DNA from: an uncultured Eubacteriales bacterium
GTDB lineage: Bacteria > Bacillota > Clostridia > Peptostreptococcales > Anaerovoracaceae
Reading direction: 5' to 3'
Assembly: GCA_902786855.1 (NCBI GenBank)
Contig: CADAEH010000001.1
Coordinates: 186,001-250,000 of the forward strand
Length of the DNA: 64,000 bases
Shown in pieces: positions 1-64,000 of this stretch. Numbering within the stretch: position 1 is the stretch's first letter; the number at the start of each line of letters is the position of its first letter. Made by a program: the position numbers and the translations under genes. The notes beneath the pieces are model-generated. The model worked only from the letters and a program-made list of their open reading frames with translations. It was not told where the DNA came from and did not search any database.

Positions 1-2
1 AG

Positions 3-41
3 ACCGTATACGTGGTCTTTGCGAGAAAAGGCGCGGAGTAA
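3..41 (+). CDS. C-terminal tail of an upstream CDS, possibly the priming sugar transferase (partial)
   Basis: Reading from base 3, the last 12 codons before a TAA at 39-41 give TVYVVFARKGAE. I recall similar endings (a short hydrophobic strand, then a basic-Gly-Ala-acidic end) in polyprenyl-phosphate sugar-1-phosphate transferases that start this type of locus. That is inference from a very short piece. Frame 2 is also open, to a TAG at 74-76, and frame 1 is open throughout, so the frame is not certain. Confidence 0.35.
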   Translation, partial: TVYVVFARKGAE

Positions 42-91
42 AACAGGACACATTTGCTGTTGTGCTACAACGTTAGAAGGGCAGAATTTCT

Positions 92-1333
92 ATGAAACAG
101 ACCAACAAAGATCAGACTCCGGTTCAGAATGTTTTTATAATCGGGAGCAAAAGTATAGGACAGTACGGCGGGTATGAGACTTTTGTCGATAAATTGCTGG
201 AACAGCATAAAGACGAGCCTCAGATAAAATACCATGTGGCCTGCAAAGCTAACGGAGACGGCCATATGGATGAAACCAAGCTGAATGGCATTGCTGTTAC
301 AAAAGTTGACAAGGACGGAAACGTCGAGGAATTTGATTACAATAATGCTCATGTCTTTAAGATAAAATGCCCGAATATCGGACCTGCGGTCGCGATCTAT
401 TATGACCTGAGCGCATTGTCATACAGCATCAGGTATTGCAGAAAGAATAAAATCGACCGGCCTATCGTATATGTCCTGACATGCCGGATCGGTCCGTTTA
501 TTAATTACTATAAGAAAAAGATCAGGAAGATCGGAGGCAAGTATTATCTGAATCCGGACGGGCATGAGTGGAAGAGAGCAAAATGGTCTGCACCGGTAAG
601 AAAGTACTGGAAACTGTCAGAGCGATTAATGACCAATGCCGCTGATCTGGTCATCTGTGATTCGATCAATATAGAAAAGTACATAAAGGAAAGTTATCAT
701 CATCAGAATACTACCTTTATCGCTTACGGAGCGGATATCGAGAAGAGCAGCCTTCCTGATAATGACGAAGGCTTCCTGAAATGGCTGTCCGATAACGGAC
801 TGAGCTCGGGTGAATATTATCTGATCGTCGGCAGATTCGTACCGGAAAATAATTACGAGACCATGATAAGGGAGTTCATGAAGAGCGGTACAAAGAAAAA
901 GCTGGCAATCATAACAAATGACAACGAAAAGTATAAAAAAGAACTCGAAGAGAAACTCCATATGAGTGATGATGACAGGGTCGTGTTTGCGGGTACTGTT
1001 TACAACAAAGAGCTGCTGAAAAAGATCCGCGAGAATGCATACGGATATTTTCACGGCCATGAAGTAGGCGGGACCAATCCAAGCCTGCTGGAAGCACTGG
1101 GCAGCACGGATCTGAATCTCTTACTGGACGTCGGGTTCAATAAGGAAGTAGGCGAGGATGCCGCTTTATACTGGAACAAAGAATCCGGCAGCCTGAGCGG
1201 ACTGATCGATGAAGCAGATACTTTCAGCAAAGATAAGATCATCGAATTCGGCAAAAGAGCGAAAGCCCGGATCGCCGAGGCCTACAGCTGGGAACTGATA
1301 GGCAGGAAATATAAAAAGTGCTGGCTGGGATAG
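92..1333 (+). CDS. Glycosyltransferase, Cps2T/RgpA-like (DUF1972 + GT4), probable rhamnosyltransferase
   Basis: This 413-residue protein begins with the IIGSKSIGQYGGYETFV motif of the DUF1972 N-terminal domain, followed by a GT4-type Rossmann domain with the late EVGGTNPSLLEALG nucleotide-sugar motif (about residues 329-342). Family members such as Cps2T/WchF and RgpA transfer rhamnose from dTDP-rhamnose to a lipid-linked acceptor in the cytoplasm. The rfb genes further along would supply that donor. An AGAAGGG site sits about 10 bases before the ATG. The next gene begins 6 bases after the stop. The family is fairly clear; the rhamnose specificity is inferred. Confidence 0.8.
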   Translation: MKQTNKDQTPVQNVFIIGSKSIGQYGGYETFVDKLLEQHKDEPQIKYHVACKANGDGHMDETKLNGIAVTKVDKDGNVEEFDYNNAHVFKIKCPNIGPAVAIYYDLSALSYSIRYCRKNKIDRPIVYVLTCRIGPFINYYKKKIRKIGGKYYLNPDGHEWKRAKWSAPVRKYWKLSERLMTNAADLVICDSINIEKYIKESYHHQNTTFIAYGADIEKSSLPDNDEGFLKWLSDNGLSSGEYYLIVGRFVPENNYETMIREFMKSGTKKKLAIITNDNEKYKKELEEKLHMSDDDRVVFAGTVYNKELLKKIRENAYGYFHGHEVGGTNPSLLEALGSTDLNLLLDVGFNKEVGEDAALYWNKESGSLSGLIDEADTFSKDKIIEFGKRAKARIAEAYSWELIGRKYKKCWLG

Positions 1334-1339
1334 TTTGAT

Positions 1340-2674
1340 ATGAATATAGTTCACTATTCTTTGGGGTTTCCACCTTTCAGGACCGGAGGAATGACCAAGT
1401 TCTGCATGGACCTGATAGAGGCACAGATGCATGAGGGTAACACAGTTACTCTCATTTGGCCTGGAAGGATCCAATTATTCAGAAAGAAGACACGGTTTAA
1501 GTTTCATAAGCCTGTAGAAGGGATCGGCAGCTGTGAAATAATAAATCCTCTCCCGATACCATATGATGAAGGGATAACAGATATCGATCTCTTTCTTGAT
1601 GAAGGGGATAAAAGTGCCTACAGGAAGCTTTTTGAAAAAATAAAGCCGGATGTTATCCATATCCATACTTTTATGGGACTCCATAAAGCTTTTATAGAAG
1701 CGGCAAAGGAGAAGGGAATATTCCTTGCGTTTACCACGCATGATTTTTTCCCTGTATGTCCGCGCGTCACGCTGGTCAGAGACGGCAGGGTATGTGTCAG
1801 CCGCTATAGCTGTGATGACTGCGCCGGCTGCAACAGCGGCGGACTGAGCTATAAAAAGATGATAGCTCTTCAGTCTCCTGTCTATCAGGCATTGAAGGAC
1901 TCAAAGGCAATAAAAAAACTGCGTTCTTCACATCGCCGGAAAGCTCTGGCTGAGGGAAGTGATATCAGCGTCACAGCAGGAAACCCGGGCAGAGCGGGAG
2001 ATTACATCAGATTAAGAAACCACTATCATCAGATGCTGAAGATGATAGATAAAATACATTATAACAGCAGTGTAACCGCAAAAGTTTACGGTGAATTCTT
2101 TGATTTGCCTGATTATGCTGTTGTTCCGATCACTCATGCAGCTATCAGCGACCACAAAGAGATCAAAAAGTATTCTGATGACAGGATCAGAATAAGATAT
2201 CTTGGAGGACCGAGTACCGCCAAAGGCTTTTATCTGCTTCTGGATGCGCTGGATCTGCTGTGGAACAGGAAACACAGTTTTCAGCTGGACATACATTTCA
2301 TGCCGCCTGAAGAGAGACCTTATATGAACTGCCATGGAAGATATGATTATTCTGAACTTGGCGACATCTTGAACGATTCAGATGTGCTTGTATGTCCGAG
2401 CATCTGGTTTGAAACATTCGGGTATACTGTGCTGGAGGCGCTGAGTTACGGCGTTCCGGTAATTATAAGTGATAATGTCGGGGCAAAGGACATACTGGCC
2501 AAGGATGCCGGCATCATCATTGATGATATTGACAGCAATAAATTGTTCAGGGTGCTGGATGACCTGACTGCTGAAAAGCTGTCGGCTATGAACCGGGCGA
2601 TAGTAGAAAAGCAGAGCATAAATACCATGGATGAAATGGTTTCCAGGATCAATAAAGAAGTTTATACGGTATAG
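1340..2674 (+). CDS. Glycosyltransferase family 4
   Basis: This 444-residue protein has a GT-B fold. The N-terminal YSLGFPPFRTGGMTKF glycine loop binds the acceptor side, and WFETFGYTVLEALSYGVPV near residues 355-373 is the GT4 nucleotide-sugar motif. A cysteine cluster, CDDCAGC near residue 155, and a HTHDFFPVCPR segment resemble GT4 enzymes with an inserted loop. It follows the first glycosyltransferase by 6 bases and should add a further sugar to the lipid-linked repeat. Sugar specificity cannot be read from the sequence. Confidence 0.8.
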   Translation: MNIVHYSLGFPPFRTGGMTKFCMDLIEAQMHEGNTVTLIWPGRIQLFRKKTRFKFHKPVEGIGSCEIINPLPIPYDEGITDIDLFLDEGDKSAYRKLFEKIKPDVIHIHTFMGLHKAFIEAAKEKGIFLAFTTHDFFPVCPRVTLVRDGRVCVSRYSCDDCAGCNSGGLSYKKMIALQSPVYQALKDSKAIKKLRSSHRRKALAEGSDISVTAGNPGRAGDYIRLRNHYHQMLKMIDKIHYNSSVTAKVYGEFFDLPDYAVVPITHAAISDHKEIKKYSDDRIRIRYLGGPSTAKGFYLLLDALDLLWNRKHSFQLDIHFMPPEERPYMNCHGRYDYSELGDILNDSDVLVCPSIWFETFGYTVLEALSYGVPVIISDNVGAKDILAKDAGIIIDDIDSNKLFRVLDDLTAEKLSAMNRAIVEKQSINTMDEMVSRINKEVYTV

Positions 2675-2690
2675 AAAACGGTATAGAAAA

Positions 2691-3383
2691 ATGAAAATAA
2701 CAGACTCGATTTTAAAATTTGCAGGAAAAGAAGGCTTTTCCCTCGATCCCGCAGTAAGCAAAGAGGCTTTTGCGCGCCAGTGTTTTAAATACGGAAAAAT
2801 GGCAGCGAAAGGGAAGATGTATTCTCTGCTGAAGCTCACGAATGGTAGTTCTTCTGTATTTATCGGCAAAAACGTTGTGATCCAGGAGCATAGGAATATC
2901 CGTTTCGGCAATAAAGTGAAGCTTCACGACGGGGTGTTCATCGATGCATTATCAACAGAAGGTGTATCCCTTGGTGACGGAGTGGTCCTGGGGAGAAACT
3001 CCAGGATCGAATGCACCGGAAGTCTCAGCAAGCTGGGGAAGGGCGTTAAGATCGGCAGCAGGACTACTTTTGGAAGTGACTGCTATTTTGGTGCTGCAGG
3101 CGGTATCGAGATCGGTGAAGATGTAGTAGCCGGACAGTATGTCAGATTCCATTCGGAGAATCATGTCTACTCCGACACCGAAAAGCTGATAAGGGAGCAA
3201 GGCGTCACGCATAAAGGGATCGTTATAGGAAATAATTGCTGGATCGGCGCCGGAGCAGTTTTTCTGGACGGAGCGGAGATCGGCGACGGAAGTGTTGTCG
3301 CGGCAAATGCTGTTGTAACAAAAAGTTTTCAGCCGAACTCGGTCATTGGCGGAGTTCCTGCTAAGTTGATAAAGACCAGGTGA
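2691..3383 (+). CDS. Hexapeptide-repeat O-acetyltransferase
   Basis: The protein has about 230 residues. The C-terminal two thirds are isoleucine/glycine hexapeptide repeats (for example IGNNCWIGAGAVFLDG and IGDGSVVAANAVV) of the left-handed beta-helix acyltransferase fold. RFHSENHVYSD carries the probable catalytic His. Such enzymes move acetyl from acetyl-CoA onto a sugar of the repeat unit. I chose the ATG at 2691. An upstream in-frame ATG at 2631 would overlap the previous gene by 44 bases and adds only a very basic stretch. The stop overlaps a GTG just before the next gene. Confidence 0.78.
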   Translation: MKITDSILKFAGKEGFSLDPAVSKEAFARQCFKYGKMAAKGKMYSLLKLTNGSSSVFIGKNVVIQEHRNIRFGNKVKLHDGVFIDALSTEGVSLGDGVVLGRNSRIECTGSLSKLGKGVKIGSRTTFGSDCYFGAAGGIEIGEDVVAGQYVRFHSENHVYSDTEKLIREQGVTHKGIVIGNNCWIGAGAVFLDGAEIGDGSVVAANAVVTKSFQPNSVIGGVPAKLIKTR

Positions 3384-3388
3384 TAAAT

Positions 3389-4306
3389 ATGACAGAAGTA
3401 CAGATCACAGTAGCGATACCATGCTATAACGGAGAGAAAACCATAGAAAGATGCGTAGAATCCATCCTGGCTCAGACATATACCAACTATGAGCTGCTGA
3501 TCATCAATGACGGATCTAAAGATAACACGCCGGCTGTCATTGAGGAGCTTGCGAAAAAAGACAGCAGGATCAGAATAATCACACAGGAAAACCGGGGGCT
3601 GTCTGCCACCAGAAACAGGGGCATCGAAGAGGCAAAAGGAGAGTACATCTCTTTCATAGATGCCGATGATTATATCTGTCCGGATTATCTGGACAGACTG
3701 TATACTGCCATCACTGCTACAGGGGCAGACCTTGCTGTATGCAAATACTACACTTCTGAGCAGCCGGATAAGGACGGAGGAGTCTATACGATCGACAGAT
3801 CCACGATGTATAAAGAACTCCTGATCCCTAACGACAATATAGCAGCTTTTGCCTGGAACAGATTGTATAAGCTCGATATCATCAACGATGCCGGACTGAG
3901 ATATGATGCACGCATCTACGGAAATGAAGATGCGCTGTTCAACTATCAATATCTGAAATACTGCGATAAGGTCGCCGTAGTCGATAAAGCACTGTACCAC
4001 TACATCATCAATACAGGCAGCATCATGTTCAGCAAGGGATATAACCCGAAGCGTATCCTGGCTAATATGGCCTTCGACTATATGCTGGAGGATGCGGCCG
4101 GTCAGCCTTATCTTGAATATGTTCAGGTCGGCGCCATGTGGTACAATCTCATTCTCAAGAGACGGATCATTCTTTCAAAAGCCAGGATCCCTGACAACGA
4201 AATGAAATCAGTCAACAAAATGCTCAGACTGAACCCGGCAGCTTTTATGAAGGCAAGCGTTCCGCTGAAATACAAACTGGCACTGCCGTTCTGGGCATTA
4301 ATATAA
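3389..4306 (+). CDS. Glycosyltransferase family 2 (GT-A)
   Basis: This 305-residue GT2 enzyme starts VAIPCYNGEKTIERCVESIL, the standard GT-A opening. It has NDGSKDNT and then the metal-binding DADD near residues 90-93. The ending is moderately hydrophobic, perhaps a membrane contact. ATG 3389 is preferred over GTG 3380 because CCAGG lies 8 bases upstream of the ATG. It probably adds one sugar of the repeat from a nucleotide donor at the inner membrane face. Confidence 0.8.
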   Translation: MTEVQITVAIPCYNGEKTIERCVESILAQTYTNYELLIINDGSKDNTPAVIEELAKKDSRIRIITQENRGLSATRNRGIEEAKGEYISFIDADDYICPDYLDRLYTAITATGADLAVCKYYTSEQPDKDGGVYTIDRSTMYKELLIPNDNIAAFAWNRLYKLDIINDAGLRYDARIYGNEDALFNYQYLKYCDKVAVVDKALYHYIINTGSIMFSKGYNPKRILANMAFDYMLEDAAGQPYLEYVQVGAMWYNLILKRRIILSKARIPDNEMKSVNKMLRLNPAAFMKASVPLKYKLALPFWALI

Positions 4307-4338
4307 GTGAAAAAATAATAAATACCGGAGCATAATTA

Positions 4339-5757
4339 TTGGAAAATAAAGCTGAAAAAAACGAAGGCTTTCGCTATTTACTAAAGAATACAGGTCTGCT
4401 GACGATTAGTAATTTTTCATCAAAATTACTGGTTTTCTTGCTGGTGCCGCTTTATACCAGTGTGCTTACCACAGAGGAATACGGCATCTTTGATATGGTC
4501 CAGACCACCATTTCACTGCTCCTTCCGATACTGACCATCAACATCTATGATGCCGTCATGCGGTTCTGCATGGATGAAGACTGTGATGACAAGAAAGTAT
4601 GCGGTATAGGCATAAAGTATGTGATCATAAGCATTACCTGCTTTACTGTCCTGGCACTGATCAATCAGCAGCTGGGTCTGATAGCCAGCCTTGCGCAGTA
4701 CACAAAATACATGATCGCATTCTATATAACAAACGTCTGCAACCAGTTTTTTATACAGTATGCGAAGGGAAAAGAAGAAGTCAAAGCGATAGCGATAGCA
4801 GGTGTAGCTAACACAGGGATCACACTGCTGCTGAATATCCTGCTGCTGCTGTATTTCAAGATGGGGATCGAAGGCTTTTTCCTGGCCTATATCTTCGGTC
4901 AGTTCTTTTCATGTCTCTTCCTGATAATCAAGACAAAAGTATGGGACAATATAGACATGACCGGAAACAAGGAGCTCGAGAAAGAAATGGTCGCCTTCTC
5001 AGCCCCGCTGATACTCGGTGCGATCGGATGGTGGTGCAATAACGCCTCTGATAAATACGTGATCATCTTCATGTGCGGACTCGCTGCGAACGGTGTCTTT
5101 GCAGTTGCTTATAAGATACCGTCGATATTGACGACTCTGCAGCAGATCTTTGTCCAGGCATGGCAGATCTCCGCGGTCAAGGGCTATGGAAAAGAAGGTT
5201 CAGAAGAGTTCTACGGAAAGATATTCAAAGGAATGAATATCTCCATGTGCGCTGTCTGCATTATGCTGACGATCGCAACCAAGCCTATCGCTCATCTTCT
5301 GTATGCCAAGGATTTCTATGCCGCATGGCAATATGTTCCGTTTTTACTTGTAGCAGGTGTTTTTAATTCGGCATCAGGCGTACTGGGACCGGTACTCAAT
5401 GCAAACAAGAACTCAAAAAGTCTGGGAATCTCATCGCTGTATGGTACAGCTGCCAACCTGATCCTGAATTTTCTCCTTATCTATCTGATCGGCCCGCAGG
5501 GAGCAGCGATCGCGACAGCGATCTCAAGCTATCTGATATATCAGCTGAGAAAAAATGCTCTGAATCAGCAGATCAGATTCTATGACTATAAAAGCGACGT
5601 AATATCATGGATAATAATAATAGCAACAGCAAGCTGTGAGATCTATCTGTCCAATTATATTATTGAGGTCATATTAGCGCTCCTCTTTGTAGCGATCAAC
5701 TTCAAAGTACTGAAAGAATTCATGGCAATAATCAGTGCGAAAATTTTGAAAAAATAA
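4339..5757 (+). CDS. Wzx-type polysaccharide flippase (MOP superfamily)
   Basis: This 472-residue polytopic membrane protein has about 12-14 hydrophobic segments. It opens with LLTISNFSSKLLVFLLVPLY, typical of the polysaccharide_synt family. Flippases of this type move undecaprenyl-linked repeat units to the outer face for Wzy polymerisation. The start is a TTG at 4339 with CGGAG 8 bases upstream; the residues after it (MENKAEKNEG) are cytoplasmic in character. The Wzy-like gene follows one gene later, which supports a Wzx/Wzy pathway. Confidence 0.85.
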   Translation: MENKAEKNEGFRYLLKNTGLLTISNFSSKLLVFLLVPLYTSVLTTEEYGIFDMVQTTISLLLPILTINIYDAVMRFCMDEDCDDKKVCGIGIKYVIISITCFTVLALINQQLGLIASLAQYTKYMIAFYITNVCNQFFIQYAKGKEEVKAIAIAGVANTGITLLLNILLLLYFKMGIEGFFLAYIFGQFFSCLFLIIKTKVWDNIDMTGNKELEKEMVAFSAPLILGAIGWWCNNASDKYVIIFMCGLAANGVFAVAYKIPSILTTLQQIFVQAWQISAVKGYGKEGSEEFYGKIFKGMNISMCAVCIMLTIATKPIAHLLYAKDFYAAWQYVPFLLVAGVFNSASGVLGPVLNANKNSKSLGISSLYGTAANLILNFLLIYLIGPQGAAIATAISSYLIYQLRKNALNQQIRFYDYKSDVISWIIIIATASCEIYLSNYIIEVILALLFVAINFKVLKEFMAIISAKILKK

Positions 5758-5792
5758 GGTAATGCTCCCGGCAGTGGATTACGAGGTGAGAT

Positions 5793-6698
5793 ATGTCATT
5801 TGTAAAAAAACTAAAACAGTTCTGGGACTGGGGCAGAATATATAACAATGCCAAATTCCTCATCAAATACGATCTGATGGAGGAAAAATACAAGATCAAA
5901 GATGAAACCATCGAAGACTGCATCTATGAGTTTGAGGAGCAGAAGAAACTTCTGGTCTTCCTGAATGTGCTCGATGAGACAGAAACTGTAGATCTGCTGG
6001 CACGCGAGCCGAAAAGCTTTGCCCGCTATGGCGACGGTGAAGTAGATGTCATGAAGGGAAAAAGTGTTCCTTTCCAGAATTATGATGCTGATCTTGCTTA
6101 TAAGATGAAAGAGCAGCTGATCAGAAAAAGAGACGATCTGTATATCGGTCTCAACAGCTCATACTTTCAGTCGCCGATAAAATACAGCGAGAGGAACCGG
6201 AAATTCTATCGTCTGTACGGCACCCCGCTTAGGCGCTATTTCAACGAGATCTGTGACAAGGATAATGTGTATCTGGATGCATGCTGTTTCTGCGGCTATT
6301 TCCGTCAGGGAGACAGTTTTGACCTCGATAATCATTTCAAAAAAGTAAAAGCCCTGTTTAAGGACAAGCCGATCGCTATCGTATGCGGTGAGGGGATCCT
6401 TGACAAGCTGGAATATGATCTGTTCGAATACTGTTCAGATAAGATCGTAATAGATGCTCCGAAAAGGAATGCCTTTGAAAAATATGACAGCATCATAGCA
6501 GAAATAGTCCGGAAGGTACCAAAAGATTATCTGGTATGCGCCATTCTCGGAATGACTGCTACCGTTCTGGTCGGAGACCTTGCAAAAGAAGGATATATAG
6601 CATGGGATATAGGACATGCGCCGCAGGACTATGATGCTTATATGCAGAATGTAGAAAAGACTGACGCAGTTATCGATAAGTTTTACTCACCAGACTAA
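5793..6698 (+). CDS. GT-D fold glycosyltransferase (DUF1792-like)
   Basis: This 301-residue protein carries SFARYGDGEVDVMKG near residues 75-89, the conserved region of the GT-D fold family (PF08759). Its acidic DGE triad stands in for the DXD metal/nucleotide motif. A characterised streptococcal member adds glucose to a serine-rich repeat adhesin; members inside capsule loci are presumed to work on polysaccharide repeats. It lies between the flippase and polymerase genes and stops 2 bases before the next start. The family call is firm; donor and acceptor are unknown. Confidence 0.78.
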   Translation: MSFVKKLKQFWDWGRIYNNAKFLIKYDLMEEKYKIKDETIEDCIYEFEEQKKLLVFLNVLDETETVDLLAREPKSFARYGDGEVDVMKGKSVPFQNYDADLAYKMKEQLIRKRDDLYIGLNSSYFQSPIKYSERNRKFYRLYGTPLRRYFNEICDKDNVYLDACCFCGYFRQGDSFDLDNHFKKVKALFKDKPIAIVCGEGILDKLEYDLFEYCSDKIVIDAPKRNAFEKYDSIIAEIVRKVPKDYLVCAILGMTATVLVGDLAKEGYIAWDIGHAPQDYDAYMQNVEKTDAVIDKFYSPD

Positions 6699-6700
6699 AG

Positions 6701-7924
6701 ATGCCGGGTACACTTTCAGCACAATCAAAAATGCTCAAAAAAGATCCAAAAGCGATATATTACTCTGCACTGGCGCTTTATCTGCTGGCCAAGTATGCCG
6801 AGATATCTACTATTTACTATACAAGCGCTTCGGTAGGTCTCGGAATGAGGTATATACGCCTGCTTTCATATGCCATGATAGCTGTCTATACCGTACTGTA
6901 CACTAGATTCACCAGAGAAGAGATCATAAAATATATGGCTCTTATTTCCTGTGTCGCCATAGTTTCCTATACTGTCCACAGCGTAACGCTTCTGGCAGCT
7001 TTTATGTTTATTTTTGCTGCCAAAGACTTTGATATCTATGAGGTGATCAGGTTTGTTGTTGTGCTGCAGATCATTACGACCATCGTTATAGTTGCCGGGT
7101 GTCTGGCCGGTATCGTTCCGGACTGGACATATTTTATATCGGGCAGATACAGGCATTCGCTGGGATTCTTTTATCCGAACAGATTGTCAAGCATATACTT
7201 CTTCATAGTGATAGCTCTTTTTTACCTGGTCGGCTCCGGATTCAACATCATAGAGATCGCCGGTCTTGAGATCCTGAATTTTGTGATCTTCTACTTTACC
7301 AATTCCAGGATGGCTTTCGCACTGACCACGCTTGCGCTGATCCTGTTTCTGTTTATTTCGGTCGTGGACCGTATGGGAATGGAGATCAGTTTCAACAGAA
7401 AAGTATACATCTGTCTGCTCGTGATCATTCCGTTGATCTGTATTGCTGCCTGCTGGATATACAAACCGTCCACCATGCACTTGCTGAGCAGGATCAATGG
7501 ACTTATCAGCAACAGAATACAGATGGGAGGCGCTGCACTGCATACCAAGCCGATCACACTGTTCGGAAATATAAATGAATGGTACGGCTTCGGAGGCCTG
7601 GGGTATCTGTATACGCAGCTTGCGGGTGAGTACAACGCAGTTGACTGTTCTTTCGTAAAGATCTTTCTTGATTACGGGGTACTGCTGTGGGCGCTTATCA
7701 TCATCGGCTATGCAATGGCAGCAGCATATGCTGTAGACAGAGGAGACAAGTATCTCAGCATTGCGATCCTGCTGGTGTTCGTTTACTGTATGATAGAACC
7801 TAACCTGATCGAAATAGGGTTCAATCCTTTTGTCCTGTGTCTGTCTGCACTGGTATCACCCAATGCATTCAAGGGGAGAAGCACGGCTGATGCAAAGTCA
7901 GCGCTGCTCGCGAGTTATTGCTGA
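6701..7924 (+). CDS. Wzy-like polysaccharide polymerase (integral membrane)
   Basis: This 407-residue protein is almost entirely hydrophobic, with roughly ten membrane segments and a loop near residues 265-310 (the ALHTKPITLFGN region) that would face outside, as in O-antigen polymerases. No strong motif is present, as is usual for Wzy, so the call rests on topology, size and position next to a Wzx flippase. The ATG is 2 bases after the preceding stop, so translation is probably coupled. Confidence 0.7.
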   Translation: MPGTLSAQSKMLKKDPKAIYYSALALYLLAKYAEISTIYYTSASVGLGMRYIRLLSYAMIAVYTVLYTRFTREEIIKYMALISCVAIVSYTVHSVTLLAAFMFIFAAKDFDIYEVIRFVVVLQIITTIVIVAGCLAGIVPDWTYFISGRYRHSLGFFYPNRLSSIYFFIVIALFYLVGSGFNIIEIAGLEILNFVIFYFTNSRMAFALTTLALILFLFISVVDRMGMEISFNRKVYICLLVIIPLICIAACWIYKPSTMHLLSRINGLISNRIQMGGAALHTKPITLFGNINEWYGFGGLGYLYTQLAGEYNAVDCSFVKIFLDYGVLLWALIIIGYAMAAAYAVDRGDKYLSIAILLVFVYCMIEPNLIEIGFNPFVLCLSALVSPNAFKGRSTADAKSALLASYC

Positions 7925-7951
7925 ATCAAAACTGGATAGGGCGATTTAAAC

Positions 7952-9121
7952 ATGAGTAAGATAGGAAAGATCCTGCCGGAAAATATCTATACTTCATTAA
8001 GAAAGACGAAAGCTGCATTGATGCGCAGCACTTCTTTACTGATGAATGTTTTTCCGGTCAACGATCGCAAAATCATCTTTTCTAATTTTAACGGCAGAGG
8101 ATTCGGAGATAATCCGAAATATCTTGCAAAAGAATTCGACCGCAGGGGAGACTTTGATCTGTTCTGGATAGCATATGAGGACGAGACGGTGCCGGATACT
8201 ATCACTAAAGTGAAACCGAGATCGCTGTCATGCCTCTATCATATGGCTACCTCAAAGGTGTGGATAGATAATGTCAGAAAAGATCCATACTATGTAAAAA
8301 GGAAAAATCAGTATTACATACAGACATGGCACGGTAATGTTGCACTCAAGAAAATAGAAAAAGACGTTGAAGATAAAATAGGATCTTACTATGTTGAGAG
8401 CGCTAAGCGTGATGCTGAAATGACAGATCTCATGGTTTCCAACAGCGCTTTCGCAGATAGATTGTATTCAGATTCCTTCTGGTATAGGGGCGATATCCGG
8501 CGATTTGGATCACCGAGGCTGGACTGTCTGTTTGAACTGGAGAATGATGAGGAAGCAGTAAAGTCGATAAAGCGCAGCCTGGGAATACCTGAGAACAATT
8601 ATACGGTATTATATGCTCCGACATTCAGGAACTCTCTGTCAATGGATGCGTATGATGTGGATCTTGAAAAAGTACGCGAGACTTTGAAAAAGAATACCGG
8701 CAGGGATGTTTCTGTTCTCCTGCGGCTGCATCCTAATCTGATCGTTGCCAACCTGTCGATCAGCAGCGAGGGGGCGATCGATGCGACGAGATATCCGGAT
8801 GTCTATGAGCTGATGGCAGTTTCAGATGCTCTGATCACAGACTATTCATCGCTTATGTTTGAATTTCCTGCAGCTAAGAGGAAGCCGGTCTTCTGCTATG
8901 CAAAGGATCAGGATGAGTATGACAGAGGATTTTACTTTGAACTGGCAGAGCTGCCATTTGTTTTTACCCGGACGAATGAAGAACTGATAAACAGCATTAC
9001 ATGCTTTGATAAGGAAAAGTATGAGGCAGGCATCAATGCTTTCTATGAAAAAATAGATCTGCATGAGGATGGACATGCTTCTGAACGGGTAGTAAATTAT
9101 CTGATAGAAGAGATCCTTTGA
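7952..9121 (+). CDS. CDP-glycerol glycerophosphotransferase family protein (TagB/TagF-like)
   Basis: This 389-residue protein has the family signatures QTWHGNVALKK (W126, H127) and ITDYSSLMFEF (residues 295-305). TagB/TagF enzymes move glycerol-phosphate (TarL: ribitol-phosphate) from a CDP-alditol onto a membrane-linked acceptor. An N-terminal basic stretch fits peripheral membrane binding. It is one of four family members in the window, so the polymer is expected to carry phospho-alditol groups. Whether this one primes, polymerises or decorates cannot be told. Confidence 0.82.
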   Translation: MSKIGKILPENIYTSLRKTKAALMRSTSLLMNVFPVNDRKIIFSNFNGRGFGDNPKYLAKEFDRRGDFDLFWIAYEDETVPDTITKVKPRSLSCLYHMATSKVWIDNVRKDPYYVKRKNQYYIQTWHGNVALKKIEKDVEDKIGSYYVESAKRDAEMTDLMVSNSAFADRLYSDSFWYRGDIRRFGSPRLDCLFELENDEEAVKSIKRSLGIPENNYTVLYAPTFRNSLSMDAYDVDLEKVRETLKKNTGRDVSVLLRLHPNLIVANLSISSEGAIDATRYPDVYELMAVSDALITDYSSLMFEFPAAKRKPVFCYAKDQDEYDRGFYFELAELPFVFTRTNEELINSITCFDKEKYEAGINAFYEKIDLHEDGHASERVVNYLIEEIL

Positions 9122-9188
9122 TACTAAGCGGAAAGTCCGCTGAAAATCGTCGGATCGAATAAAACTGGAATAATAACACGGAGATTTT

Positions 9189-10103
9189 ATGAAAGCTTTT
9201 GTTACGGGAGTCGGAGGTCAGCTTGGCCACGACGTTATGAATGAACTGGCCCGCAGGGGCTATGAAGGGGTCGGATCGGATATCCAGCCTGAGTATTCCG
9301 GCGTGAAGGACGGCAGTGCTGTAACAGGTATGCCGTATGTCCCATTGGACATAACGGACGACGAGGCTGTAAAGAAAACCATCCGCGGGATACAGCCGGA
9401 TGTCATCGTTCACTGCGCGGCATGGACGAATGTAGACGGTGCTGAGGACCCTGAGAAAAAGCCGATCGTTCACAGGATCAATGCAGAGGGAACGAAAAAT
9501 ATCGCGGAAGCAGCGAAAGCGGCAGACGCTAAGATGGTATACATTTCGACTGACTATGTCTTCGATGGACAGGGCGAAAGACCGTGGAAGCCTGATGACA
9601 GGAACTATGCTCCGCTGAACTATTACGGTCAGACAAAACTGGAAGGCGAACTTGCAGTAGCAGGGACCCTGGAAAAGTATTTTATAGTGCGCATCGCCTG
9701 GGTATTCGGGCTGAACGGCAGGAATTTTATCAAGACCATGGTCAACGTCGGAAGAACGCACGATACAGTCAGAGTGGTCAATGATCAGATCGGGACTCCG
9801 ACATACTGCTATGACCTTGCAAGACTGCTTGTCGATATGATCGGGACAGATAAGTACGGTTACTATCATGCGACCAATGAAGGCGGTTACATAAGCTGGT
9901 ATGATTTCACCTGCGAGATCTACCGCCAGGCGGGAATGGAGACCAGAGTAATACCGGTAACGACAGAAGAATACGGCCTGAGCATCGCAGCCCGGCCATT
10001 CAATTCAAGGCTTGACAGAAGCAAGCTCACAGAAAACGGATTCACACCGCTTCCGGACTGGAAGGATGCGGTAGCAAGATATCTTAAGGAGGCAGATCTA
10101 TAA
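9189..10103 (+). CDS. rfbD: dTDP-4-dehydrorhamnose reductase
   Basis: This 304-residue SDR-type reductase has the N-terminal TGVGGQLGHDV nucleotide loop, ISTDYVFDG, and the YYGQTKLEGE active-site Tyr-x-x-x-Lys. It performs the last step of dTDP-L-rhamnose synthesis. The RBS is CGGAG before ATG 9189. The last base of its stop codon is the first base of the rfbC ATG, so the pair is tightly coupled. Length and motifs match the family. Confidence 0.93.
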   Translation: MKAFVTGVGGQLGHDVMNELARRGYEGVGSDIQPEYSGVKDGSAVTGMPYVPLDITDDEAVKKTIRGIQPDVIVHCAAWTNVDGAEDPEKKPIVHRINAEGTKNIAEAAKAADAKMVYISTDYVFDGQGERPWKPDDRNYAPLNYYGQTKLEGELAVAGTLEKYFIVRIAWVFGLNGRNFIKTMVNVGRTHDTVRVVNDQIGTPTYCYDLARLLVDMIGTDKYGYYHATNEGGYISWYDFTCEIYRQAGMETRVIPVTTEEYGLSIAARPFNSRLDRSKLTENGFTPLPDWKDAVARYLKEADL

Positions 10104-10714
10104 TGGGTCAGATCAAAGTAACATACGATCTTGGAGGAATAGAAGGACTCTGTCTGATAGAGTCCACGATACATGGAGACTCGAGAGGGTACTTTATGGA
10201 GACATTCAGCCAGAAAGATATGTATGAGGCAGGATTGTATTTCTCATTCGTACAGGACAACCAGAGCATGAGCACTAAGGGCGTGCTGCGAGGACTTCAT
10301 TTCCAGAAGAAGTTCCCGCAGACCAAGCTGGTCAGAGTGATCAAGGGAACGGTATATGATGTAGCAGTGGATCTCAGAGCCGGATCGCCTACTTTTGGCA
10401 AATATTACGGAGTGATCCTCACCGAGGACAACAGGAAACAGTATCTCATCCCGCGCGGATTTGCACATGGCTTCCTGGTACTGTCAGATGTGGCCGAGTT
10501 CTGCTACAAGTGCGATGATTTCTATCATGCCAATGATGAGGGCGGTCTTGCCTGGAACGACCCGGCAATAGGTATCGAATGGCCTGAAGTAACTGGTGAG
10601 TATCAGGGAACTGCTGATGCGAGCGGGTATAAACTTGCAGATGGATCACCTCTTGTATTGAGCGACAAGGATCAGAAGTGGCTGTGTCTCAAGGACACGT
10701 TCATCTTTAAGTAA
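10103..10714 (+). CDS. rfbC: dTDP-4-dehydrorhamnose 3,5-epimerase
   Basis: This 203-residue cupin-fold epimerase has the family motifs [26 protein letters not shown] (catalytic His) and [13 protein letters not shown]. It converts dTDP-4-keto-6-deoxyglucose to the L-lyxo form used by RfbD. It overlaps rfbD by one base and has AAGGAGG upstream. It is slightly longer than the usual 180-190 residues because of a C-terminal extension around [12 protein letters not shown]. Confidence 0.93.
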
Positions 10715-10728
10715 GGAGTATCATAAAT

Positions 10729-11616
10729 ATGAAGGGAATAATACTTGCAGGCGGAGCGGGAACAAGACTGTATCCGCTCACCAGAGTGACATCGAAACAG
10801 CTCCTGCCTATCTACGATAAGCCTATGATCTATTATCCGCTGTCCACACTCATGCTGGCAGGGATCAAGGACATACTTGTGATATCAACGCCGGAGGATA
10901 CGCCGAGATTCGAGGCTTTGCTTGGAGACGGATCGCAGTTCGGCATATCTCTGCAGTATAAAGTGCAGCCTTCTCCTGACGGGCTTGCACAGGCTTTCAT
11001 CCTGGGAGAAGAATTCCTGGCGGGAGAAGCGGGTGCTATGGTGCTGGGAGACAACATCTTTTACGGCAGAGGGTTTGGCAAGACGCTCAAAGAAGCAGCG
11101 GCAAATGCTGAGGAAAACGGCAGAGCGACAGTATTCGGATATTATGTACCTGATCCGGAAAGATTCGGCGTGGTAGAGTTCGATGAGGACTGGCATGCCG
11201 TCAGCATAGAAGAGAAGCCAAAAGAACCTAAGAGCAATTATGCCGTGACGGGACTGTACTTCTATCCGGGAGATGTGAGCAAGAGAGCAGGCGAGGTCAG
11301 ACCATCGGCACGCGGGGAACTCGAGATCACCACTCTCAACGAGATGTATCTGAAGGACGGACTTCTGGATGTCAAACTGCTCGGAAGAGGTTTTGCATGG
11401 CTCGATACAGGAACCATGGACAGTCTGCTGGAAGCAGCTGAGTTCGTGCAGATGGTAGAGAAGAGACAGGGGATCAAGATAAGCGCACCTGAGGAGATCG
11501 CATATTCATATGGCTGGATCAACAAAGAGCAACTGCTGAGATCTGCCGATGCATATGGTAAGAGCCCGTACGGTATCCACCTTAAAGCAGTTGCAGACGG
11601 TAAGCTCAGATACTAG
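10729..11616 (+). CDS. rfbA: Glucose-1-phosphate thymidylyltransferase
   Basis: This 295-residue protein begins [18 protein letters not shown], the nucleotidyltransferase signature, followed by [17 protein letters not shown] and LGDNIFYG. It makes dTDP-glucose from dTTP and glucose-1-phosphate, the first step to dTDP-rhamnose. It follows rfbC by 14 bases with TAAGGAG upstream. The fourth pathway gene, rfbB, lies some 17 kb away at 28277. Confidence 0.95.
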
Positions 11617-11634
11617 ATATACGGAGAATCGATT

Positions 11635-13146
11635 ATGAACAGCATGGGAATCATCAAGCCGAAGACTTTAGTGAATATAAGGGCGATAATATGGGACCTT
11701 CTGTCGCAGTGGAAGGCGGTACTTATAGTGGCCCTTCTTATAGCAGCACTTATGACCGGCTATAAGTATCACAAAGCCATGAACATTTATAAGGCACAGC
11801 TGGCCGGTCAGGCTACCGCTGAGCAGCAAACTACTGCCCCGGCAGACGAGCAGATCACCGAGATACTCGAGGCTCTTCCCGAAGAGGACAGAACCACAGT
11901 CGACTATATGATCCACATGAAAGATTGGGTCGATAATCAGAAGGAGTATATAGATAACTCGATCCTGATGAACGTTGAGCCTACCAACCAGAGAACGCTG
12001 ATGCTGGACTTCTATATAGATGCAGGGGAACGCTCCGACAGCATCCTGGCTTCGCTTACATATGGTTATATTGCATTCTGCAACAATGACAAGCTCATAG
12101 AAGGGATCCGCCAGATCATTGATCCGGATAAAGACATCAAATACATTGCTGAACTGATCATAGCGCCTAACTATGGAAATTATATAAGTGGAAATGATGA
12201 CGGGGATGCAGTTTTTCAGGTCAAAATAGTTCTTCCTGAAGGTGTCGATGCTGCTGCGATCGAAGAAGTGGTCAAAAATGCAATGATCGGGTACTCTGCG
12301 GAAATGAGCCGAAAAGTCGCGCCGCACACTCTCACACTCTTAAGAGCGTGCGAAGCCAAGGTCTATAACACAACTGCAGTCAATAATAAGAACACCATCA
12401 TTGCCAACATCTTCAACATACAGAATACTTATATCAAGACTATGGAAAACAACCTGTCTGATCAGCAGAAGGGTGCAATCAGTGCGATCACTGCTCTTAA
12501 GAAAGCAGCTAAAAATGCTGAAGATGTGACAGACACCGCCGATATAGCAGCGGGGGCAAGCGAAGAACCTGTAAAGCCGGGCCTCAGCAAGAAATACGCT
12601 TTGTTCGGATTCGTGCTCGGTGCTATGCTGTATGCTTTCCTCTATTTAGTGCTGGTTATCATTAAAGGGAACCTGGCTGCAGCCGGTGATCTGGAATACT
12701 ATACAGGAAGCAGGCTGATCGGAGAGGTCTACAGTGAAACAGATCACAAAGGGATCCGGAAGCTTCTGCACAGCAAGATCGTAGACAGGCTCAGATACAG
12801 TGGAAAAACAGATGCAGATGTACAGATCGGAAAGATCGCAGCTTCACTGGAAATGATAGGAAAACATGCAGGAGCAGATAAACTGTCGCTGCTTAGTCTG
12901 TCACCGAATAGCAAAAAGGAAGGAAGTGCCCTCCGGAAAATTGCAGAAGCAGTCAGAGAAAAGGGGATCGATACAGAGATCGTTGACCTTGCCGATGGAG
13001 TCGATGAGAGTCACCTGATGGCAGTCAATAATTGCATTATGGCATCCGGTAATGACTGTAAAGCATCGGATATCATCAAATTAACTGAACTGTGCAGAGA
13101 ATTTGACGCAAAGCAATTAGGCAATATATATTTCCAGGAGATCTAA
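11635..13146 (+). CDS. Wzz/CapA-like chain-length protein with a degenerate BY-kinase-like C-terminal domain
   Basis: This 503-residue protein has two membrane segments, about residues 27-47 and 320-346, flanking an extracytoplasmic region with alpha-helical stretches. That is the polysaccharide co-polymerase layout. After the second segment, a cytoplasmic domain resembles a bacterial tyrosine kinase of the CapB type. Where a Walker A loop would be it reads LSPNSKKEGSALRKIAE, without the GKT/S, and there is no tyrosine-rich tail. It would set chain length or organise the Wzy complex; the kinase part looks inactive. GGAGA lies 7 bases before ATG 11635. Confidence 0.68.
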   Translation: MNSMGIIKPKTLVNIRAIIWDLLSQWKAVLIVALLIAALMTGYKYHKAMNIYKAQLAGQATAEQQTTAPADEQITEILEALPEEDRTTVDYMIHMKDWVDNQKEYIDNSILMNVEPTNQRTLMLDFYIDAGERSDSILASLTYGYIAFCNNDKLIEGIRQIIDPDKDIKYIAELIIAPNYGNYISGNDDGDAVFQVKIVLPEGVDAAAIEEVVKNAMIGYSAEMSRKVAPHTLTLLRACEAKVYNTTAVNNKNTIIANIFNIQNTYIKTMENNLSDQQKGAISAITALKKAAKNAEDVTDTADIAAGASEEPVKPGLSKKYALFGFVLGAMLYAFLYLVLVIIKGNLAAAGDLEYYTGSRLIGEVYSETDHKGIRKLLHSKIVDRLRYSGKTDADVQIGKIAASLEMIGKHAGADKLSLLSLSPNSKKEGSALRKIAEAVREKGIDTEIVDLADGVDESHLMAVNNCIMASGNDCKASDIIKLTELCREFDAKQLGNIYFQEI

Positions 13147-13160
13147 GATAATCAGAATCA

Positions 13161-13185
13161 TAAGAGGACACATTGTGTCCTCTTA
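13161..13185 (+). terminator. Stem-loop, probable terminator of the first polysaccharide block
   Basis: There is a perfect 11-base inverted repeat (TAAGAGGACAC / GTGTCCTCTTA) with a three-base loop just after the Wzz-like gene. A T-rich stretch (GGTGTTTTT, then TTGTTTTTTTT) follows about 15-40 bases downstream. The U-tract does not directly abut the stem, so termination may be partial. Confidence 0.6.
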
Positions 13186-13213
13186 TCTTATGGTATCTTA
13201 CGGTGTTTTTATG

Positions 13214-13242
13214 TCTTGTTTTTTTTACCCAATATGTACAAT
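13214..13242 (+). promoter_or_regulatory. Weak candidate promoter for the second polysaccharide block
   Basis: TACAAT at 13237-13242 could be a -10 box. The -35 region (TCTTGT at 13214, 17-base spacer) is poor. It sits between the terminator-like hairpin and the next gene, where a promoter is expected. Confidence 0.28.
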
Positions 13243-13299
13243 ATAGAAAGGTAAGTAATTTAAAGGCGATCAAGTGTATATTCAGATCTGAACAGATTC

Positions 13300-14979
13300 A
13301 TGCAAAAGGCCGGGAAAGAGAATGCTAAGTACATCATTGCCGTTTTATCCTGTCTGATGCTGATACAGTGCCTGATGCTCTGCTATTGGCAAAATCAGAG
13401 GGGCGGCTTTTTTGTAGACGAAATGTTTTCTCTGGGTTCTGCTAACTCATTTACAGCTGATGAGAGTCATTACATAACAGAAGATCCTGTATGGAAATAC
13501 AATGAATGGATGGATGCAAAAGACCTGGTCGGCCTGCTGCAGGTGGATCAGCAGGAAAGCCTGACAGCGCTTCCCCTGACGGATCAGCTTCGGCTGCTGC
13601 TCAAAAAGCGATCATATATGGGACTTCTTAATATTATAGTCACAGGACTCGGATTCGAGGGGTATTTCTTTCAGGCTGCGTGGAGAGCGCTGGCCTTAAA
13701 TATGCTTTTTTTCATAATGGCCGAACTTCTGATGGCATATGCAGTAAAAAAACTCACAGGCAGTGATGTGATAATGTGTCTGAGCGCTGCTATGTTTGGG
13801 TTCAGCCCGATCATCATGGGCATGTGCGAGTATATCAGATTCTATATGCTTACGATCATGTTATTGCTGATCGTGATCTGCTGCCATATTAAAATATGGG
13901 ATGAGAAAAGAGATCTTCCATGCATGGGATGGGCGCTGATTGCATTTGCCTGCGCGTTTCTTGCACTGAAGCATTCAGAATTGATGGTGGTCACCTGCGG
14001 ACCGCTGTTCTTCTTCTTTATCCTGAGTCTGATACGCCGCAGGAGATTCAGACTTGCAGCACTGTATACTCTGCCTCTGATTGTCGGAGCGTATAGTTTT
14101 GTAGGCAAAAAAACCAACCTGCTTGATATATTCCTGCATCCTTCGAATTATGCACAGCCAATGAGCCATGGCTCCTCATTGATTACATACAATCTTATTA
14201 CATGTACTCCGCAGCGCGCATGGACCAATTTTTCAGCAATACTGAAGATAGTAAGCGAAAAGTGGTTTGGCTCCGGTGTGATCATGGCAGCATTTCTGAT
14301 ACTGATGGTCATATGTCTTGTCTACAGTGCCAGAGAAAAGAAGAAAATCAGAACTGCAGATAATACCTACAGAGGATTTGTGCTGATCCTGCTGCTGACA
14401 GCTTTAGTAAGCCTCATATTCAATATTCCTACAGGTCTGTGCACGGACAGACATAATTCATTTCTGATCGTGATATTTATGATCGTGTTCTGGTTTTATA
14501 TAAATGAACTCCGGAATACTTTTGATGAGAAAAAGTTCATCCTGGTAATAGCCATACTTACCGCTGCCGGCGTCCTTTTCAGCCAGCAGCCCGGCAGATT
14601 CCCGTTTCTGTACATAGATGAAAAACCGACTCTGGAAAAAACCGCTGAATATGTCAATGATGACAGGATCCTTTTCATCAGCACCGGCCAACCCAATGAC
14701 AATTATTACTGGGAATTGCATGCGATATATGACAGCCTGATCCATCTGGGAGAGAATGACAGAGTGCTTGCGATCGCACCTGAACAAAAGCCGAAATTAA
14801 AAAAGATAAAAGATCTTCCGGATGAGTTCATAGCCTATTGTATTAACACTCAATATATGAGAGGATTTGACAGAATGGACCGTGCTCTGAAAAAAGTAAA
14901 ATATGAGCCGGTGTTCCTCGGAAATACACATCTGAATGATATATATGTATGTAAAAGGGCAGGGAAAAAGAAAAAATAA
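13300..14979 (+). CDS. Polytopic GT-C glycosyltransferase (ArnT/GT39-like)
   Basis: This 559-residue protein has about ten membrane segments. GGFFVDEMFSLG near residues 34-45 carries the acidic pair that GT-C enzymes keep in their first outer loop as the catalytic base. A soluble C-terminal part of about 100 residues follows. GT-C enzymes take sugar from polyprenyl-phosphate on the outer face. The next genes (GT2, GtrA, GT2) would make and flip that donor. ATG 13300 has only a weak ribosome site, but an in-frame TAA at 13261 leaves no other good start. Confidence 0.75.
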   Translation: MQKAGKENAKYIIAVLSCLMLIQCLMLCYWQNQRGGFFVDEMFSLGSANSFTADESHYITEDPVWKYNEWMDAKDLVGLLQVDQQESLTALPLTDQLRLLLKKRSYMGLLNIIVTGLGFEGYFFQAAWRALALNMLFFIMAELLMAYAVKKLTGSDVIMCLSAAMFGFSPIIMGMCEYIRFYMLTIMLLLIVICCHIKIWDEKRDLPCMGWALIAFACAFLALKHSELMVVTCGPLFFFFILSLIRRRRFRLAALYTLPLIVGAYSFVGKKTNLLDIFLHPSNYAQPMSHGSSLITYNLITCTPQRAWTNFSAILKIVSEKWFGSGVIMAAFLILMVICLVYSAREKKKIRTADNTYRGFVLILLLTALVSLIFNIPTGLCTDRHNSFLIVIFMIVFWFYINELRNTFDEKKFILVIAILTAAGVLFSQQPGRFPFLYIDEKPTLEKTAEYVNDDRILFISTGQPNDNYYWELHAIYDSLIHLGENDRVLAIAPEQKPKLKKIKDLPDEFIAYCINTQYMRGFDRMDRALKKVKYEPVFLGNTHLNDIYVCKRAGKKKK

Positions 14980-15014
14980 CCCGGGGGAAAGGATTAGGAA
15001 AGCAGTTTAAAAAA

Positions 15015-15719
15015 ATGGAATTAACTATACTCATGCCATGCCTGAATGAAGCAGAGACTCTCGCAGCCTGTATCCGCAAAGCGCAGATGTTTCTTAGCGA
15101 AAATGATATTGACGGAGAGATACTCATCTCAGACAATGGCTCAGTTGACAGCTCAGTTGATATTGCACTGGAATCCGGAGCAAGGGTGACCAATGCTCCT
15201 ATAAAAGGATACGGCGCTGCGCTTCAGGCGGGTATTAATGCGGCAAATGGCCGATATATCATCATGGGCGATTCTGATGACAGCTACGATTTCTATAACC
15301 TCATGCCTTTTGTTGAGAAACTGCGTGAGGGATATGATCTGGTCATCGGAAATCGATTTGCCGGAGGCATTGAGCCCGGAGCGATGCCGTGGGCTAATAA
15401 GTATATTGGAAATCCGGTGCTTTCCTCTGTTGCACGGGTGCTTTTCCACAGCAGGATCAGTGATTTTCACTGTGGATTGCGGGGATTCAACAGAGACAGG
15501 ATCAGGGAACTTGATCTTCACGCACCGGGGATGGAATTTGCTACAGAAATGATCGTAATGGCTGAACTGAATGGACTGAGGATCACTGAGGTCCCGACGA
15601 CCCTGAAAAAGGACGGGCGAACAAGACGCCCGCATCTCAGACCTTTGCGGGATGGTCTCAGGCACCTTCGCTACATGATATCAACGAAGAAAGACTATCT
15701 CCGGGAGCACAGACAATAA
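15015..15719 (+). CDS. GT2 polyprenyl-phosphate glycosyltransferase (DPM1-like)
   Basis: This 234-residue GT-A protein opens ILMPCLNEAETLAACIRKA and has SDNGSVDSS and MGDSDDSYDF near residues 81-90, the metal site of the dolichol-phosphate-mannose-synthase-like group. It ends in a basic stretch with no membrane segment. It probably loads a sugar onto undecaprenyl phosphate for the GtrA flippase encoded 13 bases downstream and the GT-C enzyme upstream. Confidence 0.8.
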   Translation: MELTILMPCLNEAETLAACIRKAQMFLSENDIDGEILISDNGSVDSSVDIALESGARVTNAPIKGYGAALQAGINAANGRYIIMGDSDDSYDFYNLMPFVEKLREGYDLVIGNRFAGGIEPGAMPWANKYIGNPVLSSVARVLFHSRISDFHCGLRGFNRDRIRELDLHAPGMEFATEMIVMAELNGLRITEVPTTLKKDGRTRRPHLRPLRDGLRHLRYMISTKKDYLREHRQ

Positions 15720-15732
15720 GACGACAGGCAGT

Positions 15733-16143
15733 ATGAGAGAACTATATCTGAAATACAGAGAGATCATACGCTATATTATCGTCGGAATGATGGCTACGGT
15801 CGTGAGCCTCGGTGTTTACTATACGTGTGTGCTTACTTTTCTTGACCCGCAGAAGCCGCTTCAGCTGCAGACAGCTAATGTGATTTCCTGGACTGCAGCT
15901 GTGACATTCGCATATTTTATGTACAGAAAATATGTGTTTGAAAGCAGGGAACCGAATATACTCAAAGAGGGATCGACATTTTTCATGGGCAGGATCGGAA
16001 CGCTGCTGCTGGACATGGGTATCATGTTTCTGCTGGTTACAGTTCTGTGCATGAATGACAAGATCGCCAAGCTGATAGCGCAGGCGGCTGTCACAGTGTG
16101 CAATTATCTGTTCAGTAAACTGCTGGTGTTCAGGAATAAATGA
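15733..16143 (+). CDS. GtrA family membrane protein (putative polyprenyl-phosphate-sugar flippase)
   Basis: This 136-residue protein has four membrane segments and the family pattern YIIVGMMATVVSLGVYY at the start and ANVISWTAAVTFAYFMYRKYVF in the middle, which fits GtrA/GtcA. These proteins are thought to flip undecaprenyl-phosphate-linked sugars to the outer face, where a GT-C enzyme attaches them to a polymer. It lies between its likely partners. Confidence 0.85.
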   Translation: MRELYLKYREIIRYIIVGMMATVVSLGVYYTCVLTFLDPQKPLQLQTANVISWTAAVTFAYFMYRKYVFESREPNILKEGSTFFMGRIGTLLLDMGIMFLLVTVLCMNDKIAKLIAQAAVTVCNYLFSKLLVFRNK

Positions 16144-16210
16144 TCCTTCCGCACTGCCGGTGACCGAACAAAAGAAATATTGATTCAAGCAAGAGGAAAC
16201 ATATTAGAGA

Positions 16211-17230
16211 ATGAAAAATTCTGTAGAAGGAAACAGACTGATCTATTGGGATAACCTGAAAGCGATCCTGATTTTTTGTGTGTGTCTGGGACATGTCCTG
16301 CTGCCGGTGCTCCAGGAAGAAATCGTAGGCAGGGCTATACACAGCCTGACGTTCTTTGTTTACAGTTTTCATATGCCGGCATTCATTTTTGTCTCCGGTT
16401 TTTTCAGCAAAAGCTATGTGAAAAGATTTAAGAACGGAACCGTTCAGGTCAATAAACTGTTTGGCTTTTTATGCTTATATTTCCTGTTTAAGCTTATTAA
16501 TTCAGTTAAAGACTTCTTTATCTCAGGAGTTTTCATTTTTGATATATTGAGAGAAGAGGCTGCACCATGGTATATGCTTGGAATGGTATGGTGGCTTCTG
16601 ATGATACCTGTGTTTGCACAGATCGGAGCAAGGAAAGCGATAAGCGCGGCTCTGCTCTTCAGCCTGTTTGTTCCATTGTGGGACTCACTGTCAAATTATC
16701 TGGTTTCAGGAAGAACGATCAACTGGCTCCCGTTCTTCGTAGCAGGCTACTTTTTCGATAAACGGTTACTTGAGATCATCAAAAGAAGAAAAGCCTATAT
16801 CATTGCAGCGGTCATAATCCTGATCATGGCGTACCTGTTCATTTATAAAGAAATCGATTATTTCTACAAGTTTAATACACTGGTATTTGCCTCACAGTCA
16901 TATGCGTCTATGAATCAGCGTAAAATCGTATGCCTGATATTAAAGATACTGTTTCTGCTGGGGTCATCTGCGATGATCCTGGCTGTGATGACAATATGCC
17001 CAACAAAAGAATACTGGTTTACCTATATTGGTCAGAGAACTTTAGGCATTTATATCGGTCATTGCATAGTAAGAGATATCGTGTTTAAAGCAGGCGGATA
17101 TCAGCCGTTTTTATCAAATCATTTTGTGTTTTTGGCCTTCAGTATTATCCTGTCGGTTGTTCTTGTGATCGTATTCAGCTGGAAACCTTTTAATGATTTT
17201 GTTAAATTACCATTTACAATAAAAATATAA
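16211..17230 (+). CDS. Acyltransferase family 3 membrane protein
   Basis: This 339-residue protein has about ten membrane segments. The N-terminal IYWDNLKAILIFCVCLGHVLLP has the conserved His in the first helix (family pattern R/K-x10-H), followed by FHMPAFIFVSGFF. Family 3 acyltransferases O-acetylate surface sugars at the membrane. Inside a side-chain glycosylation module it probably acetylates the added sugar. GAGGAAAC lies upstream of the ATG. Confidence 0.82.
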   Translation: MKNSVEGNRLIYWDNLKAILIFCVCLGHVLLPVLQEEIVGRAIHSLTFFVYSFHMPAFIFVSGFFSKSYVKRFKNGTVQVNKLFGFLCLYFLFKLINSVKDFFISGVFIFDILREEAAPWYMLGMVWWLLMIPVFAQIGARKAISAALLFSLFVPLWDSLSNYLVSGRTINWLPFFVAGYFFDKRLLEIIKRRKAYIIAAVIILIMAYLFIYKEIDYFYKFNTLVFASQSYASMNQRKIVCLILKILFLLGSSAMILAVMTICPTKEYWFTYIGQRTLGIYIGHCIVRDIVFKAGGYQPFLSNHFVFLAFSIILSVVLVIVFSWKPFNDFVKLPFTIKI

Positions 17231-17264
17231 AAAATATCAAAAGAGGTTTACGGACAAAAGAGAT

Positions 17265-18077
17265 ATGTGTAAAGAACTGACAGCTGAAAAAATAAAAGTT
17301 TCAATCGTGGTTCCCCTTTATAATGAAGAGGGCAGTGCTCGCAAGCTGCACGAAGAGATCGTCAATATGTGCAATGACCCGGTCGGACTTACATACCCTG
17401 CAGAATGGGAGATCATTTTCGTAGATGATGGCTCCAGCGACGGGACAGCTGAGATCTGCAAAACTCTGAGACCGTTGAGATACATAAGGTTCAGAAAAAA
17501 TTACGGTCAGACGGCAGCACTGGACTGTGGATTCAAGGCTGCGCAGGGTGATTTTATCGCAGCGCTCGATGGCGACAGACAGAATGATCCTGCAGACATC
17601 CCCCGAATGCTGCAGTTGCTTATCGACAACGATCTTGATGTGATCTCCGGATGGCGCAGAGACCGCAGGGATCCTTTTACAAAAAGAGCAGCATCAAGAG
17701 GAGCCAATGTACTGAGACAGACTCTGGTGCATGACGGGATCCATGACAGCGGCTGTACACTCAAGATATACAGAAAGGAATGCTTCCGCGGACTGACTCT
17801 TCACAGCGATCAGCACAGATTCATCCCGGCTATACTCAAGACACGCGGGTACAGTATAGGCGAGACTGTGGTCAATCACAGACCGCGTACTGCCGGTAAA
17901 AGCAAATACGATTATAAGCGTGTTTTCAGAGGAACCAGAGACCTCCTTGACATATGGTTCAGGAACAGATGTGAAGAGAAACAGATACACCTGCCTGATT
18001 CAGACAAAACGCAGGATAAGGTTTCCTATATCGTAGCAGAAGATCTGACTGATGGAGAGGCAACAGAAAACAGGTAA
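17265..18077 (+). CDS. GT2 glycosyltransferase (GtrB/DPM1-like, soluble)
   Basis: This 270-residue protein has VSIVVPLYNEEGSARKL, FVDDGSSDGT, FRKNYGQTAALDCGF and LDGDRQNDP, the hallmarks of GtrB/polyprenyl-phosphate glucosyl- or mannosyltransferases. Unlike GtrB it has no C-terminal membrane segments; the tail is hydrophilic and acidic. It is the second polyprenyl-phosphate-type GT2 in this module, so two different lipid-linked sugars may be made. Confidence 0.8.
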   Translation: MCKELTAEKIKVSIVVPLYNEEGSARKLHEEIVNMCNDPVGLTYPAEWEIIFVDDGSSDGTAEICKTLRPLRYIRFRKNYGQTAALDCGFKAAQGDFIAALDGDRQNDPADIPRMLQLLIDNDLDVISGWRRDRRDPFTKRAASRGANVLRQTLVHDGIHDSGCTLKIYRKECFRGLTLHSDQHRFIPAILKTRGYSIGETVVNHRPRTAGKSKYDYKRVFRGTRDLLDIWFRNRCEEKQIHLPDSDKTQDKVSYIVAEDLTDGEATENR

Positions 18078-18101
18078 TACAGGGACTGGTAGAGGTGGCT
18101 T

Positions 18102-19292
18102 ATGAAGAGAATCGCATTTGTAGTAAATACGTTGTCTTCAGGCGGAGCAGAAAGGGTAGTTTCCAATCTCAGCCGAATGCTTTCTGACCGATATCATATA
18201 GACCTCATACTTAATGATGGATGGAATATAAATTATCCTTATTCAGGTGAGGTGATATCGCTCGGCATGCCGGGGGAGGCAGACAGAATGCAGGCAGGGT
18301 ATCAGTTGAGAGCTCTCGCAAAAAGAACAGCCTTGCTGCACAGGCTGAAAAAAGAAAAACAATATGCAGCGGTCATATCTTTTTCAGACAATACAAATCT
18401 GTCAAATATCCTGAGCGGGGGAAAGCACGGGAAAGTGATCGTTTCCATCAGAAATTCTCTGGCCGGGAAGGAAGCAAGCGAGCACAGGATCATTCTTCTG
18501 CACAGAATAAAGCAATATGCATACTGCCTGCTTGCGGACAGAGTGGTCTGCTGCTCGAAGGGGATCGCTGCAGATATTGCCGTACCTTCTCGCGGCATCA
18601 GAAATAAAATTTCAGTTATATATAATGGTGTAAGCATACCTGAAAAGCGTAACGCTTCGGGAAATAACAAAACACCTCGCATCATTACGATGGGCAGGCT
18701 GACAGAACAAAAGGCTCAGCATCATCTTTTGTATGCTGTCAGAGAACTGAAAGACCGGGGAATAAGGGTAGAACTAGCGATACTCGGCGAGGGAAAACTG
18801 AGGCAGGAACTTGAGGATCTCAGTGCCGCCCTTGATATTGCAGACCGGGTCATGATGCCCGGATGGGTAAAAGATACCGACGAGTATCTTTCAGAAGCCG
18901 ATGCAGCAGTGATATCTTCAGATTATGAAGGATTCTGTAATGCGATCCTTGAGGCTCTGGCGTATGGTGTACCATGCATATCAACTGACCACAAAACGGG
19001 AGCGAGAGAGATCCTGGCACCTGATACAGACTGGCGCGAAAAAGTGACGGATCATATAGATTATGCAGAGTATGGCATTCTTGTTCCGGTATGCAATGAT
19101 GATACAGGAACGTCGGGAGATGCCGGTACAGGGCGGAAGGCATCCGAAAGAGAAAAGATGCTCGCGGACGCCATATACAGGATCGTAACTGACAAAGAGC
19201 TGGCGGAGCACTACAAGTCTGCCGGATCGCAGAGAGCGCGGCAGTTGTCTCTTGAAGCAGCTGCCGAGGAATGGGCAAGGCTTGTAGGATGA
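18102..19292 (+). CDS. Glycosyltransferase family 4
   Basis: This 396-residue GT-B enzyme opens FVVNTLSSGGAERVVSNL and has ITMGRLTEQKAQHHLLYAV and the acceptor/donor motif SSDYEGFCNAILEALAYGVP near residue 270. An inserted hydrophilic loop around residues 330-345 (DDTGTSGDAGTGRKASE) is unusual for the family. The stop overlaps the next start as ATGA at 19289-19292. Sugar specificity is unknown. Confidence 0.82.
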   Translation: MKRIAFVVNTLSSGGAERVVSNLSRMLSDRYHIDLILNDGWNINYPYSGEVISLGMPGEADRMQAGYQLRALAKRTALLHRLKKEKQYAAVISFSDNTNLSNILSGGKHGKVIVSIRNSLAGKEASEHRIILLHRIKQYAYCLLADRVVCCSKGIAADIAVPSRGIRNKISVIYNGVSIPEKRNASGNNKTPRIITMGRLTEQKAQHHLLYAVRELKDRGIRVELAILGEGKLRQELEDLSAALDIADRVMMPGWVKDTDEYLSEADAAVISSDYEGFCNAILEALAYGVPCISTDHKTGAREILAPDTDWREKVTDHIDYAEYGILVPVCNDDTGTSGDAGTGRKASEREKMLADAIYRIVTDKELAEHYKSAGSQRARQLSLEAAAEEWARLVG

Positions 19293-20209
19293 AAATACGT
19301 AATAAAACCATTTATAAGCACTTGCTGCCGCTGTATTTTACAGGAGAGGAAAAGCTCCTGGGTCTGTTGCCTGATGATCTCTTTCTGAAAGCAAAGTACC
19401 GGATAGGCTATCACAGAAATCCGGATCTCAGAGACCCCTCCCTGTACAGCGAAAAACTCCAGTGGTATAAGCTGTATTACAGACCTGAGATACTGCACGT
19501 CCTTGCTGACAAGATCAGTGCAAGAAAGTACGCTGCGGAAAGAATAGGAGCAGACAATACGATACCGGTAATAGGAGTATGGGACGATCCTGAGTTGATC
19601 AGAATCGATACGCTTCCGGAAAAATTCGTACTGAAATGCAATCATGACAGCGGTTCTGCTATTATTTGCAAAAGTAAAAATGACTTTGATTTCCGGTACG
19701 CGAAAGACCTGCTGAAGATACGGCTCCGCAGGAATTACTATATCCATAACAGAGAATGGGCATATAAGGATATAAAACCTGAGATCCTCGCGGAACCATA
19801 TCTGGAGGACAGTGAGGGAAGACCTCCGAAAGAGTATAAAGTGTTCTGCTTTGACGGACATGCTGAATGGATAGCATTCTGCAGTGGGACGGCGCATTCA
19901 GATGACAGGACAAAAGATCTCTATGACAGGGATCTTAACCTGTTGAAAATCCGGATGAGTCATCCTAATTCAAAAGAACCGCTGCAGAAAATCAGCTGTC
20001 CGCCGGAAATAATCAGGTATGCAGAGAGTTTGGCACAGGATCTTCCCCATGTCAGAGCAGACTTCTATGCAGTCGATGAAAAAATATACTTCGGCGAGCT
20101 GACGTTCTATCCTGATGGAGGATTTGTACATTTTTCACCGCCTGAATGGGATAAGATATTCGGAAACAGACTCCGGCTGCCTTATCCACTGTCTGGAATC
20201 AATAAATGA
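19289..20209 (+). CDS. TupA-like ATP-grasp family protein
   Basis: This protein of about 306 residues has DPSLYSEKLQWYKLYYRP near the start, then KFVLKCNHDSG and PKEYKVFCFDG, the pattern of the TupA-like ATP-grasp family (PF14305) found in polysaccharide loci. TupA-type enzymes join acidic building blocks such as polyglutamate/glucuronate; many locus members are annotated as glycosyltransferases with unproven chemistry. The ATG at 19289 makes an ATGA overlap with the previous gene and is preferred over an ATG 18 bases upstream. The next gene again overlaps as ATGA. Confidence 0.78.
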   Translation: MKIRNKTIYKHLLPLYFTGEEKLLGLLPDDLFLKAKYRIGYHRNPDLRDPSLYSEKLQWYKLYYRPEILHVLADKISARKYAAERIGADNTIPVIGVWDDPELIRIDTLPEKFVLKCNHDSGSAIICKSKNDFDFRYAKDLLKIRLRRNYYIHNREWAYKDIKPEILAEPYLEDSEGRPPKEYKVFCFDGHAEWIAFCSGTAHSDDRTKDLYDRDLNLLKIRMSHPNSKEPLQKISCPPEIIRYAESLAQDLPHVRADFYAVDEKIYFGELTFYPDGGFVHFSPPEWDKIFGNRLRLPYPLSGINK

Positions 20210-21282
20210 AACAGAAGAAAGTATTATTCATAATCTCAAGCCTCACCGGGGGCGGCGCAGAGCGTGTGACCATCAATCTCAGCGGCGAACTGAGCAAACG
20301 GTATGATGTGACCATAGCTACTCTGTATTCACAGACGGATGCCTACGCGCATGATGAAAAAGTAAAGGTTATTCGATATTATGACTTTATAGCAAAGCTG
20401 TCGCCGCCGGTAAGAAAAATAATCAAAGGAATCGCTCCTCGCCTGATGTGGGTCAACAGCATCAAAAGGTCACTTATGCCGGATGTTACGATCAGTATGC
20501 TTCGGGTACCGAACCTTGTAAATGCGCTTACCCGCAAGGGGGATTACAGGATCGTTTCTGAACGGGCGGACCCGTCAGTGATCGGCAGAAGTTATTACAT
20601 GTATGCCGGACTGGCATCGTCACTTGCAGATCATACGGTGTTCCAGTCCAGGAGAGTACAGAACATGTTCCCCTCACGGATACGTGAAAAGAGCTCGGTG
20701 ATCCTTAATCCTGTCAATGTTGATGTGCGGGCGACCGGGAGAAAATCAGGAAGGATCGTTACTGCAGGCAGACTGACTGACCAGAAGAATCATGCAATGC
20801 TCCTGAGAGCTTTTGCGTCTTTTGCCGCTGAACACCCCGGATATTTCCTGGAGATCTACGGAAAGGGGCCGCTCAGGGATGCGCTTGAGAAACAGACAGC
20901 ACAGCTTGGTCTGTCAGAAAAGGTCAGGATCATCGACTTCTGCACAGACTTTCATGAACAGATCAGGGATGCTGAGATGTTCGTTCTGTCATCGGATTTT
21001 GAAGGGCTCTCCAATGCGCTCCTCGAGGCCATGATGATGGGGATCCCGTGCATTTCCACAGACTGTGCCGGATCGGATGAGATCATTGAAGACATGAAGA
21101 ACGGTCTCCTGGTGCCGGTCGGAGATGAGGCGGCACTCTGCCGGGCGATGGATAAACTCGCCGGAGATGACGATCTGAGGGAATCCATAGCAGAAGAAGG
21201 CATGCGCAGATCAGAGCGTTTCCGCACTGAGACAGTAGTAAAACAGTGGATAGAACTTATTGAGAAACATACTTCACAGTAA
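20206..21282 (+). CDS. Glycosyltransferase family 4
   Basis: This 358-residue GT-B enzyme opens FIISSLTGGGAERVTINLSG and has IVTAGRLTDQKNHAMLLRAF and the donor-site motif SSDFEGLSNALLEAMMMGIP. It is very similar in its C-terminal half to the enzyme at 23108 (the same MMMGIPCIST and NGLLVPVGDE patterns), suggesting duplication. It is coupled to the preceding gene by an ATGA overlap. Confidence 0.83.
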   Translation: MKQKKVLFIISSLTGGGAERVTINLSGELSKRYDVTIATLYSQTDAYAHDEKVKVIRYYDFIAKLSPPVRKIIKGIAPRLMWVNSIKRSLMPDVTISMLRVPNLVNALTRKGDYRIVSERADPSVIGRSYYMYAGLASSLADHTVFQSRRVQNMFPSRIREKSSVILNPVNVDVRATGRKSGRIVTAGRLTDQKNHAMLLRAFASFAAEHPGYFLEIYGKGPLRDALEKQTAQLGLSEKVRIIDFCTDFHEQIRDAEMFVLSSDFEGLSNALLEAMMMGIPCISTDCAGSDEIIEDMKNGLLVPVGDEAALCRAMDKLAGDDDLRESIAEEGMRRSERFRTETVVKQWIELIEKHTSQ

Positions 21283-21287
21283 AAGAC

Positions 21288-21917
21288 ATGAAACCGGAAA
21301 AGATCAAACAGAATAGCAGACGCTATTTTGACAGAGTTGCAGATAAACAGCATATCATACCAGAACCCAATCTCTGCTATGATGCAGTGCTTGAACAGCT
21401 GCGTTCATATGATTTCAAGAGTCTTGCAGATATAAGCTGCGGCACAGGCACTATGCTCAGCCGTATCTGTGAGACCTATGAAAATGACAAGACTCTTTAT
21501 GGAGTAGATCTGTCTCCGAGATCCATCGAAGCAGCTGAGCGGAAAGCCGGGGAGAGAGTTCACCTGAAAGAAGGAGATATAGATGATCTTCCTCTTGACG
21601 ATGGATGTGTAGATATAGCGCTCAATATGCACAGTTTCCACCATTATCCGGATCCGCTGAATGCATTGAAAGAACTCCGCAGAATACTGAACGACAGCGG
21701 GAAACTGCTCCTTGTTGAAAATGATTATTCTTTCCTGAAAAGGCTGAAAGTCAATCTCCGCCATATGCGTAAACGCCACAGACAAGGGGATGTGAAAATG
21801 TATTCGGCAGCACAGCTTGAAGATATGATCAGACGATCCGGCATGAAAGTCGTAGAGTCAAAGCCGATCGCAGAGCACTCGAGACTTTTCATCTGTGCCA
21901 AAAATGATAATGTATGA
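21288..21917 (+). CDS. SAM-dependent class I methyltransferase
   Basis: This 209-residue protein has the SAM-binding motif LADISCGTGTML near residues 41-52, DLSPRSIEAAERK and NMHSFHHYPDPLNAL. This is the Methyltransf_11 layout, close to phospholipid/quinone or sugar methyltransferases. Within a run of glycosyltransferases it probably O-methylates a sugar, perhaps to cap chains. The stop overlaps the next ATG as ATGA at 21914. Confidence 0.8.
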   Translation: MKPEKIKQNSRRYFDRVADKQHIIPEPNLCYDAVLEQLRSYDFKSLADISCGTGTMLSRICETYENDKTLYGVDLSPRSIEAAERKAGERVHLKEGDIDDLPLDDGCVDIALNMHSFHHYPDPLNALKELRRILNDSGKLLLVENDYSFLKRLKVNLRHMRKRHRQGDVKMYSAAQLEDMIRRSGMKVVESKPIAEHSRLFICAKNDNV

Positions 21918-23080
21918 AGATACTGATTATTACGCATGAATATCCTCCTGTCGGAGGCGGCGGTGCGAACGCATGTCGTGCTCTTTCCCGGAATTTTGCT
22001 GCGGAAGGTCATTTTGTTCACGTATTGACTGTAAGGTACGGAGATCTTCCATACCGTGAGGAACTGTATTCAGGCAGGCTTGTGATCACAAGAGTCAATG
22101 CGAAGCGATCAGCGCGTGATCACTGCAGCGCGGCGGAAATGTTCGATTATCTTAAGAAGGCTTATAAAGAGGCAGAGTCTGTTCTGTCTGCAGAGACTTA
22201 TGATATCTGCCTGTGCTTTTTTGGCATTCCCGGAGGCGTTCTTGCGCACAGACTTAAGAAAAAATACGCTCTGCCCTATGCGGTCAGGATGGGCGGAGGG
22301 GATATCCCCGGTTTTCAGAAGCGATTCAAGGCTCTGTATCAGGTGGTCGGACCTGAACTCCGCATGATATGGAGAGATGCTTCTGCGCTTGTTGCCAACA
22401 GCGAGGGGCTCAGGAAAATGGCGGAGGCCTTTTGTGACCGATATCCTGTTCAGGTCATCCCGAATGGCGTAGATACCGATATATTTTATCCTGCTGCCGG
22501 AAAGGGGACAGATCCTGGAGGATCCGGAAAAAAGGGGCCGGTACAGCTGTTGACCGTATGCCGCATTATTGAAAGAAAAGGGCTCAAGGATGTCATTCCT
22601 TGCCTTAATACCATTGAGAGCAGGACAGGCAGATCTGTACGCTGGACAATAGCCGGAAGCGGTCCGTACCGGGAGGAACTTGAAAGGATCGCCGAAGAAT
22701 ACGATGCAGCAGATAAGATCGTATTCGCCGGGCATAAGGAAGGCGAGGCACTCGCACAGCTGTATCGGAGTGCCGATATTTTCGTGTTCCCTTCGCTTCG
22801 GGAGGGCATGCCCAATGCTGTGCTTGAGGCCATGGCGTCAGGGCTCCCGATCGTGATGAGAAAGGAATGCCAGGGTGCAGAAGAACTGGTAAAGGATAAC
22901 GGTCTGCTGTCAGACGGCAGCTTTGCTGACACACTGACAGAATTAATAAACAGAGGCGAAACTGAGTGGATAAGGATGGGAAATATAAGCCGCAAAACAG
23001 TGACCGAGGCGTATACGTGGAAACATACATCGGATAAATACCTGATGCTGCTTGACAGGATCCTGTCCGGGAAGGCTTAA
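21914..23080 (+). CDS. Glycosyltransferase family 4
   Basis: This 388-residue GT-B enzyme opens ILIITHEYPPVGGGGANACRA and has VCRIIERKGLKDVIPC and PSLREGMPNAVLEAMASGLP. YPPVGGGGAN is the typical acceptor loop of the GT4 subgroup. It starts inside the methyltransferase stop (ATGA). It probably adds another sugar to the lipid-linked glycan. Confidence 0.83.
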   Translation: MKILIITHEYPPVGGGGANACRALSRNFAAEGHFVHVLTVRYGDLPYREELYSGRLVITRVNAKRSARDHCSAAEMFDYLKKAYKEAESVLSAETYDICLCFFGIPGGVLAHRLKKKYALPYAVRMGGGDIPGFQKRFKALYQVVGPELRMIWRDASALVANSEGLRKMAEAFCDRYPVQVIPNGVDTDIFYPAAGKGTDPGGSGKKGPVQLLTVCRIIERKGLKDVIPCLNTIESRTGRSVRWTIAGSGPYREELERIAEEYDAADKIVFAGHKEGEALAQLYRSADIFVFPSLREGMPNAVLEAMASGLPIVMRKECQGAEELVKDNGLLSDGSFADTLTELINRGETEWIRMGNISRKTVTEAYTWKHTSDKYLMLLDRILSGKA

Positions 23081-23107
23081 AATAACAATAGCAGGAGAGA
23101 TCTGCCG

Positions 23108-24250
23108 GTGGAAATCAAAGCAAAAAATCCGATCCGATTTATGAAAAAAGGGATCCGTGCAATCAATATCTTCAGGAGCGGAAAGTTTTTCCGGACGGAT
23201 TCTGATGGAAAAAAAGAGCTGTTTATCATGATCAGCTCTTTTTCCAGAGGCGGAGCCCAGCGGGTAGCGGCAGTTCTTGCTTCTGAATTAAGCAAAAAAT
23301 ACCATGTGACAGCGATCATACGAATCGAAGCGGAAGCATCGTATCCGATCGACAGCAGAGTTGAGGTCATCAGGGTCCCGACGGAACAATTAGGTAACAG
23401 AATGAAAAAGACCTATATCCGCTTGCTTAAAATATGCCGGAGACCTGTGGCATCGATCTCGTTCATGTTTGACAGCAACCGCATGAACACATGGGGAGGA
23501 GGGAGCTGCAAAGTCATATGCTCTGAACGGAACAATCCTGCCAAAAAAATGCCGGAAAGATTCGAAGAAACAGCGGACCAGTACAGAAAAGCCGATCATG
23601 TCGTATTTCAGTCAGAAGCAGTCAGGGATCTGTATGATGAAGCGATCCGCAGCCACAGCTCCGTATTGCCCAATCCGGTAAGTGTTGCCTGCTACGCTTC
23701 TCCGGATACAAAACACAGAATAGTTACAGCCGGACGGCTGCATCCTCAGAAGAACCAGGCGATGCTGATCAGAGCTTTTGCGGAGTTCCTCAGGAATCAC
23801 CGTGACTACACATTGTCTATATATGGATCCGGGGAGCTTGAAAGTGAACTGAAACAACTCGCCGCAGACCTCGGTGCAGAAAGCGCGGTGCTGTTTCACG
23901 GAAATGTTGAAAATATCCATCAGGAGATCGCAGATGCTGAAATGTTCGTACTCTCCTCAGACTATGAGGGGCTTTCAAACGCTCTGCTCGAGGCGATGAT
24001 GATGGGGATACCATGTATTTCCACTGCCTGCGAGGGATCGACAGACGTTATCCGTTCAGGTGAAAACGGGATCCTGGTACCGGTAGGCGATGAAGAGGAG
24101 CTGTACAAGGCAATGTGTGCTCTGGCAGATGACGAAAAGAAGAGGAAAGAACTCGCCTGCGAAGGCCGTAAGACAGGAGAAGGATTCCGTAAAGAAAAAG
24201 TCGCGGAAATGTGGATCGAAATGATCGAAAGGGTAGCTGCGGAACAATGA
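23108..24250 (+). CDS. Glycosyltransferase family 4
   Basis: This 380-residue GT-B enzyme starts with GTG at 23108, with AGGAGA about 10 bases upstream. After a basic N-terminal lead of about 40 residues comes FIMISSFSRGGAQRVAAVLA, then IVTAGRLHPQKNQAMLIRAF and SSDYEGLSNALLEAMMMGIP. It is paralogous to the gene at 20206. Its stop overlaps the start of the beta-helix/Wzt gene as ATGA at 24247, so the lyase-like fusion is translated with the glycosyltransferases. Confidence 0.82.
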   Translation: MEIKAKNPIRFMKKGIRAINIFRSGKFFRTDSDGKKELFIMISSFSRGGAQRVAAVLASELSKKYHVTAIIRIEAEASYPIDSRVEVIRVPTEQLGNRMKKTYIRLLKICRRPVASISFMFDSNRMNTWGGGSCKVICSERNNPAKKMPERFEETADQYRKADHVVFQSEAVRDLYDEAIRSHSSVLPNPVSVACYASPDTKHRIVTAGRLHPQKNQAMLIRAFAEFLRNHRDYTLSIYGSGELESELKQLAADLGAESAVLFHGNVENIHQEIADAEMFVLSSDYEGLSNALLEAMMMGIPCISTACEGSTDVIRSGENGILVPVGDEEELYKAMCALADDEKKRKELACEGRKTGEGFRKEKVAEMWIEMIERVAAEQ

Positions 24251-27200
24251 CAGAACACAGCAGTGACAATAAAATACTTCGCTGGAATGATATAAGCTGG
24301 GTAAAGGATCATATCAACGTCAGAAAATTCAGACCTGACCGGGTCGAAGAATCTGAAGTTGTAAAGAAACAGCTTGCAGAGCATTTTTTCGCTGAGGACG
24401 ATGAACATTTCCGGATCATTTCCTTCCCGGGCAAGGGAAAGGTCACCGATTCCGGATATGATATGTTCGTGTGCCTTTATACTGCACTTCCGGCAGAAAG
24501 AGATATTACATTCAGAGCTGATGTTCTGGTCGCAAAAGCACCGGATATGGATAAACTGAACGGACAGGAATCTTTCGGACTGTTCTTCAGAGATACGATG
24601 GATAAGGAGCCTGCTACCGGCTACTATTATTCAAACATGGCAGCTGCAGGTCTGTGGGATGGCAGATATGGCATGTTCGGCAGAGATGGAATAACAGCGA
24701 AAGATCATGGGCATATAAGAAACATCCGCGGTTATGGCAAGGGAACATTGCATGGTGCAGATGATCATATGCCTCTGCACATAGAACTTGATAAGAAAGG
24801 CAGTACTGTTTCCGCATTTATTGGATCCGGCAGCACAGAGATCCTGATCCATGAGGAAACAAGAACTGGATTTCAGCCGGATGGCTTCAGATGCAGAGAC
24901 GATAAATTCGTTTATGCGGGCTTCCTGGCTGCCCGGGGATTTGAGCTGGAGATCATCAAGGATTCGGTTGAGATCTGCATAGGACCGGAGACGGATCAGC
25001 CGGGAGCAGATCTGAAAACAGCATCTGTTCCGGATGCTTTCCGGGATAAGGATGAGGAAAAAGCCGCTTATCGTGACGCGTCACAACCGACCAGTGTCAT
25101 ATGGGCTTCACCTGACGGCAGACCTGAAGGCGGAGGCAGCAAGACAGATCCGTGCGATCTGTATACAGCAGTTGCTGCGTGCCGTGATGGCGAAGAAGTC
25201 CGTCTTATGGCAGGCTGCTATTATCCCGGGGAATCCATTGTTCTTGGATGCGGCGATCCGGAGGAGCAGGGGCTGCGAAGGTACTTCACAGGAGAAGTGC
25301 AGGGCGATGAGCGGGCTGTGCTGGATTTCGGAGACACATCGAACAGTCTCAGGATCACAGGAGACTGCTGGGACGTGTCAGATATTGATGTGACGAGAGG
25401 GAATGGTATATGCATCGAAGGCAGTTACAACAGGATCCTGAGGTGCACTTCCCATAATAATAATGAAACAGGTGTGCTGATAAGACACCCGGATAATAAT
25501 TCGCCGAGATCAGAATGGCCGTCATACAATCTGGTTGAGGACTGTACTTCATCTGAGAACTGCGATCCTTCCGGACAGCATGCTGATGGTTTTGCATGCA
25601 AGGTCGCTGCAGGCGAGGGGAATGTTTTCCGCCGCTGCAAAGCCTTTATGAATACAGATGACGGATTTGATCTGTTTTCAAAGAACAGACCGATCGGAGC
25701 GGTGATTATTGAAAACTGTGAGAGCTATAAAAACGGATATCTGCGCAGTGCGGATGACAGTCTGACAGAATCTTTCGGAAACGGGAACGGGTTCAAGCTC
25801 GGAGGCAGCGGAGAAAGGGTCGAACACGTTGTCCTGGGATCCTCAGCATGGAGCAACCGGGGACATGGTTTCACCAATAACTCCAACCCGTCATTGATAC
25901 TGAAAGGCTGTAAAGGCCGGGATAACGAAAAAGGCAACCTGAAGTTTATTACTTACAGCGGTGATGCTGCTGTGAACAAAATAATAGAGAATTGTGACTT
26001 CGGCGAAGAGCGCAAGGTCATGATAAGCATCAACAACATCGAAAAAGAATACCGCCTCGGACAGATCGGACACGGCACACTGCAGAGGGACCTTCAGAGC
26101 TGGTGGGCAAGGCGCACAAAAAAGGAAGACCCGAACCTCAAGATCGGCAGTGAGCAGAGACTGACCGGAGATATCCTGCATGCTCTCAACGGAGTAGACC
26201 TTACGGTATATCAGGGAGAGCGGCTCGGTATCATAGGCGGAAACGGAGCAGGCAAGAGCACTTTGCTCAAGCTCATATCCAGGGTAGCCTCTCCTACACG
26301 CGGGAGTATGGACCTTTACGGCAGGGTCACGTCAATGCTGGAAGTCGGGACCGGATTCCATGGCGAGATGACCGGAAGGGAAAACATATACCTCAACGGA
26401 ACGATATTGGGCATGAGCAAGTCCGAGATAGATTCCAAGCTTGATGAGATCATCGCCTTCTCAGAGATAGGAGAATATATCGACACTCCGGTCAAAAGAT
26501 ATTCAAGCGGCATGTATGTAAGGCTGGCTTTCTCAGTAGCAGCCCACCTTGACAGTGAGATCGTGATCATGGATGAGGTCCTCGCGGTAGGTGACGTGGG
26601 ATTTCAGAAAAAGTGCATACGCAAAATGCGGCAGGCTGCAGAGGATGAAAACAGGACGATACTTTATGTCAGCCACAACATGACTACAGTAAGGGAATTG
26701 TGTGACCGATGCATCGTCCTCGCCGAAGGAAAGATAATATTTGACGGCGATGTCGATGATGCTATCAGCTGCTATACGAAGTATCTTCAGTCATCTCCGG
26801 ATGAAGAAAAGAACCTTCTTCTGAAAGAACGGAGAGATAAAGAACTTACCGGTATCTGCAAGGTCGCAGAACTGAATGTGGATGAGAACGTCATCAAATC
26901 AAAACAGGATCTTGAGTTTGAGATCGCATTCAGCAGTACTGAAGAGCGCAGCGATGTATGCATAAGGCTGATCGTCTGTAACGGGCCGGGCGTAGTGATC
27001 GGGATGGCATATTCGGATCCGGTGAAAGTGAAAAAGGGTATCACTCGTGCCAGATATTCACTTTCCCCCGGGAATCTGGCACCCGGAGAATACGTATGCG
27101 ACATTGCGGTATTTGAATTCCGCAATGAGATCGAGCTGAAGCATGATTTTGTCAGCAAGGTGCTGCCTTTCCGTATACAGGAAGAGGAGACATTGTTCGG

Positions 27201-27285
27201 AAGATCGTGGAAGGTCAGAGCCTGGGGGAATATCAGGCTGGAACATATCAGAACAGAGGAACTGACGTATGAGCGGCAGGAGTGA
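24247..27285 (+). CDS. Polysaccharide-lyase-like beta-helix fused to a Wzt-type ABC exporter ATPase
   Basis: The protein has about 1012 residues and three parts. Residues 1-240 are a beta-rich, concanavalin-like region. Residues 270-585 are a right-handed beta-helix with polysaccharide lyase family 9 hallmarks: ADGFACK (D447), NTDDGFDLF (D471, D472, D475) and GNGFKLGG (K517). Residues 592-1012 are a complete Wzt: Walker A GGNGAGKST from 664, a SSGMYVRLAFS signature, a DEVLAVGD Walker B, and a C-terminal Wzt carbohydrate-binding domain. No signal peptide is present, so the lyase-like part would be cytoplasmic. ATG 24247 overlaps the preceding stop. An in-frame ATG at 26020 could start Wzt alone. 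The permease follows with a 17-base overlap. Confidence 0.85.
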   Translation: MTEHSSDNKILRWNDISWVKDHINVRKFRPDRVEESEVVKKQLAEHFFAEDDEHFRIISFPGKGKVTDSGYDMFVCLYTALPAERDITFRADVLVAKAPDMDKLNGQESFGLFFRDTMDKEPATGYYYSNMAAAGLWDGRYGMFGRDGITAKDHGHIRNIRGYGKGTLHGADDHMPLHIELDKKGSTVSAFIGSGSTEILIHEETRTGFQPDGFRCRDDKFVYAGFLAARGFELEIIKDSVEICIGPETDQPGADLKTASVPDAFRDKDEEKAAYRDASQPTSVIWASPDGRPEGGGSKTDPCDLYTAVAACRDGEEVRLMAGCYYPGESIVLGCGDPEEQGLRRYFTGEVQGDERAVLDFGDTSNSLRITGDCWDVSDIDVTRGNGICIEGSYNRILRCTSHNNNETGVLIRHPDNNSPRSEWPSYNLVEDCTSSENCDPSGQHADGFACKVAAGEGNVFRRCKAFMNTDDGFDLFSKNRPIGAVIIENCESYKNGYLRSADDSLTESFGNGNGFKLGGSGERVEHVVLGSSAWSNRGHGFTNNSNPSLILKGCKGRDNEKGNLKFITYSGDAAVNKIIENCDFGEERKVMISINNIEKEYRLGQIGHGTLQRDLQSWWARRTKKEDPNLKIGSEQRLTGDILHALNGVDLTVYQGERLGIIGGNGAGKSTLLKLISRVASPTRGSMDLYGRVTSMLEVGTGFHGEMTGRENIYLNGTILGMSKSEIDSKLDEIIAFSEIGEYIDTPVKRYSSGMYVRLAFSVAAHLDSEIVIMDEVLAVGDVGFQKKCIRKMRQAAEDENRTILYVSHNMTTVRELCDRCIVLAEGKIIFDGDVDDAISCYTKYLQSSPDEEKNLLLKERRDKELTGICKVAELNVDENVIKSKQDLEFEIAFSSTEERSDVCIRLIVCNGPGVVIGMAYSDPVKVKKGITRARYSLSPGNLAPGEYVCDIAVFEFRNEIELKHDFVSKVLPFRIQEEETLFGRSWKVRAWGNIRLEHIRTEELTYERQE

Positions 27286-28126
27286 CAATTATCACATTCA
27301 TATAGAAGGAGGACAGAGTCCGCTTTCTCTCAATCTCAGAGAGATATGGCGGTACCGCGATCTTATAGTGCTGTTCACACGCAGGACCATGGCCCTGAAG
27401 TACAAGCAGACGGTACTCGGACCACTCTGGCTCGTAGTGGCGCCGTTTCTGACCAGTGTAGTATATGCAGCCGTATTCAAGGGCATCGCGGGCATAAGTA
27501 CAGAAGGAGTTCCGGCTTTGCTGTTTTATCTGTGCAGTCATTCTCTGTGGAATTTCTTCTCATCATGCCTCAAGAGGAATTCAGCTACATTCATCAGTAA
27601 CGCTAACATTTTCGGCAAAGTGTATTTCCCGAGACTTGCGATATCTTTCTCTACAGTGCTTTCTGCTCTGCTGGAGTTTCTGATCGAATTCGGGATGATC
27701 CTGATGATCCTGTTATTCTACGCGCTGAAAGGTGAAGCTCATCCTTCACTGGTACTCATACCGCTGCTGCCTTTTGTTATTCTCACTACAGGTATGATGG
27801 GCATGGGTCTCGGAGTGCTCGTCTCGAGCATGACCACAAAATATAAAGACCTGAGTCTGCTTGTAGATTTCGGTGTATCACTGTGGATGTATGCGACCCC
27901 TGTTGTATACCCTCTCTCTCAGCTGAATGAGGGAGGGACGCTGTACCGTTTAATGGCATTGAATCCTATGACAGCACCTATGGAATTATTCCGTAAAATA
28001 ATGCTCGGACAAGGCAGCATCAACGTGCTTTCCGTTGTTATATCGCTTGTCTTCACGGCTGTCGCGCTGATCGGAGGAATGCTTATTTTCAACAAAGTGG
28101 AGCGCAGCTTTATAGATACTATTTAG
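27269..28126 (+). CDS. wzm: ABC-2 type polysaccharide exporter permease (Wzm/TagG/RgpC-like)
   Basis: This 285-residue membrane protein has six membrane segments. RDLIVLFTRRTMALKYKQTVLGPLWLV is split here by the family's amphipathic N-terminal helix, and YATPVVYPLSQL and NPMTAPMELFR are the conserved late motifs. It pairs with the overlapping Wzt-like ATPase to export a lipid-linked polymer. It is the last gene before a gap of 150 bases, so the long co-directional block probably ends here. Confidence 0.9.
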   Translation: MSGRSDNYHIHIEGGQSPLSLNLREIWRYRDLIVLFTRRTMALKYKQTVLGPLWLVVAPFLTSVVYAAVFKGIAGISTEGVPALLFYLCSHSLWNFFSSCLKRNSATFISNANIFGKVYFPRLAISFSTVLSALLEFLIEFGMILMILLFYALKGEAHPSLVLIPLLPFVILTTGMMGMGLGVLVSSMTTKYKDLSLLVDFGVSLWMYATPVVYPLSQLNEGGTLYRLMALNPMTAPMELFRKIMLGQGSINVLSVVISLVFTAVALIGGMLIFNKVERSFIDTI

Positions 28127-28182
28127 CAGAGAACGAAGTTTTCGCACAAGCTCTGAACGAAACGCATAGAATATTGCGCGCG

Positions 28183-28213
28183 GTTAGTATTCAGAGCAAA
28201 AAGATGTTACAAT
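28183..28213 (+). promoter_or_regulatory. Candidate extended -10 promoter before rfbB
   Basis: TGTTACAAT at 28205-28213 is an extended -10 (TG-n-TACAAT). The -35 is weak (GTTAGT at 28183). It lies in the 150-base gap after the permease, about 64 bases before the rfbB start. Confidence 0.4.
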
Positions 28214-28276
28214 AAATCAAAATGACTGATCAGAGCAAGGGCTCAGGGATCAGCGGGATCAGGAAGGAATACTCAT

Positions 28277-29326
28277 ATGACAATCATCGTTACCGGCGGA
28301 GCCGGATTTATCGGAAGCAATTTTATATTCCACATGCTGGATAAGTATCCTGATTACAGGATAGTCTGCGTTGATAAGCTGACATATGCAGGCAATCTCA
28401 GCACTCTTGCATCACTCATGGATGAGAACGACAAGAATTACGATGCGGCAAAAAGTGCGCGCTTCAGATTCGTCAAACTCGACATCTGTGACCGTGAAGG
28501 CGTGTACAGGCTGTTTGAAGAAGAACATCCTGACATCGTTGTCAATTTCGCTGCAGAGAGCCATGTCGACAGATCCATTGAAGATCCGGGCGTTTTCCTG
28601 CAGACCAATATCATCGGCACAAGTGTCCTCATGGACGCCTGTCGCAAGTACGGCGTCAAGCGCTATCATCAGGTATCCACAGATGAGGTATACGGCGACC
28701 TGCCGCTCGACAGACCGGACCTGTTTTTCACAGAGGAGACACCTATCCATACGAGCTCACCATACAGCTCATCCAAGGCCGGGGCAGATCTGCTCGTGAT
28801 GGCTTACCACAGAACATTCGGTCTTCCGGTCACCATCAGCAGGTGCTCCAACAACTACGGACCTTATCACTTCCCTGAGAAGCTGATACCTCTTATGATA
28901 GCCAATGCACTGGCTGACAAGCCTCTGCCTGTATACGGAGAGGGCATCAATGTACGTGACTGGCTGTATGTTGAGGATCACTGCAAAGCGATCGACCTTA
29001 TCATCCACAATGGACGCGTCGGAGAGGTATACAATGTCGGCGGACACAACGAGATGAGAAATATCGATATCGTCAAACTGATCTGCAAGGAACTCGGCAA
29101 GCCTGAGAGTCTTATAACCTATGTCACTGACCGTAAGGGTCATGATATGAGATATGCCATAGACCCGACCAAGATCCACAACGAACTTGGCTGGCTGCCT
29201 GAGACCAAATTCCAGGATGGCATCAGGAAGACGATACAGTGGTATCTCGACAACCGCGACTGGTGGGAAGAGATCATCAGCGGCGAGTATCAGAACTACT
29301 ATGAAAAGATGTACGGTGACAGATAG
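28277..29326 (+). CDS. rfbB: dTDP-glucose 4,6-dehydratase
   Basis: This 349-residue extended SDR enzyme has TGGAGFIGSNF, FAAESHVDRSI, HQVSTDEVYGDL and YSSSKAGADLL (Tyr-x-x-x-Lys). It converts dTDP-glucose to dTDP-4-keto-6-deoxyglucose for RfbC and RfbD. GGAAGGA lies upstream of the ATG. It is separated from rfbD-C-A by about 17 kb and has its own candidate promoter, which might let the pathway branch to other dTDP-sugars. Confidence 0.95.
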   Translation: MTIIVTGGAGFIGSNFIFHMLDKYPDYRIVCVDKLTYAGNLSTLASLMDENDKNYDAAKSARFRFVKLDICDREGVYRLFEEEHPDIVVNFAAESHVDRSIEDPGVFLQTNIIGTSVLMDACRKYGVKRYHQVSTDEVYGDLPLDRPDLFFTEETPIHTSSPYSSSKAGADLLVMAYHRTFGLPVTISRCSNNYGPYHFPEKLIPLMIANALADKPLPVYGEGINVRDWLYVEDHCKAIDLIIHNGRVGEVYNVGGHNEMRNIDIVKLICKELGKPESLITYVTDRKGHDMRYAIDPTKIHNELGWLPETKFQDGIRKTIQWYLDNRDWWEEIISGEYQNYYEKMYGDR

Positions 29327-29395
29327 CCGCCGGGATGAAAGCATCGATAAACAGCAGAGACAGTTAACGGCAACACAGATCATGGAGAGAGCATC

Positions 29396-30127
29396 ATGAG
29401 CAAGGTAGCAGCAATTATTTTCGCCGGCGGAAGCGGCGTGCGCATGGGCGCAGGCAAGCCAAAACAGTTCCTCGAGGTAGACGGCAGACCTATCATCATT
29501 CACACTCTGGATATTTTCGAGAATCATCCGGCAGTTGACGAGATCTACATCGCCTGTAAGGAAGACTTTATCGGCCAGCTTAAAAGGATGATCAGAAGAT
29601 TTGACATTTCCAAGGTCAAAGCGATCGTCCCGGGCGGAACGACCGGCATGGGATCGATCTACAACGCACTCAAGGCTTCTGCAGAGCAGTGTCCGGAAGA
29701 TACTATAGTGCTTATCCACGATGGCGTAAGGCCTTTCATTTCTGCTGACCTGATAGATAAAGTCATCAGCACAGTCATTGAAGACGGCGCCGCAGTTACA
29801 TGCACTCCTCTCTTCGAGACCCCTATAATCAGTAAGGGCGGAGAGATAGTCGAGGAGACACCGGTCAGAGCTGACTGCTATACAGCTCAGGCACCACAGG
29901 CCTTCCGTCTCGGTATGATCCTCAAAGCGCATGAGATCGTAAGGAGAAACAATCCTGAGTACGATGGCATTATAGACAACTGTACAATGATGAACAGCCT
30001 CGGTATGGCAGTGCCAATCGTAAAAGGACCTCGCAGCAACATCAAGGTCACTACACCTGAGGATCTGTTCATGTTCAAGGCTATGCTCGAGTATCGTGAG
30101 ACAAGAGACGCTCTGGGACTTGACTGA
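29396..30127 (+). CDS. IspD/TarI-family cytidylyltransferase
   Basis: This 243-residue protein opens IIFAGGSGVRMGAGKPKQFL, the CTP-binding loop shared by IspD and TarI, and has IHDGVRPFI and QAPQAFR. TarI makes CDP-ribitol; IspD acts in isoprenoid synthesis. A setting between rfbB, a GDPD-type enzyme and CDP-alditol transferases favours a TarI-like role. There is no TarJ reductase next to it, so the alditol phosphate is uncertain. Confidence 0.8.
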   Translation: MSKVAAIIFAGGSGVRMGAGKPKQFLEVDGRPIIIHTLDIFENHPAVDEIYIACKEDFIGQLKRMIRRFDISKVKAIVPGGTTGMGSIYNALKASAEQCPEDTIVLIHDGVRPFISADLIDKVISTVIEDGAAVTCTPLFETPIISKGGEIVEETPVRADCYTAQAPQAFRLGMILKAHEIVRRNNPEYDGIIDNCTMMNSLGMAVPIVKGPRSNIKVTTPEDLFMFKAMLEYRETRDALGLD

Positions 30128-30162
30128 TAACACAGTCGATTCTGCAGACGATCCATATTATT

Positions 30163-31419
30163 ATGATAGACATTAAAAAAATTCTGAGAAAAAAACTGAA
30201 CCCGCTGCCGCCATGCCCGGAAAAGCCGATCGAACTCAAGGGCGAGGCGGCATCCTTGGATTGCAGTTTTGCACTGGTTTATACCGGTAACGGGGCAAGC
30301 GGTCAGAAATACGACAGGCTGCTCGCCGGCAGGGATGTGCAATTCCGCACTTATGAAGGAGTAGGCGGCAGAGCGGACATGTGCGCTGTCATCTATTGCA
30401 ATGCAAAGGAAGGATTCCCTGTTCTGGAGAACGGGTTTGAGCATGTTGAAGCTGAGTTCACAGGCTTCACTCTGAGGAAGAAAACAGACGGACAGTGGCA
30501 GTGGATGTGCACTGACGGGAACTGGCATGCTGCCGGGCAGGATATGCCTGAGAAGAAGCTCTATCCCGAGGGCAGCAGACCTGAGCTGCAGGCGGAAGAA
30601 CTTTCCGGAATATACATTCTGGATGCGTCCTGGAAGCTGGCTGACGGTACCGCTGCAGACTGCGGATATCCGATGTTCACCAATCAGCTTATGGCTCATG
30701 CACTCGGAGCCATGGACGGCAAAGCCTATCACAACACGATGGCGGCTTATGAGAATGCCATGCCGAAAGGTTACCTGTATTATGAAGTGGACCTTTCTAT
30801 GACGACTGACGGCAGGCTGGTGCTCTGCCATGGCTGGACAGAGTCCAACTGCGAGCATACAGGATTCGAATATTCAGAAGATCTGGACAAGACGATGACA
30901 TATAAAAAGCTGATGAGCATGAAGGTCCACGGCAATCCGCTGATCGACCTCAGATCTTTTTACAAAGTGATGAAGGCTCATCCGGATCATCTGTATGAAT
31001 TCGATCTGCACTCCGTAAAGGGCAAAAAGGCTGTCCGCATGACGGAAGAGATGATCAGAGACTGCGGAAATGACAGCCGGGTGCTTGACCGCGTGCTGAT
31101 GCAGGTATACTCGAACAAAATGTATCAGGCGGTGGACAGCACGTATCACTTCAAGTATTACCAATACATTATCGGCAAGCCGGAACTGCGGCTCTATGAG
31201 AGACTGCCGTTCCTTATCGATGAGGGCATCTGTGCAGCAGCAATACCTGCGCGCAAGGCTTGCCCTGAATATGTTGAAACACTAAGGAATGCAGGCATAT
31301 ATGTTCTTGTTTATACAGTAGGAAGCGATGCCGAAGAGGCGAAAAAGCTTCTGGATATGGGAGTCAACACGATCTGTACTGATTATGTAACTCCTGCAGA
31401 TATTGAAGAATTATCCTGA
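30163..31419 (+). CDS. Cytoplasmic GDPD-family phosphodiesterase with an extra N-terminal domain
   Basis: This 418-residue protein has a C-terminal TIM-barrel part (from about residue 175) with the glycerophosphodiester phosphodiesterase residues: MAHALGAM (H179), HNTMAAYENA, YYEVDLSMTTDG (Glu and Asp of the metal site) and LCHGW (second His). The family cleaves glycerophosphodiesters to sn-glycerol-3-phosphate and an alcohol. The first 150 or so residues are not recognised and there is no signal peptide. Between a cytidylyltransferase and a CDP-alditol transferase it may supply or recycle alditol phosphate, or synthesise rather than break a phosphodiester. This is inference. Confidence 0.75.
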   Translation: MIDIKKILRKKLNPLPPCPEKPIELKGEAASLDCSFALVYTGNGASGQKYDRLLAGRDVQFRTYEGVGGRADMCAVIYCNAKEGFPVLENGFEHVEAEFTGFTLRKKTDGQWQWMCTDGNWHAAGQDMPEKKLYPEGSRPELQAEELSGIYILDASWKLADGTAADCGYPMFTNQLMAHALGAMDGKAYHNTMAAYENAMPKGYLYYEVDLSMTTDGRLVLCHGWTESNCEHTGFEYSEDLDKTMTYKKLMSMKVHGNPLIDLRSFYKVMKAHPDHLYEFDLHSVKGKKAVRMTEEMIRDCGNDSRVLDRVLMQVYSNKMYQAVDSTYHFKYYQYIIGKPELRLYERLPFLIDEGICAAAIPARKACPEYVETLRNAGIYVLVYTVGSDAEEAKKLLDMGVNTICTDYVTPADIEELS

Positions 31420-31464
31420 AGCACAGGGAAATCGACAGAAAGTATATAGAAAAGGGTCAGTCGT

Positions 31465-32868
31465 ATGAGCAAAAAGGACACGGGAAAAAAGAGCATGGCA
31501 GCCAGGATCAGGAGCGCGATCCGCCGCCGCATGAATGACTTCAGATACAAAATGATAATCAGCAAAAAAGCTGACCGTATGATCGCGGAGATGGAAGAAG
31601 GAGTCCGCAAGGCCAGATCCATGTCTGAAGAAGAGCACAGAAAGCTCTCTGAAGAACTCAGAAAAAGAGAAGCAGATCTGAAAGAGTCAGATTCTGAAGT
31701 GTACAAATCATATCGCAGAAGGCTCAGGAGCAAATACCTCAAGGATGTGATACCTTCAGTATATGCAGAGGCGGCAAAGAATCCGGTAGAAGAAAAGGTC
31801 GTTTTCATGGAAAACGGAACGTTCCCGGCTCCGACAGTCGATCTGCTGTATGCGGAACTCCTCAGACAGGGAAAGTACAGTATCAAGACATTCAGCCTTA
31901 TGATCCGTAAGGTGTCGGATGCGGAATACTTTATGAATGCGGTCGATTATATCCGCGAGGCAGCTACCGCGAAGGCTGTGTTCATCACCACAGCTAACAG
32001 GCTGATGAGCCAGTTTGACTTAAGACCGGAGACCAGACTGATCCAGCTGTGGCATGGTGTCGGAATGTTCAAAAAGGTCGGCTTCAGCACACTTGACAGC
32101 GAGGGCTTCGGGCGCAGCGCCAAGTCAAGAGAGGTCTATAACGATTACAGGAACTACACCGACGTAACAGTTGCGGCAGAGGAGCAGATCTGGACATTTG
32201 AAGACGCGTTCCATATCAGCAGGGATACAGGCATATTCAAGCCGATCGGCATCTCCAGGACTGACGTGTTCTTTGACGAGGAATACAGGAAAGAGAGACG
32301 CAGGAGACTGGATGAGGCATTTCCTGAGTGCAAAGGGAAAAAGATCATACTGTATGCTCCGACCTTCAGAGGGCGCGTGGCGCAGGCAACTGCACCCGAT
32401 GAACTGGATATAAAGAAGATGGCAGAAAAGCTGTCCGATGACTATGTGCTGCTTATCAGACATCACGAAGTAAGCAAGGTCTTCCCGAAGATCCCTGCAG
32501 AGGTGGAGAGCAGTTTTGCCTTTGACATGAACAGGAACAATATAATGAGTACGGACGGCCTGCTGTCTATAGCAGATATACTCATAACGGACTACTCATC
32601 TCTCGGCTTTGAGTTTGCCGTAATGGAAAAACCGATGGTCTTCTTCGCATACGACCTTGAAGAATACCTCGATACCCGCGGCATGTACTATGACTACAGC
32701 GAGATCACGCCTGGTCCTGTGTGCAAAACGACAGAAGAGGTTGCAGATTATATCGCAGACATAGATAACCGTTTTGACAGAAATGCTGTAAGAGAATTCA
32801 GGGAAAAGTATGTCGGAGCCTGCGACGGCCATGCAACAGAAAGGACTATCGCCCTGATCGAGCAATAG
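31465..32868 (+). CDS. CDP-glycerol glycerophosphotransferase family protein
   Basis: This 467-residue protein has a basic, helical N-terminal region of about 100 residues. IQLWHGVGMFKKVGF follows (W196, H197), then YAPTFRG and ITDYSSLGFEFAV (T375 onward), the TagB/TagF signatures. It probably transfers alditol phosphate from a CDP donor at the inner membrane surface. It closes the plus-strand block and converges with the next gene, 36 bases away, on the other strand. Confidence 0.84.
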   Translation: MSKKDTGKKSMAARIRSAIRRRMNDFRYKMIISKKADRMIAEMEEGVRKARSMSEEEHRKLSEELRKREADLKESDSEVYKSYRRRLRSKYLKDVIPSVYAEAAKNPVEEKVVFMENGTFPAPTVDLLYAELLRQGKYSIKTFSLMIRKVSDAEYFMNAVDYIREAATAKAVFITTANRLMSQFDLRPETRLIQLWHGVGMFKKVGFSTLDSEGFGRSAKSREVYNDYRNYTDVTVAAEEQIWTFEDAFHISRDTGIFKPIGISRTDVFFDEEYRKERRRRLDEAFPECKGKKIILYAPTFRGRVAQATAPDELDIKKMAEKLSDDYVLLIRHHEVSKVFPKIPAEVESSFAFDMNRNNIMSTDGLLSIADILITDYSSLGFEFAVMEKPMVFFAYDLEEYLDTRGMYYDYSEITPGPVCKTTEEVADYIADIDNRFDRNAVREFREKYVGACDGHATERTIALIEQ

Positions 32869-32904
32869 TCCTGAAAAATACAAGGTCAGTCTGTGAGACC
32901 GGGA

Positions 32905-34617
32905 TCACTTGTCTCCGTTGTCTCCGTTATCTCCATTGTCTGCGGTGCCGCCGAGTATGATCTGATCTATTATCCTGTCGGCTGCGTTGTCATCAACATC
33001 TGAGAAGCATTCATCACTGAAAGCTATCGTCTTTTCGAGCTCATAATCGCCTGTCTTCAGCGCGGTGATGAGCTCTTCCATTGTATCGCATACTTTGCCC
33101 GGAGCTGTCTCGAGAATGCTCTGGTGCACGCCTCTCACGACTTCATAGATCGGTCTGTCATATGTATAGAACAGGACCGGTCTTTTGAACATGGAAAATT
33201 CATAATATGCAGATGAATAATCTGTGACCATGATATCCGTGACAGGATACAGGTCGTGAATGTCGGTCACATCGCTGAGATCGATGATCCTGTCCCTGAA
33301 CCTTTCTTCTATCGGAGGTTTCTCTTCGATGAACGGGTGCATCTTGAACGCCCAGATATATTCGTCTCCGCAGAAGTCATATACCATCTCCTGATCAAGA
33401 GTGGAATAGTCGAAAAATGATGATTTCTGGCTGCGGCCTCTGAAGGTCGGAGCGAAGAGGATCAGCTTTTTGCCCTTGCATTCCGGATGGTTCCTGTAGA
33501 ATTTTTCTGTCTTTTCTTTTATCTTATCCTCTTCAAGCAGGTTGTCGAGCCTTGCCATGCCGAGAGGCAGGACCTTTTCTTCCGGAACACCGAAGAGCTC
33601 ACTGTAGACTCCGGCAAGATGCTCTGAACCGGTGATCACGTAGTCATAATGTCTGTGGCAGTTTTCGACCGGGTGAGGCGAGCCGGACTTGCCGAATCTT
33701 GAATAACCGATAGCCTTGAAGCCTTCGCCTGCATGCCATACCTGTACAAGCTTGACATCATCCTGGAGGTCAAGATACTCGAATACAGGCACGTAGTCGT
33801 CTACAAAAATGAAATCCTGCTTTGACATCTTCCTGAGCGTGCTGAGCCAGTTGCCGACGCTGTTGTGGCTGCCGACGGAGTGGCGCAGCGAGTAAGTGAC
33901 ATTGATCCTGTCTTCGAGATGCCTTTCCTTGATGCGGTCATCAAGACCTTTCAGGTTGCCCCACAGGAAAGGCTTGGTCTCAGACATCAGCAGGACATTG
34001 ATGCGGCGGTCATTGTTACGGAAATGAGACATGCCGTTATAGATGCTCTGGACTGCAGCACGCTTTACTATGGTACGTGCACAGCGGAGCTTTCCCTCAA
34101 GAGTATGGCGCTCGCTCACTACGAACTTCTTTTCCCAGTTCATGTTCTCTATCATGAAGTGGGAATGCAGCGAAGGGATAATGTTGACATTGTCAAAACA
34201 GAGAGGCTTGAAATGTGTTGTATACGCATAGCGACCCCTTCCGTAAGGGAAGACACGGTCGAGATCAACAAGCTCATATGCCATGTCATAAGAAACCGTG
34301 CATATATGAGGACGTGACCCGCCCGGTACGCGCGCAACGAAAAACCATCTGCCGTTTTTCAGAAAACCGCCTTCATCTATCACGGCCATATTGATCCTGA
34401 AGCGGTATACCCCTTCAGAATGCTCGACCGGTTTCAGAGCGATGTCCCGGATGAATTCAGCCGGGCGCTTCTGTGAAAATGTGACTCTTGAGAGACTGAA
34501 ATTGATCGGTTCTGAGTACTCCGAGCGTACAGCTACGTTAAGGAACAGTCTCTCCCATGAGATGTCTATGACCTGTATATTGCTGTCAGCGACATAAGTA
34601 CTATGATTGTTTCCCAT
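32905..34617 (-). CDS. CDP-glycerol glycerophosphotransferase family protein with N-terminal beta-rich domain
   Basis: This 570-residue protein has about 190 N-terminal residues forming a beta-rich accessory region. The TagB/TagF catalytic part has QVWHAGEGFKAIGYSRFG, LFAPTFRGR and VTDYSSAYYEFSMFK. It is a close paralogue of the gene 41 bases upstream. The C-terminus is an Asn-Gly-Asp repeat encoded by tandem 9-base units near 32908-32938, a likely slippage site. Its role is probably addition of glycerol-phosphate-type groups; the acceptor is unknown. Confidence 0.83.
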   Translation of the reverse strand: MGNNHSTYVADSNIQVIDISWERLFLNVAVRSEYSEPINFSLSRVTFSQKRPAEFIRDIALKPVEHSEGVYRFRINMAVIDEGGFLKNGRWFFVARVPGGSRPHICTVSYDMAYELVDLDRVFPYGRGRYAYTTHFKPLCFDNVNIIPSLHSHFMIENMNWEKKFVVSERHTLEGKLRCARTIVKRAAVQSIYNGMSHFRNNDRRINVLLMSETKPFLWGNLKGLDDRIKERHLEDRINVTYSLRHSVGSHNSVGNWLSTLRKMSKQDFIFVDDYVPVFEYLDLQDDVKLVQVWHAGEGFKAIGYSRFGKSGSPHPVENCHRHYDYVITGSEHLAGVYSELFGVPEEKVLPLGMARLDNLLEEDKIKEKTEKFYRNHPECKGKKLILFAPTFRGRSQKSSFFDYSTLDQEMVYDFCGDEYIWAFKMHPFIEEKPPIEERFRDRIIDLSDVTDIHDLYPVTDIMVTDYSSAYYEFSMFKRPVLFYTYDRPIYEVVRGVHQSILETAPGKVCDTMEELITALKTGDYELEKTIAFSDECFSDVDDNAADRIIDQIILGGTADNGDNGDNGDK

Positions 34618-34657
34618 CTGATGATACTTCCTTATCTAAGTATTGCGGTATCTGCGT

Positions 34658-36403
34658 CTACTTGCTGCTTTCCGGACTTTCCGGCTCTTTGCCGAGCAGT
34701 ATCTGATCGATGATCCTGTCTGCTGCATGGCCGTCATAGTTGCTGAAGTTTTCTTCTCTGAACTTCAGAGTCTTGTCCAGTTCGTAATCCTTGGTCTCAA
34801 GGGCGGTCATGAGTTCATCAAATGTATCGCAGACCTTGCCGGGAGCTGTCTCCTTTATGCTCTTATGTACTCCGCGGACGATCTCATATACTTCTCTGTC
34901 GTAAGTGAAGAAGAGTATCGGGCGTTCCATCAGCGAGAATTCGTAATATGCTGAAGAGTAATCTGTGATCATGATATCTGTGACATAGTACAGGTCGTTG
35001 ATATTTTTTTCCTGTGTCAGATCTATTATGCGATCTCCGTATTCTTCAGGTATTTTTGGCTTGTTGTGTGTGAACGGATGCATCTTGAAAGCCCAGATGT
35101 ATTCATTACCGCAGAATTCATAGATCCTGTCGATATCGAGCTGGCTGTAATCATAGTGAGCCTTTTTCTGGCCGGAACCTCTGAATGTAGGCGAGAAGAG
35201 TATGAGCTTTTTGCCTTTGCATTCAGGATGAGCTGCGTAGAATTCCTCGGTTTTGCTCTTGATAACATCCTCGTCGAGGAAACCATCCAGACGAGCCATA
35301 CCAAGCGGAAGGAAATTTTCTCTCGGCAGTCCGAATACTTCGCTGTATACTTCGACAAGGCTCTCGGAGCCGGTGATCACATAGTCATACCTCCTGTGGC
35401 AGTTGTATTCAGGATGCGGTGAAGACTTGCCGCCGAAACGCGAGTATCCTACAGACTTGAAGCCCACTCCTGCGTGCCATACCTGGATCAGCTTGGTATC
35501 TTCGGTCAGCTTGAGGAAATTAAAGATCGGCACGAAATCATCGACGAAGATATAGTCATTGGCAGCAAGCTTTCTGACGGTCTTGAGCCAGCTGCCTGCG
35601 CTGCTGTTTCTGCCGACAGCCTGCCTGAAAGTATAGGAAATGCCAAACTCCTTATCGAGACCTCTTTCTTTGATCCGTTGGTCGATGAACTTGAGGTTGC
35701 CCCAGATATACGGCTTGGTCTCGGACATGAAGAGGATGTTCTTCTTGCCCGGACGCCTTGTATGTGAATAGAAATCATATGCCGACTGGATCATCGACAG
35801 CTTGACTCTTTTGAGTACGCAGCGGAACTTGCCGTTGAGTGTACGCCTTTCGGATACTGCAAACCTGTCACGCCACTTAGGGTTTTCTATCATGAATCTC
35901 GAGTTCATGACAGGGACGATGTTAGTGGAGTCATTGCAGAAAGTCGCGAAGTATACGTTATATGAATATTTGCCGCGGCCGTAGCTGAATATCCTGCACA
36001 TTTCAGGCAGCTTATAAGCGGCTTCATGAGAGATCGTGCATATGTGCAGGGCATCGCTCCCTGTCACCCATGTCGTAATGCGCCATCTGCCGTTTTCAAG
36101 AAAACTGGATCCGTCCATAGCTGAGAGATTGAGCAGGAAGTAATATTTGTTTCCTTCTCTCTTATATGGTTCGAGCGGGATCTCCTTGATCAGGTTTCCG
36201 GTGAGGACGGTTTCCTGTTCGTTATCATCGTCCTCATCGAAGTTCGGGACCTCATCGGTAGGGAAGACGATCCTGGTCATGCATATCACAAGTTCTTCGT
36301 CATGATCGGATTCTATCGTCAGGAGCAGGTTGATCCTCTCCCAGCTCATTTCAGTGATCCTGAGTTTTGGGTCGTTTACATAATTGACTGTAACAGGGGT
36401 CAT
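34658..36403 (-). CDS. CDP-glycerol glycerophosphotransferase family protein (paralogue)
   Basis: The protein has about 581 residues and the same layout as its downstream neighbour: an accessory beta-rich part, then QVWHAGVGFKSVGYSRFG, LFSPTFRGSG and ITDYSSAYYEFSLME. The ATG at 36403 is chosen because AAAGGA lies about 8 bases before it, and because MTPVTVNYVNDPKLRITEMS aligns with the paralogue's N-terminus. A longer frame to 36493 lacks these features. An acidic insert near residue 55 (FDEDDDNEQE) is absent from the paralogue. Confidence 0.83.
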   Translation of the reverse strand: MTPVTVNYVNDPKLRITEMSWERINLLLTIESDHDEELVICMTRIVFPTDEVPNFDEDDDNEQETVLTGNLIKEIPLEPYKREGNKYYFLLNLSAMDGSSFLENGRWRITTWVTGSDALHICTISHEAAYKLPEMCRIFSYGRGKYSYNVYFATFCNDSTNIVPVMNSRFMIENPKWRDRFAVSERRTLNGKFRCVLKRVKLSMIQSAYDFYSHTRRPGKKNILFMSETKPYIWGNLKFIDQRIKERGLDKEFGISYTFRQAVGRNSSAGSWLKTVRKLAANDYIFVDDFVPIFNFLKLTEDTKLIQVWHAGVGFKSVGYSRFGGKSSPHPEYNCHRRYDYVITGSESLVEVYSEVFGLPRENFLPLGMARLDGFLDEDVIKSKTEEFYAAHPECKGKKLILFSPTFRGSGQKKAHYDYSQLDIDRIYEFCGNEYIWAFKMHPFTHNKPKIPEEYGDRIIDLTQEKNINDLYYVTDIMITDYSSAYYEFSLMERPILFFTYDREVYEIVRGVHKSIKETAPGKVCDTFDELMTALETKDYELDKTLKFREENFSNYDGHAADRIIDQILLGKEPESPESSK

Positions 36404-36544
36404 AAACTGAGTCCTTTCTGTTGTAAATTGCGGCTCATTATCTGATCGCCGCGGTTGCAGCGGCATATTATCATGCCGTTGACCTGTCTTCATAATAGCT
36501 TATCATTCCACGCCTGTTTTCTGCAATACAGACATCCGGTAACT

Positions 36545-37609
36545 TTATGATTCTGAGAAGCTCGCTACCATCCTGCGTGTGCCTTCGGCAATATCTACTT
36601 TAGGTGTCCAGCCGAGTTCTTTGATCCTGCTGTCATCGAGGCCGATGAACTTAGCCGGGTTAAACATGCCGGCGGTGTTCTCAGGGATGTCGATGACCAG
36701 TTTCAGACCTTTTTCCGGACTGCTTGCGATAAAGGCTTCAGCGAGCTGCCTGATAGAGATGATGTTGTCACTGTCGGCAACATTGTATGCAGGCTCTGTA
36801 CCCTTAAGGAGCACGTAGAACATGCCCGCGACAGCGTCACTTACATAGGTATAAGCTCTCTGCGAACTGCCGTCGCTCTTCATCACGATGTTCTCGCCTC
36901 TCACTACATTGGCTGCAAAGTCTGCCTGGACCCTGCCATCCGTGAGAGACAGCCCCGGACCGTAGATGTGGGCGAATCTCGGGATGCAGCATCTGATACC
37001 GTACTGAGCCTGATAGCATGTGCATATGGTCTCCGCAGCCCTTTTGCCCTCAGAGTAGCAGGATCTCGTGTTAAGGGTGTCGACATAACCATAATCATTC
37101 TCGGTTATCCTGTCGATGCCCTCCGGAGCTTTACCATAAACTTCCGAGGAGGACATGAGGACAAAACCTTTTGCCTTCTTTTCGACGGCGAGATCGAGGA
37201 GGCTGAACGTGCCGATGACGTTGGCCTTGATCGTAGATACAGGAGCTGCTTTGTGCTCTGACGGCCTTGCGGCGCTCGCTCCGTGGAAAATGTAGTCGAC
37301 AGGTCCGTCGATGCAGATCGGGGCGGTGACGTCCTGAACAAGCAGCTCGATATCATCACGCTCCAGCACCTGACCGAATATTCTGCGGGCCTTTTCACCG
37401 TTCCTGACCAGAGCCAGCACCTTTATGCCTGCGTTCTTCAGATCATTGAGTCCCAGCATGGTATACACGACATATGACGGGATCATCCCGCTCGCGCCGG
37501 TGACAAGAACAGTGGAGCCGTAAAGCTGCTGCCAGTCAAGATCTTCTGCTATGATGCGTTCGATATCTTCGCTTATTACAGTATTTTGCAATTTATTTAT
37601 AGTTTTCAT
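36545..37609 (-). CDS. NAD-dependent sugar epimerase/dehydratase (extended SDR)
   Basis: The protein has about 354 residues, with VLVTGASGMIPSYVV (dinucleotide loop), DYIFHGASAARPSEH, LMSSSEVYG and YSEGKRAAE (Tyr-x-x-x-Lys). It resembles UDP-glucuronate decarboxylase and UDP-sugar epimerase relatives, but I cannot name the substrate. The ATG at 37609 has GGTG 7 bases upstream. Another in-frame start at 37723 would add a sequence not found in the family. It probably makes a nucleotide sugar for this locus and heads the minus-strand block. Confidence 0.8.
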   Translation of the reverse strand: MKTINKLQNTVISEDIERIIAEDLDWQQLYGSTVLVTGASGMIPSYVVYTMLGLNDLKNAGIKVLALVRNGEKARRIFGQVLERDDIELLVQDVTAPICIDGPVDYIFHGASAARPSEHKAAPVSTIKANVIGTFSLLDLAVEKKAKGFVLMSSSEVYGKAPEGIDRITENDYGYVDTLNTRSCYSEGKRAAETICTCYQAQYGIRCCIPRFAHIYGPGLSLTDGRVQADFAANVVRGENIVMKSDGSSQRAYTYVSDAVAGMFYVLLKGTEPAYNVADSDNIISIRQLAEAFIASSPEKGLKLVIDIPENTAGMFNPAKFIGLDDSRIKELGWTPKVDIAEGTRRMVASFSES

Positions 37610-37901
37610 AATATAATTACACCATTTTACCTTGTAATATACATTGATCTTCCGATAAACTGAATCTTCAGCACCTGCTGATCTCTCCCGGAACTGCCTG
37701 CGAACGAGTACGATGCAGGGCACCGACAGAGAACAACAGCCAACGTTATCTTTAATTTTACCATATTACTGAGACCGAGCTCTACTGTTTTGATATGGCA
37801 GAGGGCAAAGGAGTGATATATAATTACCTGTAATCTTAATTAATAGAAGGCGCAGATGCCATTCGCGCCCGGGTGGATACTGAGACCCGGATCAACAAAA
37901 A
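37610..37901. promoter_or_regulatory. Divergent intergenic region
   Basis: This 292-base gap lies between the minus-strand epimerase and the plus-strand Fn3 protein. On the plus strand a GAGTGATATATAAT stretch (TATAAT at 37819-37824) resembles the promoter at 48312; the -35 is not clear. On the minus strand TATATTAC near 37635-37642 may be a -10 for the epimerase. I saw no gene or convincing hairpin. Confidence 0.35.
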
Positions 37902-39251
37902 GTGAAGCATTTCAAACAGAAGCAGAGTAAACGGAACAGAAGGAAGAAACAGCTGAAGGTACTGTCGGTATTATTACTGATAGTTCTTGCTGTTTTAGCG
38001 TTCACTGTTTACAGGGACTACAAAGCGAGACCGGGATTCCTTGAGAAGATCTGGATCGAGGAGAGAGGTGCTGATTACATCACGGTGGCATGGGAAAGGG
38101 CGAGAAACGTCAATAAATATGTCGTCATGTATGATGGCAATACGATCGAAGTCAGCGGCAAGAAAAAAGGCGTAAAGATACATGGCCTGGCTGAGGACAC
38201 TGAATATGAATTCTCTGTGCGCGCTGACAGCAAGAAGAGAAAAGGTTTTGAAACTCTGACGGAAAAAGCGAGGACAAAGAAGTCGCAGCATATAACCGGT
38301 GAAGCAGGACACATGAAATTCATGAACAGACCGGTCGACCTGAAGCAAACTGCAGAAACGCCTGTAAAGTATCTGCCGGGAGACGGATACACGGTGACCG
38401 AAGACAATAAGGTCGTTTTTACAAAACCGGGAACGATAACGGTCACAGCAGCGACCGATGAGAATGACGAATACGCAACTGCGACCAAAGAGATCTCTGT
38501 CGAAGTGCTGGACACTGTATCAGTTGAAGCAGAAGGAGCGTCACCGCATGTCTTCTACAAACTCAATAAGAAGAACTGTGAATGCATAAAGAAAGTAAGG
38601 GGAGAGAAGGAAGCATCGATCCCTCAGTCTCTTGCCTATAGCGACGGGAAATACATTATAGCGTATATCAGCAAAACCACTCAGCGAGTCATTACTTTTG
38701 GAAATAATTTAGAAGAAGTGTATGTACCTACGCTGGACCTCGGGCACGCCAACGGCATGACGGCAGCAAACGGGATCTGCTACATAGTAAAGGGCGGAAA
38801 CAATGCGGACTGCATAACTTTTGACCCTAAGAAAAACACTTTCAGCTCCTTTAAATTAGCCCAGTTTGCTTCCGGAATTGCCTATGACAGGGCAAAAGAC
38901 ATGTTCTATACCAGCCAGCGCAACGGCATGACAGCGTATGACAACAAGTTCAATTTAGTGAGGAAAGTGGGAAGGGTCAGTCGCAAAACGAAGTATTATT
39001 ATCAGGACTGCGGTGCGTACGGCGGGATCATGATACACTGCGTATCAGGAGAGAATTACCGGGGCACCAACTATCTGGATTTCTACGACATGATCAACGG
39101 CAAATACATGGGGACCATTGAATGCGACCTGAGCGAGATCGAGAGCATGATCGTAAACGACGAAGGATACATCGAACTCCTGAGCAATGTTAAGGATAAA
39201 CAAGACCTTATATGGAAAACACCGATCAATATGAAAGACCTGTGTGATTAG
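37902..39251 (+). CDS. Membrane-anchored Fn3-domain protein with propeller-like C-terminal region
   Basis: This 449-residue protein starts with GTG at 37902; an in-frame TGA at 37881 leaves no other start. A basic N-terminus and a membrane segment (about residues 19-39) anchor it, with the rest outside. Residues 45-125 are an Fn3-like domain (VAWERARNVNKYVVMYDG). Residues 140-205 form a second beta-domain. Residues 215-449 carry repeated beta-strand segments reminiscent of a beta-propeller, for example GMTAANGICYIVKGG. No enzymatic motif is seen. The ribosome site is weak. Function unknown; probably an envelope protein. Confidence 0.65.
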   Translation: MKHFKQKQSKRNRRKKQLKVLSVLLLIVLAVLAFTVYRDYKARPGFLEKIWIEERGADYITVAWERARNVNKYVVMYDGNTIEVSGKKKGVKIHGLAEDTEYEFSVRADSKKRKGFETLTEKARTKKSQHITGEAGHMKFMNRPVDLKQTAETPVKYLPGDGYTVTEDNKVVFTKPGTITVTAATDENDEYATATKEISVEVLDTVSVEAEGASPHVFYKLNKKNCECIKKVRGEKEASIPQSLAYSDGKYIIAYISKTTQRVITFGNNLEEVYVPTLDLGHANGMTAANGICYIVKGGNNADCITFDPKKNTFSSFKLAQFASGIAYDRAKDMFYTSQRNGMTAYDNKFNLVRKVGRVSRKTKYYYQDCGAYGGIMIHCVSGENYRGTNYLDFYDMINGKYMGTIECDLSEIESMIVNDEGYIELLSNVKDKQDLIWKTPINMKDLCD

Positions 39252-39334
39252 AGTCCGGCATAATGAGGCTGTTTCAAGTGAACTCTGACACGAAGGCTAT
39301 ACAGCTATGGTATTATAAAGAAAGAAAGCTATGA

Positions 39335-39340
39335 GAGGAG
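39335..39340 (+). promoter_or_regulatory. Ribosome binding site that decides the 39349 start
   Basis: GAGGAG with an 8-base spacer to ATG 39349. It lies inside the longer frame beginning at 39331, so the longer start is unlikely. Confidence 0.6.
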
Positions 39341-39348
39341 CCTGGGAT

Positions 39349-40077
39349 ATGAGACGCTGTTTATACAGAATAATAACGATGGGGTTTTTACTGTGTTTCA
39401 TTTTTGCAAATGTGACATCGGTCCATGCGATCGCACCTGTGCCGATGGTGGAACTTGCTACTTATGAAATTACTACTACTAATCCTAATAATGTATATGT
39501 ACAAGGAACTTGTTCTATTTGTGTCGGTCAAAATATTGCTTTGTTTGATTCAACAGGTAAAATTCCATATAACTATACAGTTGCAGAAAATACAAATTCT
39601 AAAGGTTCATTTAAAATACAGGTACCTTCAAACTTTTTAAAAGAAGGAATAAATACTTTTAAGATTATAAGTTTGCCAGTAAGAAATACACTTAACTCCA
39701 GTAATCCTAAAACAATAACTATAATCGTATCTACACAGCCGCAGCCACAGCCACAGCCAGTTGTAAAGAACCCGCTGTTTGGCGTCAAGCTTACTAAGGT
39801 AACTAAGGGCAAGAAGAGTTTCACGGCAAAGTGGAAAAAAGCCAGCAAAAAACAGCAGAAACAGTTCAGCGGATACCAGATCCAGTACAGTACAAGCACG
39901 AACTTTACGACCGGTGTAAAAACTAAGAGTACGACCAAGAAAAAAGCATCAAAGGTCGTGATCCGCAAGCTGAAAGCGAAGACAAATTATTATGTCAGGA
40001 TACGCAGATTTAAGAAAGCGGGAAGTAGCGTGATCTACTCAGACTGGTCTGTGGTGAAACGCGTCAGGACAAAATAG
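39349..40077 (+). CDS. Secreted protein with C-terminal basic Fn3-like module
   Basis: The protein has about 242 residues. The ATG at 39349 is chosen because GAGGAG at 39335-39340 lies 8 bases upstream; an ATG at 39331 lacks such a site. A signal peptide ends near VTSVHA. Residues about 25-125 are a beta-rich domain encoded by noticeably AT-rich DNA. A PQPQPQPQ linker follows, then the lysine/arginine-rich Fn3-like module (39769-40077) shared with the next two secreted proteins. The composition change suggests a composite gene. A terminator follows. Confidence 0.7.
   Translation: MRRCLYRIITMGFLLCFIFANVTSVHAIAPVPMVELATYEITTTNPNNVYVQGTCSICVGQNIALFDSTGKIPYNYTVAENTNSKGSFKIQVPSNFLKEGINTFKIISLPVRNTLNSSNPKTITIIVSTQPQPQPQPVVKNPLFGVKLTKVTKGKKSFTAKWKKASKKQQKQFSGYQIQYSTSTNFTTGVKTKSTTKKKASKVVIRKLKAKTNYYVRIRRFKKAGSSVIYSDWSVVKRVRTK
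39769..40077 (+). repeat. Shared basic Fn3-like C-terminal module, copy 1
   Basis: This stretch encodes about 102 residues including FSGYQIQYSTS, KASKVVIRKLKAKTNYYVRI and VKRVRTK at the end. It is near-identical in protein, and highly similar in DNA, to 41845-42153 and 43150-43446. Confidence 0.85.
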
Positions 40078-40137
40078 AGTAACAGCCGAAACACCTTGGT
40101 ATCCTACGGTATATATGATAATCGCGAAGAGGGGATG

Positions 40138-40169
40138 CAGGCTTTGCATAAAGTGTGAAGCCTGTTTTT
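40138..40169 (+). terminator. Intrinsic terminator after the first secreted protein
   Basis: CAGGCTT (40138-40144) pairs with AAGCCTG (40158-40164) across a 13-base loop, and TTTTT follows directly (40165-40169). It is 60 bases after the stop. Confidence 0.7.
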
Positions 40170-40656
40170 CATTGGAAATACAGTTGATAAATGCCAGGAT
40201 CAAGCTACTTTTCTGCCGTTTTTTTGATATAAATACCGTCATATCAGCTTAAAATTAAATGGTTGGTTATGACCGCGTTGCTGCTGACTACACCATCTTC
40301 GAATCGGACTGAAAAAGTGCGTGAAATACAAGAATTGCAATGGGTTGGGGCGTTATTTACCCAAGTGGAAAAAAGGTGCCTGCGACAGCGGACAAACCAT
40401 ACATTAACGTGATATTATAGTTTAGCCATAGATAATAATGCGTGTTGATTATTGCGAAATAATCAGCTGTATTATTGTATTTTCGATTTTTTGTTACTTT
40501 TGCAGACATTCACGCTAAAGATAATAAAGATATGTATCAAAACAATATATTAAGCAGAGTTTACTGTTAAGGATTTAAAGAAAGTCATTTAGGATATAAT
40601 CCAACCTGAGATAGAGTTTGTTACAGTTGCTGATAACAGATGAAAGGAAAATGAAA
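40170..40656 (+). other. Long AT-rich intergenic region with a candidate promoter
   Basis: About 490 bases without a supported gene. I see no transfer RNA, transposase remnant or long inverted repeat. Near the right end TATAAT at 40595-40600 could be the -10 for the RCC1 gene, with a weak -35 around 40572-40577. The middle part (40430-40560) is AT-rich and could be degenerate sequence. Confidence 0.45.
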
Positions 40657-42153
40657 ATGCATCGTAAAAGCCATGCTGTTAGAAAATGTATAAGCATGTT
40701 GCTCATAATAGCTATGTTTATAAGCAGCTTATTAATTCTGGAGCCAATCAAAGCGTATGCGGCATCTGACAATAACATAGCTGTCAGCCTTGGCGGAGCT
40801 CATAGTGCAGTAATAAAAGCTGACGGATCTCTTTGGCTGTGTGGCAGAAACAACGCAGGTCAGCTTGGCAATGGAACCAGAACCAATAGTAAAAGCCCTT
40901 TCAAATTAATGGATGGAGTCAAGGCTGTCAGCCTGGGTTCATATAATAGTGCAGCAATTAAGACTGATGGCTCGTTATGGACATGGGGAGGAAACCAATC
41001 GGGCGAGCTCGGTAACGGAACCACTACTTATAGCGAAAAACCTATTAAGATAATGAATGGGATCAAAGCTGTTGATATGGGTCAGAGCCATAGTGCAGCA
41101 ATAAAAACTGATGACTCTCTCTGGCTGTGGGGGGATGGTGCCTTCGGAATGCTTGGGAATGGTGATACTGTCGATAGTTGGGTACCTGTCAAGATAATGA
41201 CAGGGGTCAAAGAAGTCAGCCTGGGATGGAATCACAGTGCAGCAATAAAGACTGACGGGACTCTATGGACATGGGGTTGGAACTATCAGGGTCAATTAGG
41301 AAATGGGACAAATACCAGTAGCACAACCCCCATTAAAATAATGAGCGGAGTCAAATGCGTTAGTTTAGGAGAAGCGCACAGTGCTGCAGTAAAGACTGAT
41401 GGAACTCTATGGATGTGGGGTCGAAACTATTGTGGCCAGCTTGGCAATGGCACTACAACTGATAGCAAAAGTCCTGTCAAAATAATGGATGGAGTCAAGG
41501 CAATAAGTCTTAGTGAAGCCAATAGCGCTGCAATAAAAACAGATGGCTCCTTATGGATTTGGGGAAAAAATGACTGTGGACAAATTGGCAATGGAACAAC
41601 AACCAATAGCAGCAGACCAGTGAAAGTAATGACAGGAGTTAAAGAGGTGTGCATGGGGGATATCTTCTGTGCCGTGATAAAAACAGATGGCTCTCTCTGG
41701 ATGTGGGGGAGTAATGCGTTCGGCGAGCTTGGAGACGGAGGAAGTGCTGATTCATATATTCCTAAAAAGATAACGCTCGGACCAACAAGCGGCTCAGCCG
41801 GTGGTAACAAAAGCGGTGTTGCCAGTGTTACGCAATCAATAAAAAATACGTTGTTTGGTGTCAGGCTGACTAAGGTTAAAAAAGGCAAGAAGAGCTTCAC
41901 AGCCAAGTGGAAGAAGGCAAACAAGAAAAAGCGGAAGAAGTTCAGTGGATACCAGATCCAGTACAGCACAAGTCCGAATTTTACGATTGGTGTAAAGACA
42001 AAGAGCACGACCAAGAAAAAAGCTTCGAAGGTCGTGATCCGCAAGTTGAAAGCGAAGACTAATTATTACGTCAGGATACGCAGATTCAAGAAGTCAGGAG
42101 GAAAAGTTGTTTACTCCGACTGGTCGAATGTGAAACGTGTCAGAACAAAGTAG
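40657..42153 (+). CDS. Secreted seven-repeat RCC1 beta-propeller with C-terminal basic Fn3-like module
   Basis: The protein has about 498 residues. ATG 40657 has AAAGGA 8 bases upstream. A signal peptide ends near IKAYA. Residues about 32-375 hold seven RCC1 repeats, each with the pattern H-S-A-x-I-K-x-D-G-S-L-W then G-Q-L-G-N-G, enough for a closed seven-blade propeller. The last 102 residues are the shared Fn3-like module. Bacterial RCC1 proteins are usually surface binding proteins; the ligand is unknown. The C-terminal basic module may hold it to the anionic cell wall. Confidence 0.8.
   Translation: MHRKSHAVRKCISMLLIIAMFISSLLILEPIKAYAASDNNIAVSLGGAHSAVIKADGSLWLCGRNNAGQLGNGTRTNSKSPFKLMDGVKAVSLGSYNSAAIKTDGSLWTWGGNQSGELGNGTTTYSEKPIKIMNGIKAVDMGQSHSAAIKTDDSLWLWGDGAFGMLGNGDTVDSWVPVKIMTGVKEVSLGWNHSAAIKTDGTLWTWGWNYQGQLGNGTNTSSTTPIKIMSGVKCVSLGEAHSAAVKTDGTLWMWGRNYCGQLGNGTTTDSKSPVKIMDGVKAISLSEANSAAIKTDGSLWIWGKNDCGQIGNGTTTNSSRPVKVMTGVKEVCMGDIFCAVIKTDGSLWMWGSNAFGELGDGGSADSYIPKKITLGPTSGSAGGNKSGVASVTQSIKNTLFGVRLTKVKKGKKSFTAKWKKANKKKRKKFSGYQIQYSTSPNFTIGVKTKSTTKKKASKVVIRKLKAKTNYYVRIRRFKKSGGKVVYSDWSNVKRVRTK
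41845..42153 (+). repeat. Shared basic Fn3-like C-terminal module, copy 2
   Basis: This stretch encodes the C-terminal 102 residues of the RCC1 protein, including FSGYQIQYSTSPNF, KASKVVIRKLKAKTNYYVRI and VKRVRTK, matching the copies at 39769 and 43150. Confidence 0.85.
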
Positions 42154-42170
42154 GTCCTGAAATAAAGAAA

Positions 42171-42250
42171 CAGGTCGTTAAGGGTGAAAAAAGCGTCATT
42201 CGCGACATGATCTGAAATATTAGCCAAAATCAGAGTACTATATGGATATA
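42171..42250 (+). repeat. Duplicated intergenic element, copy A
   Basis: This stretch matches 45051-45130 at about 78% without gaps by direct comparison. Shared blocks include TTAAGGGTG, GTCATTC, GACAT, TCTGAAA and CAGAGTAC. It precedes the 42361 secreted-protein gene. A short dyad (GTC-ATTCGC-GAC) lies at its centre. It looks like a common promoter or operator region; no protein is encoded. Confidence 0.7.
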
Positions 42251-42256
42251 AAAAGA

Positions 42257-42280
42257 AGAGTTATCTCCAGTGATAACTCT
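42257..42280 (+). promoter_or_regulatory. Perfect hairpin before the third secreted protein
   Basis: AGAGTTATC and GATAACTCT form a 9-base stem with a 6-base loop. No T-tract follows, so it is a weak terminator candidate; it could equally be an operator or a transcript-leader structure about 80 bases before the gene. Confidence 0.45.
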
Positions 42281-42360
42281 TAATGCGAAATGATTTGAAT
42301 GATAACTTTTGCACAGCTTCTGATGGTGCATTTATTATTCACAAGTGAAAGGAGTACTAT

Positions 42361-43446
42361 ATGAATTCTCATAAAACCATACTGTTTAAGACCGCATCTA
42401 TTTTTGTCATAAGCTTTTTCATATGCTGTTTGCTCATTACTCCGGTAGATGCAGCTTCTAAATATGGAGAGGATAAGCCTCTCACAACACAAAAGAGAGT
42501 GACACTGCAGGTAAGTGCGGGGCATAATCATGAGTATATCGATGCAAGTAATGGGGTCAGATATCAGCTGTATCATTATTGCATGAATGGGATGAAGGGA
42601 TCTACGCCGACAAACCATTCAGATTATGTAACGATTGATGGTGTTAAGTATTCCCTGAACAACTATGACGAACTTGGATCTGACGGGAGGTATCACACAG
42701 CATATGCTAACGTAATAAAAAAGGTAAATCCTGCCAGTGAGATCCAGATAACCAAAGTATCATTTCCAACTGAAATAACAATAAAAGAAGGTCAGACTCT
42801 GACACTTACTTTTGGTATTACTCCGTCAAATACTACAGATATAACATATGCAAGTTTTGGATCTGCCTGGGGACCTACGGATGCCGGTAAAAAGCTTTCC
42901 GTCAAGAGAGGTGGAAGAGGTTCATACTGGAAGGAAGGAGCAAGTGTAACACTGACAGGGCTCAAGGCCGGAACAGTGCATTTTAACTCATCTCTGGATG
43001 TATATAATAGCCACTGGAAATACCAGAAGAGCTACAGCTTTACTACAAAAGTTGTTATAGTTGACAAAGCAACTGCCGATAAAAAAACAGCAAATGCATA
43101 CCAGAGCAATAACGGCAGCAATTCTCCTGCGGCAAGAGCATTTTCTTCCGGAATTGTACTCAAAAAGGTAAGCCCTCGAAAATGCAGCTTTAAGGCTAAG
43201 TGGAAGAAGGCCAGTAAGAAGCAGCAGAAAAAATTCAGCGGATATCAGATACAGTACAGCACGAGCCCGAACTTCACGACTGACGTAAAAACTAAGAGCA
43301 CAACCAAGAGAAAAGCATCGAAGGTCGTGATCCGCAGGCTGAAAGCGAAGACGAACTACTATGTCAGGATACGCAGATTCAAGAAGTCAGGCAAAAATGT
43401 GATCTGGACTGACTGGTCGAATGTGAAACGCGTTCGAACCAAATAG
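42361..43446 (+). CDS. Secreted protein with Ig-like and basic Fn3-like modules
   Basis: This 361-residue protein has a signal peptide that ends near TPVDA. Residues about 35-125 are an unrecognised domain with two HYC/NHSDY-type segments. Residues about 127-240 resemble a bacterial Ig-like (BIG2) domain (FPTEITIKEGQTLTLTFGI). The C-terminal 98 residues are the shared basic Fn3-like module. AAAGGAG lies upstream of ATG 42361. It may bind cell-wall polymers or other cells; there is no LPXTG anchor. Confidence 0.72.
   Translation: MNSHKTILFKTASIFVISFFICCLLITPVDAASKYGEDKPLTTQKRVTLQVSAGHNHEYIDASNGVRYQLYHYCMNGMKGSTPTNHSDYVTIDGVKYSLNNYDELGSDGRYHTAYANVIKKVNPASEIQITKVSFPTEITIKEGQTLTLTFGITPSNTTDITYASFGSAWGPTDAGKKLSVKRGGRGSYWKEGASVTLTGLKAGTVHFNSSLDVYNSHWKYQKSYSFTTKVVIVDKATADKKTANAYQSNNGSNSPAARAFSSGIVLKKVSPRKCSFKAKWKKASKKQQKKFSGYQIQYSTSPNFTTDVKTKSTTKRKASKVVIRRLKAKTNYYVRIRRFKKSGKNVIWTDWSNVKRVRTK
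43150..43446 (+). repeat. Shared basic Fn3-like C-terminal module, copy 3
   Basis: This stretch encodes about 98 residues including FSGYQIQYSTSPNF, KASKVVIRRLKAKTNYYVRI and VKRVRTK. The first 15 residues differ more from copies 1 and 2 than the rest. Confidence 0.82.
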
Positions 43447-43475
43447 TAAATGGCCAAGTTATCAGGAGATTTTTT

Positions 43476-44132
43476 ATGTTCTGTGGAAATTGCGGAAGTG
43501 AGCTGACTGATGACTGTCTGTTTTGTCCAAATTGTGGCGCCAAGGTTGACGCGGACGATATCGAACAACACGATTCAGAGCAGGAAAACGCTTACAGGGC
43601 GATAGAAATAGAGAAAAACATCGGAACTATCGGTGGAGACCGTTCGGTCAACGAAGACAGAACAGCTAACGATGGCGGAGTTGGTAATGGGGAAAGCAGC
43701 GGCTCTTCCGGTGCTTTTAATAGACCGTTTTTGTTTTTTGTAGTAGGGGTCGTCCTTCTTATAGGAATTGTTGTCGTTTTCATCAATGGAGTGGCAGTTC
43801 CGGAATCGATATCCGGTAAATACACAACTAACAATCTCGGACTGCCTATATCAGGATATGAGTTTTTCCCTGATGGTTCAGTTATCTATTACTGTGCGGG
43901 ATTTGAGAATTCATATGGATGGTATACAGCCAAAGGAAATAAATACGAACTTACAATAGATGAAGTTGGACAGGACTCATACTACGTTTATACTATGGAA
44001 GAAATCAGGGACTATTGCAAAATAATAGTAACTCCTGTAGATGAATACACAATTGATGTTGAGATCAAAGCTAAGGCAAGCGATGAGATATATCTGGGAC
44101 AGCTAGGGAAAGAGCGTTATACCAGAGAATAA
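43476..44132 (+). CDS. Zinc-ribbon membrane protein of unknown function
   Basis: This 218-residue protein starts with a zinc ribbon (FCGNCGSEL and FCPNCGAKV, four Cys). An acidic, Gly/Asn-rich linker follows, then one membrane segment (about residues 87-109) and an outer domain of about 105 residues with several aromatic beta-strands. AGGAG lies upstream of the ATG. The zinc ribbon should be inside the cell and the last domain outside. No function is recognised. It is followed by two more small membrane proteins. Confidence 0.65.
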   Translation: MFCGNCGSELTDDCLFCPNCGAKVDADDIEQHDSEQENAYRAIEIEKNIGTIGGDRSVNEDRTANDGGVGNGESSGSSGAFNRPFLFFVVGVVLLIGIVVVFINGVAVPESISGKYTTNNLGLPISGYEFFPDGSVIYYCAGFENSYGWYTAKGNKYELTIDEVGQDSYYVYTMEEIRDYCKIIVTPVDEYTIDVEIKAKASDEIYLGQLGKERYTRE

Positions 44133-44151
44133 CAAAAGCAGAGGTGTGTAG

Positions 44152-44649
44152 ATGAATTCGATAACAATAACAATAACGGTATTAATAATAGCAGGAGTCA
44201 TTATTTATGCGAGAGTAACGCACAGGATAGATAAAGCGAAAAAGCTAAAAAGTGAAGGAAAGATAATAGACCGATCGAGATTGTTCTGGGAAGAAGAAGA
44301 AATCTTTGAGCTTGATGCACCATATGAAGAGGTTGCGGAAGGGGTAAAGCAGACTGATTACTCAGACTGTGCTGTAGATATTTATTACAACATTGATGGT
44401 AAAAAGAAGATAGTGTTTAAATCGGGTTACTCATGGAACGCTGCCTTGGTATATAAAGGCATGTCAGACACGAAACATATTTACAATTTAGGCTTTACTG
44501 CATGGGAAACGAGGAAAGGCTCTCCATACGATATCTTTTCAATGAATATTTTTATGACACAAACAGAAAAAATGCTGCTGTCTCTTGACCCTGAAACAAT
44601 GGTAGAAACACACAGGATTCAGCTTAATACAAAATCCAAATTTTTCTAG
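44152..44649 (+). CDS. Small membrane-anchored protein of unknown function
   Basis: This 165-residue protein has an N-terminal membrane segment (about residues 4-22). A basic stretch and then a cytoplasmic or outer domain follow, with acidic EEEEIFELDAPYEEV. GAGGTG lies before the ATG. It is not recognised. It sits between two zinc-ribbon membrane proteins, 19 bases after the first and 10 before the second, so the three are probably co-transcribed. Confidence 0.55.
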   Translation: MNSITITITVLIIAGVIIYARVTHRIDKAKKLKSEGKIIDRSRLFWEEEEIFELDAPYEEVAEGVKQTDYSDCAVDIYYNIDGKKKIVFKSGYSWNAALVYKGMSDTKHIYNLGFTAWETRKGSPYDIFSMNIFMTQTEKMLLSLDPETMVETHRIQLNTKSKFF

Positions 44650-44659
44650 GAGATTCAAA

Positions 44660-45025
44660 ATGGATTCGAACGGTATAGTGATCCTTGCAGTTGTTGCATT
44701 CATGGCTTTTTATTTTGTTTTACGATATGTGATAAACATTGGAGCTAACAAGATAAATGATTCAGTTCGAAATGCATACATTAGAAATAAGGAGACGAAA
44801 AATCCTCCTAAAAAGGAACGCCTCGCTGACAGATATGCCGGAACGCAGTACGCTGTAAATGCTGCTGTAAGTTCTAATGTAACAAATGCGGCAGTACGTG
44901 AGGCGATTCCGGTTAATAGTGAGCCGGAGGAACTTCTGAAATTCTGTCCTTATTGCGGATCTGATCTGTCTGAAATGGAAAAGGATGACCTCTTCTGTCC
45001 AAACTGTGGATCAAAATTGCGATAA
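44660..45025 (+). CDS. Small membrane protein with C-terminal zinc ribbon
   Basis: This 121-residue protein has an N-terminal membrane segment (about residues 5-27). A hydrophilic linker follows, then a zinc ribbon at the end (KFCPYCGSDL and FCPNCGSKLR). It mirrors the 43476 protein with the ribbon at the opposite end. AGGAG lies 7 bases upstream of ATG 44660. Function unknown; AT-rich like its neighbours. Confidence 0.6.
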   Translation: MDSNGIVILAVVAFMAFYFVLRYVINIGANKINDSVRNAYIRNKETKNPPKKERLADRYAGTQYAVNAAVSSNVTNAAVREAIPVNSEPEELLKFCPYCGSDLSEMEKDDLFCPNCGSKLR

Positions 45026-45050
45026 GTAGTGACCTGTCAATAATGGGAAA

Positions 45051-45130
45051 AAGGTCATTAAGGGTGTAAAAGATGTCATTCAAGACATAATCTGAAAATC
45101 CAGCAAAAATCAGAGTACGATATAGTCATA
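45051..45130 (+). repeat. Duplicated intergenic element, copy B
   Basis: This is the counterpart of 42171-42250, about 78% identical without gaps. It contains the dyad ATGTC-ATTCAA-GACAT and is preceded by TGACCT...AGGTCA ends. It lies about 120 bases before the Ser/Thr kinase gene and directly before the TTGACA promoter. Confidence 0.7.
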
Positions 45131-45153
45131 AAAGCAGAGGCAGGATAAAATAA

Positions 45154-45183
45154 TTGACAGAAATCTGTGTACATAATTATACA
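45154..45183 (+). promoter_or_regulatory. Sigma-A type promoter for the kinase/type VII operon
   Basis: TTGACA at 45154-45159 and TTATAC/TATACA starting at 45177-45178, with a spacer of 17-18 bases. The consensus -35 is the best in the window. It lies about 70 bases before the kinase ATG and immediately after repeat copy B. Confidence 0.65.
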
Positions 45184-45251
45184 AAAAGGACTGTATGGTC
45201 CCGGATCAATCAAGACAGAATTGGGAATAGACGAAAGGCAATTCGATACAG

Positions 45252-47498
45252 ATGAAGATTGGCGATAAGTGGAATGGATGGACAATTGAATCACTGATCG
45301 GACAGGGAACGTTCGGTAAGGTATACAGGATCGTCAGGGAAGATTTTGCTCATACCTATGAGTCCGCGCTTAAGGTCATCAGCATTCCGCAGAATGAAGC
45401 GGAGATCCTCACATTCCGCAATGAAGGAATGAGTGATGAAAGCATAACGACCTATTACAGGGGCATGGTAGAGGAGATCGTATCCGAGTTCGTTATCATG
45501 TCTGAACTGAAGGGCAACAGCAATATTGTCAGCTACGAAGATCACTATTATGAGAAGAAGAAAGATGCTTTTGGCTGGGACATCTATATCAGAATGGAGA
45601 TGCTGACGCCGCTCTTCCAGTATATGAAGGATCACCCATTCACGATCAGGGATTCTATAAAACTGGGAATAGATATATGTAAAGCGCTTGAAGTATGCCA
45701 GAGGTTCAATATCATCCATCGTGATGTAAAGCCTGAGAACATATTTGTGTCGAAGCTCGGCGACTTCAAGATCGGCGACTTCGGAATTGCCAAGCGTCTT
45801 GAGAATGCTACAGCATCCATGTCAAGAAAGGGCACATATTCTTACATGGCGCCTGAAGTATATAAGGGACAGACATATAACTCCACAGTAGACATCTACT
45901 CGCTGGGTATTGTCCTGTACAGGATACTTAACAGGAACAGACTTCCGTTCCTGCCGCCTTATCCGCAGGAAATCAAATACACGGACAGGGAAACAGCTAA
46001 TGTCCGCAGATTAAGCGGCGACCCGATGCCGGCACCGATGTATGCAGACGGAAGACTTGGAGAGATAGTACTGAAAGCCTGTGCATATGATCCGAAAGAC
46101 CGTTATGAAAGTCCGCGTGCGATGAGAGAGGCTCTGGAGTCTATAGCTTACAGCGAGGCTGAGGGCAAGCTCATCCATCCTGAAGGCGATTACATTGGAC
46201 ATGAGACCAGTGTCACCAAGCCATGGACCGAATATGATAAAGATTACCTTATCGAACCAGGGTCCGATGGATCAAAAGGTAAAAGCAAACATCTGACTGC
46301 GCCATCGTTTTCCGAAACAGTTGAAAATGATGATGATCAGACCATGCCGCTGTTCCCTGAAATAGAGCATGGGAATGAAGATCTGACCACGCCGCTGTTC
46401 TTTGAAGAAGAGTCCGGCTCTGCTTTTCCTAATACATTCGATGCACAATCGACAGTAGTTTCGCCGGAGGCACTGATCCTTGAGCAATACTCAGAACAGT
46501 ATTCAGGCAAGATGCCTGCGAAAGGGACATCACAGGGGACAAAGTCCGGGCAGTTTTCTACATCCGGATCTGCATCAGGATATACATCTCCGGTAATAAA
46601 GGAAGAGAAGACCGGACCTGAACAGGTATACCTTGACTTAGATGAATATGAAACGGTAGCTGCAACGGCAGATGAACCGAAGCCTGAGCCTGCACAGGAA
46701 GTACGGAAAATCGATCCTAAGGAGGTCAGGAATGCAGGCCTGAAGAAGATCCTTGCGGTGGCAGCGGCAGTATGTGTACTCATCGGTGGTTTTGGGATCT
46801 ACAAGTATCTTAACCATGCTGTTCCGGATGTGGTAGGAATGGATTCTGTGAAAGCGGAAAAGGCAATAAGCGATGCAGGCCTCAAGTACAAGGAGACAAA
46901 GGAATTCTCTGACAGCGTTGAAAGAGGGATCATTATCTCCCAGACGAATCAGGGACAGACTGTGAAAAGGCAGACCGAGATCGGGCTGACTGTGAGCGCA
47001 GGCGTGCCTGTACCTGCCCCTGACATGACAGGACTTACGGAAGAAGAAGCGAAGAAGGAAGCAGAGAAAGCGGGCCTGTCAGTAGCTGTTGCCGGAGAAG
47101 AACTGTCAGACAACATCAAGAAGGGCGGTGTTACAGGACAGGATCCTGCACCGGGCAGCGACTGCGAGGCTGAGTCAGAGATACAGATCATCATAAGCAA
47201 AGGAATCGTTCAGGTGGAAGTACCGAACGTTATCGGTGAAACATCTGAAAATGCGAAATCGGCTATCGAGAAATCAGGCTTGAAATGCGAGATCGCTTCC
47301 GAGTACAGCTCTGAGCCTGCAGGAAATATAATAGCTCAGTCTGTAGAGGCAGGAAAAAGTGTTGATAAGAATTCCACAGTTACAATAACTGAAAGTAACG
47401 GTCCTGCTCCTAAGGCCAGCGGAGGTGGCGGCGGCTCATCAAAAAAGAAATCTAAATCCAAGAAGAAAAAATCCAAAAAAGAGGCAGAATGGTCGTAA
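45252..47498 (+). CDS. PASTA-domain Ser/Thr protein kinase (PrkC/StkP-like)
   Basis: This 748-residue protein has a cytoplasmic kinase domain (about residues 10-300) with GQGTFGKVY, K41, HRDVKPEN (156-163), DFG (176-178) and APE (200-202), so it should be active. A long acidic linker, one membrane segment (about 499-520) and three PASTA repeats (about 524-725) follow, ending in a Gly/Ser/Lys-rich tail. PASTA repeats bind muropeptides or cell wall outside. Encoded next to a PP2C and FHA proteins, it probably phosphorylates threonines read by those FHA domains to control the type VII machine. Confidence 0.9.
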   Translation: MKIGDKWNGWTIESLIGQGTFGKVYRIVREDFAHTYESALKVISIPQNEAEILTFRNEGMSDESITTYYRGMVEEIVSEFVIMSELKGNSNIVSYEDHYYEKKKDAFGWDIYIRMEMLTPLFQYMKDHPFTIRDSIKLGIDICKALEVCQRFNIIHRDVKPENIFVSKLGDFKIGDFGIAKRLENATASMSRKGTYSYMAPEVYKGQTYNSTVDIYSLGIVLYRILNRNRLPFLPPYPQEIKYTDRETANVRRLSGDPMPAPMYADGRLGEIVLKACAYDPKDRYESPRAMREALESIAYSEAEGKLIHPEGDYIGHETSVTKPWTEYDKDYLIEPGSDGSKGKSKHLTAPSFSETVENDDDQTMPLFPEIEHGNEDLTTPLFFEEESGSAFPNTFDAQSTVVSPEALILEQYSEQYSGKMPAKGTSQGTKSGQFSTSGSASGYTSPVIKEEKTGPEQVYLDLDEYETVAATADEPKPEPAQEVRKIDPKEVRNAGLKKILAVAAAVCVLIGGFGIYKYLNHAVPDVVGMDSVKAEKAISDAGLKYKETKEFSDSVERGIIISQTNQGQTVKRQTEIGLTVSAGVPVPAPDMTGLTEEEAKKEAEKAGLSVAVAGEELSDNIKKGGVTGQDPAPGSDCEAESEIQIIISKGIVQVEVPNVIGETSENAKSAIEKSGLKCEIASEYSSEPAGNIIAQSVEAGKSVDKNSTVTITESNGPAPKASGGGGGSSKKKSKSKKKKSKKEAEWS

Positions 47499-48274
47499 TG
47501 AACTATTTTGGATGCGGGATATCCGATAAAGGAATAAAAAGAATCGTCAATCAGGACAGCATATGGCTGCAGATATCCGAAACGAACAACAAGGGTCAGA
47601 TCGCACTTGCTGTCGTATGTGACGGCATAGGCGGTCTTGAGCAGGGAGAAGTCGCAAGCTCAACAGCCATAGAAGCATTCAGCGACTGGTACAGCAATAC
47701 CCTTCCGGAGATCATTTCGGATCTGTCAGATGGATCACTTCAGGTAGAATGGATGAGACTGATCAGCGATATCAATGCCCGGCTGATGCAATACGGCAAA
47801 GAGCAAGGGATAAGGCTGGGCACGACGATGACAGCCATGTTTATCTTCGGCGGCAGATACATGATCGCACAGGTTGGAGACTCTAGAGCATACTGCATCA
47901 ATGATGAGGTAACGCAGATCACCGAGGACCATACTTTTTACACCAGGGAGCTGAAAGCCGGCAGGATGAACAGAAATCAGCTGCTTCTCGATCCGAGAAA
48001 GAATCGTATCACCAGAGGCGTCGGCATAGCAGATACGGTCCAGCCGGACTTCTACTTCGGAACAGTCGGACCGGAGGAATGCGTCTGGATGCTGTGCTCT
48101 GACGGACTCAGGCACAAGATCACGAATGACGAATTCCGGGATGCGATCAGACCGGAAAACATCAATAACTGTCATGAGCTGCAGACGATCTGCGAACATC
48201 TTGTTAATGAAGTTAAGGAAAGAGGAGAAAAAGACAATATATCAGTGATCCTTATCAAGGCGTCCAATAAATAG
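47489..48274 (+). CDS. PP2C-family Ser/Thr phosphatase
   Basis: This 261-residue protein has the PP2C metal-site motifs RIVNQDSIWL, VVCDGIGG, GTTMTAMFI, VGDSRAY, CSDGLRH and EKDNISVILI. It is expected to reverse the kinase. Two ATGs are possible: 47489, overlapping the kinase end by 10 bases, and 47498, sharing the last A of the kinase stop; the ribosome spacing does not decide. The kinase/phosphatase pair is probably co-translated. Confidence 0.92.
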   Translation: MVVMNYFGCGISDKGIKRIVNQDSIWLQISETNNKGQIALAVVCDGIGGLEQGEVASSTAIEAFSDWYSNTLPEIISDLSDGSLQVEWMRLISDINARLMQYGKEQGIRLGTTMTAMFIFGGRYMIAQVGDSRAYCINDEVTQITEDHTFYTRELKAGRMNRNQLLLDPRKNRITRGVGIADTVQPDFYFGTVGPEECVWMLCSDGLRHKITNDEFRDAIRPENINNCHELQTICEHLVNEVKERGEKDNISVILIKASNK

Positions 48275-48293
48275 ACCGCTTGGTCAATATTAA

Positions 48294-48321
48294 TTGCGGC
48301 AATTCTTGTGAGTGATATAAT
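48294..48321 (+). promoter_or_regulatory. Extended -10 promoter before the double-FHA gene
   Basis: TTGCGG at 48294-48299, a 16-base spacer, and TGATATAAT at 48313-48321 (TG-n-TATAAT). It leaves a leader of about 145 bases before ATG 48471. The GAGTGATATAAT core recurs before the 37902 gene. Confidence 0.5.
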
Positions 48322-48470
48322 AAAAAACAGAGTAATAATTTGGTACCGGGCAACATAAAAGATATCAATACCAGGCACTGTAAATGCTACATCTGTTGCG
48401 TCGGACATGGCCGAGTTATTACAATTAAGAATAAACATAGACGGTATAGTGAGATAGGAGCGATCGCAGA

Positions 48471-49718
48471 ATGAACAATCAATACAAAAATCCAGTAGCA
48501 GCGCTGACCAACAGAAAGACAGAACTGCTGATAACTGACTTACCGGCTGTATTCGGGAGAAATGATAATACAGTTGATGTTTACTTTTTCCATGAAAGCA
48601 TAAGCAGAGAACACTGTGTTTTCGAGTACATCAACAGGGGCGTAACGATAAAGGATCTCGGCTCCAGTGCAGGCACCCGCATAAACGGTGTACTTATCGA
48701 ACCTAATGTCCCATACAGCATCGAGGATGGTGCGAAAGTTACGTTGGGCAAGGTCAAGTTTGTATTTCATATAGACTATGAAGAACTTGCCAACAGAGAC
48801 CGTATGCAGGCACGTGCACATGTTGAGCCTGCAGGGCTCGCTGCGAACACCGACTATATGGGTGATTTCCGCGATAACCCATATGCAGGCGGAGCGTCGA
48901 GGCAGCCTGCGGGCAGAGGCGGGAAAGTCATCCATGTAGATGCGAAAGAGCTGAATGAATACGAATACGGTGAGGACGAAGTCGTCTATATCGACTGCGG
49001 GTTCAGGGCGGTAGCACAGCCTGCCAGCTATACACAGCGTGAGCTGAAGAAGACAGATGTGGAAAACGCTCTTGAACATTTTGAGCAGGCAGCCGAGAAA
49101 GAAAAAGTCCAGGCCGTACAGCCTAAAGCACCAGAGCCTGTAAAACCTGCACCGGTCCAGCCTGCAAAACCAGAGCCTGTACAGCCAGAGCCGGTCACGC
49201 CTGTACAACCGGAACCGGCAAAGGTGGAGCCGGTCAAGGCTGCAGAACCAGAGCCTGTAGTGCCTGAACCGACTAAACCTGCAGAGCCTGTAAAACCTGC
49301 ACCGGTCAAGCCAGTACAGCCAGAACCGGTAAAACCTGCACCGGTCAAGCCAGTACAGCCAGAGCCTGTAAAGGCAGCACCTGCACCTGCAGTACCTGAG
49401 AAAGCACCGCAGCACACGCTGATGCTCAGCTGGAACGATGATGAGACGGGCGAAGTGCGTAAGCTCAGGATCGATCGCTTCCCGTTCTACATAGGGCGCA
49501 AATCCGATGAGAACGATTATGCGATCAGGCGGAAAGGTCTCAGCAGAAAGCACATGCATTTTGAAGAGGAAAACGGAAAGATGTATCTGCTTGATGACAA
49601 TTCGACTAATGGTGTAAAGATCAACGGCAGTAAGATCAAAGCCGGAGAGAGGACTGAGATAAAGTCCGGAGACACGATCCGTGTAGCTGATATCAATCTT
49701 TCGGTCAGCATCGATTGA
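48471..49718 (+). CDS. Cytoplasmic double-FHA adaptor with proline-rich linker
   Basis: This 415-residue protein has an N-terminal FHA domain (about residues 20-100) with GRNDNTVD, ISREHCVFE and INGV. A Pro/Val/Lys/Glu linker follows (about 205-300), partly encoded by tandem 39-base repeats. The C-terminal FHA domain (about 315-415) has IGRKSDEND, LSRKHMHFE and STNGVKING. FHA domains bind phosphothreonine. With two ends and a stiff linker it could bridge kinase-phosphorylated partners, for example the kinase and EssC. No membrane segment. Confidence 0.85.
   Translation: MNNQYKNPVAALTNRKTELLITDLPAVFGRNDNTVDVYFFHESISREHCVFEYINRGVTIKDLGSSAGTRINGVLIEPNVPYSIEDGAKVTLGKVKFVFHIDYEELANRDRMQARAHVEPAGLAANTDYMGDFRDNPYAGGASRQPAGRGGKVIHVDAKELNEYEYGEDEVVYIDCGFRAVAQPASYTQRELKKTDVENALEHFEQAAEKEKVQAVQPKAPEPVKPAPVQPAKPEPVQPEPVTPVQPEPAKVEPVKAAEPEPVVPEPTKPAEPVKPAPVKPVQPEPVKPAPVKPVQPEPVKAAPAPAVPEKAPQHTLMLSWNDDETGEVRKLRIDRFPFYIGRKSDENDYAIRRKGLSRKHMHFEEENGKMYLLDDNSTNGVKINGSKIKAGERTEIKSGDTIRVADINLSVSID
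49287..49364 (+). repeat. Tandem 39-base coding repeat (2 units)
   Basis: 49287-49325 and 49326-49364 are two near-identical 39-base units encoding PVKPAPVKPVQPE. Shorter, less regular copies flank them. They lie in the linker of the double-FHA protein, and repeat number could vary between strains. Confidence 0.75.
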
Positions 49719-49748
49719 TGCAGTATCAGAAGCGTCATAAGAAATAAT

Positions 49749-49753
49749 GGAGG
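49749..49753 (+). promoter_or_regulatory. Ribosome binding site that decides the 49762 start
   Basis: GGAGG, 8 bases before ATG 49762 and just inside the alternative frame from 49747. Confidence 0.6.
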
Positions 49754-49761
49754 ATGTGGAA

Positions 49762-50271
49762 ATGCAGCCTAAATTCTGTACAAAATGCGGGAATACATTA
49801 AAAGAGGGTGACAAATTCTGCCGTAAATGCGGAGCACCCATAAAGATCCCCGGAGCAGCTGCACCGGCAGCGCCTGCAGCTCCGGTAAGACCGGCAGCAC
49901 CTGCTGCCCCGCCGGTCAGACCTAAAGCAAATATACCAAGCTATGATGAAGTAAAGCGCCGTCTTGACAGACCGGTAAATAACCAGCAGTTTGACGAGTA
50001 CGAAAATCCTGAAGGAACAGTCCTTCTCGGCGGTGCCAGCGTAGCACCGGGTATGGGAAACACTGTGAAAAAGGCATCCATCACACTTTCACTCGAGGAA
50101 ATGCTGAGGGGATGCAGCAAGGTAGTAGATTTCGGTACCGGGAAGAGATACGAACTGATCATTCCTGCGGGATTGTCCCCGGGAGACAAGATCATTGTGG
50201 ACAACACCGGAATCACAGATCCTGAGTCCGGAGCACTGTGTGACTTTGAACTTACGACGGTTATAGGCTAG
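49762..50271 (+). CDS. Zinc-ribbon / DnaJ C-terminal-domain-like protein
   Basis: The protein has about 169 residues. ATG 49762 is chosen because GGAGG at 49749-49753 lies 8 bases upstream; an ATG at 49747 precedes that site. The N-terminal zinc ribbon (FCTKCGN, FCRKCGA) is followed by a Pro/Ala linker. From about residue 85 is a beta-domain like the DnaJ substrate-binding domain (LSLEEMLRGCSKVV, LIIPAGLSPGDKI). There is no J-domain. It may hold unfolded type VII substrates or act as an assembly factor; this is inference. Confidence 0.7.
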   Translation: MQPKFCTKCGNTLKEGDKFCRKCGAPIKIPGAAAPAAPAAPVRPAAPAAPPVRPKANIPSYDEVKRRLDRPVNNQQFDEYENPEGTVLLGGASVAPGMGNTVKKASITLSLEEMLRGCSKVVDFGTGKRYELIIPAGLSPGDKIIVDNTGITDPESGALCDFELTTVIG

Positions 50272-50281
50272 GCAAGAGGCG

Positions 50282-50488
50282 ATGAAAGAGATTCTTTTAA
50301 ACATAGCTACTTCATATTACACGTGGATCGCATTAGAACTTATCGTTCTTGCGGTGCTCGTGTTTTTTGTCAGAAAAAATAAACGCAGAAAGAAAGCAAC
50401 TAAAAAAGCTCTTGAGGAACAGATCACTGCAAGTCAGTATCAGGAGCTCGATAATATGCTTGTGAACAGGAAGAGGAATATGAGATGA
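50282..50488 (+). CDS. Small single-pass membrane protein
   Basis: This 68-residue protein has one membrane segment (about residues 13-30), followed by a very basic stretch (RKNKRRKKATKK) and a short helical tail. It overlaps the EssC start as ATGA at 50485-50488, so it is translationally coupled to EssC. It may be a small accessory subunit of the secretion channel, in the position where EssA-type membrane proteins can occur, but no similarity to EssA is visible. Confidence 0.6.
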   Translation: MKEILLNIATSYYTWIALELIVLAVLVFFVRKNKRRKKATKKALEEQITASQYQELDNMLVNRKRNMR

Positions 50489-53400
50489 GCCTGATAATAT
50501 CTGCCTACTCCAGAGATTCATTCAAAGAATACAGTCTTCCTTCGATCAACAATTCCGATTATGAACTGGTCATCAAGAAAGACCAGCTCAAGCTGGAAAA
50601 GGATCTCAGGATCACACTGGAAGTCATGAACAACCAGTGGACTGTAAAAGGAAGCCAGGACTACAGACTTTTTGTCAATAATCAGAGATACGACAGCGTA
50701 GATCTCGTGAACGGCCTGATCATGAACATTGCTACCAGAGGCAATGAGAATGTGTCGATGATCATTTCCGAGCTCACGAATCCTTTTCATGTCTTTGATA
50801 AATTCCGTGTCAGCCGTTCAGCGGACATATCATTCGGAAAAGATATTTCGAATGATGTTGTATTCGACTTCAAGGGTGTTTCAAGAAAGCATGCAGTGAT
50901 CTCCCGCAGCGGAGATAACGCATATATCAGCTGCAACAGCCCTAATGGTATCTATGTCAATTCACGCAGAGTGGATGGACTGACCGAGCTTCATTTTGGT
51001 GACTACATCAATATGATCGGTCTTCATGTGGTATATCTCGGATCTGTGCTGGCGATAGATACGAACAATGCCGGAGTAGGCGTAAACGAGACGAATCTTA
51101 AAAAGATCTCGCATCCGCCTAAAAAGAGCGGAGGTCCTCAGGAGAACCGTGAAATGTCACCCGGCAAAACGATCTACAGCAGAGCACCGAGGCATGCTGA
51201 GAATGTGGACAGCTCGACAATAGAGATAGAAGGACCGCCGCCGATGCCGGAAGAGAAGTCACAGTCACTCTTTATGGCTGTAGGACCTTCGATCACGATG
51301 GCTCTCCCGATGATGCTCGGATGTATGCTGATGGTCTACTCCTACAGCGGAGCTGACAGCATGGCATCAGCAGGAGGCGGCAGCAAGCTGTTCATGTATT
51401 CGGGACTGGTGATGGCGGTCTCATCGGCACTTGTCGGAGTAATATGGACTCTGGTCAACAGACGCCAGGCAAAAAGAGACCTGCAGGAGCTGAAAGAGCG
51501 CAGACTTTCACGTTACGGCGATTACCTGATACAGAAGACCGGAGAGATAAAAGAGGAATACGAACGCACGATAAGCAGCCTGTACGATAATTATCCGGAA
51601 GCGTCAAAATGCATCCTGTACGACGAGCAATCGGGCGAATTGTGGGGACGTAATGTTTCTCACGATGACTTCCTCGTACACCGTCTTGGGATAGGGGACC
51701 GCAGATTCCCTATGGACATTAATATACCGCCTAAAAAGTTTTCCCTCTACGATGATGATCTTGCAGAGAGACCTGAACTGATCAGGAGCAACTATGAGAC
51801 ACTGTATGATGTGCCGGTCACAGTGGACCTGTACAAGCACAGACTTATAGGAATCGTTGGCGGCGAGGATAAGAAAAACGCTGTCAGGATAGCCAAAAAC
51901 CTCAGTGCTCAGATCGCTTCGAACAACTGCTATACGGATGTAAAGCTTGCCTATATCTATGATGAAAGCAAGACAAGCGGCGATGATGTATGGGAGTTCG
52001 CAAAGTGGCTCCCGCATGTCTGGTCTGAAGACCGTAAGACGAGATTCATAGCATCAAGTGCGGAAGAAGCATCAGATATCCTGTATGAACTTGGTAATGT
52101 ATTCCGTATCCGGAGTGAGAATGAGTCACAGAGCGAGAAAGACAAGTTCCCTAAGCCGTACTATATCCTCTTCGTTTCTGAAACAGATCTGATCGAAGGC
52201 GGACTTTTCGCTAAATACATCTTTGATACGGACCATAACTATGGTCTTACTACAATCATCCTTGCAGAACAGTACGAGGATCTGCCTAACAAGTGTGAGT
52301 TCATCATAGAGGACGATGAAGCGTTCAGCGGATTCTATGAATCCCTTTCGAGGACGGGCGAAGAAGCCAGGATCAGATTCGACAGTGTGGATGACGAGGC
52401 GCTGGAGCATTTTGCCCGCAGGATATCCCGCCTGCAGGTAAGAGAGGTCGAATCCGGCGGAGATATCCCGGCTTCACTGACATTCTTCGAAATGATGGGC
52501 ATCAAGCGGCCTGAAGATCTGCCGGTCAGAGAATTATGGGCCAAGAGCAGGATATACGACAATATCAAGGGCCTGATCGGACAGAAGGCCGGCGGGGCAC
52601 CGATGTACCTCGACGTACACGAGAAGTACCACGGACCGCACGGACTTATCGCGGGTACTACCGGATCCGGTAAGAGTGAGACCCTGCAGACATATATCCT
52701 TTCGCTTGCACTGAATTACAGCCCTAACGACATAGCTTTCTTCATCATAGACTATAAAGGCGGCGGAATGGCCAATCTGTTTGACGGACTTCCGCACATG
52801 GCTGGTCAGATCTCCAACCTGTCAGGAAACCAGGTCAAGAGAGCGATGATCTCGATCAAGAGTGAGAACCGCCGCAGACAGAGGATATTCACTGATAACG
52901 GAGTCAACAACATCAACAGCTATACCAAGATGTTCAAGAGCGGTGAGGCGACTATACCTGTACCGCATCTCTTCATCATCATCGACGAGTTTGCGGAGTT
53001 GAAGCGCGAGGAGCCTGACTTCATGCGCGAGCTCATCAGCGTAGCACAGGTCGGCCGAAGCCTTGGTGTGCACCTGATACTCGCTACACAGAAACCTAGT
53101 GGTACTGTTGACGATAATATCTGGAGTAACTCGAGATTCAGGCTCTGCCTCAGAGTACAGGACAAACAGGACAGTAATGATATGCTGCATAAACCTGACG
53201 CAGCATATATCACTCAGGCAGGAAGATGCTACCTGCAGGTAGGTAATGACGAGCTGTATGAACTGTTCCAGTCCGGCTACAGCGGAGCGGTCTATGATGC
53301 TGATTCATATATGGGAAGCGCCGATGTCGCCAAGCTGCTGACTCTGACGGGCAAGGTCGATATGACAGGCAACACCCTTAAACAGAGACAGAAGAAGAAT

Positions 53401-55518
53401 GCTGAGATCGCCTGGATCGAAAAGCTTCTGGATATCCTGGGACAGAGTGCAGCCAGGGTGCTCTCTGAAAACGAGGGAGAGATGATCGATTCCGACAACT
53501 CAGCTCAGATCATTTCAAGTATGTATGAGATGCTGGCTGAATCCGGTATCGACTATCCGGAAAACAAGTACAACTCAGCCAGACTGCTCGACCTGATAAG
53601 CATCTATTCTGAACTTGCGAAGGACGGCGATGAGCCGGATGCCGAAAGTGTAGTGCAGCTGTCCAAGGAGAGCGGCAAAAAGATGCCGCAGCAGAAGGAT
53701 CATACCGAGCTGGATGCTATCAAGGATTATCTTGCGAAGGTCGGTAATGAAGAGGGATACACAGGAGGTCACCAGCTGTGGCTGCCTGTTCTCAGAGAAA
53801 AGATCTATCTGGATGAGTTTGGTGAATTCAGGGATGAATCATTCTCCTGCAACGGCTTATGGAAACCTAAGGACAACATGCTTGACCTTAAGGTCATGGT
53901 AGGCCAGATGGATGACCCTGAGAACCAGAATCAGATGCCGTTCGGGCTTGATTTTGCCGAAGACGGCAATCTGGCCATCTGCGGATCGATCGTCAGCGGC
54001 AAGAGTACATCACTCCAGACCATCACATATTCACTCATACAGCGCTATTCTCCTGAGGAAGTGAATATCTACGCTCTGGACTTCAGCAGCAAGGTCATGT
54101 CTGCTTTTGAAAATGCTCCTCATGTAGGCGGCGTGATGTACGAAAACGATACTGAGACGATCGCCAAATTCTTCAATATGATCAACGGTATCCTTGAAGA
54201 CCGCAAGCGCATTCTCCATGGCGGTAACTACAAGCAATATGTCCGCGTCAACGGGATAACGATGCCGGCCATATTCGTGATGATCGACAACTACGGAGCG
54301 TTCAAACAGAAGACCGACGAGATCTATGAAGAAAATATCATGAGGCTGGCCAAGGAAGGTATCAGCAACGGTATATACCTCGTTGTAACAGGCGGAGGTT
54401 TCAGTTCCAATGAGATAACACCGCGTATCGGTGAGAACTTCTCTACAGTACTGACTCTTGCACTCAAGGACAGATTTGAGTACGGTGATCTTCTCCACAA
54501 TATGCAGATCAGCGTAATGCCTGAACAGGGTGTCAAGGGCAGAGGCCTGGCATATTACGGAAACCGCATCCTTGAATACCAGACAGCTCTTCCTGTAGCT
54601 GCCGATAATGACTACGAGAGGATCGAGAAGATCAGCGGGATCTGCCGGGAAATGGCAGATGCATGGCAGGGCAGAAAAGCAAGACCTGTTCCGGTCATAC
54701 CTGAGAAGCCTGTATGGGATGATTTCGCATCGCTCGATGAATATAAGGAAGTCAATGCAAAACCGGGGCTGCTCCCGATCGGATACGATTCTGCAAATGC
54801 TACAGTCTATGGCATCCCGCTTGCAGATACGTTCTGCTACGGGATATACGGAGATGTGCAGACAGGTAAGACCAATCTTCTTAAAGCGTGCATCCTCTCC
54901 GCCAGAGATAAGGATGCTGATGTATTTATATTTGATGCAGAGGAAAGACCTCTCGGCATGTTCAGCGAAACTGAAGGTATCCAGTACTGTCATGGAGATA
55001 AAGAAGTATTCGAATGCTTTAAGAAGCTCTTCCCAGAGTTCAAGAAGAGACGTGACCGCAGGGCTGAACTGACGACACAGGGCAAAGAGTCGGATGAGAT
55101 ATTCGAGGTGATGAGCGCCGAGTTTACACCGATCTTCATATTCATACCTGAGCTGGATCAGTTCATCAATATGATCTATCAGTCTGAGATCGATATGAAG
55201 GGCTTCATCGAGAACGTAATCGGCAAGGGCAGAGGCAACAATATATTCTTCTTTGCTGATCTGTCGCTCAAGAACAAATCGAATGCAGGCGGATATCCTG
55301 CCTTTGAATCTTTCATAGGATACAGAACAGGTATACATCTTGGAGGCAAGACGGTAGCCGATACTATCCTGAACTTCGATTACATTCCTTATTCTGAGCA
55401 GAACAAGCCGGATAAGGCGGGAGTCGGAACACTGCCTGATGTAATAGATGAGAAGGCTACGTCAAAGGTCGTTATCCCTCATGTCAGGAAGAAGGTCACG
55501 GAAGAGGAAAGTAAATGA
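50485..55518 (+). CDS. essC: EssC-type type VII secretion FtsK/SpoIIIE ATPase
   Basis: This 1677-residue protein has N-terminal FHA-like domains in about the first 190 residues, the second with FGKDISNDVV, SRKHAVISR and NSPNGIYV. Two membrane segments follow (about 262-285 and 302-325), then a linker and three ATPase domains. Walker A loops are GTTGSGKS (724-731), GSIVSGKS (1167-1174) and GDVQTGKT (from 1456). The first Walker B is LFIIIDEF (D834, E835); the second is degenerate (VMIDNYG). This matches EssC/YukBA, the motor and substrate receptor of T7SSb, but is longer than the roughly 1,500 residues usual for the family. Confidence 0.93.
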   Translation: MSLIISAYSRDSFKEYSLPSINNSDYELVIKKDQLKLEKDLRITLEVMNNQWTVKGSQDYRLFVNNQRYDSVDLVNGLIMNIATRGNENVSMIISELTNPFHVFDKFRVSRSADISFGKDISNDVVFDFKGVSRKHAVISRSGDNAYISCNSPNGIYVNSRRVDGLTELHFGDYINMIGLHVVYLGSVLAIDTNNAGVGVNETNLKKISHPPKKSGGPQENREMSPGKTIYSRAPRHAENVDSSTIEIEGPPPMPEEKSQSLFMAVGPSITMALPMMLGCMLMVYSYSGADSMASAGGGSKLFMYSGLVMAVSSALVGVIWTLVNRRQAKRDLQELKERRLSRYGDYLIQKTGEIKEEYERTISSLYDNYPEASKCILYDEQSGELWGRNVSHDDFLVHRLGIGDRRFPMDINIPPKKFSLYDDDLAERPELIRSNYETLYDVPVTVDLYKHRLIGIVGGEDKKNAVRIAKNLSAQIASNNCYTDVKLAYIYDESKTSGDDVWEFAKWLPHVWSEDRKTRFIASSAEEASDILYELGNVFRIRSENESQSEKDKFPKPYYILFVSETDLIEGGLFAKYIFDTDHNYGLTTIILAEQYEDLPNKCEFIIEDDEAFSGFYESLSRTGEEARIRFDSVDDEALEHFARRISRLQVREVESGGDIPASLTFFEMMGIKRPEDLPVRELWAKSRIYDNIKGLIGQKAGGAPMYLDVHEKYHGPHGLIAGTTGSGKSETLQTYILSLALNYSPNDIAFFIIDYKGGGMANLFDGLPHMAGQISNLSGNQVKRAMISIKSENRRRQRIFTDNGVNNINSYTKMFKSGEATIPVPHLFIIIDEFAELKREEPDFMRELISVAQVGRSLGVHLILATQKPSGTVDDNIWSNSRFRLCLRVQDKQDSNDMLHKPDAAYITQAGRCYLQVGNDELYELFQSGYSGAVYDADSYMGSADVAKLLTLTGKVDMTGNTLKQRQKKNAEIAWIEKLLDILGQSAARVLSENEGEMIDSDNSAQIISSMYEMLAESGIDYPENKYNSARLLDLISIYSELAKDGDEPDAESVVQLSKESGKKMPQQKDHTELDAIKDYLAKVGNEEGYTGGHQLWLPVLREKIYLDEFGEFRDESFSCNGLWKPKDNMLDLKVMVGQMDDPENQNQMPFGLDFAEDGNLAICGSIVSGKSTSLQTITYSLIQRYSPEEVNIYALDFSSKVMSAFENAPHVGGVMYENDTETIAKFFNMINGILEDRKRILHGGNYKQYVRVNGITMPAIFVMIDNYGAFKQKTDEIYEENIMRLAKEGISNGIYLVVTGGGFSSNEITPRIGENFSTVLTLALKDRFEYGDLLHNMQISVMPEQGVKGRGLAYYGNRILEYQTALPVAADNDYERIEKISGICREMADAWQGRKARPVPVIPEKPVWDDFASLDEYKEVNAKPGLLPIGYDSANATVYGIPLADTFCYGIYGDVQTGKTNLLKACILSARDKDADVFIFDAEERPLGMFSETEGIQYCHGDKEVFECFKKLFPEFKKRRDRRAELTTQGKESDEIFEVMSAEFTPIFIFIPELDQFINMIYQSEIDMKGFIENVIGKGRGNNIFFFADLSLKNKSNAGGYPAFESFIGYRTGIHLGGKTVADTILNFDYIPYSEQNKPDKAGVGTLPDVIDEKATSKVVIPHVRKKVTEEESK

Positions 55519-56267
55519 TAGACATCCTGCTGTATGACAGAGATAAAAAGGAACGGGAACGGATCAGCTCAAGGCTGAGCGATTCAGTTGCAGTATTATC
55601 AGATGAACACCTCAAGTGCAGGAGCTTTGATGCTTCTGAAGAAGTATATAAGCATCTGGAAAAAGAAAATCCTCTGGACTTGTCTCTGCTTGAGGTGTCC
55701 GGAGATGAAGATATTGCACTGACCAAACATGTCCGGGAATTCAGAGAGCAGGCAGATATGATGCTGATGGCAGACGGCAGGATATCTCCGATGAAATACA
55801 TGACGCCGGATATACGAGCATGCTCGCTGCTGCTGAAGCCATTCAGCGATGATGAGATGAAAACCGTAGTGCATGAGTTCGTCGCATCATATATCAGAAA
55901 GAGAGAGACGCCTTCAGAAGAAAACTCGATTGTCATAGAAAACCGTGACGGGCGTATAGTCGTACCTCTTTCACAGATCTACTATATAGAAGCGCGGGAG
56001 AAAAAAGTGTTCTTCCGGCTCAGAGACAGAGAATACAGCAAATATGATACTCTGGAAAATGTAAAAAAACAGCTTTCCTCAGTATTCATACAGAGCCACA
56101 GAAGTTTTATTTTCAACATGCAGTATCTTGACAGGATCAGGTTGTCAGACAATGCGGTATATCTGGAACATGGCATAATCGTGCCGCTGTCAAGATCTTT
56201 TAAAGCACCGATCAAGGAGCATCTGAATGGATTATCAGGCAAGAGAGATAACTATTTTAAAGAATGA
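55515..56267 (+). CDS. LytTR DNA-binding protein with degenerate receiver domain
   Basis: This 250-residue protein has an N-terminal receiver-like domain with the acidic pair (D8, D10) and the late Lys (K108 in LLLKPF). The phosphoacceptor position reads LSLLE (E60) where LDI-type Asp is expected. From about residue 135 is a LytTR domain (IYYIEAREKKVFFRLRD, FIQSHRSFIFNM). Such proteins bind direct repeats in promoters. With Glu at the acceptor it may be permanently active or controlled another way. It overlaps essC as ATGA and probably regulates this locus. Confidence 0.82.
   Translation: MIDILLYDRDKKERERISSRLSDSVAVLSDEHLKCRSFDASEEVYKHLEKENPLDLSLLEVSGDEDIALTKHVREFREQADMMLMADGRISPMKYMTPDIRACSLLLKPFSDDEMKTVVHEFVASYIRKRETPSEENSIVIENRDGRIVVPLSQIYYIEAREKKVFFRLRDREYSKYDTLENVKKQLSSVFIQSHRSFIFNMQYLDRIRLSDNAVYLEHGIIVPLSRSFKAPIKEHLNGLSGKRDNYFKE
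56214..56219 (+). promoter_or_regulatory. Ribosome binding site inside the LytTR gene for the 56227 start
   Basis: AAGGAG, 7 bases before ATG 56227. It supports a true 41-base overlap between the LytTR gene and the next gene. Confidence 0.65.
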
Positions 56268-56883
56268 TGAATTTAGGATGCTGCTGGCCGCAGCAGGGAT
56301 CGATGAATGGTATGGCATCGATCTTGATGAGGCAGGCCAGAGCCTCGGAGATGAGAGATCGTTCAACGAGATCCTTGCAGCTCTGTATCAGAAACATATC
56401 ATCAGCTGGGGAGAAGAGAAGGCGCATATAGATGACCGGTACAGACCTCTGATGAGAGTGCTGAAAGATGCATCCGTATGTGTGACTGCAGTAACTGTTT
56501 TCAGGCCGGGCTACATCAAAGGCAGTTACTTCAGCAGAGGGAATGCAGTAGTTATCGAGAGAAGAACTGCTTCATCCGACGAGCTGGAGATCTCAATGCT
56601 GCCATTCAGTGAATGGGCTGATGAACTGGAAGCAGAGGGATACTGTCCGCAGACGCTGTCTCCTGAAGAGGATGACGATACAGCTGATTCCGGTGAGGAA
56701 CTGATCAGCGAGTTTGAACTGAGAAGTCTGCCCGGGGGAGTACTTAAGCAGACAATCAGGCTGTATGAGTGCGGTCTGTACGGGATGATCGAGATGGACG
56801 ACGGCTCCGGAAAAATAAGAGAGCCTTTCAGCAGGGACATGCTGACTGAACTTTTGAAGGAATGGACAGGAGGAAACGAATGA
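56227..56883 (+). CDS. Unknown 218-residue protein of the type VII locus
   Basis: This 218-residue soluble, acidic protein opens with a helical segment (FRMLLAAAGIDEWYGIDLDE) followed by RSFNEILAALYQKHII. The middle is beta-rich and the C-terminal part has a LRSLPGGVLKQTIRLYE stretch. The general order (helices then beta-strands) recalls the mycobacterial EspG chaperone, but I see no decisive motif. It overlaps the LytTR gene by 41 bases and the YukD-like gene as ATGA. It may be a chaperone for the WXG100 proteins. Confidence 0.6.
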   Translation: MDYQAREITILKNDEFRMLLAAAGIDEWYGIDLDEAGQSLGDERSFNEILAALYQKHIISWGEEKAHIDDRYRPLMRVLKDASVCVTAVTVFRPGYIKGSYFSRGNAVVIERRTASSDELEISMLPFSEWADELEAEGYCPQTLSPEEDDDTADSGEELISEFELRSLPGGVLKQTIRLYECGLYGMIEMDDGSGKIREPFSRDMLTELLKEWTGGNE

Positions 56884-57128
56884 TATTAGTAGATATATAC
56901 GCACCTGTCGTGGATCAGACATATGATTTTCTGCTGGATGAGAATGCAGATCTGAGTTCTGTGATGCTGGAAGTCACGGAAATGATTGCGAAGAAAACAG
57001 GAAGCGACAGACCGTCAGATGCAGAAGATTTCATCCTGTATAACGCTGAAAGAGGGACTCCGATATCCTCCGCAAGCACGCTGTATGAAAGCGGAGTCAG
57101 GGACGGAGACAGGCTGATTCTGGTCTGA
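56880..57128 (+). CDS. YukD/EsaB-like ubiquitin-fold protein
   Basis: The protein has about 82 residues. ATG 56880 has AGGAGG at 56868-56873, and the frame before it only adds part of the previous gene's end. ILVDIYAPVVDQTYDFLLDE, then DFILYNAERGTPI and the closing SGVRDGDRLILV match the YukD/EsaB ubiquitin-like fold (the turn before the last strand is G-D-x-L). EsaB/YukD is a cytoplasmic regulator or component of T7SSb. It is the only accessory component clearly recognised here besides EssC. Confidence 0.8.
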   Translation: MILVDIYAPVVDQTYDFLLDENADLSSVMLEVTEMIAKKTGSDRPSDAEDFILYNAERGTPISSASTLYESGVRDGDRLILV

Positions 57129-57222
57129 ATGTGCATTTCGGGATGATTGACCTGCATTTCAGCACATTATTGAATATTATCCCGGATACGATGCTAAGCT
57201 ATAGCCAGAAAGGATGAAGCAA

Positions 57223-57591
57223 ATGATTATCAACGTAATACCACAGAGGTTAATAAGAGCAGCGGATGAGCTGGACCGTTCAGGAAAGAGACTGGTATTC
57301 ACGGCATACACCATAGAAGAAACTATCGCCGGTCTGAGACGAAGCGATGATGAATCAATGCAGGTAATTGCCGCAAAGCTTACTAAGACGGTTGAGAATC
57401 TGAAACGAAAGATACGCGTGATCAGAATGATCTCCCAGGCGCTCTACAAACTGGCAGAGCTCTACTCCAGAACAGAAGACAATATCCGGAGTTATGAAGA
57501 CATACAATGGATACAGGTCATTTACAGAGTAGGCAGAATATCATCAGTAATTCCAAGAAAAATGATAGATAAGACATTCGAAAAGTTTTAG
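57223..57591 (+). CDS. WXG100-like helical protein lacking W-x-G
   Basis: The protein has about 122 residues. ATG 57223 is chosen because AAAGGA at 57209-57214 is 8 bases upstream; an ATG at 57214 overlaps that site. Two long helices flank a turn at GLRRSDDE, where WXG100 proteins carry W-x-G. LYSRTED (Y81, E85) gives the Y-x-x-x-E seen in its neighbours. The C-terminal 30 residues are an extra amphipathic part. It is the first of six consecutive WXG100-type genes. Confidence 0.65.
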   Translation: MIINVIPQRLIRAADELDRSGKRLVFTAYTIEETIAGLRRSDDESMQVIAAKLTKTVENLKRKIRVIRMISQALYKLAELYSRTEDNIRSYEDIQWIQVIYRVGRISSVIPRKMIDKTFEKF

Positions 57592-57600
57592 GAGGCAGAT

Positions 57601-57906
57601 ATGGCAGATCTGATCAAGGTAAATACAAACAGACTGAAAACTGATACATCCTCGATAAAAGGACATATCAGCAGTATAGAGAAGGAGATAGCGGACCTGA
57701 GGAGACACAATATTGCGCTTGACGCAATGTGGGACGGTCCGAGCAGCGAGACATTCAAGGCAGCTTTCGAAGCAGATATAAAATCGCTGGAGCAGATGAT
57801 AGCCTCTCTGAAATCTCTGAATGAGTACGAAGATAACGCAAGAGATAAATACGATGACTGTGAACGAAAGGTCGCTGACCTTGTGAACCAGATAAAAGTA
57901 AAGTAA
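57601..57906 (+). CDS. WXG100 family protein
   Basis: This 101-residue two-helix protein has the W-x-G turn as MWDGP (W44) and Y-x-x-x-E as KYDDCE (Y84, E88). WXG100 (ESAT-6-like) proteins are exported as dimers by EssC. GGAGG lies upstream and the next gene begins 15 bases later. It might pair with one of the neighbouring WXG100 proteins. Confidence 0.88.
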   Translation: MADLIKVNTNRLKTDTSSIKGHISSIEKEIADLRRHNIALDAMWDGPSSETFKAAFEADIKSLEQMIASLKSLNEYEDNARDKYDDCERKVADLVNQIKVK

Positions 57907-57921
57907 GAAGGAGTGATGCAG

Positions 57922-58227
57922 ATGTTTATAAAAGTAACTCCAACGGAACTGAAGAACCAGTCAAATCAGGTGCTGGCAGATATCAAGTCGATAGAGAAGC
58001 ACTGGAAGAATATAGGAACTATCGTAAAAGGAACCAAGAACTACTGGGAAGGCGAAGCAAGCAATACGCATCTCAAGATCTACAAAGACATCGAGGACGA
58101 TGTCAACAAGGTCATCAAGAGACTTAAAGAAAACCCGGTAAAGCTGCAGACGATGGCAGGAGTATACGACGAAGCCGAGACCAATGCAGTATCCGCGGCG
58201 TCAGAATTGCCGACAGATATATTCTGA
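57922..58227 (+). CDS. WXG100 family protein
   Basis: The protein has about 101 residues. ATG 57922 has AAGGAG (57908-57913) 8 bases upstream; GTG 57913 and ATG 57916 are too close to it. The turn is YWEGE (W42). VYDEAE (Y82, E86) gives the Y-x-x-x-E. The sequence starts MFIKVTPTELKNQ. It resembles the other members in layout but not closely in sequence, so the set is diverse. Confidence 0.87.
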   Translation: MFIKVTPTELKNQSNQVLADIKSIEKHWKNIGTIVKGTKNYWEGEASNTHLKIYKDIEDDVNKVIKRLKENPVKLQTMAGVYDEAETNAVSAASELPTDIF

Positions 58228-58240
58228 ACAGGAGGGTGTG

Positions 58241-58558
58241 ATGGCAGAAAAAAGCAGATGGCAGATCCATATGGACCTCGCAAGAGCAAGAGCACAGGCA
58301 GACAAGCTGGATGAAGCAGCAAAAAGCATCCGTACTGAGTGTAATAGATTCAAAAGCTGCAGATCAGATGTCCGGCAGTCATGGGAAGGCGATAACGCTA
58401 CCAGATTCATAAGCAAGATGGGGATCGTAGAAGAGGATCTCGAAAAAATAGCACAGCAGCTGCAGAAGACAGCGCATGTGATACGAAAGAACGCTAAAAA
58501 CATATATGAAGCTGAAATGGAGGCGAAGCGGATCGCAGAAACCCGCAGCCATTCATAG
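58241..58558 (+). CDS. WXG100 family protein
   Basis: The protein has about 105 residues. ATG 58241 has AGGAGG (58230-58235) 5 bases upstream; a longer frame from 58184 overlaps the preceding gene. The W-x-G turn is SWEGD (W48). IYEAEME near Y89 lacks the exact Y-x-x-x-E of its neighbours, so this could be the partner that depends on another member's signal. The N-terminus is longer and more basic. Confidence 0.84.
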   Translation: MAEKSRWQIHMDLARARAQADKLDEAAKSIRTECNRFKSCRSDVRQSWEGDNATRFISKMGIVEEDLEKIAQQLQKTAHVIRKNAKNIYEAEMEAKRIAETRSHS

Positions 58559-58618
58559 CAGATATAAACAAGATATAAATAACAGCCATAAAATATATAA
58601 GATGAGGAGGAAAAAACA

Positions 58619-58918
58619 ATGGCAGGAATGATTCAGGTAACACCTAAGACACTACGCAGCAAGGCAGATGAACTCAGAAGTCAGAACAAAACACTGAGAT
58701 CGCAGATCGATCAGTTCAGATCACAGGCTAACAGCCTCAACGGTATGTGGGAAGGCGATGCTCACAATGCATTCAAAGCAGAGACCACAAAAAGCATGGG
58801 CAAAATGGAACAGTTCTGCGCAGCTATCGACAATTTCGCAACTGCGCTCGATAACATAGCAAACCAGTACGAAGCTGCAGAAAGCAAGAATGTAAGTATT
58901 GCAGCCGTAGGAAAATAG
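58619..58918 (+). CDS. WXG100 family protein
   Basis: This 99-residue protein has the W-x-G turn MWEGD (W44) and QYEAAE (Y84, E88) with Y-x-x-x-E. GAGGAGG lies upstream, after a 60-base gap with no gene. The helix is rich in Gln/Ser/Lys in the first half, as in classic EsxA-type proteins. Confidence 0.9.
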   Translation: MAGMIQVTPKTLRSKADELRSQNKTLRSQIDQFRSQANSLNGMWEGDAHNAFKAETTKSMGKMEQFCAAIDNFATALDNIANQYEAAESKNVSIAAVGK

Positions 58919-59008
58919 AGAACAGATCAAGAGCGGAACAAAATGCTCAGACACAGTAAAAAACAGAAAACAATCAGACAGATAAGGAATATATAAGGAG
59001 ACAGAACA

Positions 59009-59323
59009 ATGGCAAATATGATCAAAGTCGAAACCTCGAAACTAAGAGCGACAGCAAGTAATTTAAGCAGCACAAGCAGCCAGATCAAAAATGCAACTAA
59101 CGCTATGACACAGGCGATCCACCAGCTGACCGGATCAGTATGGTCGGGTGATGCAGCAACAGCATACGTAAACAAATTCAATGGACTCAATGACGAGATC
59201 GCAAAGATCGACAAGATGATCCAGGAGCATGTAAAAGACCTTAACGACATGGCTTCGGAATACGACAGAGCAGAGTCAGAGAACCGTCAGACAGCAAGCT
59301 CACTGTCAAGCGATCTTTTCTAA
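59009..59323 (+). CDS. WXG100 family protein
   Basis: This 104-residue protein has the W-x-G turn VWSGD (W45) and EYDRAE (Y85, E89) with Y-x-x-x-E. The first helix is Ser/Thr/Asn-rich (SNLSSTSSQIKNATNAM), classic for EsxA. AAGGAGA lies upstream. It lies directly before the pseudo-trypsin/FHA gene and is a good candidate for the main exported structural protein. Confidence 0.9.
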   Translation: MANMIKVETSKLRATASNLSSTSSQIKNATNAMTQAIHQLTGSVWSGDAATAYVNKFNGLNDEIAKIDKMIQEHVKDLNDMASEYDRAESENRQTASSLSSDLF

Positions 59324-59328
59324 AACAC

Positions 59329-60831
59329 ATGAAGAAAGCATTCCATAAGATAATCAAAAATATTATAGCCAAGGGCAGCCTGATATGTTTATCACTGATG
59401 ATCATACCGCAGGCTGCCCTGGCGGCGTCTGTGCAATCAGATATGGTGAACCTGAGAGAACCTGCGGGAATGTCCATTGAGGAAGCAAAAAACGGGATAG
59501 TCAGGGTCACTGCAGGCACAGTGAACGAGGACGGTAAATTCAAGCAAAAGTCAACCGCTACCGGCATCATAGTATCTAATGACAGTAACAGCGTATATAT
59601 CGTCACTGATATGGATGCTGTTGATTTCGGAGAAGACGGCAAGATCCAGGTCGTGATAAAGAATGACAGCCCTGTCGATGCGGTCATAGAACAGCCTTAT
59701 AAAGAAAAAGGTTTCTGCATTCTGTCAGCTGAGAATAAATTCTATGACAGAGATGAAGTCGCACTCAGAGTCCCTGCATACGACGCGCAAGGCGAGGAGC
59801 TGGCAGCAGGTGATGAGATAACCGCGCTCGGATTTCCCGATAGCCTGACGGATGCGTCTGAATTTTCTGCCGCTGACGTTTACGAAATCAAGGGCAGCAT
59901 AGTCAAGACTGCAGCAGACAATTCAGGATATATCGACTATGGGGCTTCCATACCGGATGGATTTGAAGGCGGTGTCCTTGTAGACAAGGACGGATATGCA
60001 GTCGGTCTTATCACAGGTAAAGATAAGAAGGCTCTCGACATAACCGAAGTGGACACTGCACTTGTTAAGGAAGGAAAACCTTATCGATCCAAAGATAAAG
60101 ACCTGATGTATGCAGAGCTTTATAAGATGTGTAATGATGAAGAGACATTCAATAAAGCAGACAAAGCCACTCAGGCTGAAATACGTAAAGTCCGTAGTAC
60201 AGCTATTACTGTTATGGAATACGGACCTTATAACAGGGAAGAGCTGGCCAAAGCTATCAAACAATACAATGCTGTAGTAAACGGCGGAGGCTGGAAAACC
60301 TCCAGACTGCTGATCCTTGTGATCGTACTTGGTGCTTTGATCGTGCTGCTGACAGTAAGACTGATACTGCTTATCCTATGGAATAGAAAGAATGACCCAT
60401 ACGGCGAGCACGCCGAAAAGCGAATCCGTAAGGACAAAAGGAAGTTCGGCAATAAAAAAGCGCCGAAAAAAGCCACAACAGAAAAGGGAAAAGCCGCCGG
60501 CAGAAATACAACGAGCTTATCCGGCAGGAGAGCTGAACCTGCAGCTGCACAGCTCATGGTACTGAGGACCGGCAGATCAATGGTCCTTAACTCCGATATG
60601 ACTACGATGGGAAAAAGCCATGATGCTGATCTGTCCATACCGGACAATAACAGGATCAGCAGGCATCATGCGGCGATAGCATTCAGAAACGGACAGTATT
60701 ACCTATACGATCAAGGATCGACTAATGGGACATTCCTGAATAACATGCCCGTAGATGCTAACGGGATAAGACTGATATCAGGGGATATTATCAGGCTGGC
60801 AAACGAAGATATTCAATTTATCCAGCAATAG
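59329..60831 (+). CDS. Transmembrane pseudo-trypsin (HtrA-like) protein with cytoplasmic FHA domain
   Basis: This 500-residue protein has a signal peptide (about residues 1-32) and then an extracytoplasmic trypsin-like domain. The catalytic His position reads VTDMDAV (D96) and the catalytic Ser position reads GFEGGVL (E213), so it should not be a protease. A membrane segment (about 326-350), a basic linker and a C-terminal FHA domain (about 405-500; MGKSHDADLSI, ISRHHAAIAF, STNGTFL) follow. It could sense something outside and bind the phosphorylated kinase or EssC inside. No clear ribosome site is seen before ATG 59329, 6 bases after the WXG100 stop. Confidence 0.78.
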   Translation: MKKAFHKIIKNIIAKGSLICLSLMIIPQAALAASVQSDMVNLREPAGMSIEEAKNGIVRVTAGTVNEDGKFKQKSTATGIIVSNDSNSVYIVTDMDAVDFGEDGKIQVVIKNDSPVDAVIEQPYKEKGFCILSAENKFYDRDEVALRVPAYDAQGEELAAGDEITALGFPDSLTDASEFSAADVYEIKGSIVKTAADNSGYIDYGASIPDGFEGGVLVDKDGYAVGLITGKDKKALDITEVDTALVKEGKPYRSKDKDLMYAELYKMCNDEETFNKADKATQAEIRKVRSTAITVMEYGPYNREELAKAIKQYNAVVNGGGWKTSRLLILVIVLGALIVLLTVRLILLILWNRKNDPYGEHAEKRIRKDKRKFGNKKAPKKATTEKGKAAGRNTTSLSGRRAEPAAAQLMVLRTGRSMVLNSDMTTMGKSHDADLSIPDNNRISRHHAAIAFRNGQYYLYDQGSTNGTFLNNMPVDANGIRLISGDIIRLANEDIQFIQQ

Positions 60832-60838
60832 GAAATTA

Positions 60839-60870
60839 GCAGAATGCACATCTTCCGATGTGCATTCTGC
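60839..60870 (+). terminator. Perfect hairpin between the FHA gene and the Rhs gene
   Basis: GCAGAATGCACATC and GATGTGCATTCTGC form a 14-base stem with a TTCC loop, 8 bases after the stop. No T-tract follows (GGTTATATAC), so it may be a weak terminator or a transcript-processing element. Confidence 0.5.
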
Positions 60871-60905
60871 GGTTATATACATGCATTTCATTCTGTAAAA
60901 AGCAG

Positions 60906-60929
60906 TTGTGTAAATCTTTTCTATATACT
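60906..60929 (+). promoter_or_regulatory. Weak candidate promoter for the Rhs gene
   Basis: TATACT at 60924-60929 could be a -10, but the TTGTGT at 60906 is only 12 bases away, too close for a normal -35. It is about 55 bases before the ATG. Confidence 0.25.
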
Positions 60930-60983
60930 GTAGGTAAAGAAACAGGTTAACTTACAGAAGGAAAGAACAGGCGAGGAAGAAAA

Positions 60984-63900
60984 ATGGAATTCAAGGTCAG
61001 AACGAAAAAACTTAAGGGATCCGCTCAGGCAATAAATGGAAGCGCAAAGCATATTAAGGCTGCTGAGAGCAAAATAGATGGAGTAATAAGAGACCTGGAT
61101 GTGGGATCCGCTACCGGAGATATCAGAAATACCTTAAGGAAGAGTAAGGCAAAACTGACATTTCTTTCGGCTGCCACTTCTCAGTTTGACAGAAATCTTA
61201 AGTCGATCGCTACACAATACGAGCGTACAGAAGCAGCAATAAAGAATCAGAGGATCCGAAAACAGCAATTAGAAGCAATTCGCAGAGCAAAGGAGGCTCT
61301 TGATAGAGCCGCTAAAAAAATAAAGGATACCTATCACCGTGGAAAGAATTTATATAACAGATATGTTGGAGACCCGGTCAATCTGGATAACGGCAATTTT
61401 ATATACGAGGCTAATGACTTTGAGATAAACGGTCCAGAGCAGTTTGAATTTACAAGAATCTATAATTCTCTTAGCGAGGATTATGGATCATTTGGCAGAG
61501 GCTGGAGTCATAATTATGAGATCAGACTGAGCATTGGAAAAGATAATGCAGTTTTGTCGTGGGAAGATGGTAGACAGCTTGTGTTCAGCCTGCAAAACGG
61601 AGCATTCTCTCTGATCTCAGGAGGAAACTCTGCGCTGCAAAGAGAAAAGGACGGTTATAGATATACAACAATAGACGGAGAGTCATATCTTTTTGATAAA
61701 ACTGGAGCTTTTACTCGCTTTGAGAATAGTAACGGTGTCGGTTACTCTCTCGAGTATGAGAACGAGAAGCTTGTGAAGATAGGCAAGGATACCGGAGAAT
61801 GGTTCAGCCTGACATATAAAGATAATGATAACAGCAGAATTGCTTCCGTCAGTGATCACACAGGGAGAACAACTGACTACACTTATCATGGATCGAATCT
61901 TGCAACAGTTATCAGTGGGGAACAGATAACTGCTTATGAATACGATGCCATCGGCAACATGGTCAATATCATCTCACCTAGCGGAGTAAGCCTCATTCAT
62001 AATGAGTATGATGCTGACGGCAGAGTCATAGAACAGAGATTCGCGGATGATTCTCTGATGAAGTATACCTATGATGATGAAAACAATTCAACAATATTAT
62101 GTGAAAGAAACGGTGTTGAGTCTTTTCACTATCATGACGATTTATCCAGAAACACAGAGAATGTGTATGACGATGGCTCCGAATCATATGAATATAACAA
62201 TGACAACCAGATAACCTATGAATCCGACCGGAATGGGAATGAAACAAGGTACAGTTATGATAACCGGGGTAATGTCACAAAAGTCTTAATGGCGGACGGA
62301 ACAGTTATCAATATCACTTACGAAAGACACAACAAGCCGGCAACGATATCTGTAAATGGCGAACGCAGGCAGAAGAATGTTTATGATGACAATGGAAATC
62401 TGATCGAAACCACAGATGCTATCGGGCGCAGAACTTCGACTAAGTACAACGAAAAAGGAATGCCTGTAGAAATAAGATGGCCGGGTGGCGGTACTACAGA
62501 GCTTACTTATGATGAGAGAAACAACCCTGTTACGATAACAGATGACATGGGTATCAAATACAGCTATGAATACGATGACCTTAACAGAGTCATCAGTTCT
62601 ACCGACGGAAACAATAACAGAAGCAGTTTTGAATATGACAGATATGGCAATCTTATCGAAATAATAGATGCTGCAGGCAATTCGCGCTCATATAAATATA
62701 ACAAGATCAACAAGATCACAGAAATGGTCGACTTCAACGGAGCCAGAACCAGAATCGATTATAATAATCTTGGCTTCCCGCACAGGATGACAGATCCGCT
62801 TGGACGTATCACTGAACTTGGATATGACAAAATGTGGAACGTGACTTCCGAGAAGATGCCTAACGGAGGTGTCAGAAGCGTCGAATATAATGAAAATAAC
62901 AGACCGGTAAAAGAAACGGATCCTCTTGGGAATGAGATTTTTTTCGAATATGACGGTAATGGCAACCTCATCTCAAGAATAGATGAAGAAGGTGGCTTGA
63001 CTGAGTTTAAGTATAACTCAATGGACGAGCTCATCTATGTCAGAGATCCTGAGGGAAACGAGACTAATTATGATTATGATAGCAGTGGTAACCTTGTTTA
63101 CGTTCGCAACGCAAACGGAGGTGAACTATATCTTGAGTACGATGCGGCGGGCCAGCTGATCAAGGAGACTGATGCTCTGGATCAGTCGAGAGAATACACA
63201 TATACTCAGGATGGCGACCTTGCAAGTGTAACTGATGAGGCCGGCCGTGTGATGAAGATAGAATATGCAGCTCAAGGTAAGGCCGCGAAAATTAGTTATC
63301 CTGACGGAAAAGAAGAATTCTTTACATATGATAGCAATGGTAATGTAAGGACCCGGTCCACGAATCAAGGCTTTACAATGAGCTATATGTATGATGCTCT
63401 AAACAGACTTATCGAGGCGAATGGAAGCAATGGAGAGCATCGTATTTATACATATGATGAAGTAGGAAATCTTACTTCAGCAGCTGATGCTGATGGAAAT
63501 ACAATTCTGTACGAATACAGTCTGAACGGACAGCTTGTCAGTGTTACAGACGAACTCGGCAACCGAACTGAATACGAATATGACGACCTGGATATGCTGA
63601 CCGGTATCAATAGAACCGGCGATGGTGAGGTCCACAGGACAGAATACATCCGTGATGTGGCCGGCAATGTTATTGAGACGGTAGATCCTCTGGGATATAT
63701 CGAGGAGTTCGCTTATAACAAAAAGGGTGAGCTGATAAGAAAGACAGACAAGGACGGATACCTTACTGAGTACGGATATGACTTTAATGGTAATCTGAAT
63801 TCCATAAGATACAGTGATGGCAGAGAAGTTATGATGAGCCATGATGCTCTTGATAAGCTTGCTGAAATCAGAGACTGGACAGGCGTTACCAAAGTCGAAA

Positions 63901-64000
63901 GTGACATACTCGGAAGAGTCACCAAAGTCATATATCCTGATGAAAGAACAGCGGAATACACATATGGCAAGACAGGAGAGAGGACCAGTATCAAGCATCC
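60984..64000 (+). CDS. Rhs/YD-repeat protein with ESX-like N-terminus, probable T7SS toxin (3' end beyond the window)
   Basis: This frame runs at least 1005 codons with no stop before the window ends. Residues 1-95 are a two-helix WXG100-like domain without W-x-G but with QYERTE (Y79, E83), the same Y-x-x-x-E as the neighbouring proteins. Residues about 96-128 are a basic helix. From about 129 is a DUF6531-type module (GDPVNLDNGNFIYE, GRGWSHNYE), then many YD repeats (YDxxGNL type) to the end. Rhs shells enclose a C-terminal toxin, which lies outside the window, as would an immunity gene. Export by EssC is inferred. Confidence 0.85.
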   Translation, partial: MEFKVRTKKLKGSAQAINGSAKHIKAAESKIDGVIRDLDVGSATGDIRNTLRKSKAKLTFLSAATSQFDRNLKSIATQYERTEAAIKNQRIRKQQLEAIRRAKEALDRAAKKIKDTYHRGKNLYNRYVGDPVNLDNGNFIYEANDFEINGPEQFEFTRIYNSLSEDYGSFGRGWSHNYEIRLSIGKDNAVLSWEDGRQLVFSLQNGAFSLISGGNSALQREKDGYRYTTIDGESYLFDKTGAFTRFENSNGVGYSLEYENEKLVKIGKDTGEWFSLTYKDNDNSRIASVSDHTGRTTDYTYHGSNLATVISGEQITAYEYDAIGNMVNIISPSGVSLIHNEYDADGRVIEQRFADDSLMKYTYDDENNSTILCERNGVESFHYHDDLSRNTENVYDDGSESYEYNNDNQITYESDRNGNETRYSYDNRGNVTKVLMADGTVINITYERHNKPATISVNGERRQKNVYDDNGNLIETTDAIGRRTSTKYNEKGMPVEIRWPGGGTTELTYDERNNPVTITDDMGIKYSYEYDDLNRVISSTDGNNNRSSFEYDRYGNLIEIIDAAGNSRSYKYNKINKITEMVDFNGARTRIDYNNLGFPHRMTDPLGRITELGYDKMWNVTSEKMPNGGVRSVEYNENNRPVKETDPLGNEIFFEYDGNGNLISRIDEEGGLTEFKYNSMDELIYVRDPEGNETNYDYDSSGNLVYVRNANGGELYLEYDAAGQLIKETDALDQSREYTYTQDGDLASVTDEAGRVMKIEYAAQGKAAKISYPDGKEEFFTYDSNGNVRTRSTNQGFTMSYMYDALNRLIEANGSNGEHRIYTYDEVGNLTSAADADGNTILYEYSLNGQLVSVTDELGNRTEYEYDDLDMLTGINRTGDGEVHRTEYIRDVAGNVIETVDPLGYIEEFAYNKKGELIRKTDKDGYLTEYGYDFNGNLNSIRYSDGREVMMSHDALDKLAEIRDWTGVTKVESDILGRVTKVIYPDERTAEYTYGKTGERTSIKH

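What the first reader, a model, noticed from the sequence alone, without database searches (positions are those of the whole stretch)
24247..27285. Polysaccharide-lyase-like beta-helix fused to the Wzt exporter ATPase
Seen: one open frame carries a lyase family 9-like beta-helix with four Asp (447, 471, 472, 475) and Lys 517 in the expected motifs, followed by a full Wzt with its carbohydrate-binding domain. Known: PL9 lyases act outside the cell, while Wzt works inside at the ABC exporter. A lyase-like domain with apparently intact Ca and base residues, in the cytoplasm at the mouth of the exporter, could trim, hold or release the polymer during export. I know of no such characterised fusion.
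Basis: partly seen in the sequence, partly recalled or inferred. Interest (0 to 1): 0.78.

Follow-up and report, generated by a model that had tools for sequence, protein, structure and literature searches.

The report
Lyase fused to polysaccharide exporter ATPase
A bacterium carries one protein that joins a sugar-chain-cutting enzyme of a kind normally sent outside cells to the inside motor that exports the cell's own sugar chains, and several relatives keep the same cutter beside the same exporter, so chains may be cut inside the cell as they leave.

The parts
24247..27285 (+). PL9-like / Wzt fusion gene, 1012 aa
24247..25089 (+). N-terminal region with concanavalin-like jelly roll (aa 1-281; domain about 50-250)
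   Evidence: model; Foldseek matches to 3o12, 3mep and legume lectins; N-domain also matched in some secreted PL9 proteins
25090..26004 (+). PL9-type right-handed beta-helix (aa 282-586)
25585..25587 (+). Asp447 codon, metal ligand by alignment (Pel9A Asp209)
25657..25671 (+). stretch with the Asp471, Asp472, Asp475 codons (Pel9A Asp233, 234, 237 by alignment)
   Evidence: Asp233 and Asp237 named
25795..25797 (+). Lys517 codon, catalytic base by alignment (Pel9A Lys273)
26005..26022 (+). fusion joint: EERKVM aligns with DEKKVM, which follows the start Met of the unfused Wzt in G365
26005..27282 (+). Wzt: nucleotide-binding domain (to about 26790) and C-terminal carbohydrate-binding-type domain
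27269..28126 (+). wzm, ABC-2 permease, overlapping the fusion gene
   Evidence: PF01061 64 bits
23108..24250 (+). GT4 glycosyltransferase, ATGA overlap with the fusion gene; its kind is fused to PL9 in L036
21288..21917 (+). methyltransferase of the same gene run (possible rival chain cap)
9189..11616 (+). probable rmlD, rmlC, rmlA (dTDP-rhamnose)
   Evidence: read from sequence, names recalled, not run through a library
28277..29326 (+). rmlB-like dehydratase
   Evidence: PF16363 292.8 bits; the name rmlB is inferred

Best explanation
The protein is an exporter ATPase carrying its own polymer-cutting enzyme. A PL9-type lyase with its lectin-like domain was probably recruited from the secreted, pectin-degrading kind without its signal peptide and became an accessory of ABC (Wzm/Wzt) exporters for a uronate polymer, probably of galacturonate and rhamnose. 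In the cytoplasm the lectin-like domain and beta-helix grip the lipid-linked chain at the mouth of the exporter, and Lys517 with the bound metal cuts it by beta-elimination at a GalA. The piece left on the lipid then ends in a 4,5-unsaturated GalA, which has no 4-OH and cannot be lengthened there, and the Wzt carbohydrate-binding domain takes it for export. Fusion ties cutting to loading. Shown: predicted fold, active-site residues by alignment, no signal-like N-terminus, linkage and fusions. Inferred: activity, substrate, direction of evolution, and the cap and length-setting role.
Against: No activity, substrate or localisation was measured. PL9 activity is generally Ca2+-dependent and EDTA-sensitive (PMC6627557, passages), while cytosolic Ca2+ is low (recalled). 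Three of 11 members have no wzm or wzt in the stretch held (L009, L039, L041), and the G365 exporter cluster has no PL9 (its copy lies about 22.5 kb away). A second Wzm/Wzt pair in the window's own genome has no PL9 in the 15 kb stretch around it, so the lyase is not a general exporter part. The gene runs of the window, G365 and G036 hold a methyltransferase that could make the cap. PL11 was found in only 3 of 11 genomes searched, one of these three with a lipoprotein-like start, and not in the window's own. The epimerase name is recalled: the libraries place it only among SDR enzymes. The active-site residues are kept in secreted relatives too, so they do not show a special role.
Confidence: 0.45

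Rival explanations
1. Clearance: the lyase is active in the cytoplasm but degrades stalled or over-long polymer that was not exported, as a safety valve like AlgL in the periplasm. It does not make the export end.
For: A lyase in a biosynthetic operon is known to clear trapped polymer: AlgL is required for viability during alginate production (PMC8829089, abstract). The methyltransferase in 3 of the clusters could be the true cap enzyme. In G365 the PL9 gene stands apart from the exporter genes.
Against: Fusions to Wzt and to GT4 and the overlapping wzt-PL9-wzm frames tie it to assembly and export, more than a clearing enzyme needs.
Confidence: 0.25
2. Binding only: the beta-helix and jelly roll hold or measure the chain and no longer cut; the residues are kept for metal-mediated uronate binding.
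For: Low cytosolic Ca2+ (recalled). A lectin-like domain is predicted.
Against: The Lys base is kept in 11 of 11, which binding alone would not obviously need.
Confidence: 0.15
3. Polymer C5-epimerase: the same proton abstraction followed by re-protonation, changing uronates in the chain before export.
Confidence: 0.08
4. The fusion is an assembly or base-calling artefact: two genes in reality. The association would stand, the fusion not.
For: Single genome of 62 contigs, 87% complete; no second strain. Another frame would end with TGA overlapping ATG 26020.
Against: No base run longer than two at the joint itself; the C-terminal tail of about 20-30 residues of unfused relatives is missing, so one indel would not restore it; the start Met of Wzt is lost while the next residues are kept in frame, and G365 has no PL9 gene there; PL9 fusions to another partner occur in L036 and L099.
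Confidence: 0.07

Closest known systems
PL9 pectate and rhamnogalacturonan lyases (Pel9A 1RU4; 5OLQ)
   Same: fold, four Asp, Lys base
   Different: PL9 enzymes act outside the cell (recalled); here no signal-like N-terminus, and a fusion to Wzt
Wzt of CBD-type Wzm/Wzt transporters (8dku and related entries)
   Same: NBD plus C-terminal domain, adjacent wzm
   Different: I know of no Wzt with an N-terminal lyase, and the paper searches (capped listings) showed none
Chain terminators of ABC-dependent O-antigen systems (WbdD, WbbB, GT137)
   Same: would stop growth at the non-reducing end and be read by the Wzt CBD (PMC11231755, passages)
   Different: those add a group or sugar and carry a coiled-coil ruler; here the end would be made by cutting
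AlgL alginate lyase
   Same: lyase encoded with the synthesis genes of the polymer (PMC8829089, abstract)
   Different: clears the periplasm, (alpha/alpha)5 toroid fold (abstract and section headings)
PL11 rhamnogalacturonan lyases YesW and YesX
   Same: a signal-less PL11 stands directly after wzt in L037
   Different: another Pfam family; not found in the window's genome

Membership tests
Polysaccharide lyase family 9 | sequence and right-handed beta-helix fold of the family | tested here: met
Polysaccharide lyase family 9 | metal-site Asp residues and Lys base | tested here: met
   by alignment, with residues
Polysaccharide lyase family 9 | lytic activity on pectate or rhamnogalacturonan | not testable with these tools
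   needs purified protein
Polysaccharide lyase family 9 | secretion signal (usual, not defining) | tested here: not met
   highest 11-residue hydropathy in the first 70 residues at most 1.23 in 11 of 11 of the group; 1.8 or more in 33 of 36 others (cut chosen after seeing the values)
Wzt (CBD-type) | ABC ATPase domain with Walker A, signature and Walker B | tested here: met
   PF00005 69.9 bits; GGNGAGKST, SSGM, IMDEVLAVGD in the sequence
Wzt (CBD-type) | C-terminal carbohydrate-binding domain | tested here: inconclusive
   Wzt_C 23.6 bits, under the cut-off 30.4; 8dku alignment extends into it; beta strands there in the model
Wzt (CBD-type) | partner permease Wzm | tested here: met
   PF01061 in the overlapping next gene
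Coiled-coil ruler terminators (WbdD, WbbB) | terminator with a coiled-coil ruler | tested here: inconclusive
   no long helix in the PL9 part of the models; other proteins of the gene run were not examined for one
AlgL-type homeostasis lyase | periplasmic location and (alpha/alpha)5 toroid fold | tested here: not met
   no signal-like N-terminus; beta-helix fold
Polymer C5-epimerase (AlgE/AlgG) | epimerase activity | not testable with these tools

The most novel reading that the evidence does not exclude
A third way of ending and exporting chains in ABC-dependent polysaccharide assembly: instead of adding a cap, a cytoplasmic lyase cuts the lipid-linked chain, and the unsaturated uronate left is both the stop of growth and the tag that Wzt reads. 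In this genome cutter, reader and motor are one protein.
Probability: 0.28. Interest if true: 0.88.

Novelty: new variant of a known kind. Interest (0 to 1): 0.72.

Why it matters
How ABC-dependent pathways outside the studied examples fix chain length and mark chains for export is, as far as I know, little known. A cutting enzyme as part of the exporter would be a new principle, would point to pectin-like polymers made by Firmicutes of animal guts (one relative is a sheep duodenum assembly by its record title; the other titles do not all name a source), and is testable with a few gene removals and one enzyme assay. It also warns that PL9 and PL11 genes in such genomes do not always mean pectin degradation.

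Tried and rejected
A read-through of two adjacent genes by one indel: the other frames were read across the joint. An ATGA-type overlap exists in another frame, but I saw no usual PL9 tail in any frame, and G365 has no PL9 gene at that place. Internal start at Met592: pairing with the 16S tail is weak (-3.8 kcal/mol; -7.4 to +0.3 at nine other starts of the window), so free Wzt from the same gene is neither shown nor excluded.

A catabolic role (cytoplasmic digestion of imported pectin fragments) was considered and set aside because of the biosynthetic neighbours and fusions. Secretion of the PL9 part by another route was not tested and seems unlikely for a Wzt fusion.

Among the hits of the searches of 394, 391 and 348 genomes no second Wzt fusion was seen. 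PL11 in the window's own genome: none. The fusion model has pTM 0.56, so the placing of the domains relative to each other was not used. The second-look table tests only about residues 280-592; the jelly-roll naming rests on Foldseek rows. Paper searches for a lyase with Wzt or for a bacterial rhamnogalacturonan cluster showed nothing on the point in the titles and abstract starts listed; some searches listed only 8 to 12 of 56 to 694 papers, and subscription papers are mostly not held.

Weak points of the neighbour count: the group of 11 was not fixed beforehand. Ten were drawn by score; L099 scores like the secreted proteins and was put in the group after I saw its lack of a signal, its fusion and its neighbours. 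Drawn by score alone the count is 7 of 10 against 1 of 37; drawn by low hydropathy alone it is 8 of 14 against 0 of 33. The wzt, wzm and GT4 profiles were built from the group's own loci; one search repeats the Wzm and Wzt counts with one Wzm and one Wzt from another contig, with the same outcome for Wzm (8 and 0) and 7 and 0 for Wzt at E<=1e-60. Flanks were shorter than 9 kb for most: at least 5 kb on both sides in 28 of 36 others and in 6 of 11 of the group.
Full report

THE JOINT. In the same family, genome G365 has a syntenic gene run: GT4, methyltransferase, GT4, GT4, wzt, wzm. No PL9 gene stands before wzt there. Its Wzt is the closest match found in the order sample (68% identical). It begins MDEKKVM; the fusion reads GEERKVM at that place. 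So the PL9 part ends where the start Met of Wzt would be, and the rest of Wzt is kept in frame. The C-terminal tail of about 20-30 residues of unfused relatives is missing in the fusion. Other frames across the joint were read: one ends in TGA overlapping ATG 26020, so a two-gene reading cannot be wholly excluded without a second strain.

RELATIVES. The window's own genome has a second, unfused PL9-like gene without a signal, ending about 12 kb before the window starts, after a GT4. A scan of the named genome collection with an alignment of three gave seven loci. I examined 47 PL9 proteins: a group of 11 and 36 others. The 11 are window, L009, L036, L038, L039 (same place as in G365), L040, L041, L042 (same as G036), L086 (G1011), L099 (G318) and L100 (same as L037), in 10 genomes. 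Ten of them were drawn by score; L099 scores like the secreted proteins and was put in after I saw that it lacks a signal, is fused to GT4 and stands beside wzm. Highest N-terminal hydropathy is at most 1.23 in the 11; it is 1.8 or more in 33 of the 36, and L110, L115 and L128 are exceptions.

NEIGHBOURS. wzm is in the stretch held for 8 of 11 (window, L036, L038, L040, L042, L086, L099, L100; distances 0 to 7.4 kb, 7 of them within 5 kb). L009, L039 and L041 have none; L041 lies near a contig end. None of the 36 shows wzt, wzm or this kind of GT4. Flanks were at least 5 kb on both sides in 28 of 36 others and in 6 of 11 of the group. The profiles were built from the group's own loci, so I repeated the count with one Wzm and one Wzt from contig C5 of the window's genome: Wzm again 8 of 11 and 0 of 36, Wzt 7 of 11 and 0 of 36. 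Fisher p is 5e-7, 5e-6 within 5 kb, 1e-5 for 7 of 10 against 1 of 37 (group by score alone) and 1e-5 for 8 of 14 against 0 of 33 (by hydropathy alone); the rows are related, so all are too small. That C5 Wzm/Wzt pair has no PL9 in the 15 kb stretch around it: the lyase belongs to one kind of exporter, not to all. The five residues are kept in 11 of 11, and also in the beta-helix rows of the others, so they show fitness for catalysis, not a special role. In a tree of 47 beta-helices ten of the eleven form one group (99/97); L099 joins it at 93/85 on a long branch, which is unsure.

ARRANGEMENTS. L086: wzt 4622-5947, PL9 5931-7766, wzm 7763-8614, overlapping. L038: wzt, PL9, wzm with overlapping called frames. 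L040: wzt, GT4, PL9, wzm. L042: wzt, PL9, methyltransferase, wzm. L036: GT4, PL9 fused to GT4 (919 aa), an epimerase-like gene, wzm, wzt. L099: PL9 fused to GT4 (1032 aa; Pfam Beta_helix and Glycos_transf_1), wzm, a short wzt (243 aa). L037: wzm, wzt, a signal-less PL11 protein, further glycosyltransferases, GT4, PL9. The PL11 protein matches YesX at E 2.5e-136; a second signal-less PL11 lies in G1011 beside similar glycosyltransferases; the PL11 of G318 has a lipoprotein-like start. PL9 and PL11 are different families that both include rhamnogalacturonan lyases (PL9: 5olq; PL11: Pfam names), which points to a polymer with a GalA-Rha backbone. In 11 genomes searched PL11 was in 3, not in the window's own.

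PRECURSORS. The window has rmlD-, rmlC- and rmlA-like genes by my reading and an rmlB-like gene. The own genome has a Ugd-family gene with an N-terminal HTH, a galactokinase-like gene and an epimerase-like gene together (L101). Ugd- and epimerase-like genes also lie in the exporter clusters of G036 and G365 (the epimerase there is on the other strand). That the epimerase is a UDP-glucuronate 4-epimerase is my recalled reading: NCBIfam gives only SDR relatives, and the best PDB match is labelled dTDP-glucose 4,6-dehydratase. Relatives of the L036 epimerase at E<=1e-40 were in 7 of 9 genomes (the match in G792 is partial). So a GalA/Rha polymer is likely, not shown.

EXPORTER SUBFAMILY. The Wzt of the fusion at E<=1e-125 occurs in 3 of 388 genomes of the order: G000, G036, G365. 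These are the three of 394 with a close PL9 member; G318 has the distant one and a different, short Wzt. The two samples were drawn separately and differ slightly, and at most four candidates a genome were scored in the rows shown. In G365 the PL9 gene is about 22.5 kb from wzt.

MECHANISM. In characterised CBD-type systems a cap at the growing non-reducing end stops elongation and is recognised by the CBD of Wzt (PMC9445017, passages; PMC11231755, passages). A lyase cut would leave the lipid-linked piece with an unsaturated uronate at exactly that end, without the 4-OH. That would combine length control and an export tag. This step is inference. Clearance, as for AlgL (PMC8829089, abstract), is the main rival, and a methyltransferase could be the true capping enzyme: relatives of the window's were found in G365 and G036 only, among 15 stretches searched. 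PL9 activity is generally Ca2+-dependent and EDTA-sensitive (PMC6627557, passages), which counts against strong activity in the cytoplasm unless another metal serves.

NOVELTY. The paper searches listed nothing on a lyase joined to Wzt or placed among Wzm/Wzt genes (titles and abstract starts of capped listings). The parts are known; the combination and the recurrent wzt-PL9-wzm gene set are, as far as these searches reach, not described.

Noticed in passing
L037:1873-3861 (same gene as L100:11995-13983, minus strand): Signal-less PL11 rhamnogalacturonan lyase (YesX-like) directly after wzt; another at L096:1297-3282.
   Followed up: partly
L036:7673-10432 and L099:4206-7304: PL9-like proteins fused to a GT4 glycosyltransferase, in two distant genomes.
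   Followed up: partly
L009:8164-10062 (ends about 12 kb before the window starts): Second PL9-like gene without a signal in the same genome, between a GT4 and TOD1/MUCI70-type and WaaS/CpsH-type glycosyltransferases; similar arrangement in L039 and L041.
   Followed up: partly
L101:7153-8673 (own genome, contig C11): UDP-glucose dehydrogenase-like protein with an N-terminal helix-turn-helix domain in one frame (HTH_3 and UDPG_MGDP_dh by Pfam).
   Followed up: no
window 45252-64000: Downstream genes look like a type VII secretion cluster (EssC-size protein 50485-55518, small WXG100-like proteins, kinase and phosphatase); names recalled from reading, no library was run.
   Followed up: no
window 29396-36493: IspD-family cytidylyltransferase and CDP-glycerol glycerophosphotransferase-family genes next to the exporter, so a teichoic-acid-like polymer may be made at the same locus.
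   Followed up: no
L036:4139-6529: 796-residue protein in the same cluster with no Pfam match at 1e-5 and no NCBIfam match at 1e-10.
   Followed up: no
L011:5912-8049 (own genome, contig C5): A second Wzm/Wzt pair in the same genome without a PL9 gene in the 15 kb stretch; used as a control.
   Followed up: partly
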